DNA of 64,000 bases from Sphaerochaeta pleomorpha str. Grapes (lineage in GTDB: Bacteria > Spirochaetota > Spirochaetia > Sphaerochaetales > Sphaerochaetaceae), in assembly GCF_000236685.1 (NCBI RefSeq), contig NC_016633.1, forward strand, positions 3,353,815 to 3,417,814, read 5' to 3'. Below the pieces are notes generated by a model. That model did no database searches and had not been told where the DNA came from. It saw only the letters and a list, made by a program, of their open reading frames with translations. This document shows, piece after piece, positions 1 through 64,000 of this stretch; positions within the stretch are counted from its first letter, which is position 1; every line of letters begins with the position of its first letter. Position numbers and translations under genes: made by a program.

Positions 1-77
1 TTTTTATAGCGGACCTTGCCAGTCCCGGTAACGTGGTAACGCTTTGCAGCGGACCGTCTTGTTTTCATCTTGGGCAT
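1..77 (-). CDS. rpmI: 50S ribosomal protein L35, 5' end only
   Basis: This is the first 25 codons of ribosomal protein L35 of the large subunit; the rest lies beyond the window edge. The reverse strand reads MPKMKTRRSAAKRYHVTGTG from an ATG at 77-75, which matches the conserved L35 N-terminus. A GAAGG-type ribosome binding site lies just upstream. It sits 89 bp downstream of infC on the same strand, the usual infC-rpmI-rplT order, so rplT is expected outside the window. Confidence 0.93.
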   Translation of the reverse strand, partial: MPKMKTRRSAAKRYHVTGTGKVRYK

Positions 78-166
78 TTTTTGCACCTTCCATACTTGCG
101 CTCACAAGGAACAAGAACCCCTTGGAGCAGCATATTCAACATCCCATACAGGATACTGTTTAGAAA

Positions 167-715
167 TTAGTCTTTTTTGGCAGCAGATGGATTGTTTTTC
201 AGAGGGCTGACAATCATGCTCATCATCTTGCCTTCCATCAATGCATCGCGGTCAAGGTTGAAACCTACACCATTTTCAGTCAGTTGGGCAAGTATCTTAT
301 ATAATACTACCTTACCAAGTTCAGTGTGAGCGAGCTCACGACCGCGGAAACGGATACTTACCTTGACTTTATTGCCTTCGGCGAGGAAATCACCGATGAA
401 TTTTGACTTAGTCTCAAGGTCGTGTTTCTCGATCTTGGGCTGCATTCGGATTTCCTTGATCTTTATTACGGTTTGGTTTCTTTTTGCATCCCGAATCCGT
501 TTTTCCTGTTCATACCGGTACTTTCCGAAGTCCAGTATCTTGCAAACAGGTGGGTTTGCGGTTGGGGACACTTCCACCAAATCAAGCCCAGCGCTTTCGG
601 CAAGCAATACTGCGTCAAATACGCTCATAATGCCTTTCTGATTTCCATCAGCATCTATGACATATACTTCTTTAGCACGGATCTGTCTATTGATCCTCAA
701 ATCCTTCGTAGCCAA
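167..715 (-). CDS. infC: translation initiation factor IF-3
   Basis: IF-3 binds the 30S subunit and checks initiator tRNA and start-codon pairing. The product (182 aa) has the N-terminal domain (DLRINRQIRAKEVYVIDADG) and the C-terminal domain (KEIRMQPKIEKHDLETK, VSIRFRGRELAH). The frame stays open upstream to 844, but the start chosen is TTG at 715-713: AAGGAG lies 5 bp before it, and the protein then begins MATKDLRINRQ at normal family length. A non-ATG start fits the rare initiation codons usual for infC. The stretch before the start can act as leader for the infC-rpmI operon; fba upstream ends with its own terminator. Confidence 0.93.
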   Translation of the reverse strand: MATKDLRINRQIRAKEVYVIDADGNQKGIMSVFDAVLLAESAGLDLVEVSPTANPPVCKILDFGKYRYEQEKRIRDAKRNQTVIKIKEIRMQPKIEKHDLETKSKFIGDFLAEGNKVKVSIRFRGRELAHTELGKVVLYKILAQLTENGVGFNLDRDALMEGKMMSMIVSPLKNNPSAAKKD

Positions 716-834
716 TCGAGCTCCTTGTGTTTTCGCAGAAAACCACTGTAATTTTGTGAGGGTAAGCCAGCCAAATAGCCAGCAAGGAATAATATAACAC
801 ATGCGCTTGCATATGTCAAAGTACTGAATACCTA

Positions 835-872
835 GAAAAACCAAAAGCCATCTGGAAATTTACAGATGGCTT
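835..872 (-). terminator. intrinsic terminator after fba
   Basis: On the minus strand a perfect 10-bp stem (AAGCCATCTG at 845-854 with CAGATGGCTT at 863-872) encloses an 8-nt loop and is followed by TTTTGGTTTTTCT. It lies 20 bp past the fba stop and separates fba from infC. Confidence 0.88.
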
Positions 873-891
873 CTGAAAGTATTACAAAGGC

Positions 892-1884
892 TTAGGCCTG
901 GCCTGCAGAACCGAGTACATCGATGTTCTTGTGCATATACATCTTTTTCAGTTCAGCTCTGGCTGGTCCGAGGTATTTGCGGGGATCGAACTCACCGGGT
1001 TTTTCTGCAAAGACCTTGCGGACCATTGCGGTCATGGCAAGGCGGGCGTCGCTGTCAATGTTGATTTTGCAAACGGCACTCTTTGAAGCAAGGCGAAGCT
1101 GTTCCTCAGGAATACCTACGCTGTCCTTGAGTTTGCCACCATACTCGTTGATCATGTTTACATATTCCATGGGAACAGAGGATGACCCGTGCAGTACGAT
1201 TGGGAAGCCTGGGAGTTTCTTCTCGATTTCCTCGAGGATGTCGAAGCGGAGCGGAGGGGGAATCAAGATGCCTTCGGCGTTGCGGGTGCACTGCTCGGGA
1301 GTGAACTTGTTTGCACCATGGCTGGTTCCAATACTGATAGCAAGGGAATCTACACCGGTTTTGGAAACGAAATCGATGACTTCGCTTGGCTGGGTGTAAT
1401 GGCTGACAGCTGAGGAAACTTCATCCTCGATGCCTGCGAGAACTCCAAGTTCACCTTCGACGGTTACGCCAAACTGGTGAGCATACTCTACAACTTTCTT
1501 GGTCAGGGCAACATTCTCGTCATACGGGAAGTGTGATCCGTCGATCATGACAGAGGAGAATCCATTGTCGATGCATTCTTTGCAAGTCTCGAAGCTGTCA
1601 CCATGGTCAAGGTGGAGGACGATAGGAATTTCACAACCAAGTTCTTTGGCATATTCCGTAGCGCCACGAGCCATGTTTCTCAAAATATTCATGTTTGCGT
1701 AATCGCGTGCACCCTTGGACACCTGGAGGATAACCGGGGACTTTGTCTCGACGCAGGCCATGATGATTGCCTGAAGTTGTTCCATGTTGTTGAAGTTATA
1801 GGCAGGGATGGCGTAACCACCCTTCACTGCTTTTGCGAACATTTCCTTGGTATTTACAAGGCCGAGTTCCTTATAGGACGTCAT
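892..1884 (-). CDS. fba: fructose-bisphosphate aldolase, class II
   Basis: This zinc-dependent aldolase cleaves fructose 1,6-bisphosphate to glyceraldehyde 3-phosphate and dihydroxyacetone phosphate in glycolysis, or the reverse in gluconeogenesis. The 330-aa product has the class II features: AYNFNNMEQLQAI near residue 28, the metal-site segment IVLHLDHGDS near 90, SVMIDGSHFP, VEGELG, and the phosphate-binding GTSHGANKF and LHGSSSVP segments. AAAGGAG precedes the ATG by 6 bp. It has its own promoter (1930-1958) and terminator. A related tagatose- or ketose-bisphosphate aldolase is possible, but size and motifs fit FBA best. Confidence 0.9.
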   Translation of the reverse strand: MTSYKELGLVNTKEMFAKAVKGGYAIPAYNFNNMEQLQAIIMACVETKSPVILQVSKGARDYANMNILRNMARGATEYAKELGCEIPIVLHLDHGDSFETCKECIDNGFSSVMIDGSHFPYDENVALTKKVVEYAHQFGVTVEGELGVLAGIEDEVSSAVSHYTQPSEVIDFVSKTGVDSLAISIGTSHGANKFTPEQCTRNAEGILIPPPLRFDILEEIEKKLPGFPIVLHGSSSVPMEYVNMINEYGGKLKDSVGIPEEQLRLASKSAVCKINIDSDARLAMTAMVRKVFAEKPGEFDPRKYLGPARAELKKMYMHKNIDVLGSAGQA

Positions 1885-1929
1885 GTGTTGCTCCTTTCAA
1901 AAAAATAGATGAAGTGTTGTATCGATACA

Positions 1930-1958
1930 AATTTAATCAATCTACCCAAACTGGTCAA
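1930..1958 (-). promoter_or_regulatory. predicted fba promoter
   Basis: On the minus strand, -35 TTGACC (1958-1953), a 17-bp spacer and -10 TAAATT (1935-1930) lie about 45 bp before the fba start. It runs back to back with the plus-strand promoter at 1977-2005. Confidence 0.55.
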
Positions 1959-1976
1959 CCTGTATACAATCAATTG

Positions 1977-2005
1977 TTGACCTTACTATCCTGCACTGGT
2001 ACAGT
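1977..2005 (+). promoter_or_regulatory. predicted promoter, possibly for a leaderless mRNA
   Basis: -35 TTGACC at 1977-1982, a 17-bp spacer and -10 TACAGT at 2000-2005. The expected start point falls at about 2012, which is the A of the ATG of the next gene. Confidence 0.55.
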
Positions 2006-2011
2006 TTGGGG

Positions 2012-2941
2012 ATGAAACGCAAAGTTCGCATTGCCTTATCAAGCCTCTCTCTAGCCCTGATTCTCGGTTCACTGATGGTTTTTGCCGTACCGCATCTATT
2101 AGGGAGGGTTGTGTTTTTCCTCGACGGACCTTATGCAGAGACCCAATGGGAACAAACAGGCAAGAAGACACAGTGGATGCTGCTTCGCCATGGCCTCTCT
2201 GCACAGGTAATTATAGTTGACCCGCTTCCCCTCGATGAGCAGACCCTTGCGAAGGTCGCTTCCCATAAAAAAACCAAGGCAATGGTATTTTCCCCTTTGC
2301 TGACAGCTCTGGAGAAGGGGGCTTTACCAGAAGATGGACAACCTCTGGTTATCGGAATGGGAATGCTTGCCCAAAAGAATAGTTTTTTCGATATAGCTCT
2401 TCTCGCTGACGCTGATGCCGGGTGGAGCGAAGCCGCCGTGTTTTTAAAGGAGAGGCAGGCAGAAACCCATCTTGGCTCGGCTGTATTGTCCCAGCAAGGG
2501 GACGAGCGCTCGACTCTTGCGGCAAAAACCTTTGCCGCTTCCTTTTCAGATGCTTCTTTGGTCACCGTGAGTCAAGGCAAGGATGAAGGGGGGCCGTTGT
2601 TTGCCGCCGCCCTTCTGGATTCCCTCAAAAAAGAGCATGTCATGTTGGTAGCCACAGCAGGGGCTGACAGACTGGATGCCTATTTCGCTTCAGACAATTC
2701 ACTTCAGTGGGTGGTCGATGTCCGGTATAAGCCGATTGTGCCTGTCAGGCAATTGTTCGCAGTTGTTGCCGATGACCTTTCGCAATCTCTTCTTCCCTTG
2801 CTCCCTATACTGGACCAACGACCTGAGAAACGGGACAACCCACTGAGTCTCCCCTTGCTCAGGAGTTGTTATCCTATGACAAGAACGCTTGGAAGTTTTG
2901 TTGAATCTGCTCTGCAAGGGCTTCGACGCTCATTGCTCTGA
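2012..2941 (+). CDS. membrane-anchored or secreted protein of unknown function
   Basis: I do not recognise this 309-aa protein. It starts with a basic stretch (MKRKVRIALSS) and one hydrophobic segment of about 20 residues, so it is probably exported or anchored by its N-terminus. The rest is soluble with alternating alpha/beta character (VIIVDPLP, KAMVFSPLL, LVIGMGMLA, HVMLVATAGAD), which vaguely recalls a periplasmic-binding-protein or substrate-binding fold. The ATG at 2012 is preferred over an in-frame TTG at 2006. There is no clear Shine-Dalgarno and the predicted transcript starts at or next to the ATG. Its 3' end overlaps convergent tatD by 68 bp. Confidence 0.7.
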   Translation: MKRKVRIALSSLSLALILGSLMVFAVPHLLGRVVFFLDGPYAETQWEQTGKKTQWMLLRHGLSAQVIIVDPLPLDEQTLAKVASHKKTKAMVFSPLLTALEKGALPEDGQPLVIGMGMLAQKNSFFDIALLADADAGWSEAAVFLKERQAETHLGSAVLSQQGDERSTLAAKTFAASFSDASLVTVSQGKDEGGPLFAAALLDSLKKEHVMLVATAGADRLDAYFASDNSLQWVVDVRYKPIVPVRQLFAVVADDLSQSLLPLLPILDQRPEKRDNPLSLPLLRSCYPMTRTLGSFVESALQGLRRSLL

Positions 2942-3662
2942 CTTCCGCTGCCTTTTCATAGATGTGACTTATCATCAGGGGTGTGTTGATCTGTCCCCGA
3001 TAGGGTTCTGGGCTGAGGTAGGGGCTGTCAGTTTCCAACAGAATTCTGTTTATTGGGAGCTTGGCAAGTATCTCACGCATCAAGTTGTTGCTTTTGTAGG
3101 TCAGTGGACCTGCAAATGAAATGTAGAACCCTTTCTTGATAGCGGTAAAGGCGAGTTCCTCAGTGCCTTGGAAGCAATGCAGGAGACCTCCTTTTGCAAA
3201 CTTCGTATTCCTGATGATTTCCAATGTTGCTTGGTCTGCCTTCCTGTTGTGAAGGATTATCGGCAGATTCCGGCTGTTTGCAAGATCAATCTGGCTTTTT
3301 AGGAGTCTGTGCTGTTTTTCGGCTGTTCCGTATTTCCAATGGTAGTCGAGACCGATTTCGCCGATGGCACACACTTGATAGGTATCAATCTGGTTGACCA
3401 GTGTTTTCATTTGCTCTTCTAGGGACGGTTTTCCATCCTCAACGCCCCAGGGCCCGATGCCCGCACTCAGCCTGATACTGGGAAAGTCCTGTACCAGTTT
3501 GGAACGTTCGGCTAGGTCGTCGCAATCGACACCGATATCGATGCCCCCTGCCATATGGTTTTCTTCCATCTGTTTGAGTACTGACAGGCTTTCTATGCCT
3601 TTATGCTCCATTGACTGGAGGTGGAAGTGTGAATCTATTAAGTTTGAATATATTTTTTGCAT
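2874..3662 (-). CDS. tatD: TatD family metal-dependent hydrolase
   Basis: TatD proteins are TIM-barrel metal-dependent nucleases of the cytoplasm. The 262-aa length is typical. Metal ligands are visible: DSHFHLQ (HxH) at residues 10-16, GEIGLDYHW near 100, LHNRKA near 135, LHCFQGT near 160, and the C-terminal LETDSPYLSPEPYRG. No strong Shine-Dalgarno is seen before the ATG at 3662. The last 68 bp overlap the convergent gene ending at 2941. The exact substrate cannot be told from sequence. Confidence 0.88.
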   Translation of the reverse strand: MQKIYSNLIDSHFHLQSMEHKGIESLSVLKQMEENHMAGGIDIGVDCDDLAERSKLVQDFPSIRLSAGIGPWGVEDGKPSLEEQMKTLVNQIDTYQVCAIGEIGLDYHWKYGTAEKQHRLLKSQIDLANSRNLPIILHNRKADQATLEIIRNTKFAKGGLLHCFQGTEELAFTAIKKGFYISFAGPLTYKSNNLMREILAKLPINRILLETDSPYLSPEPYRGQINTPLMISHIYEKAAEVRAMSVEALAEQIQQNFQAFLS

Positions 3663-3786
3663 GGCTCAGTTATAGACGAGTTCCTATTTGCTTGCAAGTG
3701 ACTCGGATAAAAAGAAATGCAGTGTAGTGGAATTAGTGGTACAGTGAGAGTATAGATTATCGAAAAACCAAGGAGTGCCAAAGGTT

Positions 3787-4284
3787 ATGGACATAGCAGT
3801 CGTATATTATTCTTTGGAGGGACATACCGATTTTATTGCCAGGAAAATCTGGGAGCAAACCGGTGCGGTCCCCATTCGATTATTCCCCAAGAAGGAATTT
3901 CCCAACGACGGTTTCAAAAAATATTTCTGGTGTGGCAAGAGTTCTATGTTTCATGAAAAACCGGAACTCTCCAACGAACCGTTGCAGCTCGATACCTATG
4001 ATACAATTGTCGTGGGAACCCCTACCTGGGCGGGTTCCATGACTTCCCCTATCCGATCCTTCCTTGCCAAAGAGAACCTCAAGGGAAAGCAAGTCTATCT
4101 CTTTGCCTGCAACAGCGGGGGAAAGGACGATAAATGCTTTGCGCAGATGAGCAAGTACCTTGAGGACAATACGCTCAAGGGTTGGGCTTCGTTCAACCAG
4201 CCGACTGAAGAGAATTTTGAAACAATGAAAGGAGAATTCGATAGGTTCTGCGAGGCTATCCAGGCGGGAAAGCAATATCCCTGA
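3787..4284 (+). CDS. flavodoxin-like FMN protein
   Basis: This 165-aa protein is a flavodoxin-fold FMN carrier or NAD(P)H-dependent reductase. The N-terminus IAVVYYSLEGHTDFIA matches the phosphate-binding loop of flavodoxins, and VVGTPTWAGSMTSPIRSF and LFACNSGGKDDKCF match the two flavin-contacting loops. The frame opens at GTG 3775, but ATG 3787 is chosen because the flavodoxin strand begins there and AAGGAG lies 12 bp upstream. A GGTACAGT box precedes it. The zinc-ribbon gene follows 23 bp downstream and is probably cotranscribed. The electron partner is unknown. Confidence 0.85.
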   Translation: MDIAVVYYSLEGHTDFIARKIWEQTGAVPIRLFPKKEFPNDGFKKYFWCGKSSMFHEKPELSNEPLQLDTYDTIVVGTPTWAGSMTSPIRSFLAKENLKGKQVYLFACNSGGKDDKCFAQMSKYLEDNTLKGWASFNQPTEENFETMKGEFDRFCEAIQAGKQYP

Positions 4285-4307
4285 AAACACAAGAGGAAGA
4301 TGAGTCG

Positions 4308-4535
4308 ATGGCCAGAAAAGTCGAGAAGTGTCCTAAGTGCGGTTCATCCAATGTCATACCCATTGCCTACGGGGAGCCAGGCCCCAAAATATGGAAAGAG
4401 CAGATCGAGGGCAGGATTATTCTTGGGGGATGCAATATCTTTGAGGATAGTCCCAACGTACACTGCAAAGACTGTAAGTATGAATGGAAAAAACAAAAGC
4501 ATTGGCTTGCAATGATAAAGCCAGAGAAATACTAA
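4308..4535 (+). CDS. small zinc-ribbon protein
   Basis: This is a 75-aa cytoplasmic protein with two Cys pairs, CPKCGSSN at residues 8-15 and CKDCKYEW near residues 53-60, which form a zinc ribbon. AGAGGAAG precedes the ATG. It lies 23 bp after the flavodoxin gene and is followed by a terminator, so the two form a short operon. The ribbon alone does not give a function. Confidence 0.75.
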   Translation: MARKVEKCPKCGSSNVIPIAYGEPGPKIWKEQIEGRIILGGCNIFEDSPNVHCKDCKYEWKKQKHWLAMIKPEKY

Positions 4536-4589
4536 TTTGCAGTATAGCATATTGTAAGGTCTTACAATAAAAGCAACTATCTGGAGTAT

Positions 4590-4630
4590 AACCTTCCTGG
4601 GGACTTGTTCACCAGGAAGGTTGTTTGGTT
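4590..4630 (+). terminator. terminator after the flavodoxin/zinc-ribbon operon
   Basis: An 11-bp perfect stem (AACCTTCCTGG at 4590-4600 with CCAGGAAGGTT at 4612-4622) is followed by GTTTGGTTCT. The T-run is weak, but the position between convergent operons supports termination. Confidence 0.7.
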
Positions 4631-4652
4631 CTAGCAGGTTTTCCCCCTATAT

Positions 4653-5366
4653 TCAGGCTAATTTCAGTTGGAACCGCTGGTAGAATCCCCCTATGTATAC
4701 GAAAGAAAGGAAGAGGGCGAGAATCACTGGCCAAAAGATTCCTGTTTGTGCATAGCTGGCAATCCAAAAAGACGGCAGCAGGCAAAACAGGTATCGGAGA
4801 TTCGATTGCATAAAGAACGGAATGGGAAGGCCCAGCATCAAAAGACCCGAAAGCTTTGCGATTGCCATGCCCTCTACCTTGTTCCTGGAATAGGAGAAGA
4901 CCAGCATTGCCTCGATGATTGCCGAAAAACCAGAGAGCAGGGTGGTCCAGAAAAGGGGTTGCAATGACCATTCGGTCAAAGAAAAGCCAGTGAGCAATGC
5001 AAGAGAGCCAATGCAGGCGATAGCAGTGGGCAAAAGCAGGCGGGAAACCAGATAGCCCTTTTTCCCGACTGGGGTTACCGAGAGATAACTCGATAAATTC
5101 ACATCATATTCTTCCAACATCACCATTGCCGAGGCAAAGCAGAACATGAAGGGGGTCAACATAATCAGCAAGAGGTCGAAAAGCAGGTAGTACGGGGAAA
5201 GAATCGCCTGCAAACCGAGAACACTGCAGAGAATATTTTCTATCTGGGGGATTGCAAACCTGAAAAAGAAGGCTGCAAGAAGCGAGGCAAAGCACACGAT
5301 GACCAGCATGCTGTCGCTTCGTATCTGTTGTATGAACAGAAAAAAGGATTTGAGTATCGGTCTCAT
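4653..5366 (-). CDS. ABC-2 type export permease, second subunit
   Basis: This 237-aa integral membrane protein is the last gene of the TetR-ABC operon. It begins MRPILKSFFLFIQQIRSDS, typical of drug-export ABC-2 permeases, and has about six hydrophobic segments (for example LVIVCFASLLAAFFF and LLFDLLLIMLTPFMFCFASA). The frame is open to 5504, but the ATG at 5366 overlaps the stop of the preceding permease by ATGA, so that start is chosen. It pairs with the 5363-6046 permease in the inner membrane. The exported substrate is unknown; related pairs are annotated as fluoroquinolone exporters. Confidence 0.8.
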   Translation of the reverse strand: MRPILKSFFLFIQQIRSDSMLVIVCFASLLAAFFFRFAIPQIENILCSVLGLQAILSPYYLLFDLLLIMLTPFMFCFASAMVMLEEYDVNLSSYLSVTPVGKKGYLVSRLLLPTAIACIGSLALLTGFSLTEWSLQPLFWTTLLSGFSAIIEAMLVFSYSRNKVEGMAIAKLSGLLMLGLPIPFFMQSNLRYLFCLLPSFWIASYAQTGIFWPVILALFLSFVYIGGFYQRFQLKLA

Positions 5367-6046
5367 GATTTTGATCCTCCCAGGGAAAGGAAATAGCGTT
5401 TCATCTGCAAAGTGGCAAGCAATGAAACCCCTACAGTCCAGGCGAATAGCACAGAGCCAGATACGATCCAAGGGTTTCCGTTTCCACACAATTCGATAAC
5501 ACACACCCCGGGATGTAGCAAAAGAGCAGGGGCTTTCCAGCCAAACAGGTACGCAAAGGCGGGAAGATTGATGATAAGCTCGAAAGGAATCGTGAAAACG
5601 ATGAATTGGTTAAGGGTTTTCGCCTTCGTCGCAACCAGAAGACCTGTCGCTGAAAACAGACACGACCCCAAGAAAACTCCGAGAAAAAAGAGAATCGGCC
5701 TTTCTATCCTCGTTACTGAAAGGCGTATGGCAAATCCAACAAGGGTGGAAAGGAAGGCTAGGGACAGCAGTTTTGCAAGCACGTATTCAAACGGCTGTAT
5801 CGGGGAAACGGCAAGGCTCTGCAGGGTTTGTTCGCTCTTTTCCAAAAGGATGATCGCTCCCATGAAAAAAAGCCCCATCGCAGCCGGGTCTGAGAAAACC
5901 ATGATAAGGGAAGCGGTATCCGCCCATGCAGCAGGAAATGACTGCAAAAGAAAAACATAGAGCAAGGAGAATACCAAATAGAGGAAATAGAACCCATATT
6001 TCCATTGGAAACGGATATCACCTAACAGCAGTGCCTGTATCCTCAT
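5363..6046 (-). CDS. ABC-2 type export permease, first subunit
   Basis: This 227-aa protein has about six membrane segments and the ABC-2 layout. The N-terminal MRIQALLLGDIRFQWKYG resembles the start of fluoroquinolone-export permeases, and the amphipathic PIQPFEYVLAKLLSLAFLS is the coupling-helix region. Its ATG overlaps the ATPase stop by ATGA and its stop overlaps the next permease in the same way. Such tight coupling implies that the two permeases and the ATPase form one complex. Confidence 0.83.
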   Translation of the reverse strand: MRIQALLLGDIRFQWKYGFYFLYLVFSLLYVFLLQSFPAAWADTASLIMVFSDPAAMGLFFMGAIILLEKSEQTLQSLAVSPIQPFEYVLAKLLSLAFLSTLVGFAIRLSVTRIERPILFFLGVFLGSCLFSATGLLVATKAKTLNQFIVFTIPFELIINLPAFAYLFGWKAPALLLHPGVCVIELCGNGNPWIVSGSVLFAWTVGVSLLATLQMKRYFLSLGGSKS

Positions 6047-6888
6047 TGCAGTTTCCTCCCGGTCAATTCGGTAAAGATATCATTGAGGGTTGGTTCTGAG
6101 CTATGAATTGAGAGAATCTTGTTTTCGTGGAGGAGTTTCTCCAATACATGGTCTTCTTTGGTGGTTTTTAGGGGAATTTCCCGCTTTGTCTCCTTGCCTT
6201 CCTCAAGATAGGAATAGGTAATCTTGGTGGCACCCCTTTGCATGATGAGATTCCTGGGGGAGTCGAGGGCCCGTATCTGCCCATCGACTATGAATGCCAC
6301 ATGATCGCAGAGCTCGGTAGCATCATACATGTTGTGGGTAGTGAGAAGAATGGTTTTTCCTTGTTTCTTCTGTACAAGGATCAGGTCCTTCATCAGGCGG
6401 GCATTGGAAGGGTCGAGCCCGGAGGTCGGTTCGTCCAGAAAAAGCAAGGAGGGGTCATGTACCAACGCCTTGATGAAATTCAACCTTGATTTCATGCCCT
6501 TGGAATACGCTGATACTTTCTTGTCGGCTTCTGTAAGCAGGCCTACACTCGCCAGCAATGGATCGAGGGGGAGGGTCTTCGTATACAGGGAAGCAAAGAA
6601 TTCGAGGTTTTCCCTTGCGGTCAGTTTTTCATAGAGACTGGGGAATTCGAAATCGACCCCGATGGTTTCATAAAATGTATGGTCATGTCTTTTAATCTCT
6701 TTTGCATTTACCAGGACAGAACCCTTGTAGCGCGGCAGCAAGCCGGTCAAAATTTTCTGGACGGTGCTTTTCCCTGCCCCGGATGGGCCCAAAAAACCAA
6801 AGATTTCTCCTTGTTGCACTGAAAAATCCATCTGTTGAATGAATGGCTTATGGGTGTAGCTGAACTGAAGGTCTTGGACACATATCAT
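6043..6888 (-). CDS. ABC transporter ATP-binding protein (export type)
   Basis: This 281-aa ATPase powers the two adjacent permeases. Walker A is GPSGAGKST (near residue 35), the signature region is SAYSKGMKSRL (unusual in place of LSGG), Walker B is LLFLDEPTSGLD and the switch is TTHNMY. A C-terminal tail of about 60 residues (from ITYSYLEEGKE) matches drug-export ATPases. AGGAGG precedes the ATG. It follows the TetR gene by 9 bp. Nearest described relatives are daunorubicin- and fluoroquinolone-type exporters, but the substrate is not shown. Confidence 0.88.
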   Translation of the reverse strand: MICVQDLQFSYTHKPFIQQMDFSVQQGEIFGFLGPSGAGKSTVQKILTGLLPRYKGSVLVNAKEIKRHDHTFYETIGVDFEFPSLYEKLTARENLEFFASLYTKTLPLDPLLASVGLLTEADKKVSAYSKGMKSRLNFIKALVHDPSLLFLDEPTSGLDPSNARLMKDLILVQKKQGKTILLTTHNMYDATELCDHVAFIVDGQIRALDSPRNLIMQRGATKITYSYLEEGKETKREIPLKTTKEDHVLEKLLHENKILSIHSSEPTLNDIFTELTGRKLQ

Positions 6889-6897
6889 AAAATCCTC

Positions 6898-7488
6898 CTA
6901 AAACAATTGGGAAACTATTCCTCTGAGCATCATTTTTACTGCATCGTTGAAGTGTTCTTCCCCGATCTCCTGTTTATGCAACAGACTCGTGAAAATTGCC
7001 CGTAAAGCCACACTGAACACTTCGATCATTTCCTTGGTGGTCTCAATGGATAGAAGGTCTAGCAACTGTCCAACACTGAAGTCATCTTTCTTCATATGTT
7101 CACGGGCAATTTCCGGTGGGAGTTTTCGCATCAATAACTCAAGATCTCCACTTGCCAGAAATGAAGGAAGGAAGGTTTTCTCAATTTCGCGAAACAGGTT
7201 GTATAGTAAATCCGTCAATTCCTCACATCCTACAGTTCTTCCTTTCTCCTGCACCTGGGATAAGAGACTCTGCTGGAGCGAATCGTGCAAATCCATGAGG
7301 ATTTCGAAAAACAGGAGTTCTTTTGAAGCATAGAAAAGGTAGAAGGTTCCTTTTGGAATCTGTGTTCGTTTTACCAGTTCGTCAACAGTGGTTTTTTTCA
7401 GTCCATAGAGTCCCAGACAGATTTTTCCTTCCTCTTTCAATCTGATTCTTATTGCGGTTCGTTCATGTTCCGAAAGTGCTTTTGGCAA
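6898..7488 (-). CDS. TetR family regulator of the export operon
   Basis: This 196-aa protein has an N-terminal TetR DNA-binding domain (helix-turn-helix TTVDELVKRTQIPKGTFYLF, residues about 30-50) and a helical ligand domain. The frame is open to 7647, but that region contains the promoter. TTG at 7488 is chosen because AAAGGA lies 7 bp upstream and the domain then begins normally (MPKALSEHERTAI). It is the first gene of the operon, so it probably represses its own transcription and that of the exporter through the palindrome at 7501-7528. Confidence 0.85.
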   Translation of the reverse strand: MPKALSEHERTAIRIRLKEEGKICLGLYGLKKTTVDELVKRTQIPKGTFYLFYASKELLFFEILMDLHDSLQQSLLSQVQEKGRTVGCEELTDLLYNLFREIEKTFLPSFLASGDLELLMRKLPPEIAREHMKKDDFSVGQLLDLLSIETTKEMIEVFSVALRAIFTSLLHKQEIGEEHFNDAVKMMLRGIVSQLF

Positions 7489-7500
7489 AGTAATAATCCT

Positions 7501-7556
7501 TTTGACTAAAAATGTTTTTATAGTCAAAATCATATCAGAAGTTTTATCTTTGTCAA
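7501..7556 (-). promoter_or_regulatory. promoter and TetR operator of the export operon
   Basis: On the minus strand, -35 TTGACA (7556-7551), a 16-bp spacer and -10 TATGAT (7534-7529) form a strong promoter. Directly downstream, 7528-7501 is an inverted repeat with TTTGACTA and TAGTCAAA as outer arms, spanning the expected start point. This is the layout of an autoregulated TetR operon. Confidence 0.75.
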
Positions 7557-7718
7557 TACAAAGAAGTCTTTGATGCCTATATCTTTGTTTTGCAACGAAA
7601 ACCCATGAATAAAACCGCTCTATTGATTTTTTCCCTACCATTCCCAAAATCTCTGGTTTACAATACAGGCAGCAATTATTCTTTTTTTCCTTGTCACAAA
7701 ACGAAGAGGGGATACTGA

Positions 7719-9587
7719 ATGAACGATGATGTCATTGTAATCGGAGGGGGGCTAGCCGGTTTGACTGCAGCGAGTCTTCTGGCAAAACGCGGTTTGCAGG
7801 TCACGGTAATAGACAAGAGCTATAACCCAGGCGGGTCATGCGGAACTTTCAAGCGTGACGGCGCAATATTTGACCAGGGTTCTTCCATGCTTTTTGGCTT
7901 CGGTGAACATGGATTCAATGCCCATCGGTTTGTATTCAACTGCCTTGAAGAACCGATCGACGTCATTAAAAACAGGATTTTGTACTGTGTGACTTTTGAA
8001 GGGCACCGGATACACTTTTACGACGATATCGAAAAGTTCATTGTAGAACTTTCCGCAGTTTTTCCCTCCCAGAAACGGAATATTGCGCGTTTCTACCACG
8101 ATATGCGAAAAATCTACCAGCACGTTATGGTTGAGAATCCAAATTATGCCTCTGCAGACGAAGCTGACCGAAAGAGTTCCCTGAAGTCTTTGCTTCGCCA
8201 TCCGGTTTCCTATGCCCGTTTTCTCAGCTATTTGAATAAGAGCGCAAAACAGCTTTTACAAAAGTACTTCGATGACCCTGAGATTTTCAAGTTCTTCGAT
8301 AAACTCACTTCGAGCTACTGCTATGCGACGGTGGAAGAGTCGCCGGCAATTCTGGCGGCTGTCATGTTTGTCGACAACCATGTCGGGGGAAGCTATTACC
8401 CTGCAGGGTCGACAGTATATCTTCCCGGTAAACTGGAAAAAGTCATTGAGGAGCATGGGGGAACCATGATCGGCGAAAAAGAGGTTGTTTCCATCCTGTT
8501 TGAGAACGGAAAGCCCGTTGGGGTGGAACTCGATGACAAAAGAAAACTGTATGCTGAAACTATTGTGTATTCGGGGACTGTATGGAACCTGTATGGCAAG
8601 CTTATCCCTTCAAAAGAGACCACAGCCGACCGAATTGCCTGGGCACAAAACCTGGTCCCGACTTTCCCCAGCGTTATTCTGTATGCGGTAGTCGATAAAG
8701 AGGTTATTCCTGAGGATACCGAAGTGGTGGAGTTGCTTGTAGGCAATCCCAATGCCGTGGATGAAAGTGAGGTTACCGCTTATATCCATAGTATAGACGA
8801 TAAGACACTCTGCAGTGAGAACCAACATGTCATTATGGCTATCGGGCCCAGTCTGGAAACATGGGAAGGCCTTACCAAGAGACAGTACGAGGCAAAGAAG
8901 AAAAAGGAAGAAGAACGGTTGCTTTCAGTCCTTGAAAACCGATTCCCTGGAATAAAAAAGCACGTGCAGCACGTTGAAATTTCCTCTCCCCGTACGATCG
9001 AGCGTTATACCATGAAAAATGGTGGTGCAGTGGCAGGTCCCAAGCAGATGTTGGGGCAGCACATGTTCAAACGGCTCCATATACGCAGTGAGTGGGATAC
9101 TCTCTTCTGTTGCGGGGAGTCGACGGTAATGGGGACTGGAACCCCTACGGTAACTACTTCAGCTATAAGTGCTGCAAATGCCGTCTTGAAAAAGAAGGGC
9201 CTTAAACCGTTTGTCTATGAACCGGACAGGAAGCAATACGTTCGTATCGTAGATGCGCCTTATACTGCAGACCGTCTTTTCGAAGGGTATCTGGATGAAG
9301 AAAAAAAGATTATGAGGGAAGCTTCCCGGTGCCTGTTTTGTGAACACCCGCTCTGTAGTGAAGGTCTGCACTTCGATATCCGTGGTATAATGCGGAGAGT
9401 AAATGTAGGGAATTTTACCGGGGCTTGGAATCTGGCTTCCGATTATGCAGGTGAATCGGCCTTGATTGCAGCTTGCCAGCAACGGTGTGCCCAAAATGGG
9501 TTGCAAGGAAAACCTGTAGAAATAGTTGAGGTGATACACTATCTGAAGAAACGGGGGGAGAATCGTGGACTCAAGCCAAATCTATGA
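7719..9587 (+). CDS. CrtI-like FAD oxidoreductase fused to a Fe-S (Fer4_20-like) domain
   Basis: This 622-aa protein is a phytoene-desaturase/RetSat-type flavoprotein with an extra C-terminal domain. The dinucleotide fold is at residues 5-35 (VIVIGGGLAGLTAASLLA), followed by the family GGSCGTFKRDGAIFDQGSS segment and, near residue 465-490, LFCCGESTVMGTGTPTV. Residues about 525-610 resemble the N-terminal cluster domain of GltD and dihydropyrimidine dehydrogenase (RCLFCEHPLCSEG, NVGNFTGAWNLAS, CQQRCAQNG, KPVEI). Only five of the usual eight Cys ligands remain. GAGGGG precedes the ATG. The next gene overlaps by 23 bp. The substrate is unknown. Confidence 0.82.
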   Translation: MNDDVIVIGGGLAGLTAASLLAKRGLQVTVIDKSYNPGGSCGTFKRDGAIFDQGSSMLFGFGEHGFNAHRFVFNCLEEPIDVIKNRILYCVTFEGHRIHFYDDIEKFIVELSAVFPSQKRNIARFYHDMRKIYQHVMVENPNYASADEADRKSSLKSLLRHPVSYARFLSYLNKSAKQLLQKYFDDPEIFKFFDKLTSSYCYATVEESPAILAAVMFVDNHVGGSYYPAGSTVYLPGKLEKVIEEHGGTMIGEKEVVSILFENGKPVGVELDDKRKLYAETIVYSGTVWNLYGKLIPSKETTADRIAWAQNLVPTFPSVILYAVVDKEVIPEDTEVVELLVGNPNAVDESEVTAYIHSIDDKTLCSENQHVIMAIGPSLETWEGLTKRQYEAKKKKEEERLLSVLENRFPGIKKHVQHVEISSPRTIERYTMKNGGAVAGPKQMLGQHMFKRLHIRSEWDTLFCCGESTVMGTGTPTVTTSAISAANAVLKKKGLKPFVYEPDRKQYVRIVDAPYTADRLFEGYLDEEKKIMREASRCLFCEHPLCSEGLHFDIRGIMRRVNVGNFTGAWNLASDYAGESALIAACQQRCAQNGLQGKPVEIVEVIHYLKKRGENRGLKPNL

Positions 9588-11184
9588 TGCAATCGTCGTG
9601 GGATCAGGAATTGCGGGCCTAAGCAGTGCTGCCTTTCTATGCCGTGATGGAATACGGACTTTGGTCTGTGAACGCGGTGAAACCTATGGGGGGCTGGTCA
9701 ATTCCTTCGATAAGGACGGATTTACTTTTGACGGTGGCATACGGGCTTTTGAAAACTCAGGGATAATCATACCTATGCTCAAGCAGTTGGGTATTGACCT
9801 GGAATTCGTAAAGAACCCTGTTTCGATTGGGATCGGGGACGATATCATTACCCTCACCTCAAAAGAGAGTCTGAAGGATTACCAAGCCTTGCTCGAAAGG
9901 AATTTCCCTACCTCCAAGGAGGATATTGCCAGGATTATCGAAGAGATCAAAAAGATTATGCAATATATGGATATCCTCTATGGAATAGACAACCCCCTGT
10001 TCCTCGATTCCTATTCCGATACCCAATATATGTTCAGTACCCTGCTTCCCTGGCTTGCAAAGTATCGAAAGACACTCAAACAGATCCGTAAGCTACAAAT
10101 GCCCGTATATCAGTATCTCAGGGGATTTACGGCAAACCAGGTCCTTGTCGATTGCATTGCCCAGCATTTCTTCAAGGATACCCCGGCCTTTTTTGCCATG
10201 AGCTACTTTGGCCTCTATCTCGATTATACGTACCCTAAAGGGGGGACAGGCATCCTTGCCGAGAAGATGTCTACCTATATTCTGGAACGGGGTGGTATGA
10301 TTGCCTTTGATACCGAGATTACTTCCATTGATGTGGACGAGAGGGTGATAAAGGCAAGGGATGGAAGAATTTTCTCCTATAAGAAACTGATCTGGGCTGC
10401 CGATATGAAAGCGCTCTACCGGTCTGTGATTCCCGAGTCTATTGCAAACGATAAAAAGCGGAGGTTCATCGGCAACTGGAGAGCGCTTGTCGAGCATAGC
10501 CATGGGGGTGATTCCATTCTCAGCATTTTTGTTGCCACGTCCCTTACCCGTGAGTATGTCAAAAACCATTGTGGGGCCCATGCTTTCCATACGCCGGCAC
10601 GCAAGGGTCTTCATTCCATGGACCTAAATAGATGGAAGCTTATCATCGAGAATGGAAAAATGAGCCGACAGAGGGCTCACCAGGAACTGGAAGCCTATAT
10701 CAAGGAATTTTTTACCTGCACAACCTATGAGATTTCCTGCCCTGTCCTCAGAGATGCTTCCTTGGCCCCCGAAGGCCAAACCGGTCTTATCATCAGTACG
10801 CTGTTTGAATATGACCTGGTTAAATTCATAAAGGATTCACTCTGGTATGATGAATTCAAGGAGCTTTGCATCAAAACATCTCTCGAGGTGCTTGGCAAAG
10901 ATTTGTTGCCTGACCTTGCAGATCATGTTCTTTTTTCCCTGTGTTCGACTCCTATGACCATCGAACAGCTTACCGGTAACAGTGAAGGGGCTATCACCGG
11001 TTGGGCCTTTACCAATGAGACTATTCCCTCTGAATGCCGTTTTGCCCATATAGCCAAGTCGATAAGAACCCCGATAAATGATATCTACCAGGCAGGGCAG
11101 TGGTCCTTCAGTCCTTCGGGGCTTCCTGTATCGGCATTGACCGGAAGGCTTGCAGCCAAGGAAGTAAGCAAGAAGTTGAAGTAA
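9565..11184 (+). CDS. CrtI/RetSat-like FAD oxidoreductase
   Basis: This 539-aa flavoprotein has the N-terminal FAD motif (AIVVGSGIAGLSSAAFL, residues 9-25), GGLVNSFDKDGFTFDGGIRAF, and the C-terminal FAD-binding segment DIYQAGQWSFSPSGLPVS. The GTG at 9565 is chosen because GGGGGAG lies 4 bp upstream. Overlap with the preceding gene implies translational coupling, so the two flavoproteins may form a heteromer. There is no phytoene synthase or other carotenoid gene nearby, so carotenoid synthesis is not supported. Confidence 0.82.
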   Translation: MDSSQIYDAIVVGSGIAGLSSAAFLCRDGIRTLVCERGETYGGLVNSFDKDGFTFDGGIRAFENSGIIIPMLKQLGIDLEFVKNPVSIGIGDDIITLTSKESLKDYQALLERNFPTSKEDIARIIEEIKKIMQYMDILYGIDNPLFLDSYSDTQYMFSTLLPWLAKYRKTLKQIRKLQMPVYQYLRGFTANQVLVDCIAQHFFKDTPAFFAMSYFGLYLDYTYPKGGTGILAEKMSTYILERGGMIAFDTEITSIDVDERVIKARDGRIFSYKKLIWAADMKALYRSVIPESIANDKKRRFIGNWRALVEHSHGGDSILSIFVATSLTREYVKNHCGAHAFHTPARKGLHSMDLNRWKLIIENGKMSRQRAHQELEAYIKEFFTCTTYEISCPVLRDASLAPEGQTGLIISTLFEYDLVKFIKDSLWYDEFKELCIKTSLEVLGKDLLPDLADHVLFSLCSTPMTIEQLTGNSEGAITGWAFTNETIPSECRFAHIAKSIRTPINDIYQAGQWSFSPSGLPVSALTGRLAAKEVSKKLK

Positions 11185-11327
11185 TGTGTACTTGCCTTGC
11201 CAAAGGATCACCAAGGGAAAGGTTTTTATAGAGGAGGAATGAGGCCTTTTTGTTAACTACACGCCAATAGAAAATGGCCAGAGTGAATTTTCTTGTGTAT
11301 GCTTCTTCCTATTGAGCAGCGTCTATT

Positions 11328-11711
11328 ATGGGAGGTGTTCATATTTTTACAAATCAAGAAATAGCAATATTGGCGTGGTTGCCCTTCGCTATCATTTTTA
11401 TTATTAAAAATAAGGATATCAGAGAGTCTTGTGTAAAATTAATAAAGATTGCCTTTTCTCCAGGATTATGGATTATCGATAGTATTCTTTTAGTTCAGCT
11501 TTTACTAACATTTGTTATTTTTGCATTATTCGAAGAATTATCATTTTCGAATATTAAAACCATCATTTTCTGGGAATTGTTTGAGCTCTTTAAAAGAGTA
11601 GTTAATCTTAATACGAATAAAGAAATAAGTTGTAGAAAATATTTTCTAGAACATTTTGGATTTACCGCTATTCGTCAAGGGCAACGATCAAAGGTTGTTC
11701 TTGTGCCATAG
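11328..11711 (+). CDS. small membrane protein, probably a 3'-truncated remnant
   Basis: I do not recognise this 127-aa product. It is AT-rich compared with its neighbours and has two hydrophobic stretches (IAILAWLPFAIIFII and IIDSILLVQLLLTFVIFAL). The last residues after EHFGFTAIRQGQ look unlike the rest, as if the frame had been lost. Another frame stays open from about 11690 to 11887 without a start codon. The ATG overlaps the GGGAGG Shine-Dalgarno, so the real start may be a few codons later. It looks horizontally acquired and decaying. Confidence 0.4.
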   Translation: MGGVHIFTNQEIAILAWLPFAIIFIIKNKDIRESCVKLIKIAFSPGLWIIDSILLVQLLLTFVIFALFEELSFSNIKTIIFWELFELFKRVVNLNTNKEISCRKYFLEHFGFTAIRQGQRSKVVLVP

Positions 11712-11965
11712 ATTGCTACACACTGCAAGATAGTGCTTGCTTAGAGTTCGTGCAACTCAGCTTAGTTTCTCTAAGTCAAGGGGGGAATGAACATACAGAT
11801 AAACTCAAATCACTCAACAAATGGATGAAGGATATTGAGAGACTTGATAAGAATTTAAAGATTCAATACACGGAGAGTTTTCATTGAAATCAAGTGAGAG
11901 GGATTTGCTCCCTGATCTATACCAATATAAATCGAAAAGGGTGTTTCAATTTATATTCTTCATTT

Positions 11966-13198
11966 TTATTGCACTTCCTTGAGCCAATGCCTGAGACTGA
12001 ATACTTTGATCCCGTCCTGTACCATACCATCCATGGAGGTATCGGCTGTTATCATGAAACGAGGGTATCCATCTCTGGGCATTAATAAATTCCCAAATTC
12101 AGTCTCCATTTTTTCCTTCGTCTCAAAACGCTCGCAAACCTGAAAATACATTTTTTTCTCTCCCTTGGAAGCAATGAAATCTATTTCTTTGCCTTTTGGG
12201 CCCCTGCCTGTAGTGATTGTATAACCGTTCTGTAGGAGAGACAGATATACAACATTTTCCGTCACTTTGGCCCTGTCCGATACCTTAAAGCCTCCACAGA
12301 GGTGATTTCGTAACCCCAAATCTTCGTAGTAGTATTTGGCGGAGATATCCAGAAATTGTTTTCCCTCCAAATCATAGAAGGGAGTCTGATGCACTAGGTA
12401 TGCTCTGTCGAGCGTCTCCAGAAAAGAAATTATTGTGGGAACAGTAATACTCATGTGTTGGGACTTCATATACTTCGAAATTGAGTTTGCCGAAACAGGG
12501 TTTCCAATATTGTCTGCCAAGAACCGTACCAGAAACCGGAACAACTCTTTGCTTGAACCCTTATGAGCATTCAACACATCATTGAGCAGTATTGTCTCCT
12601 CGACTGTGTTGAAATAGTCTTGTACCAATTCATGATCTTGCAAGGATATATGGGAAAGATAAGGGAGTCCTCCGAGGCGGAGGTACTTTCCTAAGCTTTC
12701 TTCCGAATCCTCCAGATTGTGGAAGGAAAGAAATTCCAAATACGATAATCCATGTATCTCCAGCTCTGTATATCGTCCGGAAAGTAAGGTTGCCAGATCA
12801 CCACTGAGAAGGTGACTGTTGCTGCCAGTCACGTAGATATCGTATCCACCCTGCTCGTACAAGGCGGATAAAACCTGTTCGAAACCAGCAATTTCCTGGA
12901 CCTCATCCAGCAGCACAACCTTATGGGTATCGGTATCCTTGAACTGGGAGACAATATATTTGTAAAGCTCTTTGTTGTTGCTTAGGGGATGATCAAATCG
13001 ATCCTTTGGTATGTTGATACTGACAATTGTTGCCTTCGGATATTCTTTTTGTATTTCATCGATTACTTGGAACAATAAATAGCTCTTTCCCACACGTCTT
13101 TGGCCAGTGAGAACCTTAATGAGACTACTGCCCATATGGGGTTTGATACGGTTCAAATACATAGGTCTTACAATATATTCTGGATGTTCTATCTTCAT
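11966..13198 (-). CDS. AAA ATPase with DUF4143 domain
   Basis: This 410-aa ATPase belongs to the widespread AAA_14/DUF4143 group. Walker A is GQRRVGKS at residues 32-39, Walker B is VVLLDEVQE near 94-102 and the sensor segment is YVTGSNSHLLSG. The C-terminal part (about 200-405) is DUF4143, with a degraded nuclease-like core (GKEIDFIASKGEKKMYFQVC). Members are accessory, often multicopy genes, and their role is not settled; toxin-antitoxin and defence links have been suggested. It stands alone between AT-rich intergenic stretches, which fits acquisition by transfer. Confidence 0.85.
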   Translation of the reverse strand: MKIEHPEYIVRPMYLNRIKPHMGSSLIKVLTGQRRVGKSYLLFQVIDEIQKEYPKATIVSINIPKDRFDHPLSNNKELYKYIVSQFKDTDTHKVVLLDEVQEIAGFEQVLSALYEQGGYDIYVTGSNSHLLSGDLATLLSGRYTELEIHGLSYLEFLSFHNLEDSEESLGKYLRLGGLPYLSHISLQDHELVQDYFNTVEETILLNDVLNAHKGSSKELFRFLVRFLADNIGNPVSANSISKYMKSQHMSITVPTIISFLETLDRAYLVHQTPFYDLEGKQFLDISAKYYYEDLGLRNHLCGGFKVSDRAKVTENVVYLSLLQNGYTITTGRGPKGKEIDFIASKGEKKMYFQVCERFETKEKMETEFGNLLMPRDGYPRFMITADTSMDGMVQDGIKVFSLRHWLKEVQ

Positions 13199-13624
13199 GA
13201 CAATAGTATTGCATCAATGTTGATTGTTGTAAAGTATACTTTATATTAGTATTAAAAAACACTGTTTTATAAAGTGCATTTAAAACAAATTTATACTATC
13301 AAGGAAATCTTTACCGCCGATGAATCGCAAGGAACTTCATGCAACTAATGCATATAGTCAGAATGGTTAGTCTAGTAACCATTTTTGTTTTGAAAATGTA
13401 TACCCTGGTAACCAAAAAATAGTTGTTTTCCAGAGAACTCGAAAGAAAAAGCTCTTCTTTCACTGTTTCTAATATTCCTGCATCAACCATTTTCTTATTT
13501 GTAAAAAGTACCGGGTCACTACCTCAATCCTGTATTCTTTGTCAGTCTATTCGGTATACAATAGAAGCAGAAAAGCCTTGGCATTGTGCCGAAATTTGCA
13601 AACTTGATGAGGAGCCTGAATCTT
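13199..13624 (+). other. AT-rich intergenic region with a terminator-like hairpin
   Basis: No convincing gene lies here. An 8-bp stem (AATGGTTA at 13362-13369 with TAACCATT at 13376-13383) is followed by TTTGTTTTG, a terminator-like element in the plus direction, although no plus-strand gene ends upstream. A second copy of the TAACCA motif follows at about 13410. It may be a leader attenuator of the HAD gene or the end of an unannotated short RNA. Confidence 0.35.
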
Positions 13625-14410
13625 TTGGAACAATTTGCATTGAAAGGAATCTTCTTTTGTGACGTCGACGGGACCTTGCTTCCCTACGGGAACAAGAGAC
13701 TATCAGATGAGGTGATCGAGCTCATACACCAGATAACGGAACTAGGCTATCTTGTCTGCATTTCAAGCGGGCGTCCGTACCTGTCACTTCAGGAATTGTT
13801 CCAGGAAGTCAAAGAGGAAGTAATATTCTCCTGTTGTAATGGAAGTGCCTTGTTCTATAAAGGCAAACCCTTGGTAGACGAGGTGTTCCTAAAAAGGTCT
13901 GTGCTGGAAGGAGTCTATGAAGATTGCCTTGCAAGGGACTGTTTGGCAATTATCGCCACCTCAGAACGAATATATCTTTCATTGCAGCAAGACACTCCTT
14001 TACGCAAGAAACACTATGAGAACAGGTCGTATGCACAATCTATCGCAGACCCAGCGCAAGTAGGACAGGATGCACATCAGATAACTGTATGCTGTAATGG
14101 AAATCTAGAGGAAGTCTTACCCTATTTTAAAAAAACTTGGTCAGATGAAGCGCATATTGCAGTCAGCGGGAATTCCATGTTTGACCTTTCCGCTTCCAAC
14201 AAGGGAATTGCCTTGCAGCGGGTTGCAACCCATTTTTCCCTTCCGCTAGCACAAACCTTTGCTTTTGGCGACAGCGAAAATGACCTCTCTATGTTACGTC
14301 TCGCCGGCAAGGCTTTTGTGATGGAACAAAGCAGTGAGGCATTGAAAAACGAAATTACCGATCATTGCCGGGATGTAGGAGAGACAATCCGCTCGATTGT
14401 ATTTGCATAA
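13625..14410 (+). CDS. HAD superfamily phosphatase (Cof type)
   Basis: This 261-aa protein is a Cof-type HAD hydrolase that dephosphorylates small phosphometabolites in the cytoplasm. Motif I is FFCDVDGTLL near the N-terminus, motif II is CISSGRPYLS and motif IV is FGDSENDLSMLRLAG; the region between is the C2 cap. The frame opens at 13586. TTG at 13625 is chosen because AGGAG lies about 10 bp upstream and Cof proteins start just before motif I; ATG at 13607 is the alternative. The substrate cannot be predicted. Confidence 0.82.
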   Translation: MEQFALKGIFFCDVDGTLLPYGNKRLSDEVIELIHQITELGYLVCISSGRPYLSLQELFQEVKEEVIFSCCNGSALFYKGKPLVDEVFLKRSVLEGVYEDCLARDCLAIIATSERIYLSLQQDTPLRKKHYENRSYAQSIADPAQVGQDAHQITVCCNGNLEEVLPYFKKTWSDEAHIAVSGNSMFDLSASNKGIALQRVATHFSLPLAQTFAFGDSENDLSMLRLAGKAFVMEQSSEALKNEITDHCRDVGETIRSIVFA

Positions 14411-14517
14411 CAAAATCTGGTAATGCCAAGCAAGAGGGTCTCCATCCACTTTACTTTTAGACAATGTACGGTACAGTAGAAACGTGACTTTTTCAAACCA
14501 ATTTTGGAGAGATGCCA

Positions 14518-15717
14518 ATGCTTGAACTAGTGATTATAGCCGATGACCTTACCGGGGCTCTCGATACCGGGGTGCAATTCGCCAAAAACGGATATTCTAC
14601 GGCCTTGCAGGTCGTTACCACTCGCTATCTGATAGAGATTCCCTCTCCAGACATTGAAGTCTTGATCATCGATGCAGAACAAAGGCATCTCAGTGATGCG
14701 AAGGCCGAAGAGAAAATTATTGCATTGGTTACCCAGATCAAAGCTTTTTCTCCGCACTATCTGTTTGTAAAAACAGATTCGGGTCTTCGTGGCCCCATAG
14801 GGGCTTCCTTGCAAGCTGCTTCGCTTGTCTACGGAAACGAACCCCTTGCCTTTATCCCCAGTTTCCCACAGCTAGGCAGGATAGCTATAGACGGCAAATA
14901 TTTTGTCGAGGGAAAACCGGTGAGGGAGAGCGTATTTGGCCGCGACCCACTCAATCCAGTAACCATTACCGCTATAAAAGACCTTTTTCCTTCCTCGGTT
15001 CTGCTCAGTGATGATGAGTCTTCGGGAATACACATCTATGACTCTGCTACAACAGAGGAGATTGCCAACCTGGTTTCCCGGCTTCTTTCTGCAAAGGTGC
15101 GTCTCTTTGCAGGCTGCGCTGCGTTAGGGGGCGAGTTAGTCAAAAAGTTACGACCGGATATTGATTGCCCATCCCAGCCTTTGGACACGGCAAAGCCACT
15201 GTGCATACTCAGTGGCAGCTTGAATGCAATTACCCAACGGCAACTGGAAAGTGCCGAGGCAACAGGTTTGGTTCGCTTTCAATTGGAACCTGAGGACCTG
15301 TTCTCTGATTCCTGGATGGAAAACACCTTTCTCGAAGATATAGCCGCAGCACTTGAAAAGGGCTCGAATATTGCAATCGATCCGGGTATTTCCGACCAAC
15401 AACGCATGAAAACCTACCTGCAAGAGAATGCCATTGATGACACAAGGGCAAGCAGGCATATTGTCTCTGTCTTGGCCCAGATAGTGGCATTGTTGCATGC
15501 CAAGGAACTGCTTAGTGAGCATCAACTCATGGTAATAGGGGGAGACACCCTGCTAGCTGTCCTTGAGCACCTACAATTCAAGGAATTGTTGCCACTGGGG
15601 GAATTGGAGCGTGGGGTTGTCTACTCCAGGCTTGCGACAGGAAAAGGGGCAATGATGCTCATATCGAAATCAGGTGGTTTTGGAACCGTACAGACAATAG
15701 AAAACTTAATGAGGTGA
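14518..15717 (+). CDS. four-carbon acid sugar kinase family (DUF1537)
   Basis: This protein of about 399 aa belongs to the OtnK/DtnK family, which phosphorylates four-carbon sugar acids (D-threonate, D- or L-erythronate) at O-4. The N-terminal signature IIADDLTGALDTGVQFAKNG and the conserved LFVKTDSGLRGPIG are present, and the C-terminal nucleotide-binding part has VIGGDTLLAVLEHL. ATG 14518 is preferred over 14512 because TTGGAG sits at the right distance. pdxA2 follows at once, and this pair is the known signature of threonate/erythronate catabolism, giving dihydroxyacetone phosphate. A TTTACT/TACAGT promoter is possible at 14450-14477. Confidence 0.88.
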   Translation: MLELVIIADDLTGALDTGVQFAKNGYSTALQVVTTRYLIEIPSPDIEVLIIDAEQRHLSDAKAEEKIIALVTQIKAFSPHYLFVKTDSGLRGPIGASLQAASLVYGNEPLAFIPSFPQLGRIAIDGKYFVEGKPVRESVFGRDPLNPVTITAIKDLFPSSVLLSDDESSGIHIYDSATTEEIANLVSRLLSAKVRLFAGCAALGGELVKKLRPDIDCPSQPLDTAKPLCILSGSLNAITQRQLESAEATGLVRFQLEPEDLFSDSWMENTFLEDIAAALEKGSNIAIDPGISDQQRMKTYLQENAIDDTRASRHIVSVLAQIVALLHAKELLSEHQLMVIGGDTLLAVLEHLQFKELLPLGELERGVVYSRLATGKGAMMLISKSGGFGTVQTIENLMR

Positions 15718-15719
15718 AT

Positions 15720-16763
15720 ATGGATACAAGACCTATAGTGGCAATTACGTTGGGAGATCCTGCAAGCATTGGACCTGAGATAACCATCAAGGCATTTTCC
15801 ACTCATACCTTGCTTGATCGATGCAGGCCTTTGGTTGTTGGGGATGTAACGATACTCCATCGGGCTCTTTCCTTCCCTGGCATTCCTCAGGTAGCACTCA
15901 ATGCGATACAGAACGTCTCTGATGCCAAATTTGAACAGGGCACCATTGATGTGTTCGACCTTGGTATCTGTGACAATGCCTTGCCCCCTGTAGGGGAGGT
16001 CTCCAATCTCAGTGGCGATGCAGCCTTCCAGTATGTACTGAAGGCAATCGACCTGGCAAAGTCGGGCGAAGTCGATGCTACGGTAACCAACGCACTTAAC
16101 AAAGAGGCAATGAATAAAGCCGGACATCATTTTGATGGCCATACGGAAATCTACGCCCACTATACGGGGGTCACGAACCAGACCATGATGCTTGTCCATG
16201 GCGATTTGAGAGTCGTGCATGTCTCTACGCATGTAAGTCTCAGACAAGCTTGCGACCGGGTGAAAAAGGCAAGGGTGCTGGAGGTTATCGAGATAGCTGA
16301 CAAGGCCTGCAAAGACTTGGGCATCGCCAGCCCCCGGGTTGCGGTCGCCGGTTTGAATCCCCACTGCGGGGAAGGGGGCTTGTTCGGCACAGAAGAGATC
16401 GAGGAGATTTCCCCTGCGATCGAGGAAGCCAGAAAAGAAGGGATCAACGTTATAGGCCCCATTCCCCCTGATACTATTTTTTCCAAGGCCCTTGGGGGAA
16501 TGTATGATATCGTGGTGGCAATGTATCATGACCAAGGGCATATACCGTTGAAAGTAGTGGGCTTTGTCTACGACAGGGCTTCCAAGGCCTGGAAATCGGT
16601 CAGTGGGGTCAATATCACCTTGGGGCTTCCCATTATCAGGACCTCGGTAGACCACGGCACTGCCTTCGACCAGGCAGGCAAGGGTACAGCTGACGAACTG
16701 AGTCTGATCAATGCGATTGACAATGCCATAGACCTTGCTAAGCAGAAAATGAGAAATAAGTAG
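15720..16763 (+). CDS. pdxA2: PdxA2-type 4-phospho-threonate/erythronate dehydrogenase
   Basis: This 347-aa PdxA-family enzyme has LGDPASIGPE near the N-terminus, the metal and substrate motif DGHTEIYAHYTG near 140, and MYHDQGHIPLK near 270. Because it follows a DUF1537 kinase and the organism has PdxST for PLP, it most likely oxidises and decarboxylates 4-phosphothreonate or 4-phosphoerythronate rather than making PLP. ATG 15720 has GAGG 5 bp upstream, inside the kinase stop; GTG 15714 is possible. A hairpin at 16788-16818 follows. Confidence 0.87.
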   Translation: MDTRPIVAITLGDPASIGPEITIKAFSTHTLLDRCRPLVVGDVTILHRALSFPGIPQVALNAIQNVSDAKFEQGTIDVFDLGICDNALPPVGEVSNLSGDAAFQYVLKAIDLAKSGEVDATVTNALNKEAMNKAGHHFDGHTEIYAHYTGVTNQTMMLVHGDLRVVHVSTHVSLRQACDRVKKARVLEVIEIADKACKDLGIASPRVAVAGLNPHCGEGGLFGTEEIEEISPAIEEARKEGINVIGPIPPDTIFSKALGGMYDIVVAMYHDQGHIPLKVVGFVYDRASKAWKSVSGVNITLGLPIIRTSVDHGTAFDQAGKGTADELSLINAIDNAIDLAKQKMRNK

Positions 16764-16787
16764 GTACGGAAAACAAAATAGTGAGAG

Positions 16788-16818
16788 AAGAGGCAGTATC
16801 GAATGGATGCTGCCTCTT
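16788..16818 (+). terminator. hairpin after the DUF1537-pdxA2 operon
   Basis: AAGAGGCAG (16788-16796) pairs with CTGCCTCTT (16810-16818), extended inward by four weaker pairs. The T-rich tract (CGTTTTTC) comes 12 nt later, so termination is probable but not textbook. Confidence 0.5.
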
Positions 16819-17005
16819 ATGTATCCCTATCGTTTTTCTCCTTACTGTCCTATAATCCTGTATATCTTTCAGTTGGGTATAAAGATAAAGCCCCACCCAA
16901 GAGATTTCTCCCTGGAGTAGGGCTTTTCCAAACACTGCAGTTTCAAGTCCCTTCTGTTTACAACAAGGCAAACAAAAGATACCAAAAGACAAACTTTGCT
17001 TGCCG

Positions 17006-17389
17006 TTATCGCGTTGCTATCACTTCGATCTCGACCATTGCTCCTTTTGCAAGCTTGGTAACCTCGACACAGGCACGGGCAGGGGGCTCAATTCCTTCAT
17101 AATAACGTGCATACACTGCATTGACCTTGGAAAACTGGCTCATGTCAGTGATGAAGACGGTGCATTTGAGAACTTTGTCAAAAGAAGAGCCTGCAGCAGA
17201 AAGCACTGCCGCAAGGTTTTTCATTGCCAGGTCCGTCTGCTGGGCAATATCGCCATCGAGCAGTTCGTTGGTAACCGGGTCGATAGGCAACTGGGCAGAG
17301 GTGTAGACAACGTCGTTATAGACAGTAGCCTGACTGTAGGGACCGATTGCCTTTGGTGCTTTGTCAGTCTGTATGATTTCTTTTTTCAT
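17006..17389 (-). CDS. ridA: RidA/YjgF family enamine/imine deaminase
   Basis: This 127-aa protein is of standard RidA length. It has IGPYSQATVYNDVVYTSAQLP near the N-terminus, the conserved AVYARYYEG, and the substrate-binding Arg in PPARACVEVTKLAKGAMVEIE. RidA hydrolyses reactive enamine and imine intermediates released by PLP enzymes. The ATG overlaps the glycerate kinase stop by 4 bp, so it is the last gene of a larA-glycerate kinase-ridA operon. In that place it could instead act on an intermediate of the sugar-acid pathway. Confidence 0.92.
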   Translation of the reverse strand: MKKEIIQTDKAPKAIGPYSQATVYNDVVYTSAQLPIDPVTNELLDGDIAQQTDLAMKNLAAVLSAAGSSFDKVLKCTVFITDMSQFSKVNAVYARYYEGIEPPARACVEVTKLAKGAMVEIEVIATR

Positions 17390-18513
17390 GATCGTAACTC
17401 CCTACAGGTCTTGATAAGATGGAAGGTTCTGAAAGCTGCATCCTCGGTAAGCTCCAAAGACCTTGCCATTGCTTTCTCCAAAGGCATTGCCGCATTGGTG
17501 GTGCTTACGATTGCGTCAATTCCGAGTTCGTAGAGACTTTCTGTCCCTTCTCCGATATCACCGGCGAAAGCAATTACCGGAACGTTGTGTTTTTTGGCCA
17601 GTTTTGCTATCCCGACAGGAACTTTTCCACATTTGCTCTGCCCGTCTATCTTTCCTTCACCGGTAAAACAGAGCGTTGAACCTTTCAGTGATTCTTCCAT
17701 GCCGATAACACTCAGAACGAGGGCGATACCGCTTTCCAGCTGCGCATTTGCAAAGGTCATCAGGGCAAAGCCGAGACCTCCGGCAGCCCCAGCTCCTGGA
17801 TAGATGGCCAGCTCCTGTTTCCCCAGAAGCTTGGAAAAAGTATCCATGGCGCTGTCGAGAGTGGCGACCATTTCGGCCGTGGCCCCTTTCTGGGGCCCGT
17901 AGATTGCGGATGAACCATTGGGACCGCAAAGGGGATTGTCAACATCGCAGGCAACCCGAATCGACGTGTTTGCAAGCAAGGGAGTCATCTTTGAAGTATC
18001 TATGGCTGCAATGGAAGATATATTTCCTCCTGTGGGTATTACAAGGTTTCCTTCTTTGTCATAGAAAAGAGCACCGAGAGCGGTTGCCATGCCGATACCA
18101 CAGTCATTGGTAGCACTGCCACCGATTCCTACGATCAGATTGTCACAACCCTTTTCGAGCGCATCGAGAATGAGTTCCCCTGTTCCAAGCGAAGTCGTAT
18201 GCAAAGGGTTCCTCTGGTCAACAGGGACAAGGGGGAGGCCGCTGGCTGTCGCCATTTCGATAATTGCCAGCTTACCCCTTTTGAGGTAGGAAGCCTGTCT
18301 TTTTTCAAAAAGCGGACCATGTACGGTAACGGTTACCTCTTCATCCCCTGCTTTCTGCAGGGTTGCGATAAGACCTTCTCCACCGTCTGCAACCGGATAT
18401 TTGTCGCAGACTACCGTGGGGTCGACCCTATGGATGCCCCGCTCTATTGCCCGTGCAACCTCAAGGGATGATGCACTTCCCTTGAAGGAGTCGCTTGCGA
18501 TTGTAACTTTCAT
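17386..18513 (-). CDS. glycerate kinase (GarK/GlxK family)
   Basis: This 375-aa kinase phosphorylates D-glycerate, giving 2-phosphoglycerate in the GarK/GlxK family. Motifs are ASDSFKGSASSLEVA at the N-terminus, VADGGEGLIATL, and the glycine-rich GIGGSATNDCGIGMATALG near residue 125. Its stop overlaps the start of ridA and it lies 25 bp after larA. With the KdgT permease and CdaR regulator nearby, it connects sugar-acid breakdown to lower glycolysis. Confidence 0.92.
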   Translation of the reverse strand: MKVTIASDSFKGSASSLEVARAIERGIHRVDPTVVCDKYPVADGGEGLIATLQKAGDEEVTVTVHGPLFEKRQASYLKRGKLAIIEMATASGLPLVPVDQRNPLHTTSLGTGELILDALEKGCDNLIVGIGGSATNDCGIGMATALGALFYDKEGNLVIPTGGNISSIAAIDTSKMTPLLANTSIRVACDVDNPLCGPNGSSAIYGPQKGATAEMVATLDSAMDTFSKLLGKQELAIYPGAGAAGGLGFALMTFANAQLESGIALVLSVIGMEESLKGSTLCFTGEGKIDGQSKCGKVPVGIAKLAKKHNVPVIAFAGDIGEGTESLYELGIDAIVSTTNAAMPLEKAMARSLELTEDAAFRTFHLIKTCRELRS

Positions 18514-18538
18514 ACTTTTATTTCCCTTTTTGTAGAAT

Positions 18539-19810
18539 TTATTCGATTACCATAACTGATACGCCATCAGGAATGGCAGTTATAGTTGCTTTGTCATTGC
18601 CGACAATTTTTTCGGCCTTCTTCAGCGCCTCCTCGAGGGAATGGGCAGGTATCATATGCAGACCCCTGACAATTTCATCAGGTGCCTCAGAAACATAGAT
18701 TACCTGGGCTTTCAGAAGAAGGCGGATAAAAATCTGGGTTTGCCATTGGTCTGCCTCGGTATGGTTCCTGTCCCTGGAAAGAAAGATTCCCATAGTCTTG
18801 GTAATATCCATCTCGTCGGCCATCTGATGATAGAAGGCATCGCCTCCGATTCCGTCATTGGATCTGGCAAGCATGATGATAACCCCACCTTGCTTGACAG
18901 TAGCCTCAGCGGCAGTCATGCCCTTTACCGCCTGATAGATATTCTGGTCAAGCGGGTATCCCCCGTTGGTGGATATGACAATATCTGCCGGTTTGGCATC
19001 GACCTTACACAGGCTGCTGAGGAACTTGCAACCTTCTGCATGGGCTTCAACCATATCCCCGCTCACAGCGAATATTGCCTCTTTTTCAGCATTGATCACT
19101 ACATTCACGATGAAAGCCAGCTTTGCTTTTCTTGCTGCCCAGACCATGTCCTCGTGAATGGGGTTGCCTTCGAGAATCCCGGTTCTCGCCTTTGGATGTG
19201 CGATAAACTCGGAACAATGGTTGGCTAAAACAGTTGTCCTGCTTGCAACACCTGGAAGAATGCTTTTTCTGGACCCTGAGAACCCGGCAAAGAAATGGGG
19301 CTCGATGAAACCTTCAGCGACTACCAAGTCTGCATCTATTACAAGTCTATTGATAATGCATTCCCCGCCGCTGGGAAGTGTTCCGATTTTGACCATAGGT
19401 GAAGTGGAGCTGTCATGGACAAGGATTTTCTCCTGTGCAACTACCTCGGACCCGAATTTATTGACAAGTTCCTCTTTCGAGGTTTCCCTATGGCAGCCTG
19501 TAGCAATAAGGATTGTAATATCGGCGTTCGGATTGCCCTTTCTGATTTCCTTTAGCATAGGGGGAATGATTGCCTTACTGGGCACCGGCCTGGTGTGGTC
19601 GCTTGCAATCAATACGACATTCTGTTTGCCCCTTGCCAGGGTGGAAAGCCTCGGGGAACCGATAGGATTCTGGAGAGCTTCCTCAACCAGTTCAATCTGC
19701 GTCTTTTCGGTCTTGAAACTATGTAAGGTAGATATGAGGACCCCTTGGAGACGGTCCTCTGGAATATCTATTCCAAGGGTTTTCTTGCCATAAGGAAAGT
19801 CAATGTTCAT
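18539..19810 (-). CDS. nickel-dependent LarA-family racemase/epimerase
   Basis: This 423-aa protein belongs to the lactate racemase (LarA, DUF2088) family, whose members use a nickel-pincer nucleotide cofactor to move hydride at a hydroxyacid carbon. Key segments are ASDHTRPVPSKAI near residue 71, TGCHRETSKEEL, and EPHFFAGFSGSRKSILPG near 168; the Lys of the last motif matches the cofactor-bound Lys of LarA. The Lar-cofactor genes larB, larC and larE are not in the window. Placed first in the operon with glycerate kinase, it more likely epimerises a sugar acid or glycerate than lactate. AGAGGTG precedes the ATG. Confidence 0.85.
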   Translation of the reverse strand: MNIDFPYGKKTLGIDIPEDRLQGVLISTLHSFKTEKTQIELVEEALQNPIGSPRLSTLARGKQNVVLIASDHTRPVPSKAIIPPMLKEIRKGNPNADITILIATGCHRETSKEELVNKFGSEVVAQEKILVHDSSTSPMVKIGTLPSGGECIINRLVIDADLVVAEGFIEPHFFAGFSGSRKSILPGVASRTTVLANHCSEFIAHPKARTGILEGNPIHEDMVWAARKAKLAFIVNVVINAEKEAIFAVSGDMVEAHAEGCKFLSSLCKVDAKPADIVISTNGGYPLDQNIYQAVKGMTAAEATVKQGGVIIMLARSNDGIGGDAFYHQMADEMDITKTMGIFLSRDRNHTEADQWQTQIFIRLLLKAQVIYVSEAPDEIVRGLHMIPAHSLEEALKKAEKIVGNDKATITAIPDGVSVMVIE

Positions 19811-19991
19811 GAAAAATCACCTCTGATAAATATAAATAGTAAAAAAAATAGTAAATCAGTTTTTTGAGTAAGCATCAAAAAGTCTAGCATAGGAAAATAC
19901 TCATGAGAATTGGTATATAAAATGAAAAATATAAAAAAAAATTGTTTTGTAAGATGAAAAAAAAGGAGAAAAACTACAAAAAAAAACTTTC

Positions 19992-20020
19992 TTTACAGTC
20001 CCAATATACAGGTTTATATT
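19992..20020 (+). promoter_or_regulatory. predicted kdgT promoter
   Basis: -35 TTTACA (19992-19997), a 17-bp spacer and -10 TATATT (20015-20020). It lies in the 246-bp divergent region between larA and kdgT, which is very A-rich on the plus strand and is the likely place for CdaR binding. Confidence 0.55.
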
Positions 20021-20056
20021 CACGTAAATGCAATTTTCAAGTAAGGAGTGTATTTT

Positions 20057-21115
20057 ATGAAAATGGGAAAAGTTCCAATTCTGGACACCTTGAACAAAAT
20101 CCCTGGGGGCCTCATGGTGGTGCCTTTGCTCTGTGGTGTTTTGTTTAACACGTTTCTGCCCAAGTCTCTGATGATCGGTAGCTTTACCACTGCGTTGTAC
20201 AAGACAGGCGCTTTGACTTTGATTGCAGTACTGTTCTTCTGTAGTGGAGCCCAGATTCAATTCAAGTCTGCAGGTATGTCCTTGTATAAGGGACTCGTTT
20301 TGAACGCCAGCAAGGTTTTCTTTGGCGTTATCTGCGGTGTTGTCCTTGCAAAAGTCGCCGGCCCTGCCTCGGCTTTTTTGGGCGTTACCCCACTTGCAAT
20401 GATTGCGGCTATGTCCAATTCCAATGGTGGCCTTTACACTGCACTTGCCTCAAAGTATGGTGATGACACTGACGTTGGTGCCATTGCGGTTCTGTCTTCA
20501 AATGACGGACCATTCTTTGAAATGATGTTCATGGGTATCGCAGGTGTTGCAACCATTCCCCTCATGTCCCTTGTTGCTGTTATCGTTCCTATTTTGGCTG
20601 GTATGATTCTTGGAAACCTTGATGACAAGTTCAGGTCTTTCCTGAAACCTGGAATGTTTATTGCCATTTTCCTCTTTGCTTTCCCCTTGGGCGCAGGACT
20701 CAACCTGCAGACCTTGGTAGTAGCAGGTTTCCCTGGCATCCTTCTTGGTCTGATGACCCTTATCATCACTGGTGTCCCTTCCTACTTCATCTACAAGTGG
20801 TTGGTACCCAGAAAACATCGCAGAAGTGCAGCCGTCGGTGCAGCTGTAGGTACCTCAGCCGGTAACTCGATTGCAACCCCTGCAGCTATTGCTGCTATCG
20901 ATGCAACTTGGGGTCCCTATGCTGCTACTGCAACCGCCCAAGTCGCTGCTTCGATTATCGTTACCGCAATTTTGGTGCCCTTCCTCGTAGACTGGTTCTA
21001 TAAGTGGGATACAAAGCATGGCGTACTCAATGAAGACGTTCCTCTTGCCGGTGGGGTATTTGGGACGGAAGTAGCTGCTGTGGCAGAAGTAATGGTCGCA
21101 GACGCAAAGTTATAA
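20057..21115 (+). CDS. kdgT: 2-keto-3-deoxygluconate permease family (KdgT)
   Basis: This inner-membrane symporter of about 352 aa imports 2-keto-3-deoxygluconate or a related sugar acid. It has about ten membrane segments, beginning with PGGLMVVPLLCGVLFNTFLP, and the conserved stretches AAMSNSNGGLYTAL, LSSNDGPFFEMMF and AVGTSAGNSIATPAAIAAID. ATG 20057 has AAGGAG 8 bp upstream; an earlier in-frame GTG is part of that site. It is divergent from the larA-glycerate kinase-ridA operon and probably coregulated with it. The true substrate may differ from KDG. Confidence 0.88.
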   Translation: MKMGKVPILDTLNKIPGGLMVVPLLCGVLFNTFLPKSLMIGSFTTALYKTGALTLIAVLFFCSGAQIQFKSAGMSLYKGLVLNASKVFFGVICGVVLAKVAGPASAFLGVTPLAMIAAMSNSNGGLYTALASKYGDDTDVGAIAVLSSNDGPFFEMMFMGIAGVATIPLMSLVAVIVPILAGMILGNLDDKFRSFLKPGMFIAIFLFAFPLGAGLNLQTLVVAGFPGILLGLMTLIITGVPSYFIYKWLVPRKHRRSAAVGAAVGTSAGNSIATPAAIAAIDATWGPYAATATAQVAASIIVTAILVPFLVDWFYKWDTKHGVLNEDVPLAGGVFGTEVAAVAEVMVADAKL

Positions 21116-21137
21116 TGCAAAGCTAGCATGACTAAAG

Positions 21138-21173
21138 AAAGGCAGGTGGAAAATATCCATCTGCCTTTTTTGG
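21138..21173 (+). terminator. intrinsic terminator after kdgT
   Basis: A 13-bp stem with one G-T pair (21138-21150 with 21156-21168) and a 5-nt loop runs into TTTTTTGGTTTG. Confidence 0.9.
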
Positions 21174-21236
21174 TTTGTCCGGCATGGTCATGCTTTATGC
21201 TGAACATAGGTGTACTGCCAGCTGCTCCCCGCTGGT

Positions 21237-21812
21237 TTAAACGGAATGACAATCAAGCTTCTTAAGAAAGTAGGAGAGAAATCTGCAATCGGCAGTCAAT
21301 TCCGGGTGGAAGGCAGTTACCAGAATGTTTTTCCATTCGGCAGCAACGGCCTGGCCTTTTACTGTGGCGAGGACAATGACACCTTCAGAGGTTTTCGAGA
21401 TGACCGGTGCGCGGATGAAGGTCATCGGTATTTCACCTATATCCGCAAAAAATCCTATAGTCTGGAAGCTACCCAGCTGTCTGCCGAAGGCATTTCTTTT
21501 CACTCTGATCGGTATACTTCCAAAATAGACTTCATCCTCATTCTCAATGCCCCCAGAAAGCAAGATCATTCCGGCACAGGTTCCGAATACAGGCAGACCG
21601 CTATCGATCAAGTGCTTTATTGGATAAAAAAGTCCGGTCTCATGAAGCAGTTTCCCGATGACGGTACTCTCTCCTCCTGGAAGGATCAAAGCATCGATAC
21701 CGTTGTCCAGGTCGCTCATCTTCCTAATAAGGAAATTCTCGACACCCAACTTGCCCAGAGCTGCAACATGTTCTGCAAATCCCCCTTGCAGTGCAAGGAC
21801 ACCGATTTTCAT
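21237..21812 (-). CDS. pdxT: pyridoxal 5'-phosphate synthase glutaminase subunit
   Basis: PdxT releases ammonia from glutamine and channels it to PdxS. The 191-aa product has the class I glutaminase triad: the nucleophile Cys in [13 protein letters not shown] near residue 78, and His and Glu in AFHPELT near 170. The oxyanion segment [12 protein letters not shown] is also present. Its ATG overlaps the pdxS stop by 4 bp, ensuring equal production. Confidence 0.95.
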
Positions 21813-22681
21813 AGGCCCCGTTCCGCCATCAATACTTTGATTTCCTGTTCATTGATTCCGACCATTGCCTCTCCCAAACCTTGAGAAAGAGAAGCAAGGA
21901 TATCGGGATCGTTATAGTTTGTGACGGCTTGAACGATAGCACGCGCACGTTTGGCTGGATCCCCGGATTTAAAAATCCCCGAACCGACGAAAACGCCTTC
22001 CGCATGTAATTGCATCATCAATGCGGCATCTGCAGGGGTCGCGATCCCCCCGGCGGCAAAATTCACCACAGGAAGTCGGCCCTCACGGGCTACAAAAAGC
22101 ATCAAATCCTGAGGAACCTGCAATCGTTTCGCCTCCTCATACAACTCATCCTCGCGGATACTGCGCAATTTTCCGATTTGTTGGTTTATCAGTCGCATAT
22201 GGCGGACTGCCTGGATGATATCCCCCGTACCGGGTTCCCCCTTTGTACGTATCATGGAAGCCCCTTCAAAGATTCGACGAAGGGCTTCTCCGAGGTCCTT
22301 GGCCCCGCATACGAACGGAACCTCGAATTTTCTCTTGTCGATATGATATCTATCGTCGGCGGGGGAGAGTACCTCGCTTTCATCTATATAATCGATCTCG
22401 AGGGCCTGTAATATCTGAGCCTCCACGAAATGACCGATTCGTACTTTCGCCATGACCGGGATAGTGACGGCTCTCTGGATTCCGTTTATCATCGCAGGGT
22501 CGCTCATCCTGGAGACGCCTCCCGCTGAGCGTATATCGGCAGGGATGCGCTCGAGAGCCATCACGGCGCATGCTCCGGCATCTTCGGCGATTTTAGCTTG
22601 GTCAGGTGTTGTCACATCCATGATTACACCGCCTTTGAGCATCTGGGCGAGGTTCTTGTTCAGTTCGTATCTGTTTTCCAT
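21809..22681 (-). CDS. pdxS: pyridoxal 5'-phosphate synthase lyase subunit
   Basis: PdxS makes PLP from ribose 5-phosphate, glyceraldehyde 3-phosphate and ammonia. The 290-aa TIM-barrel protein is among the most conserved known: [44 protein letters not shown] and [20 protein letters not shown] are all present. ATG 22681 ([13 protein letters not shown]) is chosen over an upstream extension; AAGGAG lies 10 bp before it. It is divergent from pdxR, which probably activates it. Confidence 0.96.
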
Positions 22682-22740
22682 GGCAAATTCACTCCTTCCT
22701 CTATTGATTCGATTGAAATGCAACCCTATCCTAGAAGGGA

Positions 22741-22766
22741 ATCTGATTGTATGAAAAGTCTCAGAT
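22741..22766. promoter_or_regulatory. candidate PdxR operator between pdxS and pdxR
   Basis: ATCTGA (22741-22746) and TCAGAT (22761-22766) form an inverted repeat with centres 20 bp apart in the divergent region. A further TCAG half follows at about 22785. The spacing suits a dimeric MocR-type regulator, but this is inference from position and symmetry only. Confidence 0.3.
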
Positions 22767-22803
22767 ATTGAATATTTTATGGTATCAGAATGGAAGTGGA
22801 CAG

Positions 22804-24201
22804 ATGAATGAAATTACCTTGACCCTCGATAGGGATGACAGACGGACATTGACAGAACAACTGTACGCATTCTTGAAGGCGGAAATCATGCAGGGGAACC
22901 TTGCAAAGAACGAAAAGGTTCCCTCGAAGCGAAAGTTATCCTCACATCTGAAGTGCAGCATAAATACAATCCAAGGGGCATACAACCAACTAGTCGACGA
23001 AGGGTATCTGGTCGCGAAAGAAAAAAGCGGCTATTTCGTTGCAGAATTGGACGGGATTCTTGATTTGGCCGCGATACCAAAAAAGGTTGTGGAAGATACC
23101 CCCCTGTCAAAAGGGTACCGGTACGATTTTTCTTATCATGGTGTCGACTTGGAACAGTTTCCCTTCCGTATATGGCGCAGGATTACCCGGGAGGTGATCA
23201 ACGAAGATGACAAAGACCTTCTGGTTCTGGGCAATCCCAAAGGACTTTTGCCATTACGTTCGAGTATTGCAAGGTATCTGCATCAATCCAGGGGAGTGGT
23301 ATGTTCCCCACATCAGATTATTGTCAGTTCCGGAACGGAATTCCTTCTGCAGTTGCTCATTCAGCTGCTCGATCCCTCTACCATCTATGCCATCGAGAAT
23401 CCCGGGTATGAGAAACTCAATCTCTTGTTCAAGAGAAACCGTGTGAATTTCAAGTCGTTGCCACTGGATGAGCAAGGCCTGCGGCCTGAGAGGCTCGAGC
23501 AAGAAATGGTGGATGTAGTGTGTGTAACGCCATCGCACCAATTTCCTACAGGTTGTATCATGCCGGTCAAAAGACGGCTCCAATTACTTGCGTGGGCGAG
23601 CGAGCAGGCTGGACGCTATATCGTAGAGGATGATTATGACAGTGAGTTTAGGTACTCTGGCAAGCCGATACCCTCCTTGCAGGGAATGGATCAGGCTGGT
23701 CGGGTCATCTACCTGGGAGCATTCTCAAAATCTCTTTCTCCCTCTTTGAGAATCAGCTATATGGTCTTGCCAGAAAAACTGATCGATTCGTTTGATGATA
23801 CATTGAGTTTTTACAATTGCCCTGTGCCGACGATTGCACAGAAGACGTTGAAAGAATTCATGGACAAAGGTCATTTCGAACGCCATCTCAACCGCATGCG
23901 CAATCTGTATGGACAGAAGAGGGAGGCCCTTGTTACGGCAATACAAAGACATCTTCCCTTTGCTGAGATTGAAGGAGCATCAGCGGGGTTGCATGTGACT
24001 GTCCGAATCAACAATGGCATGGATGAAAAAGCATTGGTGGCTTCTGCAGAAAGCCAACAGATAAAGGTTTATGGTCTGTCGCGTTATTATTCGGAATGTT
24101 TGCAAGGGGGTGACGATGGCAGATTGCTACTTGGATTTGCCACGATGAAAATTGAAAATATGGAGGATGCAGTTGCTTTGCTTGCAAAAGGCTGGTGTTG
24201 A
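22804..24201 (+). CDS. pdxR: MocR/PdxR family transcription regulator
   Basis: This protein of about 465 aa has an N-terminal GntR winged helix (residues about 10-75: [41 protein letters not shown]) joined to a class I aminotransferase domain. The PLP lysine lies in [16 protein letters not shown], and [13 protein letters not shown] and [13 protein letters not shown] are typical MocR segments. ATG 22804 has GGAAG 7 bp upstream. Divergent placement from pdxST is the classical arrangement of PdxR, which senses PLP and controls PLP synthesis. Confidence 0.9.
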
Positions 24202-24255
24202 GATTTTGAATAGCACACTCTGGGAACCTACTGTACTTCACCTTTGAAATATGGT

Positions 24256-25377
24256 TTACAGGTTGTTCAATTCGATCATAAAGAGCTCTGCAAGGGAAAA
24301 AGGTGCCGCAAACTTGAGTTTCCTTAAATCTAGGCCTGTTCTTGTTTCGATTCGTTTGAGTTTATACTGGAGGGTATTCGGATGGATGTTCAGTATTTCT
24401 GCCGCCCGCTTGATCGATCCATCCTCCTCATAGAACACCTTGATGGCATTGATGCTTTCTTCAATTTCTTCCGCTGAGAAATCTTTGAATATTTTGGAGA
24501 TATAGAGCTGCTTGGCATTCAAGGGAATTTCGTCAAGCACCAGCTCGATGTTGAGCTTGCTGTAGAAACAATATCTCTGTATCCCAAACTGGCTGCAGGA
24601 AATCAAGGCTTTTCTTGCTTTTGTATATTGGTCATAGATTTTAAGCATATCAATAAAGCCGTCATCGACCCCGATGTAGAATTTCATGGGATTGTCAGCA
24701 TATTTATTGATGAGTTTCTCTATGAGTTCGACAATTTTGTCATCTGATCTGTTTGTAATTGCAGCAACCACAAAATTGAGATTCCTGAATGCTACGTTTT
24801 CACTGTCCTGTTTTCGTATTTCATGGATAATCTCGCTTTTCAGATTGCTTTCGATGTCGTTCGGTTCCATGCAGAAAAGTATCAGTCTCCTAGGTTTCGT
24901 TATATCGATGTTGAATTCCTGGCCTTTTGCCCTGAGGCTGTCAGTAATGACTGTCTGGGGGTTGCAGATCCATTCAATTTCAAACCGTTCCTTATCCTGT
25001 TTGAGTTTGAGAATCTTGGAATCCCTGTCTTTTCCCAGGATGAGGATTTCGGTCATCTTTTTGATAATCTGGCCATAGGCCCTGGCTTCCTTGTAGGGCC
25101 CTGTAATTCCGACAACTCCAATGATTTGGCCATCAATAACCAAAGGCAGGTTGGTTCCCGCATGGGTTCCGATAAATTGATCGTCAGTTACCGCTACCAG
25201 TTCTTCCAGTCTGTTCTCGATTATCTGTTTCGTGGCCTCATGGAAGTCACCGACCCGTTCCCTGTCAGAATTGGCAATGATGATTGCATCGCTTCCCACG
25301 ATATTCATTTTCAGGTTAATAAGACTAGAGAGTTGATCAACTATTTCTGCAGCATCTTGTTTGGAAATTTGTAGCAT
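24256..25377 (-). CDS. cdaR: sugar diacid regulator, CdaR family
   Basis: This 373-aa regulator has an N-terminal sugar-diacid recognition domain (residues about 3-135, with IGTHAGTNLPLVIDGQIIG and VGITGPYKEARAYG), a middle GGDEF-like region and a C-terminal PucR-type helix-turn-helix (GSIKRAAEILNIHPNTLQYKL). In E. coli, CdaR activates glucarate, galactarate and glycerate genes. Here it most likely controls the larA-glycerate kinase-ridA operon and kdgT, and perhaps the DUF1537-pdxA2 pair. It is transcribed alone. Confidence 0.9.
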   Translation of the reverse strand: MLQISKQDAAEIVDQLSSLINLKMNIVGSDAIIIANSDRERVGDFHEATKQIIENRLEELVAVTDDQFIGTHAGTNLPLVIDGQIIGVVGITGPYKEARAYGQIIKKMTEILILGKDRDSKILKLKQDKERFEIEWICNPQTVITDSLRAKGQEFNIDITKPRRLILFCMEPNDIESNLKSEIIHEIRKQDSENVAFRNLNFVVAAITNRSDDKIVELIEKLINKYADNPMKFYIGVDDGFIDMLKIYDQYTKARKALISCSQFGIQRYCFYSKLNIELVLDEIPLNAKQLYISKIFKDFSAEEIEESINAIKVFYEEDGSIKRAAEILNIHPNTLQYKLKRIETRTGLDLRKLKFAAPFSLAELFMIELNNL

Positions 25378-25814
25378 ATAATAACCTTTCTATGCATATG
25401 AGTATACCATGGAATTTTTCGGTATTAATACAGAAAAGGAAGTTTTGTATTTTATATGTACACTGTTCCCGGGAATAAACCAGGTGTCGGCAGGATGTGC
25501 CTATATACAAGCGGTAGCCCTTGGTATATATAAATCAAAGAAAAAAAATGTAGTGCTTTATTGCAAATGGGGATTCTATGAATACCGTTAAGACGGGATG
25601 AAAATCGAATTCATTTCCTTTGATTCTTTTCTAGGTTCGAAGAGTGCTGTCCTTTTGGCTTGCAAGAAGTTTTTCATATAGAATTAAGATAAGTCAGAAA
25701 AACCAGACACAGTAAATTTGCTCGTCAATTATTGATCCTTTTCAAATCAAAAAACCAGAAACCATGGAAAGCCTTTTCCCATAATTCCTGGTCTTTTCTT
25801 ATGCCCATGATCCA
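25378..25814. other. intergenic, no convincing gene
   Basis: This 437-bp stretch holds the cdaR upstream region. I find no gene with a Shine-Dalgarno, and no strong hairpin. Confidence 0.5.
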
Positions 25815-26084
25815 GTGAAAGGTTTTGGAAATCGGTTCATTCATCATGCAAAGGTGTACCGTTGCCGTCTTGAAAACGAGGGCGAGAGCCAAAATATTGT
25901 GATTGTTCCCTCCTTTGCCTTTGAGGACCGATTGATTGACACTCCCTTTACCATAGCTCCCAGTCGATTTGCCATAGTCATTATGCTGGAAGGCAAAGAC
26001 AAGGGGAAGGAATATTATTTTGACGAGCCCCATACATTCGAGGGTAATGCAAGGATTCTTGTCTGTTATGGTGCTAAGCGGTAA
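25815..26084 (+). CDS. small hypothetical protein
   Basis: An 89-residue frame from GTG 25815 (ending LEGKDKGKEYYF...ILVCYGAKR) has protein-like composition without membrane segments. I do not recognise it. There is no clear Shine-Dalgarno, and a frame of similar length overlaps on the other strand (25725-26033), so coding is uncertain. Confidence 0.35.
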   Translation: MKGFGNRFIHHAKVYRCRLENEGESQNIVIVPSFAFEDRLIDTPFTIAPSRFAIVIMLEGKDKGKEYYFDEPHTFEGNARILVCYGAKR

Positions 26085-26163
26085 GCGATAAGTGTTTACG
26101 TATTGCCTTGAGAAATACGACAGTATCTCAAGGCGTGCCAGAGGTTACCAAAAAATCATTAGC

Positions 26164-26364
26164 TCACAGGTAGGTCACGATTTTCCACCATGCCCCTTTA
26201 TTACGGGAATGGATAGGAGGAAAGGTGTCCCCTTCATTAAGCACGATGGTCAATTCTTCTATAGTCGGGAACGGAGCATATGTCCCATCTGTGTAATGAT
26301 CCCAGACATAGCGTGCATGGGAAGGTACTTTCTGTCCTGTTTCATACAATTCTCCAAATGCCAT
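26164..26364 (-). CDS. YjzC-like small protein
   Basis: This 66-aa protein matches the pattern of the YjzC family of small proteins: ETGQKVPSHARYVW near the N-terminus, then an EGDTFPPIHSRNKGAWWKIV C-terminal block (G-D-x-F-P-P). AGAGGTG lies about 7 bp before the ATG. The function of the family is unknown. It is transcribed alone. Confidence 0.7.
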   Translation of the reverse strand: MAFGELYETGQKVPSHARYVWDHYTDGTYAPFPTIEELTIVLNEGDTFPPIHSRNKGAWWKIVTYL

Positions 26365-26835
26365 ATATTTACACCTCTGGTATGTATTCTACTCATTCAA
26401 ACAAAAAAACCAATACTTACAGTACAGTAAATGTAAAAAAACCCATAATTGTTTTTACATTTGCTCCACCCATCTCAGTAGGTATCGAATAGGCCTGCCC
26501 AAGTGGAGTAATGAAACAAGCAGTGCCTACAAACTATGACATTTAGCATAGTTGTAAATACTATAGGTATTACCTACTCACTACCGGTTCAAAACCCCGA
26601 GGGATTTTGCCTATGGGTATCCTTCCCGCCATGGTACGGTTCGTACCTGTGTACAGAGAGCCGGAGAGGAGAATTCTGACATTCGTACAGGTTGTTTCGC
26701 CACCACAATGTGTAGATGTACTGGAAAAGGAATTGCATGGAAAAAAGTCATTGTCTATCAGAGTGATTCTCCTTGCCCTTACCCTTGCAAATCCGCTTTT
26801 CCCTTACATATAATGAATTGTCGAGGTGAATTTTT
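26365..26835. other. intergenic region with PHP-gene promoter
   Basis: No convincing gene is seen; a 68-codon frame at 26607-26813 lacks a ribosome site. GGTACG (26633-26638) and CGTACC (26642-26647) form a tight inverted repeat. A promoter for the next gene is visible: TTGCAA at 26785-26790, an 18-bp spacer and TATAAT at 26809-26814. Confidence 0.5.
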
Positions 26836-27606
26836 ATGAAAGGCTTTGCCTATGAAACCCATCTCCACACCAAAGAAGGCAGTGCCTGTTCCTCTTGCCC
26901 TGCTTCGACCTATGTCCCTTTATTCAAAAACCTTGGGTATGCTGGCATCATTGTCACTGATCATTTTTTCAACGGGAACTGTACGGTTCCCCACTGGCTC
27001 TGCTGGGAAGAAAAAGTCAACCAATTCTTCCTGGGATATGAAAAAGCAAAGAAATTGGGTGATGAGATCGGCCTACAGGTATTTTTTGGCTGGGAATCGA
27101 CGAATCGTTTTGATGACTATCTTGTCTATGGCCTGGATAAAACATGGTTGCTAGGTCATCCTCAGGTGGTAGACTGGAGTCCTAGTCAGATATTCGAAGC
27201 AACCGATGCAGAGGGTGGTTGCGTTGTCCATGCCCATCCGTTTCGAGAACAGTTTTTTATTACTGAAATAAAATTATATCCAGAGTGTATCCATGCTGTA
27301 GAGGTAAGCAATGGAGCGAATGAAATTGATTTCGACCGGAGAGCCCTTTCCTATGCCCAGGCTTTTGACTTTCCCATGACCAGTGGATCTGACTTGCACC
27401 ATGGCCAATATGTAGCAATGCAAAAAAGAGGTGTGGTATTCGAAAAAAAGTGGGAATCAATCCAGGATTATTGTCAGGCGATAAGGGAGCGTAAACCCTA
27501 TTCGCTGATAACTACCGAAGAGAGATACTTTCCCCTATCCTATAAGACCAGTTCTGTACCCATTACCATGTATGGAAGAAATAATGAGATTCTTTTTCAG
27601 GGCTAG
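26836..27606 (+). CDS. PHP domain metal-dependent phosphoesterase
   Basis: This 256-aa protein has the polymerase and histidinol phosphatase (PHP) fold. Metal ligands are recognisable: YETHLHTKEGS (HxH, residues 6-16), VTDHFFNGN near 41, CVVHAHPFREQ near 136 and TSGSDLHHGQY near 189. GAGGTG precedes the ATG. The Cys cluster near the N-terminus (CSSC) is common in a subgroup of these proteins. The substrate is not known. Confidence 0.85.
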   Translation: MKGFAYETHLHTKEGSACSSCPASTYVPLFKNLGYAGIIVTDHFFNGNCTVPHWLCWEEKVNQFFLGYEKAKKLGDEIGLQVFFGWESTNRFDDYLVYGLDKTWLLGHPQVVDWSPSQIFEATDAEGGCVVHAHPFREQFFITEIKLYPECIHAVEVSNGANEIDFDRRALSYAQAFDFPMTSGSDLHHGQYVAMQKRGVVFEKKWESIQDYCQAIRERKPYSLITTEERYFPLSYKTSSVPITMYGRNNEILFQG

Positions 27607-27917
27607 CATTGTTTTAATCGTCTTGGTTCAGAAAGTACCCGATTGCAGATGCAGATGCCTGGGTTTAGTAACCAAACAGAGTGTCTTTTGGGAGAATGTT
27701 CAATACTGATTACCCAAAGGGCTTTTCTTGGTTCAGGAAGGAGCGGAATTTTCTGGCAGTTTAGCGATATGGTGATACCATAAGCTATGGCAATGGTCGC
27801 AGTCCCTTAAATCCTTTCTTTTAGCAGGTCTGAGCTATTGCAGTTACGAAAAAGGACTCAGTACTGCAACGTACTGGAAACAGGGCAACCTGCTAATTCT
27901 TCATTTGGAGGTGTTCA
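27607..27917 (+). other. intergenic, nothing recognised
   Basis: This 311-bp stretch between the PHP and VOC genes shows only the GGAGGTG ribosome site of the following gene at its end. Confidence 0.5.
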
Positions 27918-28328
27918 ATGGCACTGAGTGAATATGTATTGGCTTTGCAGCATATCGGGATCCCTTCTTCAAACCTGGATCGGAGCAGCGATTTCTTTCT
28001 TTCCTTGGGTTTTTCGGTTGTGCAACGGGAAAAACTTCCCGATTCACAGAAAAGGGTTGTATTTATGCAATGCAGTAATGTGGTCTTGGAAATCTGGGAA
28101 GAGAGTAGCATGCAGAGTCCTCGCTCAGTCGGCGCCATAGACCACATCGCCTTGGATGTTTCAGACATTGAGGCAGCCTACGATGAAGCATTGGAAATGG
28201 ATCTGTCCTTTGTAGACCAAGGAATCCAGTTCCTTCCGTTCGGAAAATCCGGGGTGCGATATTTCTCGGTCTTTGGACCCGATAATGTAATAGTCGAGTA
28301 TAACCAGAAGCTACTTCCAAACGACTGA
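27918..28328 (+). CDS. VOC/glyoxalase superfamily protein
   Basis: This 136-aa protein is one vicinal-oxygen-chelate unit of two beta-alpha-beta-beta-beta modules. Likely metal ligands are His in ALQHIGIP near residue 12, Glu in VLEIWEES near 58, His in AIDHIALDV near 73 and Glu in VIVEYNQ near 127. The set of four fits a glyoxalase I or lactoylglutathione-lyase-like enzyme, but dioxygenases and resistance proteins share the fold. GGAGGTG lies 6 bp before the ATG. Confidence 0.82.
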   Translation: MALSEYVLALQHIGIPSSNLDRSSDFFLSLGFSVVQREKLPDSQKRVVFMQCSNVVLEIWEESSMQSPRSVGAIDHIALDVSDIEAAYDEALEMDLSFVDQGIQFLPFGKSGVRYFSVFGPDNVIVEYNQKLLPND

Positions 28329-28417
28329 TTGGTCATTATGCCCCCTGCCTCTTTTGAAAACCCTGCATAATACCCTTTTGGTAGGATACAGGGTCGTTCG
28401 AATGAGTATATTGTTTC

Positions 28418-28446
28418 TTGACCAATTTCTATCCCTTGTATACAGT
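28418..28446 (+). promoter_or_regulatory. predicted promoter of the yjdF riboswitch transcript
   Basis: TTGACC (28418-28423), a 17-bp spacer and TACAGT (28441-28446). The expected start lies at about 28453, the first base of the aptamer closing stem. Confidence 0.6.
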
Positions 28447-28452
28447 AATCTA

Positions 28453-28536
28453 GTCGAAATAAAAACACAGTTCCGGTTGGTAGTCCGGACGCAGTAACTT
28501 GTAAGTAACCTGCCTCCTCGGTTGTCCGTTTTCGAC
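28453..28536 (+). ncRNA. yjdF-type riboswitch (azaaromatic-responsive) leader
   Basis: A compact RNA is closed by GTCGAAA (28453-28459) with TTTCGAC (28530-28536). Inside are one hairpin (TCCGG 28472-28476 with CCGGA 28485-28489) and a second stem (GCAG 28491-28494 with CTGC 28510-28513) around TAACTTGTAAGTAAC. Its position directly before a yjdF gene matches the known yjdF RNA motif, which senses azaaromatic compounds. GCCTCCT at 28512-28518 is fully complementary to the Shine-Dalgarno AGGAGGC at 28551-28557, suggesting translational control. I recognise it from structure and context, not from a covariance search. Confidence 0.75.
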
Positions 28537-28564
28537 CTTTGGATTTTTACAGGAGGCCATGAAA

Positions 28565-28984
28565 ATGGAAAAGGTTGAAGGCAGTTGTACTGTCTATTTT
28601 GATGACCCCTTTTGGGTAGGGGTGTTTGAGCGTACCTATAGAGGTACGTATCAGGTTGCGCGGGTGGTGTTCGGATCAGAACCAAGTTCCCAGGAATTTC
28701 TTGACTTTCTCACTTTCCACTATGATCGAGTAATCTTCAGCATACCAGTCAAGACTGGTATTTCTTCAAATCATAAGAAGATTGGAGCGAAGCGATCGAT
28801 GCGTAATGCGAAAAAGGAAGCAAGTACCGCAATAGGGACAGCAAGCCAGATTGCTTTGCAGAGACAACGGGAATTGATGGCAAAAGAGCGTAAGCAAATC
28901 AGAAAACAGAATAGAGAGACGAGGGGAGAAAGGCTCTATCTGCTTCACAAGGAAAAGAAAAAACAGGCAAAAAAAGGGAGATGA
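28565..28984 (+). CDS. yjdF: YjdF family protein (DUF2992)
   Basis: This 139-aa protein begins VEGSCTVYFDDPFWVGVFER, the hallmark of the DUF2992/YjdF family, and ends in a long Lys/Arg/Glu-rich helix (RELMAKERKQIRKQNRETRG). ATG 28565 is chosen because AGGAGG (28551-28556) is 8 bp away; ATG 28559 would be only 2 bp away. The function of YjdF is unknown; it is controlled by the riboswitch upstream and may help tolerate azaaromatic toxins. Confidence 0.9.
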   Translation: MEKVEGSCTVYFDDPFWVGVFERTYRGTYQVARVVFGSEPSSQEFLDFLTFHYDRVIFSIPVKTGISSNHKKIGAKRSMRNAKKEASTAIGTASQIALQRQRELMAKERKQIRKQNRETRGERLYLLHKEKKKQAKKGR

Positions 28985-29192
28985 GCCTATCTATAAGGCC
29001 TTTTGATGCGATAGGCTGGAAAAATGTAGTACAGAAATGGACGCATTTTCCTTTGGTATATATCAGTTACCCGATGTATATGGGGATGCAATAGAAAGAG
29101 GGAAGAACTATCTGCGTCTTTCCCCTATTCTGAATTGTTCAGTTTTTAATTTTCGTCCCTTGTTCATCCCTGAAATATCTGTATAAGTTTTC

Positions 29193-30254
29193 TTAGGTTA
29201 ACTGTGACAGGCTTTTCCCCAGATATTCCATGTCAGTTACCCCATATCTCTGGTCAATCTGGACACTTACGATATGGTCATAGATATAGAGGGAGTGGGG
29301 GAAGGCTTCCAGGTTTTTTAACTGAGGGGGCAAGGGCCAGTAGACGGTGCTCTTGATTCCCATCTCCTCAAGCTGTCTCTGTGCCCTCTCTCTGTCTTCG
29401 CTATAAAAGCAAAAATGGCTGGGGCAACTGTTTTCTCCCAGGACAGGGAATACGGCCCTGCATTGCTTCGATTCCTTGAGCGTATCGAGAACAGTCTGGT
29501 AATTCCTTCTTCTTATGGCAACAAGGCCTTCTGCATTGAAATGGTTCAGTATTTCTGCCGAACGTTCATCGCTTCCTTGTTTGGCAAAGCTTTGCCTTAA
29601 CTGCATTTCTGTTTTCCAGAACACCTCGTAGGCTTTCTGGTCATAGCAGCTGTCTTTCGTCAACAAGGCTTTTGCACGGAACGCCATCGCTTCATATCGT
29701 CCCTTCAGATGGTCCTGATCAGGTGGGTCTATAGGGATTTCGAATTTTCCTTCCCTTTTGATAGCGACGCCGCCACAGGCGATTCCCATCCATTTTCGGA
29801 TGCTTCCCGCATAGAAATCGGCTTCAGGGCAATATCCGTCAAGGGAGAAGGGACTGTGGGTAATATCCTGAAGGATTGTAATTCCCATTTGCCTACATTT
29901 CTGTAGGATAGACCGTGAATAGGAACTGAACCCGTAGTATGCACTCAAACCCAGTACAGAAACCCCCTGCAAATCAGTATCTTTGAATAAAGGAGTCAAA
30001 AGGTATTCGTCAACGTCATAGAAACGGAGGGAATAGCCCGCCTTTTCATAGCTCGCCAAAACGGTTTCGCATGTATAGGCGGGTACATAGGCAATTTTTT
30101 TCGTATCGAGGGTACGAATTTCACAGAGACAGGCATACAAGGCGCAACGACCAGACATATAGAACCGTACATCATCACCTTTATTTTCCAGAAACGTATT
30201 GCTTCCTTTAGAAATCCTCTCCATGCAAAACATACCACCGATACGACTTGTCAT
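29193..30254 (-). CDS. DegT/DnrJ-like PLP-dependent aminotransferase-fold protein
   Basis: This 353-aa protein has the layout of sugar-aminotransferase-like PLP enzymes. The N-terminal part has VRFYMSGRCALYACLCEI, and the probable Schiff-base Lys is in YAGSIRKWMGIACGG near residue 158, with the Asp of ILQDITHSPF just before it. It is the last gene of the peptide operon, with its ATG 1 bp after the M42 peptidase stop. A later start at MFCMERIS is possible. Its role may be transamination of an amino acid freed by the operon's peptidases, but the substrate is unknown. Confidence 0.75.
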   Translation of the reverse strand: MTSRIGGMFCMERISKGSNTFLENKGDDVRFYMSGRCALYACLCEIRTLDTKKIAYVPAYTCETVLASYEKAGYSLRFYDVDEYLLTPLFKDTDLQGVSVLGLSAYYGFSSYSRSILQKCRQMGITILQDITHSPFSLDGYCPEADFYAGSIRKWMGIACGGVAIKREGKFEIPIDPPDQDHLKGRYEAMAFRAKALLTKDSCYDQKAYEVFWKTEMQLRQSFAKQGSDERSAEILNHFNAEGLVAIRRRNYQTVLDTLKESKQCRAVFPVLGENSCPSHFCFYSEDRERAQRQLEEMGIKSTVYWPLPPQLKNLEAFPHSLYIYDHIVSVQIDQRYGVTDMEYLGKSLSQLT

Positions 30255-30255
30255 C

Positions 30256-31332
30256 CTAGAAACCCCTGATTACCGATTCGTTCAGCCTTTTGATAATCTC
30301 GATGGCAAGCTTGATCCCATTTTCAATATCACAATAAGAACTGATCCCGTAATGAGTGTGAGCATAACGCACCGGAACTCCAATAACAATACAGGGAATA
30401 CCATCATTGGAAAGATGAATGGGAGCACCATCTGTTGATCCTGCACTCCTTACTGCTTCCTGTACGGGAATGCCATATTCTCTCGCCAAATCCAGGGCAA
30501 AGCGCTGGAAACGGGGGTTGGTAATCATCCTTGAGTCGATATGCCGGAGCATCGGGCCTTTCTTTAAACACGTCTGGGCCTGGTAGGCAGGCACTACCGT
30601 ATCATCAGCGGGACATCCCTCGAATACGATGGCAATGTCAGCCTTGATCGTATTGGCACTGACTATGGAACCGCGGGTACCTACTTCTTCCTGGCTGGAA
30701 AAGTCTCCCACCAGATTTACCGCAAGCTTTTGGCCTTCCAGCTCTTCCAGGGTAGAGAGGACAGAGGAGCAACCGACTCGGCAGTCAAAGGCTTTTCCCA
30801 TCAGGATATCGTGTTTTTCATTATAGGTGCACATCGCTTCAGGCACAACCGGAGCTGCGATACCTACTTTGTAGTCGTTGATAACTTCCTCTGCGCTGAC
30901 TGCCCCGATGTCTATTACCAGACTGGCAATTTCAAGCGGGGCTTTCTTTTCTGCTTCACTCATGAAGTGTGGGGGTTTACTGGCTACCAGCCCGGGGATA
31001 TACACCCCTTCTTGGTTTTTGACCCGTACCAGATGGGCAGGAATGTTGGTGGGGATCCAGCCCCCGATGGTAATGAACTCCAGCATACCGTCAGGGCGGA
31101 TAGCCTTTACCATAAAGCCAACCTCATCCGTATGGGCATTGAGTTGTACCACCGGTTGCCCTTCGATGTTTTCTTTGCGCCAGAGGTACAGGTTGCGCAT
31201 TCTGTCTTCCGTAAAAGTACCAAAATCTTTGCCTTCCTCACGGATAACAGAGAGAACCTCATCCTCAAAACCGCTGATGCCATTTGCATCGCTGATTCTC
31301 ATTATTCTTTCGATCGTTTTTGTTTTGTCCAT
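30256..31332 (-). CDS. M42 family metallo-aminopeptidase
   Basis: This 358-aa peptidase belongs to the M42 family (glutamyl aminopeptidase, FrvX, TET-like), cytosolic oligomers that trim short peptides. Dinuclear metal ligands are recognisable: QLNAHTDEVGFMV near residue 63, AFDCRVGCSSVL near 180, SSQEEVGTRG (catalytic Glu pair) near 215 and the C-terminal VRYAHTHYG. Its start overlaps the creatininase stop by one base. It would break down peptides imported by the Dpp system. Confidence 0.9.
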   Translation of the reverse strand: MDKTKTIERIMRISDANGISGFEDEVLSVIREEGKDFGTFTEDRMRNLYLWRKENIEGQPVVQLNAHTDEVGFMVKAIRPDGMLEFITIGGWIPTNIPAHLVRVKNQEGVYIPGLVASKPPHFMSEAEKKAPLEIASLVIDIGAVSAEEVINDYKVGIAAPVVPEAMCTYNEKHDILMGKAFDCRVGCSSVLSTLEELEGQKLAVNLVGDFSSQEEVGTRGSIVSANTIKADIAIVFEGCPADDTVVPAYQAQTCLKKGPMLRHIDSRMITNPRFQRFALDLAREYGIPVQEAVRSAGSTDGAPIHLSNDGIPCIVIGVPVRYAHTHYGISSYCDIENGIKLAIEIIKRLNESVIRGF

Positions 31333-32093
31333 TAGAGCACTACCTTCTCGAATTCTTCAATAAATGAAACTATATAGTCGGCCATAGCCTGTAACATTTC
31401 AGTACCCCATGCCTCAGTGGCATATTTTGGATGATCGCTTCCGATCCATCCATTAGTGGTGACGTGGTTGGTCAAACGGGGAATCGTCAAGGTGACTTCC
31501 TTGTATTTGACTGTGTTAAATCCTGAGGCTTTGATAGTGGCGCTCACGTCTTTCAGTTCAAGAGGAAGCTCGATTTGGCTTGTATCGACCAGAGAAGGGT
31601 CGATTGCCATAATTGCGGCAGTTTCCTCTCCGCCTCCATGTCCACCTTTCCAGAGAGGGTTCATCTCCCAGACGTTCTGCCACCAGTTAAGTAGGGCCAT
31701 CATGCAGCCCTCGCTGTCCAATTCATATCCAATTCGTTCCAGAGCCTTGATATTTCCCCCGTGGCCGTTGACCACAAGGAATTTTCTGGCTCCATGACGT
31801 CTCAAATTCAGTACAATTTGCTTTACCAGCTGGTAGAGCAGGTCATTTCCCAGATTAATCGTCCCTGGGAAGGGCCACAGACTTTCACAGGCCCCATAGG
31901 GAATGGTTGGAGCGATCAGGATACGATCGGTCTGCTGTTCCACCAAAGAAAGGATCTTATCGGGAATCATGGTGTCGGTACCAAGAGGCATATGCCTCCC
32001 ATGGCATTCGATGCTGCCGATAGGGATTATTACCATATCGGACTTCGTAAAGTATTCTTCGGCTTTTGGCCAGGTCATTTCTGCAAGATACAC
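31332..32093 (-). CDS. creatininase family amidohydrolase
   Basis: This 253-aa protein has the creatininase-fold motifs: VIIPIGSIECHGRHMPLGTD (Glu and His metal ligands) near residue 22, VVNGHGGN near 107 and KGGHGGGEETA near 150. Family members hydrolyse cyclic or linear amides such as creatinine, formamides or, in MftE, a peptide. In an operon with peptidases and a peptide transporter, a peptide or amide substrate is more likely than creatinine. It lies 88 bp after the binding-protein gene, past a strong hairpin. Confidence 0.87.
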   Translation of the reverse strand: MYLAEMTWPKAEEYFTKSDMVIIPIGSIECHGRHMPLGTDTMIPDKILSLVEQQTDRILIAPTIPYGACESLWPFPGTINLGNDLLYQLVKQIVLNLRRHGARKFLVVNGHGGNIKALERIGYELDSEGCMMALLNWWQNVWEMNPLWKGGHGGGEETAAIMAIDPSLVDTSQIELPLELKDVSATIKASGFNTVKYKEVTLTIPRLTNHVTTNGWIGSDHPKYATEAWGTEMLQAMADYIVSFIEEFEKVVL

Positions 32094-32110
32094 ATTTCAC
32101 TCCTTCTGAA

Positions 32111-32142
32111 GGCAAAGAGCCGGATAACTCCAGCTCTTTGCC
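32111..32142 (-). promoter_or_regulatory. intercistronic hairpin after the peptide-binding-protein gene
   Basis: GGCAAAGAGC (32111-32120) and GCTCTTTGCC (32133-32142) form a perfect 10-bp stem with no T-run on the minus strand. It probably stabilises the upstream binding-protein mRNA and lowers expression of the genes behind it rather than terminating fully. Confidence 0.6.
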
Positions 32143-32181
32143 CAAGAAATGCCAGAATCGTAGGATTTCGCAACCAATTGG

Positions 32182-33711
32182 TTATTTGGTTACGGAAATG
32201 CCCTCAAGCCTATGATAGCCAATTGGATCCAGTACAAAGTCCTGGACCTTGTTACTGGCACCGGCTGTGATGGCAGTGTAGATAATCGGAGCATTGTTCG
32301 CAACTTCCTTCAACCTAAGGGCAAGATCTTTGTATGCTGCGTCACGAACTTTGGTGTCTGCACTGGTGCGACCAAGTTCGACAAGGCGGTCTACTTCAGA
32401 ATCATTGATAAAGGATCTGTTTCCTGGGGCACCCTGCTGTGAGCTGTGTTCCAGGGAATAATAGGTGTAGTCGCCATCTTTGGTAGATGTTACCCAGCCA
32501 AAATAACCCATGTCATGCTCGCCTGCGGTTGAACGGCTGATAAAAGTACCGAATTCCATTACTTCGACCTTACAGGTAATTCCGATTTCACGGAGCATTT
32601 CCTGGATAGCCTGGCACATTTCTACACGACTCTGGTTGTTATTGACCCAGAGGGTGCAGGAGAACCCGTTGGGATAACCAGCCTGGGCAAGGAGTTCCTT
32701 TGCCTTGGTCGGATTATATTCCCAGACACCTGTTGAATAGTAGCCATAGACAGCAGGTGCAATGATTTCATCTGCAGCTGCACCGGTTCCATTGTTTACT
32801 GTGTCAACGAGAAGCTGGCGGTCGATAGCCATGTTGATTGCCTGACGGACCAACTGATTGTCAAAGGGAGCTTTCTTCATGTTAAAGGAAATGTAGAAAC
32901 AGGTAAGGGAAGGAGCCTCAAAAAGGGTAAGGTTCTTGTTAGCCTCAACGCGTTTCATGTCAGAAACCAAAATATCGTAGGAAAGGTCGATCTCGCCAGT
33001 TTCGAGGGCGATAGTACGCTGGGCAGCTTCGGGAATGACCTTCATGACCAGATACTTGGTTTTCGGGGCACCCTTGAAATAGCTGTCGAAGGCTTCAAGC
33101 TTTACATTATCACTCTGTGCCCAGGACACAAACTTGTAAGGGCCACTTCCGACTGGTTTCATCTTCAGTGCATCGGGATTGGCACTGACATAGTCTTTAG
33201 GGACAATTGCTGCAAAGGGAACGGCAAGGTTGCGGAGCGTTGGTCCATAGGGGGCCTTCGTGGTAACAACTACCGTATAATCGTCCTCAACGACAACCTC
33301 TTTGATGAAGTCGACAATGTAGGAAACAGAAGCACTGGCGATGGCACGGTCGAGAGAGAATTTTACGTCATCGGCCTTCAGTTCTTCGCCATTGTGGAAC
33401 GTAAGTCCCTTGCGGATGAAGAAGCGATAGGAAACAGGGGAGAGTTGTTCCCATCTCTCAGCAATCTGGGGAACTACCTCACCGGTTACCGGGTCGGTAT
33501 CGACAAGCGTGTCGTAAATGTGGTTGGTGACTGCTACAGCCGGGGTTTCTTTACCAACATGAGGGTCAAAGGAAGTGACATCAGCACCTTGGCCAAAGAC
33601 AATGGTGTCTTTGTAGCCTGTTGTGGCTGCAGAAGATCCTTCTTTGGCACCACCGGCAAAAAGCACAGTACCACAGAGCAGCGCGAGAAGTACAGTCAGA
33701 ATCTTTTTCAT
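32182..33711 (-). CDS. dppE: peptide ABC transporter substrate-binding protein
   Basis: This 509-aa periplasmic protein is an SBP_bac_5 family binding protein for dipeptides or oligopeptides. The signal peptide is MKKILTVLLALLCGTVLFAG, probably cut near LFA|GGAKEG; there is no lipobox at the cleavage site, so it is not clearly a lipoprotein. Domains follow the family: SFDPHVGKETPAVAVTNHIY, the signature segment YRFFIRKGLTFHNGEEL, and VRQAINMAIDRQLL near 295. TAGGAG precedes the ATG, and hairpins flank the gene, fitting its need for higher expression. Confidence 0.9.
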   Translation of the reverse strand: MKKILTVLLALLCGTVLFAGGAKEGSSAATTGYKDTIVFGQGADVTSFDPHVGKETPAVAVTNHIYDTLVDTDPVTGEVVPQIAERWEQLSPVSYRFFIRKGLTFHNGEELKADDVKFSLDRAIASASVSYIVDFIKEVVVEDDYTVVVTTKAPYGPTLRNLAVPFAAIVPKDYVSANPDALKMKPVGSGPYKFVSWAQSDNVKLEAFDSYFKGAPKTKYLVMKVIPEAAQRTIALETGEIDLSYDILVSDMKRVEANKNLTLFEAPSLTCFYISFNMKKAPFDNQLVRQAINMAIDRQLLVDTVNNGTGAAADEIIAPAVYGYYSTGVWEYNPTKAKELLAQAGYPNGFSCTLWVNNNQSRVEMCQAIQEMLREIGITCKVEVMEFGTFISRSTAGEHDMGYFGWVTSTKDGDYTYYSLEHSSQQGAPGNRSFINDSEVDRLVELGRTSADTKVRDAAYKDLALRLKEVANNAPIIYTAITAGASNKVQDFVLDPIGYHRLEGISVTK

Positions 33712-33730
33712 TTCTTTCTCCTATTTCGAA

Positions 33731-33747
33731 GTCCCCTTACTGGGGAA
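33731..33747 (-). promoter_or_regulatory. short hairpin between dppF and the binding-protein gene
   Basis: GTCCCC (33731-33736) with GGGGAAC (33741-33747) forms a small stable stem just before the ribosome site of the binding-protein gene. It may mark an mRNA processing or stability point. Confidence 0.4.
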
Positions 33748-33755
33748 CAAACGAG

Positions 33756-34721
33756 CTATACCAAGTTACACGCGACGAAATGACCGCTTTCAACTTCTTT
33801 GAAAGGAATGTCACCCTTTCTACAGGCCTCGGAAACATACGGGCAACGTTTTGCAAACCTACATCCCGGACCAGGGTCTATCGGGCTTGTCAGTTCCCCC
33901 TGCAACAAGACACGGTTGGTCTCATAATCTGGATCTGGAACAGGAATTGCCGAAAGCAACGCCTGGGTGTAGGGGTGCAAGCTGTTGGCGAACAATACTT
34001 GCGAGGGTGCTTTTTCAACCATCTGTCCCAAGTACATAACCAGAATGTCATTTGACAAATGTTTTACCACCGAGAGATCATGGGTAATAAACAGATACGT
34101 CAAACCGAATTCATCCTGAAGGTCCTGCATCAGATTAAGGATCTGGGCTTGTATGGAAACATCCAAGGCGGAAACCGGCTCATCACAGACAACGAACTTC
34201 GGATCGAGTGCGAGTACGCGGGCAATGCCGATGCGCTGCCTTCTCCCGCCATCGAGTTCATGGGGATAGCTATTGATGAGACGCGGGGAAAGTCCGACCA
34301 ATTCCATGAGGTTTGCAACCCTTGCCCGTAGTTCTGCCCCTTGGCGACGGGTAAAAATTTTCTGGATGAGCAGACTTTCACCGATGGTCTCGGCTACAGT
34401 CATCCTGGGGTTCAACGAAGCAAAAGGATCTTGGAAAATAATCTGCATGTCTCGCCTAAGCGCTTTCATGTCATTTTTTTCCAGATTGGTGATTTCCTTG
34501 CCCTCGAAGAAAACCTTTCCCTCGGTTGGTTCATGCAACCGGAGAATGGTTCTTCCCAGTGTCGATTTTCCGCATCCCGATTCCCCTACGACACCAAGGG
34601 TCTCCCCTTTGTTGATCGTAAAAGTGACGTCATCGACGGCATGGAGGGTTCCGTTTGGGGTGTTGAAATATTTTTTCAGGTTCTCGACCCGTACCAATTC
34701 AGACTTCTTGTTCTCAGCCAT
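33756..34721 (-). CDS. dppF: peptide ABC transporter ATP-binding protein (DppF type)
   Basis: This 321-aa ATPase energises peptide import. Walker A is GESGCGKST (near residue 45), the signature is ELDGGRRQRIGIARVLA (LDGG instead of LSGG), Walker B is FVVCDEPVSALD, and the switch His is in FITHDLSVV. The C-terminus has the oligopeptide-transporter tail with the Cys set GCRFAKRCPYVSEAC. Its start lies 8 bp inside the end of dppD. Confidence 0.93.
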   Translation of the reverse strand: MAENKKSELVRVENLKKYFNTPNGTLHAVDDVTFTINKGETLGVVGESGCGKSTLGRTILRLHEPTEGKVFFEGKEITNLEKNDMKALRRDMQIIFQDPFASLNPRMTVAETIGESLLIQKIFTRRQGAELRARVANLMELVGLSPRLINSYPHELDGGRRQRIGIARVLALDPKFVVCDEPVSALDVSIQAQILNLMQDLQDEFGLTYLFITHDLSVVKHLSNDILVMYLGQMVEKAPSQVLFANSLHPYTQALLSAIPVPDPDYETNRVLLQGELTSPIDPGPGCRFAKRCPYVSEACRKGDIPFKEVESGHFVACNLV

Positions 34722-35703
34722 GCTGTACCTCGTCTTTGCAGAGAATGCACCTTACCCAATGTCCTTCGCTTACTTCGTACAGGTTTGGAACATTTTCGTT
34801 GCATTCAGCACAGGAAAATTTGCACCGGGGGGAAAACTTACAACCTGGCGGCAAATCGGTAGGGTCAGGCATAAGTCCCTTTATGGGGCTCAATCGTTTT
34901 ACATTCTTAGTGAGGGATGGAATCGACCCTAGCAAGCCGAGGGTGTAGGGGTGTTTTCCTTCCTTGAAAATATGGTGGAGACTTCCGATTTCCACGATCT
35001 CGCCTGCATAGATGATAGCCACACGGTCACAGTTCTGGGCAACTACCCCAAGGTCATGGGTAATCAACAACATTGCCGTATTCAAGCGGGCCTTCAAAGC
35101 CCTGATCATATCGAGTACCTGGGCCTGGATGGTAACATCGAGGGCAGTGGTAGGTTCGTCGGCAATCAGTAAGACAGGGTTGCAGGCCAAGGCTATGGCA
35201 ATGATTACCCTCTGTTTCATGCCCCCTGAAAACTGGTGGGGGTACTCATGGGCACGGTCGGCGGAAATACCAACCATTTCCAGCATCCTGTTTGCCTGCT
35301 TGCAAATCTCCGATTTGTCCATTTCCTTGTTGTGGGCTTCGACAACTTCCATAATCTGGTCCCCGACGGACATGACCGGGTTAAGGCTGGTCATGGGATC
35401 CTGGAAGATCATGGAAATCGCATTGCCCCGTACATTGCGCATCTGGTTTTCGGTAAATTTCAGTAGGTCATTTCCTTGGAACGTAATCTTCCCGCCTTTG
35501 ATAACTCCCGGAGGGGAGGGGACTAAGGCAAGGATTCCCCTGGCCAAGGTTGTTTTACCGGCTCCAGTTTCCCCTACGAGTCCCAGGGTTTCCCCTTCTT
35601 TCATGCTTAGAGAGACCCCATTGAGTGCCTTGACGATGCCGTCATCGGTCTCATAATGAATTGTCAGGTCTTCTATCTTGATCAATTCTTTTTGGTTACT
35701 CAT
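34714..35703 (-). CDS. dppD: peptide ABC transporter ATP-binding protein (DppD type)
   Basis: This 329-aa ATPase is the partner of DppF. Walker A is GETGAGKTT, the signature is FSGGMKQRVIIAIALA, Walker B is LLIADEPTTALD. The C-terminal region has the Cys-rich GCKFSPRCKFSCAEC and a terminal VRCILC, the place of a probable Fe-S cluster described for this subunit type. It lies 8 bp after dppC. Confidence 0.93.
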   Translation of the reverse strand: MSNQKELIKIEDLTIHYETDDGIVKALNGVSLSMKEGETLGLVGETGAGKTTLARGILALVPSPPGVIKGGKITFQGNDLLKFTENQMRNVRGNAISMIFQDPMTSLNPVMSVGDQIMEVVEAHNKEMDKSEICKQANRMLEMVGISADRAHEYPHQFSGGMKQRVIIAIALACNPVLLIADEPTTALDVTIQAQVLDMIRALKARLNTAMLLITHDLGVVAQNCDRVAIIYAGEIVEIGSLHHIFKEGKHPYTLGLLGSIPSLTKNVKRLSPIKGLMPDPTDLPPGCKFSPRCKFSCAECNENVPNLYEVSEGHWVRCILCKDEVQHG

Positions 35704-35711
35704 GACAACTC

Positions 35712-36605
35712 CTAGTTTTTCAATCTTGGGTCAAGTGCGTCTCTCAGGCCGTCTCCCATGACGTTGAGAGCCAAGATGGTAATCATGATTCCCAGTCCTG
35801 GAATTACCGTGATATGCCAACCCTCGCGGATATAGGAACGGGCTGAAGAGAGCATCGAACCCCACTCGGGTGTCGGGGGTTGAATTCCCAAGCCCAGGAA
35901 GGAAAGCCCCGCGATGGAAAGAATTGCACCGGCAACCCCCAAGGTAGCCTGCACAATCAGTGGGGCCATGGAATTGGGGAGAATATACTTGAAGATGATA
36001 CGCAAGTCGCTTGCACCCATGGCTCGGGCGGCTTCAATGAACTCCTGGTCCTTTATGGTTAGCACAGAAGCTCTTACCGTACGGGCGAAAGTGGGTACAT
36101 AGCTGATGGCGATTGCAATCAAGACATTGGTCAGGCTCGTACCCAATGCCGCGACGATCGCTGTAGCGAGTAACATGGAAGGAATAGCCAGCAGAACATC
36201 CATAATACGCATGATTACATTATCGGTTACCTTGCCGTAGTATCCTGCGAGTGATCCTAGAAGGCCCCCGACTATAGTAGACAGGGCAATTGCTACTGTT
36301 CCCATGAACAGCGAATAGCGTACAGCCCAGAGCATTCGCAAAAAAATATCACGGCCGAACTCATCCAAACCGAAAATATGCTCGGAACTTGGACCTTGGA
36401 GCCGCAACCTGAGATTCTGCTTGATAACATGGCTGTTATAGATGGCATTGTCAGTTACCAAGTCAATGACCATGGTGGTAAGCGCTATGGTTACCAGGGC
36501 CACAAGTACAAACATGCCTGCCAATGCCAATTTGTTTTTCTTGAACCGTCTCCAGGTTTCGGCACCCAAAGACCTTTGTTTTTTCTTATCTTGCAATACG
36601 TTCAT
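35712..36605 (-). CDS. dppC: peptide ABC transporter permease (DppC type)
   Basis: This 297-aa inner-membrane protein has an N-terminal segment (LALAGMFVLVALVTIALTTM), a periplasmic loop with HIFGLDEFGRDIFLRMLWA, and five further helices. The ATPase-coupling loop is EAARAMGASDLRIIFKYILP (EAA motif). Its start overlaps dppB by 4 bp. Confidence 0.93.
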   Translation of the reverse strand: MNVLQDKKKQRSLGAETWRRFKKNKLALAGMFVLVALVTIALTTMVIDLVTDNAIYNSHVIKQNLRLRLQGPSSEHIFGLDEFGRDIFLRMLWAVRYSLFMGTVAIALSTIVGGLLGSLAGYYGKVTDNVIMRIMDVLLAIPSMLLATAIVAALGTSLTNVLIAIAISYVPTFARTVRASVLTIKDQEFIEAARAMGASDLRIIFKYILPNSMAPLIVQATLGVAGAILSIAGLSFLGLGIQPPTPEWGSMLSSARSYIREGWHITVIPGLGIMITILALNVMGDGLRDALDPRLKN

Positions 36606-37576
36606 GCAGCTACACCCTTTTTCTTTCCAAAGCCTTTGCCGTACTGGGATTTAATCCGTGGGTCAATGAAAGCGTAGAGAATATCAACGCAGAGATTTAC
36701 GAAGGAGAACATGACTGCCATGAAGATAACAGCCCCCAGAACCATCGGGATATCCTTGCTGGTTATCGACTCGACCATCAAACGCCCCAAGCCAGGCCAG
36801 GAAAAGATTGTCTCGGTGAGCATTGCTCCCCCAAGTAGCTGGCCGAATTGCAATCCTACTGCAGTAACAATGGGAATTAGTGCATTCTTGAGCATGTGCC
36901 GGTTGGTTACTTGTTTTTCACTGATACCCTTTGCCCTGGCCGTACTAATATAGTCTTGGCGAATTACTTCGAGCATGGAAGACCTTGTCATCCTTACAAC
37001 AGTTGCGGCAGCCCCTGTCCCGAGGGTAATGGCAGGAAGGACGAGCGAGCGCAGCAAGGGCAGAAAACCTTGGCCCATACCTTGGGAAGGAAGCCACCCC
37101 AGTTTTAAGGCAAAAAGGAGGGACAAAAGCAGCCCGAGCCAAAAGTTAGGCATGGAAACCCCGATAAGGGAAAGCACCATCGAAGAGGTGTCCATCACGG
37201 TGTATTGCTTTTTTGCCGATAAAATACCGACAGGTATTCCAATAAGCAGGGCAACGAAAATACCCGCAACCGCAAGCATTGCGGTATTGGGGAATTTGTC
37301 CCATACCTGGGCTGCCACGCTGATCTGGTTCTTGTAGGATGTGCCGAGGTCACCTTGCAACAAGTTTCCCATGTACTTTGCATAGCGTATGATCAAAGGA
37401 TCATTGAGCCCCAGCTCAATTCGTTTAAGCGCAAGGGCTTCCGCACTTGCCTGGTCTCCTAGAATGATGGCTGCGGGGTCTCCCGGCGTAAGGGACATGA
37501 TAAAGAAAACAATGAACGTTACGCCGAGCAACACCGGGATCATCATAAAGAGACGCTTGAGAATGTATTTCCCCAT
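36602..37576 (-). CDS. dppB: peptide ABC transporter permease (DppB type)
   Basis: This 324-aa permease starts MGKYILKRLFMMIPVLLGVT, the typical DppB N-terminus, followed by SLTPGDPAAIILG. The coupling loop is YISTARAKGISEKQVTNRHM. It is the first of the transport genes and lies 125 bp after the M55 peptidase gene, a gap that could hold a second promoter. Confidence 0.93.
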   Translation of the reverse strand: MGKYILKRLFMMIPVLLGVTFIVFFIMSLTPGDPAAIILGDQASAEALALKRIELGLNDPLIIRYAKYMGNLLQGDLGTSYKNQISVAAQVWDKFPNTAMLAVAGIFVALLIGIPVGILSAKKQYTVMDTSSMVLSLIGVSMPNFWLGLLLSLLFALKLGWLPSQGMGQGFLPLLRSLVLPAITLGTGAAATVVRMTRSSMLEVIRQDYISTARAKGISEKQVTNRHMLKNALIPIVTAVGLQFGQLLGGAMLTETIFSWPGLGRLMVESITSKDIPMVLGAVIFMAVMFSFVNLCVDILYAFIDPRIKSQYGKGFGKKKGVAA

Positions 37577-37701
37577 AGTGACTCCAAATTAAAAGCTTAA
37601 AAACTATATATATGAAAACCCCTGTATTAGGTGTGCTTTACTAAGAGTATCTCTGTAAAAGAGATGCGTGACATTTTATGATGACATCACGTTGATAGAC
37701 C

Positions 37702-38550
37702 TTAGGTGTACTGGGAGAACCGGCCTCCTACGATGGCAATTGTCAGAATCATCCTGAAAACATCGCTATAGTTCTTTGAACGGTAGGCAACCGTCCGGCC
37801 TGAAAGCCGTATGATCCCTGGTACTATAGCTACAGCATCGGCAACGACTGTAGTGGTTAAGTCAATTTCAAGTTCATAGGTTCCCTCGAAGTGTTTGACC
37901 TCCAAGTCCCTATAGTTGCCAATCGCTTCCCTGGTCTTTTCCCTGAATTTCTTTTCAACATACTCGGGTGAGAACATTTTCCCAGTGAATCGCCCAAGAC
38001 CTTGTTTTGTGCAAACATAGGGTACCTGGAAAAAATCCTTGAGCTGCTGCTCCAGCACATCATCGCCGCTGATCATTGCTATCGGTACTCCGAATAAACC
38101 GGCGAAATAGGCATTGATCTCTACTTCCCCTACGGTTCTGCCATTCAAGCGGGCATTGTAAATGCAGGAAGCGGAATAGGAATGGTCCATCATGCCGTGA
38201 AGGGTACCGATCATGGCATGGTAGCCGATGAGAAATACTACATCGAAACTTTCATCCAGGCCTTCCATCATATAGGAATGGCGGGGGTAGCCCTTGATAT
38301 GGTTGACCCGCTCATCACCAAACGATCCGAAAGAGAGGTTTTCTCCCCTGGAATGGGAATCACAGATACAGATTTCTTCGATTGCAAAGAGCTTGTCTTC
38401 TCTTTCCATCCGAAATAATTCATCAATTACCCAAGTCAATTCCTGCTTGAGCAAGGCTGCACATTCCCTGCCCCTTACATTCGGTTCCATCTCATTCCAG
38501 GACGAGATCCCTTCGATTCCTTCCATGTCAGTTGAAATATAAATTTTCAT
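37702..38550 (-). CDS. dppA: D-aminopeptidase, M55 family (DppA-like)
   Basis: This 282-aa zinc peptidase resembles B. subtilis DppA, which cleaves D-Ala-containing dipeptides. Metal and active-site segments are ISTDMEGIEGISSW (DxE, residues 5-15), ICDSHSRGENL, LIGYHAMIGT near 108 and AMISGDDVLEQQ. Its start overlaps the rpiR stop by 4 bp. Together with the Dpp transporter it suggests use of D-amino-acid peptides such as peptidoglycan stem fragments. Confidence 0.9.
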   Translation of the reverse strand: MKIYISTDMEGIEGISSWNEMEPNVRGRECAALLKQELTWVIDELFRMEREDKLFAIEEICICDSHSRGENLSFGSFGDERVNHIKGYPRHSYMMEGLDESFDVVFLIGYHAMIGTLHGMMDHSYSASCIYNARLNGRTVGEVEINAYFAGLFGVPIAMISGDDVLEQQLKDFFQVPYVCTKQGLGRFTGKMFSPEYVEKKFREKTREAIGNYRDLEVKHFEGTYELEIDLTTTVVADAVAIVPGIIRLSGRTVAYRSKNYSDVFRMILTIAIVGGRFSQYT

Positions 38551-39416
38551 ATGAACATATCCTTCTGGATTTTAACAAATTGGTACGCAGCCCTTTCATC
38601 TTCAACAACCGTTTTCATTCCCGTAAGTAGGTTTTCCTTGCTGTTCAGCAATAACATGTTTATCAAAACCTGTACTATGGCAACCATTCCTACATAGGAA
38701 TTCGTTAGGAGCAAAGAATTGTTTTCACAACGCACTACGGCGCTAGCAAACGAATAAATCGGGCACAGGGGGGAGTCGGTGAACAAAAATACGTCCGCAC
38801 CTTTTCCCTTGGCATAGGTTGCTACCTGGATTGCCTCGATGGAATATGGAGGGAGCGTCATGACAAAGAGAATGTCGCCTGGTTTTATCGAGTGCAACCT
38901 TGGATTGTAATCTGAGATAGATCCTGTAATGCCGATAATTTCCTTTATCTGCATGCTTACCAGGGCATATTCAAAAATCTGCATAATATTCTTGCTGACA
39001 CCAAAACCACTGATGAATATTTTCTCGGATTCAAAAACCTTCTGGACCATTTTGGAAAGAGTCTGGACATTGATATCATGGAGTGTCTTGCTCAAGTTGA
39101 AGATTTCATTCTCGGCAAGTTTTTCCAGCTGTTTTGTGGCCGGAAGTATATCAAGCTCATTTAAGGCTACCTGGGTGTCCTTATTCAGTTTGTTCTTGAC
39201 CTCATCCTGGATAGCTTCCCGAAATTCCTTGTACCCCTTGAATTCCATGAATTGGGTGAACCGTACCAAGGATGCATTGCTCACTCCAATTTTTTTACTT
39301 AATTCATTTACAGAGGTGAATCCGATCTCATCATAGTTTTCCAGTATATAGACCGCAATCTCATGATACGAAAGAGACATCGAAGCGAGGTTTTTTCTGA
39401 TCTTGTCTCGAACCAT
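38547..39416 (-). CDS. RpiR family regulator of the peptide operon
   Basis: This 289-aa regulator has an N-terminal RpiR helix-turn-helix (SVNELSKKIGVSNASLVRFT, residues about 35-55) and a C-terminal SIS domain (about 110-265, with KIFISGFGVSKNIMQIF and VFLFTDSPLCP). SIS domains bind phosphosugars; MurR, of this family, senses MurNAc 6-phosphate. ATG 39416 with AAGGAG 6 bp upstream is chosen over an earlier start. As first gene of the operon it most likely controls peptide uptake in response to a cell-wall sugar, though this is inferred. Confidence 0.9.
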   Translation of the reverse strand: MVRDKIRKNLASMSLSYHEIAVYILENYDEIGFTSVNELSKKIGVSNASLVRFTQFMEFKGYKEFREAIQDEVKNKLNKDTQVALNELDILPATKQLEKLAENEIFNLSKTLHDINVQTLSKMVQKVFESEKIFISGFGVSKNIMQIFEYALVSMQIKEIIGITGSISDYNPRLHSIKPGDILFVMTLPPYSIEAIQVATYAKGKGADVFLFTDSPLCPIYSFASAVVRCENNSLLLTNSYVGMVAIVQVLINMLLLNSKENLLTGMKTVVEDERAAYQFVKIQKDMFI

Positions 39417-39469
39417 ATCATGCTCCTTATACGATAAATGCGTACTGAAAAGGGGAGGAAAAAGAAAAA

Positions 39470-39519
39470 AGCGTTTAGGGCTTGGGCTCGGCAAAGTAGG
39501 TAAGGCGCCCTAAACCGCT
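39470..39519 (-). promoter_or_regulatory. terminator-like hairpin in the rpiR leader
   Basis: AGCGTTTAGGGC (39470-39481) and GCCCTAAACCGCT (39507-39519) are complementary apart from one bulged base. On the minus strand the stem is followed directly by TTTTTTCTTTTTCC. It lies 54 bp upstream of the rpiR start, with no minus-strand gene before it, so it may attenuate transcription into the peptide operon. The 39520-39839 divergent region is AT-rich and holds no gene. Confidence 0.55.
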
Positions 39520-39839
39520 TTTCTCGTTGTTTAGGTTATCAATAACTGTAATAATAGTTACCACAACTTAGATTATATTAACAAAATTTACATAGTTTTG
39601 CATCATTTATTTTATTTATTTTTAGATATGGAATAAATTGATACAATATAAAGAAAAATCAGAACACCTGTTTTTAATTTTGTCAATAGTAAAAAACTAA
39701 GTAAGCGAAAATGCCAACCCTGTACAATGATTTCCTCTGTGGTAATTGCAGAAAAAGATTCCTCTGCTGTTACAATATCCCTGTGCAGGGAATGTGAAAG
39801 GGTTATACTCACACTAGATGATAATACGGGGGAGTGTGT

Positions 39840-40568
39840 ATGAAAATAGCTTTTATAAGTGACATTCATGGCAACCTGCAGGCCTTTGAAGCTGTGGTGA
39901 AAGACTTTACAAAAGAACACGTCGAGGCAGTCATCTTTTTGGGTGATTTAATTTTCTATGGGCTCTATCCCCGTCAGTGTTATGACTTGCTTGTCTCCTT
40001 ACATCCGATTTGCTGCATCAAGGGCAATACCGATGCAAACTTGGAAGAGCTTGAAACGTTTGTCCCGGTTTCACCACAAGAGAGGATTCTGTATGAGAAT
40101 ATTCAATTTTGTAACGAGCAACTTTCCCCAGAGGCTAAAGTTACTATAGCCTCCTGGCCTATTGCAAAGAGAATCACCTTGGAGAATGAAGAGATACTAG
40201 TCTGCCATGGCAGTCCCTACCATTTCAAAGATCAGTTATCCCTGCAAAGCAGGCAACTCGAAGAATTGGCCGCCAGGATTGAAAAAGAACCGGTTAACCA
40301 TATTTATTGTGGCCATACGCACATTCCGCAGATCTTTAGCCTGAAAGAGAAACGCATAGTGAATGCAGGGGCCGTAGGGTACTCCTTTGACAGGGACAAC
40401 AGAGCTTCCTATTGCCTGACAACCATTGAAAAGGGACAGTGGGAAAATATGATAAAAAGGGTGGAATATCCAGTAGACGAGTATGCCAAAGAAGTCTTGG
40501 CTATCCCGCGGTTTGGGCATAATCTCTGGTATATCCTGAAGCAAGGGACATTCGAAAAGAAACTATAA
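39840..40568 (+). CDS. YfcE/MJ0936-like metallophosphoesterase
   Basis: This 242-aa calcineurin-like phosphoesterase has the five metal blocks: FISDIHGN (residues 5-12), FLGDLIFYG, IKGNTDANLEE (GNxD), VCHGSPY and YCGHTHIPQ. These enzymes hydrolyse phosphomono- or diesters in the cytoplasm; the substrate is unknown. ATG 39840 has GGGGGAG 5 bp upstream. It converges on the molybdenum hydroxylase operon; a weak hairpin (about 40585-40611) lies between. Confidence 0.88.
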   Translation: MKIAFISDIHGNLQAFEAVVKDFTKEHVEAVIFLGDLIFYGLYPRQCYDLLVSLHPICCIKGNTDANLEELETFVPVSPQERILYENIQFCNEQLSPEAKVTIASWPIAKRITLENEEILVCHGSPYHFKDQLSLQSRQLEELAARIEKEPVNHIYCGHTHIPQIFSLKEKRIVNAGAVGYSFDRDNRASYCLTTIEKGQWENMIKRVEYPVDEYAKEVLAIPRFGHNLWYILKQGTFEKKL

Positions 40569-40613
40569 AGAATTGGCTTTATGGTTTCCTTTCGAAGACT
40601 AAAGGGAAAAAAC

Positions 40614-42995
40614 CTATACCCCCAGGATTGCTTTCCTCGTCAGTTCCTGTGCTATTTGGACTTTATACCGGTTGCAGGCAAGCGGAAAGGCTTCCTTGCC
40701 AATGATTTTTCCCGCCATGGCAGCAGTTGCTTCGGTTATCTTTTTGCCGATGAGCATTTTCTCGACTTTCGATGCTCTCACCGGTATTGGTGCAACCGCC
40801 CCGAGCACGACCCTGGCTTCGGTTATAACGTCGTCTTTACAGGTGATCACTGCCGCCACACTCACGATAGGAAAGTCAATCGAGTTCCTGATCCTAAATT
40901 TTTCAAAGCTTCCCCTGGAGTTTTCCTTTGGCAAGGGGATGAAAATCTCCTGAACGAGTTCATCATCGGCGAGCACCGTTGTTTTCATGAGAGCGGCAGA
41001 GAAAAAATCTTCGGCAGGGATATTCCTTTTTGTTGTTTTTATCATTGCTTTAAGGGCTATAAGCGCTGGGGCCAAGTCTGAAGCATTTACTGCGACACAG
41101 CTACAGTCGAAGCAACGATGGGCTTCCAGTTCGATTTTTTCCCGGCCAATCGTTTGGTAATCTTCCTTTTTCAGGCTACGATTGGAGACTGCAATTTCTT
41201 CAACTGTGATTCTCGGTGAGGTTGTAAAGGCTTCTCTGTTAATCTCTCGGAGTTCGGGTCTCAATATCTGTGCTGTGGGGCTTACCATAGCTTTCTTTTC
41301 TTTTAGAAGCGATGCTTCGATGGCATGTGATGCGAGTCTGCCTGCTGCAATGGCTTCTACCGCGGTTGCCGGTCCGCTTACAATATCGCCTCCTGCATAA
41401 ATTCGTTCTATGCTGGTTTCCATGGTAAGTGGATTGACTTCGATACCATTCCCTTTGGTCGGTTTGAGCGCTTCCAGTCCTTTCAGGTTCTGGTCCTGCC
41501 CGATAGCGGCGATTACCCAATCTGCTTTGAAAAGGAATTCACTGCCAGGAATCTCTATCGGTCTTCTCCTTCCTGATGCATCGAGGTCGCCAAGCTGCAT
41601 CTTGCAACATTGGAGACCTACAAGGGTATTCCCTTCCAAAACTGCTTTTTTAGGGGAAGTGAGAAAGTGTAGCTCGACTCCCTCTCTTTTTGCATCTTCT
41701 ATTTCCTCGGCTTCCGAGGGCATCTCATTCTGGGTTCTTCTATACAGGAGGGCTACGTGTTTTGCCCCGCATCGAAGCGCGGTACGTGCTGCATCGATTG
41801 CGGTATTCCCTCCACCGATGACAGCAACCGTACCTTTCAGGTTTGGAGAACCCGTTCGTTTGACAGCTTCCAGAAAATAGATTCCGCTGAGAACGTTCCT
41901 GTGTTGTTCACCTTCGATTCCCAAAGATTTTGGAACCCATGAGCCCACAGCCAGAAATATTGCCTCGAATCCCTCATGCTTGAGACTGTCCAGGGTAAAG
42001 TCCTTTCCCAGGACTTGTGATGTGCTTACCCGTATGCCTGTAGAGACGAGAAATTCGATTTGTCTGTCCATTATTTTGCCAGATAGCCTGAATTCTGGAA
42101 TTCCATAGCGGAGCATTCCCCCTAGCTTAGGCTGTTTTTCAAATATGGTAACGGTAAAGCCTTTTAAGCGAAGGTAATAGGCGCAACTTAGGCCTGCAGG
42201 GCCTCCACCGATAACAGCAACACTCCTGCCATTTTCCTGTATACTTTCTTTTTTCCAGGTTTCCTGGTTCTCCAGGATAAAGTCTCCGATATGCCTCTCT
42301 ATGGACCTGATAGACACTGCACTGTCGATTTCGCCGCGGTTGCATCCCTGCTCGCAGAAATGTGGACAGATCCGGCCTGTAATGGCAGGCATCGGATTCT
42401 TTTCCAGGATAATCCGGCTTGCTTCCTCTATCTCCCCTATACGTATTTTTTCCATGTAAAGAGGAATATCGACAGAATCGGGACAAGAGGCACTGCAACC
42501 CGGCTTGCCTACGGGCACAGAACCGAAAATGGAATGAAATCGGTTTTCCCCTGTCAGGGCTGGGCATTTCTGCCCACCCTTGCGAAGGCAGTGAAAGGTG
42601 TTTTCATAGTTTCTGTAGTACCAGCACCTGGGTTCCTGACAGATATTGCCCCCGACTGTGCCCATATTCCTGATTTGCGGGGAGGCCACCGCATGGGCGG
42701 CTTTGGCAAGTAAGGGGAGTTTTTCCCGGACTGTTTTGTCCTTGGCAAGGTCACTGAGTTTTGTCAGGGTGCCCACGGTAATTCCGTTTGCATCGTGTAT
42801 GATATGGTCCAAGCCCTTGATTGTTTTCAAATCGACAAGGAAAGCTGGATTTTCAGCATGGACTTCGTCTTTGAGGATTCCTAGGATATCGGTTCCCCCA
42901 GCTATGGCAACAGCCTTCCCTTTTTCGACATCCAACAGGCTTGTAGCTTCTTCAAGTGATTGTACCGCTATATGTTCGAACGTTTGCATTCCCAT
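40614..42995 (-). CDS. molybdenum hydroxylase FAD subunit with an inserted GltD-like domain
   Basis: This 793-aa protein is a nested fusion. Residues 1-155 are the FAD-binding half of a xanthine dehydrogenase-type medium subunit (AIAGGTDIL, ASPQIRNMGTVGGNI, then Cys at 124, 136 and 144 in EPRCWYY, HCLRKGG and KCPAL). Residues about 160-625 are a complete GltD-like unit: two Fe-S cysteine groups (CSASCPDSVDIP; CPHFCEQGC), FAD site VAVIGGGPAGLSCAYYL and NAD(P) site VAVIGGGNTAIDAARTAL. From 631 the medium subunit resumes (CSCVAVNASDLAPALIALKA, then the CO-dehydrogenase flavoprotein C-domain). It probably passes electrons between NAD(P)H and the hydroxylase. E. coli YgfK and YgfM are the nearest separate parallels I know. 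Confidence 0.88.
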   Translation of the reverse strand: MGMQTFEHIAVQSLEEATSLLDVEKGKAVAIAGGTDILGILKDEVHAENPAFLVDLKTIKGLDHIIHDANGITVGTLTKLSDLAKDKTVREKLPLLAKAAHAVASPQIRNMGTVGGNICQEPRCWYYRNYENTFHCLRKGGQKCPALTGENRFHSIFGSVPVGKPGCSASCPDSVDIPLYMEKIRIGEIEEASRIILEKNPMPAITGRICPHFCEQGCNRGEIDSAVSIRSIERHIGDFILENQETWKKESIQENGRSVAVIGGGPAGLSCAYYLRLKGFTVTIFEKQPKLGGMLRYGIPEFRLSGKIMDRQIEFLVSTGIRVSTSQVLGKDFTLDSLKHEGFEAIFLAVGSWVPKSLGIEGEQHRNVLSGIYFLEAVKRTGSPNLKGTVAVIGGGNTAIDAARTALRCGAKHVALLYRRTQNEMPSEAEEIEDAKREGVELHFLTSPKKAVLEGNTLVGLQCCKMQLGDLDASGRRRPIEIPGSEFLFKADWVIAAIGQDQNLKGLEALKPTKGNGIEVNPLTMETSIERIYAGGDIVSGPATAVEAIAAGRLASHAIEASLLKEKKAMVSPTAQILRPELREINREAFTTSPRITVEEIAVSNRSLKKEDYQTIGREKIELEAHRCFDCSCVAVNASDLAPALIALKAMIKTTKRNIPAEDFFSAALMKTTVLADDELVQEIFIPLPKENSRGSFEKFRIRNSIDFPIVSVAAVITCKDDVITEARVVLGAVAPIPVRASKVEKMLIGKKITEATAAMAGKIIGKEAFPLACNRYKVQIAQELTRKAILGV

Positions 42996-43005
42996 GGTTT
43001 TCCCC

Positions 43006-45363
43006 TCAGTCCTTTCCCAGTGCTTTGAGAATTTTTTCCGGTTTGACTGGAATATCGTTCACCCTAACGCCGATGGCATTGTAGATTGCATTCTGGATTG
43101 CCCCAGGCGTACACGACACTGTGCCCTCACCAATGCCACAAGCGCCATATTTGCCGGTCCCTTTCCAGACTTCAAGCAAAACAGGATCGATTTCAGGCAT
43201 ATCTGACATGGTAGGGATGGTGTAGTCTATCCAGTTGAAGTTCAAAGGAATGCCTGTTGCCTTGTCATAGATGATTTCCTCGGTCAAAGCTTCGCCCATG
43301 CCCATGCATTGGCCTCCGATTTGTTGCGCTTCGGCTCCTGAGGCATACATGACTGTTCCGCAGTCATTGACTACCACCAGTTTCACCACCTCGACTTTTC
43401 CTGTCCCGGTGTCGACTTCAACTTCGGCAAAATTTGCAAAAAAGGGAACTCCGGTGAGTTTGACATCCGGTGTGCGACTGCTTGCAACGGTGATAGGGGC
43501 ATTGTCGCCTTTTCTCAGAAGTTCTTTGATGGTCAGGTCCAAGGAAGGCTGGGAGGTGACCAAGACTTTGCCTTGTTCGAAGAAAATCTCTGTTGAAGGG
43601 ACCTTGAGAATCTCAGAGGCTACCTCTCCGAGTTTGAGCTTGAGTTCCTTGGCGGTATCGATTAGTACTTCTGATTGCAAAAAGGAAACTGCACTATCAG
43701 TCTGTACACAGTCCTTGATTCCATCGTTGGTGTCGACGATACTTGTCCATTGGATGTCTTGCAGGGAGATATTTAGAAACTGCAGGGCTTCAGCACACCC
43801 CAGTAGATTACAGGTGTTCGACCCTCCTCCGACTTCGATGGAGGCTGCCTTCAACAAAACTGTGCAGTCGGGATTCAAGGTAAGGGTTACCTGAACCTTC
43901 CCCCTGCGTTTTTCCTGCCATTCGGCATGCCAGGAGGGATGGCAGGAGAACCCGACCCCGCGTTTCTTTGTTCCGTTAAAAAGAGGTCCTTTCCCTGGTT
44001 TGTGACGTAGGTCCTTCCACCCTATTCTCCGCTTTCCTTCCTCCAACACTACCTGCAGGCTTTTACTGGGAAGTTTTTCCCATTCATGGGCAAAATTCTT
44101 GATACAGAGATCTATTGGATCCATATCCAACTTCTCGCTCAGCTCATCGATAAGGTGGGCGAAGATAAGGTTGAACTGTGAATTCCCGACACCCCGCATC
44201 ATGCATCCGGGGATGACATTGGTATATACCCCATAGGCTTCCATGCGCAAATTGGGAATGTGGGCAAGGACGACTTCTGCAAGTTCTTTGGGTACAAACT
44301 TGAGGGCAAACATCGAGAGGTCTGCGTAGGCGCCGACATTGCCTATCGACTTGAAATGCATCGAGGTTATCGTTCCGTCCTTCTTTGCCCCGACCTTACA
44401 GGTATACTGGGCAGGTTGTCTGGTGTTGAGGAAACTCTGATGGCGGGTATGGCGGTATTTGACCGGCCTCCCTGTTTTCATCGAGAGTAGGGCGGTTATA
44501 AGAAAGAAGGGTTGGTCTCCGGTGTCTCCACGGCCAAACTGACCTCCTACGTACGAGGCGATTGCCCTGATTTTGTGCAGGGGCAAGCCAAGCATCTCAC
44601 TGATATGCATCCGTAACTGGTCTGCAGCATACGAGTTTGACCAGACTGTCAGATTGTCTTCTTTCCATTGCATGAGGCAGCACCAGTTGTCCATACTTGC
44701 CTGGGTCGCATTGTGATGGGTGGAATGTACTTCGATTACTACATCAGCAGTTTTAAAATCGGAATCGACGTTTCCCCTGTCTTCGAACACATCGGGGCCG
44801 CCGGTAGGGTCGGGGGCAAGCACGTTGCTACTGGTCAAATCGGGATGGACCAAGGGGGAGTCGATGGCCATCGACTCGATGGGGTCGAGGGCAAAAGGTT
44901 TTTTCTCCCATTCGATATCGATGAGTTTCAAGGCTTGTTCTGCAATTTTTTCGCTTTCGGCAGCTACTGCGATGCCCATTTCATCTCCGACCCAGCTTGC
45001 TCCTTCGCCAAGGACCCTTCGGTCGCGGAAAGGAAACATCATGCGGTCCCAGGTTACGGTGTCGACGCAGTCGGTCCAACCTGCATTGGTGAGTTTGAGA
45101 TTGGAGAATTCCGGATCTTTGTAGGTCATGACCGTCACTACTCCGGGAAGTGCTTCTGCTTTTTTGGTGTCAAAGGACACGATCCTTGCATTCGGGTAGG
45201 GACTTCTGAGCACTTTTGCATAGAGCAGGTCAGGAAATTTTCGTTTGATAGTCATGTCATCGGCAAACAATGCTTTCCCGCTTGCTTTCTCCCACCCATC
45301 GATTTTTGGGCGGTAGGTTCCGATAAATGTATGCGCATCTCTTGGTTTGAAGGGTTCGTTCAT
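43006..45363 (-). CDS. molybdenum hydroxylase, molybdopterin-binding subunit
   Basis: This 785-aa catalytic subunit belongs to the xanthine dehydrogenase/aldehyde oxidoreductase family and binds the molybdenum cytosine dinucleotide or similar cofactor. N-terminal hammerhead domain: KIDGWEKASGKALFADDM. Cofactor segments: SYVGGQFGRGDTGDQPF near 260, MRGVGNSQFNLIFA near 370 and the C-terminal GACGIGEGTVSCTPGAI with the catalytic Glu in GIGEG. The substrate is not evident (purine, nicotinate, aldehyde or aromatic acyl-CoA are all possible). It overlaps the [2Fe-2S] subunit by 4 bp. Confidence 0.9.
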   Translation of the reverse strand: MNEPFKPRDAHTFIGTYRPKIDGWEKASGKALFADDMTIKRKFPDLLYAKVLRSPYPNARIVSFDTKKAEALPGVVTVMTYKDPEFSNLKLTNAGWTDCVDTVTWDRMMFPFRDRRVLGEGASWVGDEMGIAVAAESEKIAEQALKLIDIEWEKKPFALDPIESMAIDSPLVHPDLTSSNVLAPDPTGGPDVFEDRGNVDSDFKTADVVIEVHSTHHNATQASMDNWCCLMQWKEDNLTVWSNSYAADQLRMHISEMLGLPLHKIRAIASYVGGQFGRGDTGDQPFFLITALLSMKTGRPVKYRHTRHQSFLNTRQPAQYTCKVGAKKDGTITSMHFKSIGNVGAYADLSMFALKFVPKELAEVVLAHIPNLRMEAYGVYTNVIPGCMMRGVGNSQFNLIFAHLIDELSEKLDMDPIDLCIKNFAHEWEKLPSKSLQVVLEEGKRRIGWKDLRHKPGKGPLFNGTKKRGVGFSCHPSWHAEWQEKRRGKVQVTLTLNPDCTVLLKAASIEVGGGSNTCNLLGCAEALQFLNISLQDIQWTSIVDTNDGIKDCVQTDSAVSFLQSEVLIDTAKELKLKLGEVASEILKVPSTEIFFEQGKVLVTSQPSLDLTIKELLRKGDNAPITVASSRTPDVKLTGVPFFANFAEVEVDTGTGKVEVVKLVVVNDCGTVMYASGAEAQQIGGQCMGMGEALTEEIIYDKATGIPLNFNWIDYTIPTMSDMPEIDPVLLEVWKGTGKYGACGIGEGTVSCTPGAIQNAIYNAIGVRVNDIPVKPEKILKALGKD

Positions 45364-45908
45364 AGGGTTTCCCCCCTTTCCCGGATTTTTTCGGCGGCCC
45401 TGAATACTGCCTGGGCAATGCCTGCATAGCAGCCACAGCGGCAGATGTTGCCACTGAGGGCATCCTTGATCTCTGCTAGGGTAGGATTTGGATTCTCATT
45501 GAGAAAAGCCTTTGCGGTCATGACAAAGCCCGGGGTGCAATAGCCGCATTGCATTGCCGTACCGTAATGGGGTTCCGATTGCTCGGCGAAGGCCTGGATT
45601 ACCGGGTCGTCCTTGGCAAGTCCTTCGATGGTGATCACCTCATGTCCATCGGCCTCTATGGCGAGCACCATACAGGAAAGTACTGCCTTGCCGTCCATAA
45701 TCACGGTACAGGCACCACAGGCTCCTTCATCACAAGCCACCTTGAGTCCCGTAAAACCGAGTTTCTCTCGAAGGAGATAGGAAAGGGTCGTAGCATTGTC
45801 AAGGTCACCTTCCAAAAGAAAGGTATGATACATTCCATTGATACGAATTCGAAGCTCTCTGCTTGGTTTCTCCACAGTAATCAGAACGTCAGGTTCTCTC
45901 TTTGACAT
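45360..45908 (-). CDS. molybdenum hydroxylase, [2Fe-2S] subunit
   Basis: This 182-aa small subunit has the plant-ferredoxin domain (KVACDEGACGACTVIMDG with a later SC) and the helical second-cluster domain (QCGYCTPGFVMTA and GNICRCGCYAGI). It carries electrons from the molybdenum site to the FAD subunit. It is the first gene of the three-gene operon; a leading stretch of about 25 residues before IRINGMYHTF is longer than usual. Confidence 0.93.
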   Translation of the reverse strand: MSKREPDVLITVEKPSRELRIRINGMYHTFLLEGDLDNATTLSYLLREKLGFTGLKVACDEGACGACTVIMDGKAVLSCMVLAIEADGHEVITIEGLAKDDPVIQAFAEQSEPHYGTAMQCGYCTPGFVMTAKAFLNENPNPTLAEIKDALSGNICRCGCYAGIAQAVFRAAEKIRERGETL

Positions 45909-46066
45909 GGTGTTCCTTCCTCAATAGCTCTTTGTAAAAGATGCGAGAGAATATGGAATGGAAAAAATGAACCGTTTTCTAAGTGGTAAGTAAAATTTTA
46001 TAATGTATCTATATAAACCTTTTTAATCTTACGACCGCTTGCAAGGAACTGTCAATAAAATGTTTT

Positions 46067-46115
46067 CCCATAAAGAATGGCTCCACAGAAAGAATTGCCT
46101 ATAAAGAATGGTTTA
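46067..46115. repeat. short direct repeats upstream of the hydroxylase operon
   Basis: ATAAAGAATGG occurs at 46070-46080 and 46101-46111, with a diverged copy AGAAAGAATTG between. They lie about 160 bp upstream of the hydroxylase operon start and may be regulator half-sites. Confidence 0.3.
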
Positions 46116-46187
46116 TAGGTTTTGTCTTTATTGCTGGCATGCCCTGGGGTTTGTTTGCCGGTCGATACCCTTGAAAAAAGGGACTAT

Positions 46188-46562
46188 CTAGCGTTTTTCA
46201 AGGTTTGTCATCACTATCGTTGTATCGAGAACCTTCCAGTCGCCTGTGATAGCATCGATGACAACAGGGTAAAAACCCGAGATGACATCGAGGATTACCC
46301 AACCGAGTCCAAGTTCACTGTTGATCAAAAACGATTTGCTCTGGTATCCGGATTTCCGAAATTCCACAGTGTAGGAATTGGAAGAGTCCATGTTCATGGT
46401 AAACGGGGTGTCCCCGAAATAGGATCCATTGATATATACCTGTGCTTTAGCAGGGTCCGAGGCAAATGCCACTTCTTGTGTATTCCCTTTCAATAACGTA
46501 GCACATCCTGTGAGACTCAAGGCGAGGATGGTAGCTACGAGAATGGTTATAAATCTTTTCAT
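46188..46562 (-). CDS. PEGA-like lipoprotein
   Basis: This 124-aa protein has a lipoprotein signal (MKRFITILVATILALSLTGC, lipobox LTGC) and a PEGA-like module (AKAQVYINGSYFGDTPFTMN, then YTVEFRKSGYQ), followed by a hydrophobic stretch GLGWVILDVISGFYPVVIDAI typical of small envelope proteins of this type. It is probably attached to the outer face of a membrane. It lies just outside the tRNA island. Function unknown. Confidence 0.78.
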   Translation of the reverse strand: MKRFITILVATILALSLTGCATLLKGNTQEVAFASDPAKAQVYINGSYFGDTPFTMNMDSSNSYTVEFRKSGYQSKSFLINSELGLGWVILDVISGFYPVVIDAITGDWKVLDTTIVMTNLEKR

Positions 46563-46689
46563 AAATATACTCCATGCAATAATTTGAATCGTACCTGATT
46601 ACCATAATATGGTAAAGGTTCCAATGGCAATATGCTATGAGTGTGTTACAAGAAAAGATTGGAAAGTGAAGGTAAGATTGGCCTTTACC

Positions 46690-46858
46690 CTGATAATCCA
46701 AGCCAGTGGATTTCTCTATACAAGGCAAACTTGGTAAATTTCGTAGATACTTGGAAACTGTAAAAAAATTACCCAAGACTTTTGATATCTTGGGTGATAG
46801 GGGATGCCGAAAGCGGGAATCGAACCCGCACGACTTTGCAGTCAAGGGATTTTAAGTC
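46690..46858. repeat. 169-bp direct repeat, left copy (island boundary)
   Basis: This copy matches 50137-50305 at 167 of 169 positions without gaps; the differences are at CC/TC near the start and GTA/GTG in the middle. It contains the last 54 bp of the tRNA-Leu sequence plus its terminator hairpin (46771-46795). It marks one edge of an inserted segment. Confidence 0.92.
46805..46858 (-). pseudogene. 3' fragment of tRNA-Leu
   Basis: On the minus strand this equals the last 54 bases of the tRNA-Leu at 50252-50335, from the middle of the anticodon stem-loop to the discriminator base. Upstream of it the sequence departs completely (GTTCTGGGATC...), so no functional tRNA can form. Confidence 0.9.
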
Positions 46859-47116
46859 GTTCTGGGATCATTTTAAAAGATTATAAAATCGCAAAAATAC
46901 TTTATAAAAGAATAAAATATAAAGAATTACTAAGTTAGCAATTTTGAATTTTTAAAGACTTAAAAAAATGATTCACTTTTGATGTGATCTTGATTACTAA
47001 AAAATAATACCAAAACAGTTTATTTTTAACTAATATCGCCAAAAGCGATAAATTTCTTTACATATGCTTTGAGCAAGTTTATTATAACCTAAAGTGTTAT
47101 ATAGGAGGGTTACGAT
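46859..47116 (+). other. AT-rich upstream region of the TM2 gene
   Basis: This is very AT-rich with no gene seen. It marks the sharp change in composition inside the left island repeat. Confidence 0.4.
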
Positions 47117-47392
47117 ATGAAGTCAAAAGGGACTGCGTATGTCTTATGGTTCTTCCTAGGGTTAATCGGTGTTCATAAGTTTTATCTTGCTAGAACAGGA
47201 ATGGGCGTTTTGTATCTTCTTACTGCTGGTATTTTTGGTATTGGTTGGTTTTTTGATTTGTTTACGCTTGGCGGACAAGTAGATAGGTATAATGCTCTTT
47301 ATGGAAGAGGGCAGCAACAATCACAAAGCCAAAATATAATTATCAATATGCCTACTAATGGAAATGAACCAGCAATTGCAAAGACTGAGTAA
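47117..47392 (+). CDS. TM2 domain membrane protein
   Basis: This 91-aa protein has the TM2 domain of two membrane helices joined by a tight turn: AYVLWFFLGLIGVHKFYLAR then GVLYLLTAGIFGIGWFFDLF, followed by a polar tail rich in Gln and Asn. The HKFYLAR and GIGWFFDL elements are the family signature. TM2 genes are frequent in accessory regions and their role is unknown. AGGAGG lies 8 bp before the ATG. Confidence 0.88.
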   Translation: MKSKGTAYVLWFFLGLIGVHKFYLARTGMGVLYLLTAGIFGIGWFFDLFTLGGQVDRYNALYGRGQQQSQSQNIIINMPTNGNEPAIAKTE

Positions 47393-47510
47393 GGAACCTA
47401 ATGAACTTTCTTTCAAGCCATAGAATAGCTCTGTGGCTTTTTATTGATATATGAGGAAAATTTTGAAATATGATTGGCATTGGATGTGTTTTCTGAGGGG
47501 GGAGCTATAA

Positions 47511-47984
47511 ATGAAAAGAAGAATAGTAGTCTTGATCGTAATGACACTTTTATTTTTTGTTTTTATTGGTTGTGATGATAGTCTTGGAGGGTTTGCTTCG
47601 ATACTTAATACAGAACAGCTAACAGATTCCAGATTTAATGGTAATTTTACTTTTTTTGAGCATTGGACTGACTCCTATGGAATAAATGAACGATATGAAT
47701 ATACCTCATACAACTTTGATGGTACAAATAAAGTGCATTATTACACCAAGTATTATAGTTATTCTACTAGCTCTGGTTGGCATTATTCAGGCGATTATAT
47801 AGGAGATTATTATTCCTGGGACTTGGAATTTGAAATTCAGAATGGACAATATCGTACTAGACTTTGGAATAATAAATACTCAGATTGGGAAGAATGGGAA
47901 GATTATGAATTTAGTGGGAATACACTTACCCTGCATAACAAATACAATATTTCTGGGAATGATGAAATTCTTGCAAAACATTAA
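47511..47984 (+). CDS. putative lipoprotein of unknown function
   Basis: This 157-aa protein has a lipoprotein signal (MKRRIVVLIVMTLLFFVFIG followed by Cys-21). The mature part is rich in Tyr, Trp, Ser and Asp with repeated strands (YYTKYYSYSTSSGWHYSG), suggesting a beta-sandwich such as lipocalin-like proteins. GGGGGAG precedes the ATG. It is not otherwise recognisable. Confidence 0.68.
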   Translation: MKRRIVVLIVMTLLFFVFIGCDDSLGGFASILNTEQLTDSRFNGNFTFFEHWTDSYGINERYEYTSYNFDGTNKVHYYTKYYSYSTSSGWHYSGDYIGDYYSWDLEFEIQNGQYRTRLWNNKYSDWEEWEDYEFSGNTLTLHNKYNISGNDEILAKH

Positions 47985-48091
47985 ATACTGTTATACAACC
48001 CCAAAACGTCCTTACCGTCAACTCCAGTAAAATTACCATACTGCCCACAACATTCTCGCCGAAGCGCGAGATCCGGTGTGCTTTTGATATT

Positions 48092-48231
48092 CTACTTGAT
48101 TAAAAGCACTTTGCCCTTGTACCTGGCATTCATCATTGCAACCCGCTTGTTACCGCATTTCATGTATTCGTCTATAAACTTCAACTGGTACGGGTAAGAT
48201 CAGCAAGATTCGTGATCTTCTCTTCTTCCAT
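48092..48231 (-). pseudogene. short frameshifted gene remnant
   Basis: On the minus strand AGGAGG is followed by an ATG at 48231 (MEEEKITNLADLTR), which stops after 16 codons. A neighbouring frame continues (LKFIDEYMKCGNKRVAMMNA...) to a stop at 48092. One missing or extra base would join them into about 46 residues. Inverted repeats lie around its end (GTGCTTTT with AAAAGCAC; TCTCGC with GCGAGA). The wider 47985-48427 stretch holds no other gene. Function unknown. Confidence 0.4.
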
Positions 48232-48427
48232 GTCTGTCCTCCTGACAAAACCATACAGTCTTTTCACTCAGGAAAATGACTATGAAGTAACGAGATTTTG
48301 AATATAAGAAGTTTAAGGTATAAATAGGAATTTTTGATAATTTCAAGCCATATATTAGCGGTAAAAATATAATCATGGTATTATGACTTATATATTTAAT
48401 TGTAAAACCAGTAGTTTAGGAGGGCTT

Positions 48428-49204
48428 ATGGAGGAAATGCTTTACCACTATACCAAACTTGAGACTTTTTTAATCCATATTCTTCCACAGAAAGAACTAC
48501 TATTCTCAAGAATGGGCACATCTAGGGATCCGAATGAGTATAAATCGCTAAGCAGATACAGTTATACAACAGACGAAAATGAGACGACAAAATTTAATGA
48601 TTTCCGTGAAGCATTAGAAAAATATAAATTCAATTCCAAGTTTCTTTGTTTTTCAATGGAAAACCATAAAGGAAATCAAAATCCCAGACATGAGTTTGAT
48701 CGTTTACGCATGTGGGATCAATATGGTGATGGAAATAATGGCATCTGCCTTGGTTTTTCTAAAGATAAGCTTATTAGTACTTTTACGAGTATGAAATCAA
48801 AATACTCCAGACAAGAGTATGAGTTTTTTAACGACCCGATAAATTATTTAAATTTTGCAAAGGAATGGCATGCTATAAATGCATATGAAGTTGTAAAGGA
48901 TTATGCCCCTCCCCCTTATATCGAGAAATACCTAAGTGATAAACGAAAACGAGATTTTCTTTTTTTCTCAAAAGATGAAAATTATGGAGATGAGAACGAA
49001 TTCAGGTTACTGATTCTAACCCAGAAGGATAATTGCACAATTAAAATTTCAATTACAGAATCTCTAAGTGAAATTATTATTGGGGATAACCTACCGACAT
49101 CGTTTTGGGAAACCTATATGCCACTTATAAAAAGTATTTTCCCCGATGTGAATGTATTTCAAATGAAGTGGAATTATGGAATCGTACAAAGGGTTCCTTA
49201 TTAG
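48428..49204 (+). CDS. DUF2971 family protein
   Basis: This 258-aa protein has the DUF2971 layout: LYHYTKLETFLIHILPQKEL at the N-terminus, FSRMGTSRDPNE, FLCFSMENHKGNQ and MWDQYGDGNNGICLGFSK. The family is common on islands and next to phage-defence genes, but no activity is established. AGGAGG lies just before ATG 48428; the frame opens further upstream at 48383 but without a ribosome site. Low G+C and rare-codon use set it apart from the chromosome around it. Confidence 0.82.
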   Translation: MEEMLYHYTKLETFLIHILPQKELLFSRMGTSRDPNEYKSLSRYSYTTDENETTKFNDFREALEKYKFNSKFLCFSMENHKGNQNPRHEFDRLRMWDQYGDGNNGICLGFSKDKLISTFTSMKSKYSRQEYEFFNDPINYLNFAKEWHAINAYEVVKDYAPPPYIEKYLSDKRKRDFLFFSKDENYGDENEFRLLILTQKDNCTIKISITESLSEIIIGDNLPTSFWETYMPLIKSIFPDVNVFQMKWNYGIVQRVPY

Positions 49205-49333
49205 CCCTCAGAATGAATTTCCTTCTGCCCAATCTGTATCATGAATTTCAATGAAAATATAACGTTGTTATTTTTAAAGCCTTATTTGGTTTTACAAATG
49301 TTTACTTAAATTCCAAATCGATGGTTTCTTACG

Positions 49334-49837
49334 TTAAAATAATGATTGATCTTCAAATGCACTGTACTCGATAAGGACACTGTGACTACCATTAACAATA
49401 TTCCACCTTAATTGGATTTTGGTTCCATCTTTTATCCAGTTATACGTATCAAAACTCATATTCAATTCGGATTTGTCGCTCGACTTATCAATATAAGGTC
49501 CATATTTTGAAATCAATTGTAATCGGATATCATTTACATCTCTTCCTACTAAAAAGTCTTCATTTTGTAAGGCCAACTGTACTAAGCTTAGTTGTCCATC
49601 TATAAACATGAAGTAGACATTATACATTTTTCTTCCGATATTGAAATTTAAAAGATTGGCAACTTCAAAATGGCTAATACCAGGGATATCCTCCCCTGGT
49701 TCCTCAAAACTGGCATCAGGGAATAAATTGCTTACTTCAGCGATTGTCATGTTGAGCATTGTTCCATTCCAAAGCGGAGTGGCGAATAGAACCGATTCCA
49801 TTAGTAGAAATACAATAATTGAGCCAATTCTTTTCAT
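49334..49837 (-). CDS. secreted protein of unknown function
   Basis: This 167-aa protein has a Sec signal peptide (MKRIGSIIVFLLMESVLFAT). The mature part is about 148 residues with a possible pattern for small SmpA/BamE-like folds (NGTMLNMTIAEVSNLFPDAS, then a strand-rich body), which is only a suggestion. It is AT-rich and lies on the opposite strand to the other island genes. The 49838-50136 stretch behind it contains no gene. Confidence 0.6.
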   Translation of the reverse strand: MKRIGSIIVFLLMESVLFATPLWNGTMLNMTIAEVSNLFPDASFEEPGEDIPGISHFEVANLLNFNIGRKMYNVYFMFIDGQLSLVQLALQNEDFLVGRDVNDIRLQLISKYGPYIDKSSDKSELNMSFDTYNWIKDGTKIQLRWNIVNGSHSVLIEYSAFEDQSLF

Positions 49838-50136
49838 GATACCTCTTAAAATATGGCTAATAGTGATAAAAGTATTATTGTTTATGAAGATTGTGAATGC
49901 AAGGCATAGTAATTAAAACTTTTGAACAATATTCACAGGTAGAGGAGGGGTTCTCCCGCAGCCCTTGATTAAATTTGCCGCCCCCATACCTTGCTTTTTA
50001 TACACCAATTATGCAGGAAATGATGTCTTGTCCGTCTTGTCTGGGTAATTGCAGTGAGATATTTTTTAGCATAACTTCATAACCCTAGAGATGTCCATTG
50101 GCCCCTGCAATGGGGCATACCCTTAGAGGCTCTCTG

Positions 50137-50305
50137 CTGATAATTCAAGCCAGTGGATTTCTCTATACAAGGCAAACTTGGTGAATTTCGTAGATACTTG
50201 GAAACTGTAAAAAAATTACCCAAGACTTTTGATATCTTGGGTGATAGGGGATGCCGAAAGCGGGAATCGAACCCGCACGACTTTGCAGTCAAGGGATTTT
50301 AAGTC
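50137..50305. repeat. 169-bp direct repeat, right copy (overlaps tRNA-Leu)
   Basis: This copy overlaps the 3' two-thirds of the intact tRNA-Leu and its terminator. See the left copy at 46690-46858; two substitutions separate them. Confidence 0.92.
50207..50242 (-). terminator. terminator of tRNA-Leu
   Basis: On the minus strand an 8-bp stem (ACCCAAGA with TCTTGGGT) ends in AATTTTTTT, 10 bp past the tRNA 3' end. The same hairpin is duplicated at 46771-46795. Confidence 0.88.
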
Positions 50306-50335
50306 CCTTGTGTCTACCAGTTCCACCATTTCGGC
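50252..50335 (-). tRNA. tRNA-Leu (anticodon UAA)
   Basis: The minus strand from 50335 folds as a class II tRNA: acceptor GCCGAAA with TTTCGGC and discriminator A, D region GGAACTGGTAGAC, anticodon stem-loop with CTTAAAA (anticodon TAA), a long variable arm, and T-arm GCGGGTTCGATTCCCGC. CCA is not encoded. It is the attachment site of the adjacent island; the gene is whole because the element restored its 3' end. Confidence 0.96.
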
Positions 50336-50342
50336 GAGAGAA

Positions 50343-50816
50343 TCAGTTCTTTTCGTCAGTATCGATCAGGTTAGGAAGCACTGAGGCATCAGTCTTGATC
50401 GGAATCAGGCGCTTGATAAACGGCTGTACCCCGATATAGGTCTTCTGGAACTCATCTTCGCTTTCCTTGAGCGCTGCCTGCCAGGCTGCACCGAAGCCAG
50501 GACTGTTGATAGTCAAACGGTCAACTGCCAGCTGGTACACATGAAGCCTTGCAACTTCTTTTCTTCCTGGTTTCTGGGAGTAGGTGCTCAGACTGATGCG
50601 AAGGTTCTCATTCTGTTTCTTGAGTTCCTCGTTCTGGTCTTTCAACTTCATTATCCCATCGCCCTCAAGATCCATACGGTCGGTAAGCATTCGTTTTAAA
50701 CGCTCGTTCTCTTTGGTCGCAACAAGGATTTCCTTGTGTCGTTTTACCGACATGCTGACAACAAGGACGATAGCAAGAACAACACCTATGGCAAGACCGA
50801 TAAGAAAGTTCTGCAT
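50343..50816 (-). CDS. membrane-anchored coiled-coil protein
   Basis: This 157-aa protein has one N-terminal membrane helix (FLIGLAIGVVLAIVLVVSMSV) and then a coiled coil of about 60 residues (ENERLKRMLTDRMDLEG..., EELKKQNENLRISL). The C-terminal part contains FGAAWQAALKESEDEF. It ends 8 bp before the tRNA-Leu gene on the same strand and could be cotranscribed with it. I do not recognise the family. Confidence 0.72.
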   Translation of the reverse strand: MQNFLIGLAIGVVLAIVLVVSMSVKRHKEILVATKENERLKRMLTDRMDLEGDGIMKLKDQNEELKKQNENLRISLSTYSQKPGRKEVARLHVYQLAVDRLTINSPGFGAAWQAALKESEDEFQKTYIGVQPFIKRLIPIKTDASVLPNLIDTDEKN

Positions 50817-51218
50817 GCATTACTCCTAACGTATGAACTCTAGCTAAAAATACTGTAAGAGAAGGATTTTGTCAAAGGAGAAAGAGGAAAGAGAGCCTGT
50901 TTCAGCCGGCAATGACACTTTTTTTCAATGATTTCTTTGCAAATGTAAAAATATCGGCAGTAATCTCGTTTGGTCGGTAGCCCAAGTGGACAAGTTTTCT
51001 GCAGTACTTTGCTGAAATGCCTGTTGCCGTTCAGTATCCTGTCTTGGGTTTAAAATCCTGGAAATGCAAAGGCGTAGCGTAAATTATGTATGCAATCAGG
51101 TGCAATGGTATTGGAATATGAAAGACCGTAGGTTATAACAAAATACAATTGAATGCTTTGTGAATTTGTATACATTCTCTTGCTTGAGGGAATGGAAATA
51201 GTATGTAAGGAGTTGCAT
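50817..51218 (+). other. intergenic with a possible dehydrogenase promoter
   Basis: No gene is seen. TTGAAT (51149-51154), a 16-bp spacer and TACATT (51171-51176) form a possible promoter for the next gene. Confidence 0.4.
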
Positions 51219-52163
51219 ATGAAGATATCGGTTGTTGAGCCTTTGGGGGTCAAAAAGGAAGTTCTTGCAGAAAAACTGAGAAAAGCCATTGGAGAAGATC
51301 CTCAACTCATGCTCTGGGATGACAGGAAAGAGAGTGACGCTGATCTTGTGGAACGCAGCAAGGATGCAGACATTGTAGTCTTGTCAAACATCAAATATGG
51401 CCGCACCGTCATCGAGCAGTGTCCTTCCTTGAAAATGATCTGCGTTGCCTTTACCGGCTTCGATCATATTGATATGGAGTGTTGCAAGGAAAAAGGAATT
51501 CTTGTCTGCAACTGTGCAGGGTATTCCACAGTTGCCGTAGCCGATCTCGTATTTGCCTTGGTCCTTTCCCTTGCCAGAAACATTGTTGCCTGCGACAAAG
51601 CTACCAGGGAAGGTAAGACGAAAGACGGTTTGGTGGGTTTTGAGCTGGAAGGCAAGAAATTCGGCATAATCGGTTTGGGAGCCATCGGGACAAGGGTTGC
51701 ACAGATTGCCCTGGCTTTCGGTTGTGAAGTCTCTGCGTATTCGCGGACAGCAAAAGCAATTCCAGGGGTAACGTTCACCGATTTGGAAACGGTACTTAAA
51801 GAATCAGATATCGTTTCTTTACATGTTCCCCAGTGCAAAGAGACTATCGGCATGATCGGGAAAGAGGAATTGGCCCTGATGAAGAAGAGTGCCTTCCTGA
51901 TCAATACCGCCCGGGGTCCTGTGGTTGACACCGCGGCATTGGTTACCGCTCTCAACAATGGGGTAATTGCCGGGGCCGGTATCGATGTCTTTGACAAAGA
52001 ACCACCGCTTGCTCCCGATTATTCCCTTTTGGGTGCAAAGAATACGGTACTTACCCCACATGTTGCCTTTGCAAGCAGCCAAGCTTTTGCAAAGCGTGCC
52101 GATATCGTTGCTGATAATATCAGAGCCTGGATTGCAGGCAAGCCTGTACATGTGGTTTCCTGA
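51219..52163 (+). CDS. D-2-hydroxyacid dehydrogenase family protein
   Basis: This 314-aa NAD(P)-dependent enzyme interconverts a 2-hydroxyacid and a 2-keto acid. The Rossmann motif is FGIIGLGAIGTRVAQIA near residue 147, the catalytic Arg lies in INTARGPVVDTAAL near 230, Glu in FDKEPPLAPDY near 260 and His in LTPHVAFASSQAF near 285. ATG 51219 has AAGGAG 6 bp upstream and starts the fold normally. It converges on the second LarA-like gene, hinting at linked hydroxyacid metabolism. Glycerate, lactate and other hydroxyacids are all possible substrates. Confidence 0.88.
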   Translation: MKISVVEPLGVKKEVLAEKLRKAIGEDPQLMLWDDRKESDADLVERSKDADIVVLSNIKYGRTVIEQCPSLKMICVAFTGFDHIDMECCKEKGILVCNCAGYSTVAVADLVFALVLSLARNIVACDKATREGKTKDGLVGFELEGKKFGIIGLGAIGTRVAQIALAFGCEVSAYSRTAKAIPGVTFTDLETVLKESDIVSLHVPQCKETIGMIGKEELALMKKSAFLINTARGPVVDTAALVTALNNGVIAGAGIDVFDKEPPLAPDYSLLGAKNTVLTPHVAFASSQAFAKRADIVADNIRAWIAGKPVHVVS

Positions 52164-52170
52164 TAGTCAG

Positions 52171-52215
52171 GGAAAAAGAATACCATTCTGCCCTCGTTGC
52201 TGGCATTCTTTTTCC
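52171..52215. terminator. bidirectional terminator between convergent genes
   Basis: GGAAAAAGAAT (52171-52181) and ATTCTTTTTCC (52205-52215) form an 11-bp stem. Its A- and T-rich arms can serve both the dehydrogenase (plus) and the larA-like operon (minus). Confidence 0.75.
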
Positions 52216-52238
52216 TCTCATCAATAGGGTGTAGCGAC

Positions 52239-53534
52239 TCAACTGGTTTTTGTTTTGGTGTCCAGAGGCTCCAATTCGGGAACTGTCACGCATCCATCCG
52301 GGAGTATGAGTACCTTGGGTTCCTGGATCCCCCTGTCTATTGCCCTTTGGATGCCTTCTTCGATAGCGTCTTGCAGGTTGTGGACAGGGGTAATGAACAG
52401 GCCGGTAAGTTGTTCATCCTGCATTTCCGTGAATGCTTGCACGGTAATCCTCTGCGAGACCGCAGCCATTTTCGCCGCCTTGTGGTAGCCAAGCCTGTAA
52501 CAACGGGAAATCCTGTGTAAGGCATCCCCGGCAGAAGAGGCTTCGCAAAGCAGATTCGCAAAGGTCTCGTCCCCTATCCCTTCCCTGCAGGAAGAGACCA
52601 GGATCAAGGTCCCCCCGTCTTTTACTGCAAGGGCCCCGTTGTCAATCGCCTTCTGTGACTGGTACAGGTTGATATCCATCGGGAACCTGGCTACGGACAC
52701 CACGACATCTGCTTTCTGGGGAATCTGTACGCAGAAAATCTGTTTTGCAACCCTTACCGACTCATAGAATGACTGATTGATATCCCCGGCGACAACCGAA
52801 GCGATTTTCTGTTCCTTGTCCAAAACAGCCATGATGGAGAATGTAGGGGTGGTGATTACATGCAGGGCATCCATCATATCCTCATGGACAGGGTTCCCTT
52901 CCAGTGCAAGCGATTGGGCCCTCTGGGACAACGCCAGCCTATGGTTTGCCTCAATGGTCTCATAGCCGGCAATACCCGGAAGGAAAGCCTTTCTTCCCCC
53001 GGTAAAACCGGCAAAATAATGGGGTTCCACGCTCCCCGTGACAATAACCCTGTCGGATTCGAACAGGCGCCGGTCCAGGATTATCGGTGTCCCGTTCCTT
53101 GTTGTCCCTACCTTGACCTGTTCGTCTTTTTTCTTCGCATCATGCGAAACACAGCAAGTACGCAGACGTTGTTCCAACGGACCCAGAATCTGTGAGAATT
53201 CCTGTTCTGTAGCCCCCCGGTGGGCTCCCGTGGCTACCAGGACCGTAAGGCCCGTACGTTCTGAAATACCATGCTTAGCTAGGATGGGAAGCAACGCTTC
53301 GAGCATGGTTGAGGTAGGGGTAGGGCGGGTGGCGTCATTTACGATGACCAGTACCGTTTTCGCGCCTTTTAGGAACGTGTCGAGGTCGGGGCCTCCCCGT
53401 GGTTTTTCCAAGGCCTGTGCCAGCAGAGTCAAAGCATCTTGGGATGCTATGAACTCATTGGGCTCAAAGGAACCGAGCAGGTTCCTTTCCTTTATTGAAA
53501 AAGATTGCCGGTTCCTTTGGTATTCAACCTGCAT
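52239..53534 (-). CDS. second nickel-dependent LarA-family protein
   Basis: This 431-aa paralogue of the 18539-19810 gene has IVNDATRPTPTSTM near residue 62, VATGAHRGATEQEF and VEPHYFAGFTGGRKAFLPGI; the Lys of the last motif matches the cofactor-bound Lys of LarA. ATG 53534 has AAGGAG 9 bp upstream; the frame opens at 53570. It is the last gene of the inositol operon, separated from pgk by 131 bp with a hairpin. It is expected to racemise or epimerise a hydroxyacid and needs the LarBCE cofactor pathway, which is not in the window. Confidence 0.84.
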   Translation of the reverse strand: MQVEYQRNRQSFSIKERNLLGSFEPNEFIASQDALTLLAQALEKPRGGPDLDTFLKGAKTVLVIVNDATRPTPTSTMLEALLPILAKHGISERTGLTVLVATGAHRGATEQEFSQILGPLEQRLRTCCVSHDAKKKDEQVKVGTTRNGTPIILDRRLFESDRVIVTGSVEPHYFAGFTGGRKAFLPGIAGYETIEANHRLALSQRAQSLALEGNPVHEDMMDALHVITTPTFSIMAVLDKEQKIASVVAGDINQSFYESVRVAKQIFCVQIPQKADVVVSVARFPMDINLYQSQKAIDNGALAVKDGGTLILVSSCREGIGDETFANLLCEASSAGDALHRISRCYRLGYHKAAKMAAVSQRITVQAFTEMQDEQLTGLFITPVHNLQDAIEEGIQRAIDRGIQEPKVLILPDGCVTVPELEPLDTKTKTS

Positions 53535-53595
53535 GATATGCATCTCCTTGTCTTTGAAGGCCTTTTGCATCCTGTCACCGAAAAACAGAACCCCT

Positions 53596-53618
53596 CTCCC
53601 CGGTTTTCAACCAGGGAG
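53596..53618 (-). promoter_or_regulatory. hairpin between pgk and the larA-like gene
   Basis: CTCCCCGGTT (53596-53605) pairs with AACCAGGGAG (53609-53618), with one G-T pair. A TTCTGTTTTT tract follows about 7 nt later on the minus strand. It is probably a partial terminator or mRNA stability element that lowers expression of the last gene. Confidence 0.5.
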
Positions 53619-53665
53619 CTAGGTTCATCCGACATTTTTGTTTTCGAAGGGAGAAAGCGGAATCT

Positions 53666-54955
53666 TTACCGTATAGGCTCGGTAAGGTTGCGGTCGTAGG
53701 CCTTTTCCATGGCAGTGATAAGGGGCAATTTCTTTTTGGACAGGAACCTGACCATTGCGCCCCCTGCGGTACAGACATACGAGTAACCTTCAAGCCCTGT
53801 GAATTTTGCAGCGGCACTGACGCTGTCGCCCCCGCCGATTACGGTATAGCCGGGAGCCTCGGCAATGGATTTCCATATTTCCCGGGTACCGTTTTCCCAT
53901 CGAGGATCCTCGTATACCCCGGCAGGTCCGTTTACAAAAACCGTGCCTGCCTGTGAGATAACACCGCAGTACCGCTCTATTGTCCGTTTTCCGATGTCCA
54001 AAAAGAGCTTTTGCTGCAGGCCGGACGGAACGGCAAAGGACGAGACCTCTGTCTCTGCCCTATTTTCCTCGTTCTCATAGGCAAGGTCCCCGGGAACAAG
54101 GAAAGAATCTCCCCATTTTTCCAAAAGGGATTCAGCTTCCTGGATGAATACAGTCAGGTCCCTGTCGTCCAAAAACGTTCTTGTCCGCTCCCCGAGCTCG
54201 ACCCCCTTTGCCAGCAGCATGACCAGGCTGGTGATTCCCGTTGTGAGGATTTTGTCGGCAGTCCCTGCTTCCAGCACGCTTCTCATCATACCGAAGGCAT
54301 CGGAGATTTTTCCTCCCCCGAGCACGAACACGCAGGGGCGTACCGGGTTCTCGGCAACCTTGGACAGGGCCGTATATTCTGCTACAAGTTGCCGCCCCCC
54401 GGCGGTGGGGAGTATTTCCTGGAAGGCTACCATCGAGGGGGCATTCCTATGGGCCGCGGCAAAGGCATCATTGACGTAGATATCCGCCAGGGGCCCCAGC
54501 GATCTCACCAGCCAGGTATCGAGCATCTGGGAAGGGGTAAGCTTTACCTCCTTCTCAAAGGCGGTCACCTCTTCGCTGAGATACCTGAGGTTTCCCAGTA
54601 GGATGGCTTCGCCTTCCTTGAGGGATTGTACGGCGGTGACGGCGGCAGGGCCGCATACATCATCGATATAGCCTACCTTCGAACCGGTGAGGGCAGAAAG
54701 GATCCGGGCATGTTCAGATAGGGGAATGAGATTCTGGTAATCCAACGTATCACCTTGGTGTGCAATCAAGGCTACCTTGGCTCCCCTTACAAGCAGCGCT
54801 TTCAAGGTAGGGGCAGCCTTTTCCAGCCTGTTCGTGTTGGTTATCTGCTTTGTCTTGGCATCGAGGGGCGAATTGATGTCGGGGCGGAACAGTACCGTCC
54901 GCCCTTTCATTTCAAAGTCTTCCAGGACCTTTATCTTTATACGGTTTTTTTCCAT
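53666..54955 (-). CDS. pgk: phosphoglycerate kinase, archaeal type
   Basis: This 429-aa kinase looks like archaeal rather than bacterial PGK: FRPDINSPLD near residue 23 (bacteria RVDFNVPL), IAHQGD near 64, YVNDAFAAAHRNAPSMV and ILPTAGGR, and the nucleotide site VIGGGDSVSAAAKF. Substrate contacts D26, N28, R43, H66, the Arg of LGNLRY and the Arg of AAHRN are kept, but the Arg three residues after the His is Asp-69 (HQGD in place of HxGRP). It overlaps gap by 19 bp. It would make ATP from 1,3-bisphosphoglycerate or another acyl phosphate. Confidence 0.85.
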   Translation of the reverse strand: MEKNRIKIKVLEDFEMKGRTVLFRPDINSPLDAKTKQITNTNRLEKAAPTLKALLVRGAKVALIAHQGDTLDYQNLIPLSEHARILSALTGSKVGYIDDVCGPAAVTAVQSLKEGEAILLGNLRYLSEEVTAFEKEVKLTPSQMLDTWLVRSLGPLADIYVNDAFAAAHRNAPSMVAFQEILPTAGGRQLVAEYTALSKVAENPVRPCVFVLGGGKISDAFGMMRSVLEAGTADKILTTGITSLVMLLAKGVELGERTRTFLDDRDLTVFIQEAESLLEKWGDSFLVPGDLAYENEENRAETEVSSFAVPSGLQQKLFLDIGKRTIERYCGVISQAGTVFVNGPAGVYEDPRWENGTREIWKSIAEAPGYTVIGGGDSVSAAAKFTGLEGYSYVCTAGGAMVRFLSKKKLPLITAMEKAYDRNLTEPIR

Positions 54956-55977
54956 GTTCCTATCCTGAGGTATTTGTTTGTCTCAGCCGTCCCTGTCTCA
55001 CGGGTGAGCTGCATCTTCATGGAAGACCGGATCGCGTCAATGTTTTCCGGGATGACCACAGACTCCTGGGGGATATTGATGGCGAACATCAGGTCCCTGC
55101 CGCTCTTTACCACGGAGTCGCTCCATACGGCAATCTCATACATGTCACCGCGGGGGTTGCCAAGGTCACGGGCATACCTGAACAGGCTCGCATTCCCTAA
55201 AAATCCCTCGCCTATCGAAACCACCCTGATACGTGGGTGCTTCTCGAAGATCTCGAGGGCATCCTTGACGCTGATATCCTGTTTCGGGGTGAGTACCACC
55301 GTGATGATATGCCCATGGGTGACCGGGGTATGGATCAGGATACCCGTTGCCTCGACATGGGGCATGATGGTCATCAGGTCCAGTGCCTGGTGGCTTGGTG
55401 CCTTGTCGATTTGCAGCGCGTTCGTCAGCCCGCGGTGGTAGTCCCCGGGGTCGGCGACACGCCTTATGATGGTGATGGCCACCTTTTCCACCCCGACGGC
55501 CCTGTCGATGCAGTCTACGGCACGGATGAGGCCGGTCGTATTGCAGGAGGTCAGTTTGAGGAAATCGACGCCGAGCCCTTTCTCAAAGTTCGCATAGCCA
55601 TGGAAGAAGACATTTGCGACATCGTTTTTTTCCCCGCCCTGGAAAATGGCATGCTTGCCATATTTCTCATACAGGAGCTTGTTTTTCGCACCGATGCCCG
55701 CACTGGTGGCATCGAGCATGATATCAACCTGCTGGACCAAGTCTTCGAGCATACCACTGATAGGAATGCCTGCCCCTTCAAGAGCTGCCTTGCCCTCAAC
55801 CGATGCGGCAAACAATCTGTAGGGCATCCCTTTTTCTTTCAGGGCCCTCACGCTGAGGGTGGGCATAACATCTGCAACCCCAACCAGTTCCATGTCACCC
55901 TGCAAGGCAACCCCATCTGCCAGCCGTTGCCCTATAACGCCATATCCGGCGACACCTACCCGTATTTTCTTTTCCAT
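54937..55977 (-). CDS. glyceraldehyde-3-phosphate dehydrogenase, type II (archaeal type)
   Basis: This 346-aa oxidoreductase matches type II (archaeal) phosphorylating GAPDH. The Rossmann motif is VAGYGVIGQRLADGVALQ (residues 9-26), the catalytic Cys lies in LTSCNTTGLIRAVD near 145, and the post-Cys segment IIRRVADPGDYHRGLTNAL and later PSHQALDLMTIMPH are typical of that type. It is unlike the bacterial GapA (no ASCTTNC). It lies 15 bp after iolE and overlaps pgk, so both are translated as a pair. NAD(P) choice and true aldehyde substrate are not clear. Confidence 0.87.
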   Translation of the reverse strand: MEKKIRVGVAGYGVIGQRLADGVALQGDMELVGVADVMPTLSVRALKEKGMPYRLFAASVEGKAALEGAGIPISGMLEDLVQQVDIMLDATSAGIGAKNKLLYEKYGKHAIFQGGEKNDVANVFFHGYANFEKGLGVDFLKLTSCNTTGLIRAVDCIDRAVGVEKVAITIIRRVADPGDYHRGLTNALQIDKAPSHQALDLMTIMPHVEATGILIHTPVTHGHIITVVLTPKQDISVKDALEIFEKHPRIRVVSIGEGFLGNASLFRYARDLGNPRGDMYEIAVWSDSVVKSGRDLMFAINIPQESVVIPENIDAIRSSMKMQLTRETGTAETNKYLRIGTWKKTV

Positions 55978-55992
55978 TCTTGTCTCCTTGCC

Positions 55993-56886
55993 TCAGATCC
56001 CTGCAGAATCCAGGATGAATTTTCTCGCCCGCATTGCATATTCCAGGGGATTTGCCTGCGCAGGGTCCTGCTCTGCCTCCACGACCCACCAACCGCAGTA
56101 TCCCCTGTCCTTCAGTTCCTTGAAAATCGGCTTAAAATCGACACAGCCATCGCCGGGGATGGTGAATACCCCGTTCTTTACCCCCTGGAGGAACGACCAT
56201 TTCTTTTCTATCGCAAGATTCCTGCGTTCTTCCCTCACGTCCTTCAGGTGTACATGCCAGATCCTGGGGTACCATTTGCAAAGCGTTGCCATAGGGTCTT
56301 CCCCCGAGAAGGCAATGTGCCCGCTGTCAAACAGAAGCCCGACCAGAGCAGGGTCTGTCGATTCCATGAGCCGGTCGATCTCCGCAGTCGTCTGGATGCC
56401 TGTTCCCATGTGGTGGTGATACGTCAGGCGAAGGCCTTTTTCCTGTGCAACCTTTCCAAGGCGGTTCAATCCCGCACAGACCTGGTTCCACTGCATGTCA
56501 GAGAAATGGGGCTTTGCGTCAAAGACAGGGACATCCTGTTTGCCCTGTATGGAATTCCCCTGTTCCGCGACCCCCACGATCTTTGCACCCATGGTGTGCA
56601 AAAAATCACAATGCCTGGCAAAGTCTTTCTCGACTTCCTCATACGGTTGGGTGGTCAGGTAGGTGCTGAACCAGGCGTTGCAGATGGAGAGCTTGCGCAT
56701 TCCCAGTTCCCTTTTTAACACCTCGGTGTCCTTCGGGTATTTGTTGCCCACCTCGCACCCAGTAAATCCGGCAAGGGCCATCTCGCTGACACACTGCTCG
56801 AAGGGGATGTTCCCCCCGAGTTCGGGAAGATCGTCATTGGTCCAGCCGATCGGGGCGATTGCCAGCGAAACCTTGTATTCTTTCAT
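55993..56886 (-). CDS. iolE: inosose dehydratase
   Basis: IolE dehydrates scyllo-inosose to a cyclohexane-dione intermediate of myo-inositol breakdown. The 297-aa TIM-barrel protein has the family features IAPIGWTNDDLPELGG at the N-terminus, GCEVGNKYPKD, LTYHHHMGTGIQ, GLLFDSGHIAFSGEDP and WHVHLKDVR, with the metal site formed by Glu, Asp and His of these strands. ATG 56886 is chosen over a long upstream extension; it lies 13 bp after iolD. Confidence 0.93.
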   Translation of the reverse strand: MKEYKVSLAIAPIGWTNDDLPELGGNIPFEQCVSEMALAGFTGCEVGNKYPKDTEVLKRELGMRKLSICNAWFSTYLTTQPYEEVEKDFARHCDFLHTMGAKIVGVAEQGNSIQGKQDVPVFDAKPHFSDMQWNQVCAGLNRLGKVAQEKGLRLTYHHHMGTGIQTTAEIDRLMESTDPALVGLLFDSGHIAFSGEDPMATLCKWYPRIWHVHLKDVREERRNLAIEKKWSFLQGVKNGVFTIPGDGCVDFKPIFKELKDRGYCGWWVVEAEQDPAQANPLEYAMRARKFILDSAGI

Positions 56887-56899
56887 GGTGAATCCTCTC

Positions 56900-58765
56900 T
56901 TAGAATTTTCTCGTTTTTTTGATTTCAGGCTGCATTTCTTTCCAGGCCTTGACGACCTCGGGGTTGCTCGATACCTCGGCAGTCCCGACACGCCACCAGG
57001 ATTCGTATCCCTTCGACATGGATTTGGGGGCAACATGGACATGGATTACCACCGGCCTTGTTTCAGCCAAGGCGAGGGACACGCAGTGTTCGAGTTCTTC
57101 TATGGTATCGGCACGGAGCCCGATAGCCCCCCAGCTCTGTGCGTTCATGGCATAGTCGACCGATAGGGAAGGGCCGGTAAGTCTGCCGGTGGCATCTTCC
57201 CTTGTCTTCCACTCATTGCCGTAGTGTACGATCCCCTGGCTCTGCTGCAGATTGTCTATGCACTGGAATCCGGCATTGTCCAGCACCACTACGATGATTT
57301 TCTGTTGTTCCTGGACTGCGGTGAGCAATTCCGAATGGAGCATGGTGTAGGCCCCGTCCCCGACAAGGGCAATTACTTCCCTGTCCTCATGGGCAATCTT
57401 GGCACCCAGGGCCGCGGCGATTTCATAGCCCATGCACGAGAAGGCATACTCAACATGATAGGTCCCTCTTTTTCTGACTCTCCAGACCCGCTGCATATCA
57501 CTGGGGATGGAGCCTGATCCTGAAATGACAATTGCATCGTTAGGCAGGAGCTTCTCGTTCAACATGCCGAGTACTTGTACCTGGGAGAGGCTGCCGGGGA
57601 TTTCCTCGGAGAAAAGACGGTCGACCTCCTCATCCCATTTGGCCTTTGCCTTAGCGATCTGGGACCCCCAGTTTGAAAGATATCCCGAGGGTAGCAATGC
57701 TTTGGTGAGTGCTTCCAAAGTCACCTTTGCGTCGGCTATGATGGGCTCGCTGTTCATCTTGTAAGCGTCGAAACCCGATACGTTGATTGACAGGAAACGG
57801 CAGGAGGGGTTCTGGAACAGCCATTTTGAACAGGTGGTGAAATCCCCGAGGCGGGTTCCCACCCCGATGACAAGGTCTGCTTTCTTTGCAAGGGTGTTTG
57901 CTGCAAGCCCCCCGGTGGACCCTATTCCCGAAAGGTTCAGCCCGTTGTCCCAAAGGATGCATCCCTTGCCGGATTGGGTCTCTGCAAACGGGATCTTGAA
58001 GTTGGAACAGAATTTCTCCAAGGCCGCACCGGCCTCGGAATAGCGGACTCCTCCCCCACAGATTACCAAGGGGTTGGAAGAGGCCTGCACCGAGGCCACC
58101 ATCCGTTGTATTTGCCTTTCGGTGGGCTCCCTTCTCTCTATGTGGTGTATTCTCTTCTCCAGGAATTCCGCAGGGTAATCATAGGCTTCCCCCTGGACGT
58201 CCTGGGGCAGCGCCACGGTTACGGCCCCGGTTTCCGCAGGGTCGGTGAGGACCCGCATGGCATTGATCATGGCCGTCATGAGTTGCTCGGGCCTGTTGAC
58301 CCTGTCCCAATAGCGGCTCACGCTCCGAAAAGCATCGTTTGCGGTGTTGGTATAGTCGTTCGGAATTTCAATCTGCTGCAGGACCGGGTCTGGCTGCCTG
58401 CTTGCAAACGCATCGCCGGGAAGCAAGAGCACCGGTATGTGGTTTGCCGTGGCAGTCCCTGCACCCGATATCATGTTCAGTGCGCCCGGTCCTATCGAAG
58501 TAGTGACAGCCAGTATCTTCCTTCTGTTGTGTTCCTTGGCAAACCCGGTGGCGGCATGTACGGCGCCCTGCTCGTTCTTTGCCTGGTAAAACGGCAGCGA
58601 GTTTTCCGCCGCCGCCAAGGCCTCCCCGAGCCCTAATACGCATCCATGCCCGAATATCCCGAATACGCCCTGTACGAATTTAGTGGTTTCCCCGTCAAAC
58701 TCCACGTACTGGTTGTCAAGGAAACGGAGCAAGGCCTGGGCCATCGTCAATCGAATAGTGTCCAT
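56900..58765 (-). CDS. iolD: 3D-(3,5/4)-trihydroxycyclohexane-1,2-dione hydrolase
   Basis: IolD is the thiamine-diphosphate enzyme that opens the inositol ring. The 621-aa product has FGHGCVLGLGEAL and the catalytic Glu in FYQAKNEQGAVHAA near the N-terminus, a middle domain, and the ThDP motif GDGAYTML...VVLDNAGFQ near 480-520. ATG 58765 has AAAGGAG 6 bp upstream; the frame extends to 58861 without a ribosome site. It is flanked by iolB and iolE with 13-bp gaps. Confidence 0.95.
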   Translation of the reverse strand: MDTIRLTMAQALLRFLDNQYVEFDGETTKFVQGVFGIFGHGCVLGLGEALAAAENSLPFYQAKNEQGAVHAATGFAKEHNRRKILAVTTSIGPGALNMISGAGTATANHIPVLLLPGDAFASRQPDPVLQQIEIPNDYTNTANDAFRSVSRYWDRVNRPEQLMTAMINAMRVLTDPAETGAVTVALPQDVQGEAYDYPAEFLEKRIHHIERREPTERQIQRMVASVQASSNPLVICGGGVRYSEAGAALEKFCSNFKIPFAETQSGKGCILWDNGLNLSGIGSTGGLAANTLAKKADLVIGVGTRLGDFTTCSKWLFQNPSCRFLSINVSGFDAYKMNSEPIIADAKVTLEALTKALLPSGYLSNWGSQIAKAKAKWDEEVDRLFSEEIPGSLSQVQVLGMLNEKLLPNDAIVISGSGSIPSDMQRVWRVRKRGTYHVEYAFSCMGYEIAAALGAKIAHEDREVIALVGDGAYTMLHSELLTAVQEQQKIIVVVLDNAGFQCIDNLQQSQGIVHYGNEWKTREDATGRLTGPSLSVDYAMNAQSWGAIGLRADTIEELEHCVSLALAETRPVVIHVHVAPKSMSKGYESWWRVGTAEVSSNPEVVKAWKEMQPEIKKTRKF

Positions 58766-58778
58766 ATAGGCTCCTTTG

Positions 58779-59585
58779 TTATTGGTTTCTCTTTGGTTCC
58801 CAGATTTCTGCCCCAGGTTCCGTAACCCATTTGTATTGGGGGGGGACTGTCTGTACCCCATACCTGTTTCCCTCGAGATGCCTGATCACCCACAGATACC
58901 ACAGGGCATAGCCGGGTGCCGTCACATGCGGGTGCACTTCCTGGTCATGTATGAGGATGGTGTCCTTATCCTTGATAAGGTAGGGCGTTTCCCCGATCGC
59001 ACAGAAACCGAATCCCTGTTCGGGCTGGACCCTGTAGTGGTAGATTTCCGGTTGGGGATGGTGATGCGGAGGGTAGCTGGACCATTTGCCGGGGACTCCG
59101 ATTACCTCACCGATGACAAGGTTCGACTCAGGCCTGTTTGTATCGTCGAAAACCGTGCGTACGATCCTCGTCGAGGTTTCGCCCATCATCCCTTCACCCC
59201 TGAATTCGCTCATGCATTCACTGGGGGTGAAAAGCCGGGACTCGAACTGCAGCGGGTTGTCCGTGGCACAGCGGTAGAACTCCGCCCCGCTTTCCCCCGC
59301 CTTGATGGTTACTGCAATGGCAGAAGGTACTGACAATACCCAAGGCCCATGGTCGAACAAATCGGGTCTGAACATCTCTTGCTCCCGTTCTCCCCAGGCA
59401 ATCGTCGCCGAACCTTTTGCAAGCAGCCAGATGCGCTCGTCGCCGGTGCCTGCGCAATCCTGCCAGATCTCATTCGCTTTCAGGACAAGGACCCCGAAAC
59501 TCATGAACATGTCGCTTGTCGGACCCGACCGGGGTACCAGTTCGGTATAGCCTCGAACATAGGGCCCCTTGTGTCTCATCTGCAT
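58779..59585 (-). CDS. iolB: 5-deoxy-glucuronate isomerase
   Basis: IolB isomerises 5-deoxyglucuronate to 2-deoxy-5-keto-gluconate. The 268-aa bicupin has the metal-binding cluster SSYPPHHHPQPEIYHYR near residue 170 and HDQEVHPHVTAPGYALWY near 220. GGGAG lies 8 bp before the ATG, inside the end of iolG. Its product would normally go to IolC kinase and IolJ aldolase, neither of which is in the window. Confidence 0.93.
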   Translation of the reverse strand: MQMRHKGPYVRGYTELVPRSGPTSDMFMSFGVLVLKANEIWQDCAGTGDERIWLLAKGSATIAWGEREQEMFRPDLFDHGPWVLSVPSAIAVTIKAGESGAEFYRCATDNPLQFESRLFTPSECMSEFRGEGMMGETSTRIVRTVFDDTNRPESNLVIGEVIGVPGKWSSYPPHHHPQPEIYHYRVQPEQGFGFCAIGETPYLIKDKDTILIHDQEVHPHVTAPGYALWYLWVIRHLEGNRYGVQTVPPQYKWVTEPGAEIWEPKRNQ

Positions 59586-59588
59586 CGC

Positions 59589-60623
59589 CTATACTCCCAG
59601 TTCTTTTTTCATTTCCTTGATTGTGACGGGCCGGTGTTCTTTCAGGGACTTCCCGGCTGCCAAGGCAGCGACCATGTCCTCAAAGCCGTCTTCTCCGCCT
59701 ACCTCGACAGCAGTGTCCTTGAGGATTGCCTCCACAAAGGAGGTTATCTCGCCGATATACGCATCCTTATACCGCTCCAGAAAGAAATGGAGGGGTTTCT
59801 CTCCCTTCACCCCGTCAACGGTTGCAAGTGTCACTGAATTGGCGGTATCGTTTTCGCACTGGGCCGAACCTTTCGACCCGAAAACCTCGACCCGCTGGTC
59901 ATAGCCGTAGACAGCCTGCCTGGAATTGTCGATGACCCCGATAGCCCCGTTTGCGAACTTGAGGGTGACGATTGCCGTATCGATATCGCCGGCTTTTCCT
60001 ATTTCCGGGTCGACCAGTACAGCTCCAGTGGCATAGACCTCGGTAATCTCGCTCCCTGCCTGGAAGCGGGCCATGTCAAAGTCATGGATCATCATGTCAA
60101 GGAAAATCCCGCCTGACACCGCAACATAGGCAGCCGAGGGTGGGGCCGGGTCCCTAGAGGTGATCTTTACGATCTGGATGTCCCCGACCTGCCCTGTTCT
60201 TCCCAATTCCCGTATATGCTGGAAGTTGTGGTCAAACCGTCTGTTGAACCCAAGCTGGAGCTTCACCCCTGCTTCTTTTGCAACCTTGATTGCCTCAAGG
60301 CCCTTCTGTACGGACAGGTCGATCGGTTTCTCGCAGAATATATGTTTCCCTGCCCTTGCCGCGGCGATTATGAAATCGGCATGGGTCGAAGTGGAGCTGC
60401 AGATGACCACGGCCTTGATATCGGGATTACCGATGAGGTCCATGGCATCCCCGGTTGCCAGAGGTATATTCAGGCTTTCAGCCCAGAGCCGTGTCTCTTC
60501 GTTCATGTTCACATCGGCAATCCCGATGATTTCTACGCTTGGGACCATGCGGGAAATATTCTCCGTATGCAACCGCCCGATCCTGCCTGCCCCGATGATG
60601 CCGATTTTATATTTTCCGCTCAT
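59589..60623 (-). CDS. iolG: myo-inositol 2-dehydrogenase
   Basis: IolG oxidises myo-inositol to scyllo-inosose with NAD+. The 344-aa GFO/IDH/MocA protein has the Rossmann motif IGIIGAGRIGRLHTENI at residues 7-23, the catalytic Lys in FCEKPIDLS near 95, and FLDMMIHDFDMARF near 172 with the conserved Asp and His. It is the first gene of the operon, about 40 bp downstream of an operator-promoter at 60677-60727. Confidence 0.92.
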   Translation of the reverse strand: MSGKYKIGIIGAGRIGRLHTENISRMVPSVEIIGIADVNMNEETRLWAESLNIPLATGDAMDLIGNPDIKAVVICSSTSTHADFIIAAARAGKHIFCEKPIDLSVQKGLEAIKVAKEAGVKLQLGFNRRFDHNFQHIRELGRTGQVGDIQIVKITSRDPAPPSAAYVAVSGGIFLDMMIHDFDMARFQAGSEITEVYATGAVLVDPEIGKAGDIDTAIVTLKFANGAIGVIDNSRQAVYGYDQRVEVFGSKGSAQCENDTANSVTLATVDGVKGEKPLHFFLERYKDAYIGEITSFVEAILKDTAVEVGGEDGFEDMVAALAAGKSLKEHRPVTIKEMKKELGV

Positions 60624-60676
60624 TTCTTGGATTCCTTCCTTCTTATTTCGTACAGAGGCTTTTTTTGAAAATTTAT

Positions 60677-60727
60677 GAAAACGTTACCAATTAATATTGA
60701 GTATACTACGAAGTCATTATTTGTAAA
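60677..60727 (-). promoter_or_regulatory. iolG operon promoter with LacI-type operator
   Basis: On the minus strand, -35 TTTACA (60727-60722), a 16-bp spacer and -10 TATACT (60705-60700) are followed 11 bp later by GGTAACGTTTTC (60688-60677). The same operator word recurs at 60821, 62521 and 62755, so the LacI-family protein encoded next door probably represses here. Confidence 0.75.
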
Positions 60728-60820
60728 GTATTTTCTCTTGTCAGTAGTTAATAGAGTATAATCTTGAAACTGAAAAGTAATAATTGACAAATGTATAAAT
60801 AGATGTGAGCATAAAATAAT

Positions 60821-60832
60821 GATAACGTTTTC
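60821..60832 (+). promoter_or_regulatory. second LacI-type operator in the iolG-regulator region
   Basis: GATAACGTTTTC has the same ACGT-centred half-sites, with its centre 144 bp from the iolG operator. A TTGACA lies at 60784-60789 but no well-spaced -10 goes with it. It may help form a repression loop or control the regulator gene. Confidence 0.6.
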
Positions 60833-60839
60833 ATTTATA

Positions 60840-61244
60840 GTGCATAAAAATACCTTGAAAAATGGTACTGGCCTATCTGCAGTGCAAGCATGCCTGCGAT
60901 GGCTACATGCTCCTGGAATACAAGGTATGGATTCTGAAATTGTGTTTGAAAAGGTTGGTTGCTTCCTGTTTCGTCGACAGGCAATTAATTCAGGCAAACA
61001 AAGGACTTGCCTTTATGCTAGTATGTGCTTGCTGATAGCCGGATGGTACTGTTTTGCAGCCTGTGGAGCCTAGTGGTTTGAGATCCGTCGAAGACCTCCT
61101 GGCAAAGGGGATTGCATGTGACTTGGTTTGCTGCCGTCTTTGCATCAAAGTAGTCCTTGCCTAAGGCTGTTGCTTTTTTTCTTCATGAAGTTGTATAAAA
61201 AAAGGATTCTCTGCTAAGATTCTAAGGCTCGAAAGGAATTGCAT
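60840..61244 (+). other. upstream region of the regulator gene
   Basis: I see no supported gene; an 84-codon frame at 60819-61073 lacks a ribosome site. TTGTAT (61191-61196), an 18-bp spacer and TAAGAT (61215-61220) could be the regulator's promoter. Confidence 0.4.
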
Positions 61245-62255
61245 ATGGTAAGTATCAAAGAAGTAGCACAAAAGGCCGGAGTATCAGTTTCCACCGTTTC
61301 CCGGGTTATCAACGGGAAGCAGAATGTGAGTCCTGAGAAAAGGGCTAAGATTATGCAGATGGTAAAAGCTACGGGATATGTTCCAAACAGGGCAGCCAGG
61401 GATATGGTCATGAAACGTAGTTTCACCGTCGGGATAATCATTCCGATGACCTTCAATATGTTCCAACGCCAGCTGTTTTCCGATATTGAGCATCATCTGG
61501 AGGACTTCGGATATCATTCCAGTTTCTATTTCGTCGCAATGAGTCAGGAGAGCGAAGAGGCTTGCCTGAGACGTTTGAAAGGTGAGAAGACCGATGGTGT
61601 TATCCTGCTCCACGAAATTGAACTACCTGAATTTCGCGAATACCTGGAAAAGAATGATATTCCTTCAGTAATCGCTACGTTTGAGAAGGAACGATGGAAA
61701 TCGACCAGTATCCATATCAGCGAGAATGAGGCCGCTAGCGCTGCGGTGAACCATCTGATCAAGCTTGGGCATAGGGAAATTGCTCTTTTGAGTGGCAAAC
61801 GGTATTCCTTTGGGCGTCAGCGCCTGCAAGGCTATGTAAATGCGCTTGAAAGTGCCGGTATTCCCTACAACGAGTCAAAGGTTGTCTTTGTCGATTCTTA
61901 CAGCATCAGCGACGGCATGTCCGGTATGAAAGAACTGCTTGACCGGAAAATCTCGTTTTCTGCTTTGTTTGCCATTACCGATGAATTGGCTATCGGTGCA
62001 ATGAGATACCTGAAAGACAGGGGGTACCAGGTGCCTGGGGATATCTCGGTAGTCGGTTGCGATGATATCGAAATATCTTCCTATACCATTCCCCGGTTGA
62101 CAACCATTCGGCAACCGGTTTCCGAAATGGGCAAAATGTCTGTTGCCATGCTCCATTCCCTGATCACCAGCGAAAGTAAAATGAATGTAAATATTGCCCT
62201 TCCCTTTACTTTGATTGAAAGGGAGTCTGTAACCGAATATACAAAGAACATCTAA
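61245..62255 (+). CDS. LacI family repressor, probably of the inositol operon
   Basis: This 336-aa regulator has the LacI helix-turn-helix and hinge (MVSIKEVAQKAGVSVSTVSR, NGKQNVSPEKRAKI, then NRAARDMV) and a periplasmic-binding-type ligand domain (residues about 60-330, with GHREIALLSG and SVVGCDDIEISSYTIPRL). ATG 61245 has AAAGGA 8 bp upstream. Four operator matches flank the gene, at 60677, 60821, 62521 and 62755, linking it to the iol operon and to the ABC transporter. The inducer is probably an inositol or a breakdown product. Confidence 0.9.
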   Translation: MVSIKEVAQKAGVSVSTVSRVINGKQNVSPEKRAKIMQMVKATGYVPNRAARDMVMKRSFTVGIIIPMTFNMFQRQLFSDIEHHLEDFGYHSSFYFVAMSQESEEACLRRLKGEKTDGVILLHEIELPEFREYLEKNDIPSVIATFEKERWKSTSIHISENEAASAAVNHLIKLGHREIALLSGKRYSFGRQRLQGYVNALESAGIPYNESKVVFVDSYSISDGMSGMKELLDRKISFSALFAITDELAIGAMRYLKDRGYQVPGDISVVGCDDIEISSYTIPRLTTIRQPVSEMGKMSVAMLHSLITSESKMNVNIALPFTLIERESVTEYTKNI

Positions 62256-62480
62256 AACCGATCGTGCCAAATGGGTGAAGATAGCAAGGATATGCATAAA
62301 ACGCTCAAGGCTGTTGTCCTTTGGTTGTATCCCTGTTTGGTAAACGCTCCGATGCTACAGGATTCACAAAAAGAGCTTTGTCCCGGTCCTTTTCGGACAG
62401 CTAGTATTTGATTCTGGTTTTTTCCCTTTCCTGGATGAAGACGGTTATGTTGCCTGCACCCTCCCTTGAAATTTTTTTTC
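62256..62480 (+). other. upstream part of the regulator-transporter intergenic region
   Basis: The 62256-62948 interval is long (693 bp) and carries no supported gene. Its first 225 bp show nothing distinct beyond a C-rich stretch; the rest holds two promoter-operator modules. Confidence 0.4.
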
Positions 62481-62532
62481 TTGACGATTTTGTTGGGGGA
62501 GAAATATAATGAATACTATTGAAAACGTTTGC
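62481..62532 (+). promoter_or_regulatory. transporter promoter-operator module 1
   Basis: -35 TTGACG (62481-62486), an 18-bp spacer and -10 TATAAT (62505-62510), then after 10 bp the operator GAAAACGTTTGC (62521-62532). Confidence 0.8.
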
Positions 62533-62715
62533 ATATGGAATTTCCCAGCTATAAGGGGTTATTGTCGCCAGTCAGGTTATGGAAAACCAAAAGAGAATGG
62601 CCCCTGGCTGGAAAGGTTTTTGTTGAGGGGAATGTATACATGCACACAATTAATACGATTAAGGAACAATTTTAGCTTCCTCTGCTGATGGGAAATGAAA
62701 AAAATACCTTTTTGC

Positions 62716-62766
62716 TTGACGGTTTTTGAAAGCTAGAAATATAATGACGTTATTGGTAACGTTTTC
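62716..62766 (+). promoter_or_regulatory. transporter promoter-operator module 2
   Basis: -35 TTGACG (62716-62721), an 18-bp spacer and -10 TATAAT (62740-62745), then after 9 bp the operator GGTAACGTTTTC (62755-62766). Arrangement and words nearly copy module 1, 235 bp upstream. Confidence 0.82.
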
Positions 62767-62948
62767 AAAGAATAGTGAATTGTACCAGATATTCGAACGA
62801 AAGCTTTGAAAGATGGCTTGAAAACCAAGATACCGTTACTAGCTGAGAAGAATTATTTTCAAGTATCGTCTGGTGCTTTCCCCCTGACCAAACGAACCGA
62901 TCGGCTCTCAGGGAATGAACCTAAATATCTAAGATGATGGAGTATCTA

Positions 62949-63857
62949 ATGAAAGTATCCAAGAAAATACAAATTTCATCTCCCAGAAAAAGAAGTCTGT
63001 CTCACGTGTATGAGCCTTACCTGTTTTTACTCCCTTCCCTCACCATTTTTTCCTTGTTCCTTTACTATCCTTTTATCCGTACCATGTATCTCAGCGCCTT
63101 TTTGACTAACAAGGTAGGTAAGCCTAAGATTCTTGCTGCATTTACGGAAAATGACAATTACCTTGCCTTATTCAAAGACCCCTCGTTCTGGGCAAGTGTT
63201 GTTGTAACGTTCCAATTTGTTGCCATAGTGGCACTGGGAGGGTTGCTTATAGGGTTGACCTCCAGCCTTCTCACCGAAAAGAAGTATTTTGGGTCCAGTA
63301 TAACGGCGGCTGTCTATGCCATGCCTATCGCAATAGCCTCTGCGGCTGCTTCCATGTCTTTCAAAATGATATTGCATCCGACCATTGGCCTGCTCAATTC
63401 ACTTATGGGTACCCAGATCAATTTCACCGGTGATTCTCGGTATGCCTTGGCCTCGGTCGCGGGGATGACCATCTGGCTTACCAGCGGCATCAACTTCATT
63501 TTCATCAGTGCAGGGCTTCGTAATGTTCCTGCAGAACTCTATGACAGTGCTTCCGTTGATGGGGCAGGGTATTGGAGAAAAGTGTTCAATGTTACTCTGC
63601 CGTGCATTTCGCCTACACTTTTCTTCCAGATTATTATCAATATAATCGGGGCCTTCCAGGCTTTCAGTCAGATTAAATTGCTGACAGAAGGTGGCCCTGG
63701 GGATGCTACAAACGTAATGGTGTGGTCTATTTACAAGGATGCATTCCGAAACTTCAGGTTCGGAGCGGCGGCCTCCAGGTCAATCGTTCTTTTCCTTATA
63801 GTGCTTACGATTACGATAATACAGTTTAGATTTGAGAAAAGGGGTGTGAACTACTAA
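62949..63857 (+). CDS. sugar ABC transporter permease (MalF/UgpA type)
   Basis: This 302-aa permease has six membrane segments, starting LFLLPSLTIFSLFLYYPFIR, and the coupling loop ELYDSASVDGAGYWRKVFNV (EAA-like) near residue 205, followed by LPCISPTLFFQIIINIIGAF. ATG 62949 has GGAG 6 bp upstream and is preferred over 62934. It belongs to the carbohydrate (CUT1) group. Control by the LacI protein suggests inositol or a glycoside or phosphodiester of it as substrate; no binding protein is inside the window. Confidence 0.88.
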   Translation: MKVSKKIQISSPRKRSLSHVYEPYLFLLPSLTIFSLFLYYPFIRTMYLSAFLTNKVGKPKILAAFTENDNYLALFKDPSFWASVVVTFQFVAIVALGGLLIGLTSSLLTEKKYFGSSITAAVYAMPIAIASAAASMSFKMILHPTIGLLNSLMGTQINFTGDSRYALASVAGMTIWLTSGINFIFISAGLRNVPAELYDSASVDGAGYWRKVFNVTLPCISPTLFFQIIINIIGAFQAFSQIKLLTEGGPGDATNVMVWSIYKDAFRNFRFGAAASRSIVLFLIVLTITIIQFRFEKRGVNY

Positions 63858-64000
63858 TGCGCATAACAACCATTCAAAGAAATAGATTGCAGAATTTTGG
63901 GCGTTTTGTAATGAATATTCCCCTCATGCTGGTAATCTTGGTTCCCCTGCTCTATACCGTATCGATATCGGTGATGCCGGCAGACGAAATATACAGTAAC
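63857..64000 (+). CDS. sugar ABC transporter permease (MalG type), 5' part
   Basis: The first 48 codons of the second permease start at an ATG that shares one base with the previous stop (TAATG). The N-terminus is basic, then a membrane helix (NIPLMLVILVPLLYTVSISV) and MPADEIYSN, typical of MalG-type subunits. The rest, and probably a binding protein, lie past the window end. Confidence 0.85.
   Translation, partial: MRITTIQRNRLQNFGRFVMNIPLMLVILVPLLYTVSISVMPADEIYSN

Follow-up and report, generated by a model that had tools for sequence, protein, structure and literature searches.

Gene content and regulation of the locus

The window, a 64,000-nucleotide stretch of the genome of Sphaerochaeta pleomorpha str. 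Grapes, carries on the minus strand from 60623 to 52239 a single operon comprising iolG, an iolB-like gene, iolD, iolE, genes for a type II glyceraldehyde 3-phosphate dehydrogenase (GAPDH) and an archaeal-type phosphoglycerate kinase (PGK), here designated gapII and pgkII, and a larA homologue. Intergenic gaps range from -143 to +95 bp, the bigger overlaps being a product of longest-ORF calls. The features of the locus are as follows.

59589..60623, minus strand: iolG, myo-inositol 2-dehydrogenase (TIGR04380, 467.4 bits; cut-off 355)
58779..59585, minus strand: iolB-like (KduI/IolB) isomerase, 5-deoxyglucuronate to 2-deoxy-5-keto-gluconate (PF04962, E 4e-49)
56900..58861, minus strand: iolD, trihydroxycyclohexane-dione hydrolase (TIGR04377, 893.7 bits; cut-off 715)
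55993..57042, minus strand: iolE, inosose dehydratase (TIGR04379, 410.8 bits; cut-off 290)
54937..55977, minus strand: gapII, type II (archaeal-type) GAPDH-like, proposed phosphorylating malate-semialdehyde dehydrogenase (profile and structure-relative matches)
53666..54955, minus strand: pgkII, archaeal-type PGK-like, proposed malyl-phosphate:ADP phosphotransferase (profile and structure-relative matches)
52239..53570, minus strand: larA homologue, proposed nickel-dependent malate racemase (best NCBIfam model LarAH6; nearest solved relative Mar2)
60676..60689, plus strand: LacI-type operator TGAAAACGTTACCA, upstream of iolG (palindrome TGNNAACGTTNNCA)
60820..60833, plus strand: LacI-type operator TGATAACGTTTTCA, upstream of iolG (palindrome search; the same core precedes iolG in locus L048)
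61239..62255, plus strand: LacI-family regulator, divergent (PF00356 and PF13377)
62520..62533, plus strand: LacI-type operator, upstream of the ABC transporter (palindrome search)
62754..62767, plus strand: LacI-type operator, upstream of the ABC transporter (palindrome search)
62934..63857, plus strand: ABC sugar-transport permease, first gene of the divergent transporter (sequence read by eye)

The sequence-only reading of this DNA had placed the GAPDH and PGK genes directly after iolE with a mutual overlap of 19 bp, and had described the operon as lacking iolC and ending in a LarA-like protein. All of this was borne out: the overlap lies on the minus strand, gapII starts 15 bp past iolE, and the last gene does encode a LarA-like protein. 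Within the operon, iolJ was likewise not found. The iolB-like product scored 91 bits against TIGR04378, under the cut-off of 205; it matches KduI/IolB in Pfam and is 65-78% identical to IolB of the sister operons in L045 and L048. The listed start of iolD is that of the longest ORF and the real start is probably further in, as is probably the case for iolE, where the TIGR04379 match only begins at residue 57. A 493-aa antisense ORF at 55237-56718 (plus strand) lies over iolE and gapII, and L045 has one too; it is probably a codon-usage by-product, able to mislead gene calling. Elsewhere in the window, at 40614-45908 on the minus strand, three genes, when read by eye, resemble a set of the xanthine-dehydrogenase type; in the first of them a pyridine-nucleotide oxidoreductase region seems to be inserted or fused.

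The palindrome TGNNAACGTTNNCA has four matches in 64 kb against 0.05 expected, two before iolG, two before the transporter and none elsewhere in the window. Since these matches flank both iolG and the transporter, the iol operon, the LacI gene and the transporter probably form one regulon. The regulator is 55% identical to the LacI protein adjoining the iol-gapII operon of L048, and a second permease and a binding protein of the same transporter, read by eye, lie past the window end.

The archaeal-type enzymes and their housekeeping counterparts

Family models and nearest solved relatives agree with the earlier assignment of both enzymes to archaeal types. The 346-aa GAPDH scored 398.6 bits against NF003251 (type II GAPDH; cut-off 185) and 306.5 bits against TIGR01546 (archaeal GAPDH-II; cut-off 232.9). 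Its top solved relatives are all archaeal (2czc, 1cf2, 1b7g and 2yyy), and the same four structures lie far ahead of all other matches to its predicted fold. The 429-aa PGK scored 338 bits against PF00162 (cut-off 27) and is nearest to 2cun of Pyrococcus horikoshii both by sequence and by predicted fold, 2cun being the top fold match of a model with a pLDDT of 91.8.

GapII shares its fold and its catalytic Cys and His with archaeal type II GAPDH (2czc, 1cf2, 1b7g) at 35-42% identity; Cys145, in SCNTTGL, and His223 are retained in alignment with the archaeal enzymes. It differs from them in fixed changes beside these catalytic residues (positions 141-143, 212, 214, 221 and 225), in operon partners that belong to malate metabolism, and in belonging to a large bacterial clade of its own, which a quick tree with few archaeal rows sets apart from the archaeal sequences at an SH-aLRT of 100. 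The window gapII nests there in a Sphaerochaetaceae group (7 rows, support 95), and its presence can be explained without a recent transfer from archaea into this genome; such a transfer is unsupported by the tree, and the idea that the pair had been obtained by transfer as a local oddity was not supported in that form. One homologue, at L052:7337-9626 (G246; 42% identity), has lost the catalytic Cys, with LPQPSL replacing TSCNTT; it was rejected as a functional homologue and left out of the locus counts. It is still paired with pgkII, and genes for a split transketolase and for a UMP kinase of archaeal type adjoin it. The GAPDH-II of L043, a distant archaeal-like copy without pgkII or iol genes, was also set aside.

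PgkII resembles archaeal-type PGK (2cun) in fold (TM 0.86-0.91), in 35% identity and in Arg38, His62, Arg122 and Arg170; these four, with Asp23 and Asn25 (human numbering), are invariant across the PgkII family. It differs in that Arg/Lys65 is replaced in every member examined. Arg is lost at position 65 in 84/84 sequences, in favour of Asp (48), Ser (34) or Gly (2), and Lys219 is Ala in all 84. The window enzyme has Asp65, leaving the basic patch for the 3-phosphate incomplete. Yeast PGK mutants at Arg65 stay active, so this change alone is no proof of a new substrate. Two PgkII sequence types, AHQGDTLDY (Asp65) and AHQGSDIEY (Ser65), were seen across the 86 loci described below, and may mark two lineages or two substrates.

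The genome is a single contig of 3.59 Mb. A search for a separate bacterial gapA and pgk, set beforehand as the check that could overturn the special role of the pair, located both side by side at about 384-386 kb (223.8 and 540.8 bits), apart from gapII-pgkII, and a housekeeping role for the latter was rejected for this reason. The top genome-wide match to the iolC model reached 228 bits (cut-off 300) and scores higher as a KDG kinase; it adjoins a KDPG aldolase gene (eda) and a KdgR-like regulator, and was rejected as a hidden iolC. By gene content, the operon makes 2-deoxy-5-keto-D-gluconate (DKG) in a genome without the kinase by which the known route would use it.

Operon linkage and the replacement of iolC

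Among 296 sampled genomes of Spirochaetota, 11 exceeded the type II GAPDH cut-off; nine of these 11 loci hold a close GapII homologue, and PGK is always beside it or near. A scan anchored on the GAPDH returned at least 495 relatives, mainly from Clostridia, Spirochaetes and Chloroflexi, with 80 loci from named genomes. Reference proteins were mapped on 86 non-redundant gapII loci from five phyla; as these were found via gapII, the counts express linkage, not frequency: pgkII at 82, larA at 58, iolE at 46, iolD at 45, transketolase N and C subunits at 40 and 39, and malic enzyme at 31. The recurring partners are iolBDEG, a split transketolase, a LarA malate racemase, and malic enzyme or a tartrate/D-malate dehydrogenase. 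Clostridium magnum, Fonticella and Carboxydocella have complete operons of the form gapII-pgkII-tkN-tkC-iolB-iolD-iolE-iolG-larA, and Flexilinea has the full set with its genes ordered differently; some gapII operons add malic enzyme and others carry the tartrate/D-malate-dehydrogenase-type gene. The arrangement, which had struck the first reading as unfamiliar, thus recurs in operons of several phyla. Canonical gapA is also present in 36 of 38 gapII genomes.

In 39 of the 86 loci, iolB, iolD and iolE were absent from the stretch examined, and these are not all short contigs (Christensenellaceae, Acetobacterium and Sphaerochaeta L060); the pair may therefore also have functions outside inositol use. 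Either the iol genes lie elsewhere in these genomes or other substrates give the same aldehyde. Acetobacterium, Alkalibacter and Tindallia have gapII-pgkII-malic enzyme-larA with no iol gene in view. A Sphaerochaeta contig (L060:4508-13557) carries a sugar ABC transporter, a signature transketolase pair, an FGGY-like kinase, gapII, pgkII and larA without iol genes, and here the same payoff module may serve another sugar. Genomes of Christensenellaceae and related groups (L077, L079, L080, L086, L092, L107, L114) have gapII-pgkII with no iol, transketolase or larA gene nearby; canonical gapA was found in five of these seven, with no match in two MAGs. In L071 (a second copy in Clostridium magnum), L101, L110 and L111 (Acetobacterium), gapII adjoins molybdenum-hydroxylase-like genes and an E1/E2 dehydrogenase complex that, read by eye, is acetoin-dehydrogenase-like.

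The relation to iolC was assessed in a sample not chosen via gapII, namely 391 genomes from the class of Clostridium magnum. The iolD gene was found in 28, of which 12 have iolC (11 over the cut-off and one at 283 bits beside iolD), 12 have gapII and none has both (Fisher p 7e-5, uncorrected for genome kinship). Overall, gapII occurs in 16 genomes, that is in 12/28 with iolD and 4/363 without it (p 2e-12, likewise uncorrected for kinship). Given the lack of overlap among the 28, iolC and gapII behave as alternatives, with exceptions: two of 20 gapII genomes have iolC over the cut-off, and Clostridium ganghwense has iolC plus a gapII operon.

The other four iolD genomes (L156, L165, L166 and L167) looked at first like counter-examples, but they carry a distant transaldolase-like gene inside their iol operons and were no longer taken as such. 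This protein, of 358-359 aa, is encoded at L156:6865-7941, L161:6997-8070, L165:9425-10498, L166:6913-7986 and L167:7077-8150, in iolBDEG operons with neither iolC nor gapII beside it. By analogy with sulfo-transaldolase, it suggests a third, transaldolase-type inositol route. L156 and L166 also encode a CoA-acylating aldehyde dehydrogenase (SauS-like or MMSDH).

The operonic transketolase C subunits have a common signature, with His416 of human TKT replaced by Asp and Asp424 by Asn in 38/38; five further BLAST matches (L071, L101, L110, L111 and L119) resemble dehydrogenase E1-beta and were dropped. The His-to-Asp change is also found in sulfofructose transketolase, whose donor bears a sulfonate instead of a phosphate (PMC11659671). 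The window operon itself has no transketolase gene. Elsewhere in the genome there are two split pairs that bear the signature, at C1:2766351 (minus strand) and C1:2235395 (plus strand), and the phosphate-site His is Asp in both. One adjoins rpiB and an Fe-alcohol dehydrogenase gene and the other a class II aldolase-like gene, and on account of these neighbours the pairs may serve other substrates. A malic enzyme gene lies at about 1474 kb.

The best NCBIfam model for the window LarA is the malate racemase LarAH6 (NF052593) at 459.9 bits, under the cut-off of 500, and two other spirochaete LarAs are also under it (399 and 412 bits). The cut-off is passed at 550-604 bits by the operonic LarAs of L066, L087, L088, L046 and L126 (three Clostridia, Flexilinea and one spirochaete). 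The best solved relative is malate racemase Mar2 (6d6z), whose Lys351, which binds the second carboxylate, is conserved in the window enzyme (GYHK) and kept in 56 of 57 LarAs as GGHK or GYHK. Malate racemase activity has been measured for Mar2 of the LarAH6 family (PMC7583248). Mar2 is thus the closest relative of known structure for the window LarA, which keeps the malate-binding Lys, and Clostridial operonic copies exceed the family cut-off; on the other side, the window copy falls under it, and the consulted passages on Mar2 describe no role in inositol breakdown.

A candidate malate branch of inositol catabolism

We consider the gapII-pgkII operon to be a kinase-free branch of myo-inositol catabolism leading from DKG through a C4 aldehyde to D-malate with a gain of ATP, at a probability of about 0.77. 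Gene content, operon conservation, the replacement of iolC and the residue changes are the observations behind it; we infer all the steps between DKG and D-malate, that of transketolase included, and likewise which transketolase would serve the window genome. IolG, IolE, IolD and IolB would produce DKG which, with no IolC, would serve as the ketose donor of a transketolase whose head-group site is altered. As a ketose, DKG is HOCH2-CO-CHOH-CHOH-CH2-COO-; its name and established sugar stereochemistry give it the D-threo configuration required by transketolase. Transfer of C1-C2 to a sugar-phosphate acceptor (e.g. glyceraldehyde 3-phosphate, giving xylulose 5-phosphate) would leave OHC-CHOH-CH2-COO-, that is 3-hydroxy-4-oxobutanoate or 'malate semialdehyde', the carboxylate analogue of D-glyceraldehyde 3-phosphate in which carboxymethyl replaces phosphomethyl. 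Using NAD(P)+ and phosphate, GapII would oxidise this aldehyde to D-malyl 1-phosphate; PgkII would transfer the phosphate to ADP, giving ATP and D-malate, and LarA would convert D-malate to L-malate for malic enzyme, or a D-malate/tartrate-type dehydrogenase would act directly, yielding pyruvate, CO2 and NAD(P)H. The D-gluconate configuration of DKG implies that the C4 product oxidises to (R)-, that is D-malate, which would explain the racemase or the D-malate dehydrogenase. The active-site changes in PgkII, transketolase and GapII fit such a scheme.

The sequence-only reading had suggested that the pair is a dedicated module yielding energy from an inositol-derived aldehyde, and this is most likely correct; its candidate substrates, a triose or malonic semialdehyde, are not supported, because a C4 aldehyde that becomes malate is what the conserved partners indicate, namely the split transketolase, the malate racemase, and malic enzyme or tartrate/D-malate dehydrogenase. 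Conversion of malonic semialdehyde to malonyl phosphate and then, with ATP gain, to malonate is mechanistically conceivable as acyl phosphate formation from a semialdehyde, and cleavage of DKG 6-phosphate is known to give malonate semialdehyde as a C3 product. This compound, however, lacks an alpha-hydroxyl and is not evidently connected to malate racemase, malic enzyme or split transketolase, and two loci expected to make it through the transaldolase-like enzyme instead encode an aldehyde dehydrogenase of the CoA-acylating kind (MMSDH or SauS type), which together make this substrate very improbable.

The retained catalytic cores, the folds shared with archaeal GAPDH and PGK, and the pairs outside iol contexts would also suit ordinary glycolytic isoenzymes that take glyceraldehyde 3-phosphate to 3-phosphoglycerate and handle triose phosphate from inositol. 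Yet without iolC the known route yields no triose phosphate from inositol, a transketolase route would consume glyceraldehyde 3-phosphate, gapA is already present in nearly all gapII genomes, Arg65 is lost throughout PgkII and the constant neighbours are malate enzymes; we regard this explanation as unlikely. It is likewise unlikely that the pair acts on 3-hydroxy-4-oxobutanoate derived chiefly from a non-inositol source, with iol genes as frequent co-passengers. The iol-free gapII-pgkII-malic enzyme-larA clusters of Acetobacterium, Alkalibacter and Tindallia and the transketolase-FGGY kinase-gapII-pgkII-larA contig of Sphaerochaeta L060 would accord with it, whereas the co-occurrence of gapII with iolD, its exclusion with iolC within iolD-positive genomes, and the four operators of one LacI type, which within the window are confined to the flanks of the iol operon and transporter, tie the pair to inositol.

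The malate branch would share with canonical myo-inositol catabolism (IolG-E-D-B-C-J-A) of Bacillus subtilis and Salmonella the first four enzymes to DKG (PMC9430895). It would differ in the lack of IolC in the window genome, the use of unphosphorylated DKG, a C2/C4 rather than C3/C3 split, and ATP gained rather than spent. In the sulfo-transketolase pathway (SqwGH; PMC11659671) a split transketolase with the same His-to-Asp change likewise takes C1-C2 off a 6-carbon ketose in which an acidic group replaces phosphate; there the group is a sulfonate, not a carboxylate, and the C4 product is isomerised and cleaved again, not oxidised via an acyl phosphate with ATP gain. The carnitine pathway of Acinetobacter also oxidises a malic semialdehyde to malate (PMC11353897), starting from carnitine and possibly through the other regio-isomer, with no GAPDH-PGK pair mentioned in the abstract. 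A search of the open-access literature gave no description of inositol together with transketolase, malate racemase, D-malate, malate semialdehyde or transaldolase, an absence that is no proof of novelty. We know of no malate-semialdehyde dehydrogenase or D-malyl-phosphate kinase activity assigned to the GAPDH or PGK families. The operons probably represent a widespread pathway of inositol use that is so far undescribed. In it, a GAPDH and a PGK would together have taken on new roles, as phosphorylating malate-semialdehyde dehydrogenase and D-malyl-phosphate kinase, and a sugar acid carrying no phosphate would support substrate-level phosphorylation.

Phytate-derived inositol is a major substrate of plant origin in gut and sediment; a large survey of its use looks for the canonical genes (PMC9430895). 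Many of the scanned gapII operons come from anaerobes, among them Clostridia of the rumen and other gut sites, and to such organisms it would matter that ATP is earned instead of spent. The pathway predicts D-malate as an intermediate and no DKG phosphate. It would explain the 'archaeal' GAPDH in bacteria that already have gapA and the malate racemases adjoining malic enzyme, and would add new activities to two enzyme families. If true, this branch together with the kinase/aldolase and transaldolase-like variants would make DKG a three-way fork in inositol breakdown, as sulfofructose is in that of sulfoquinovose.
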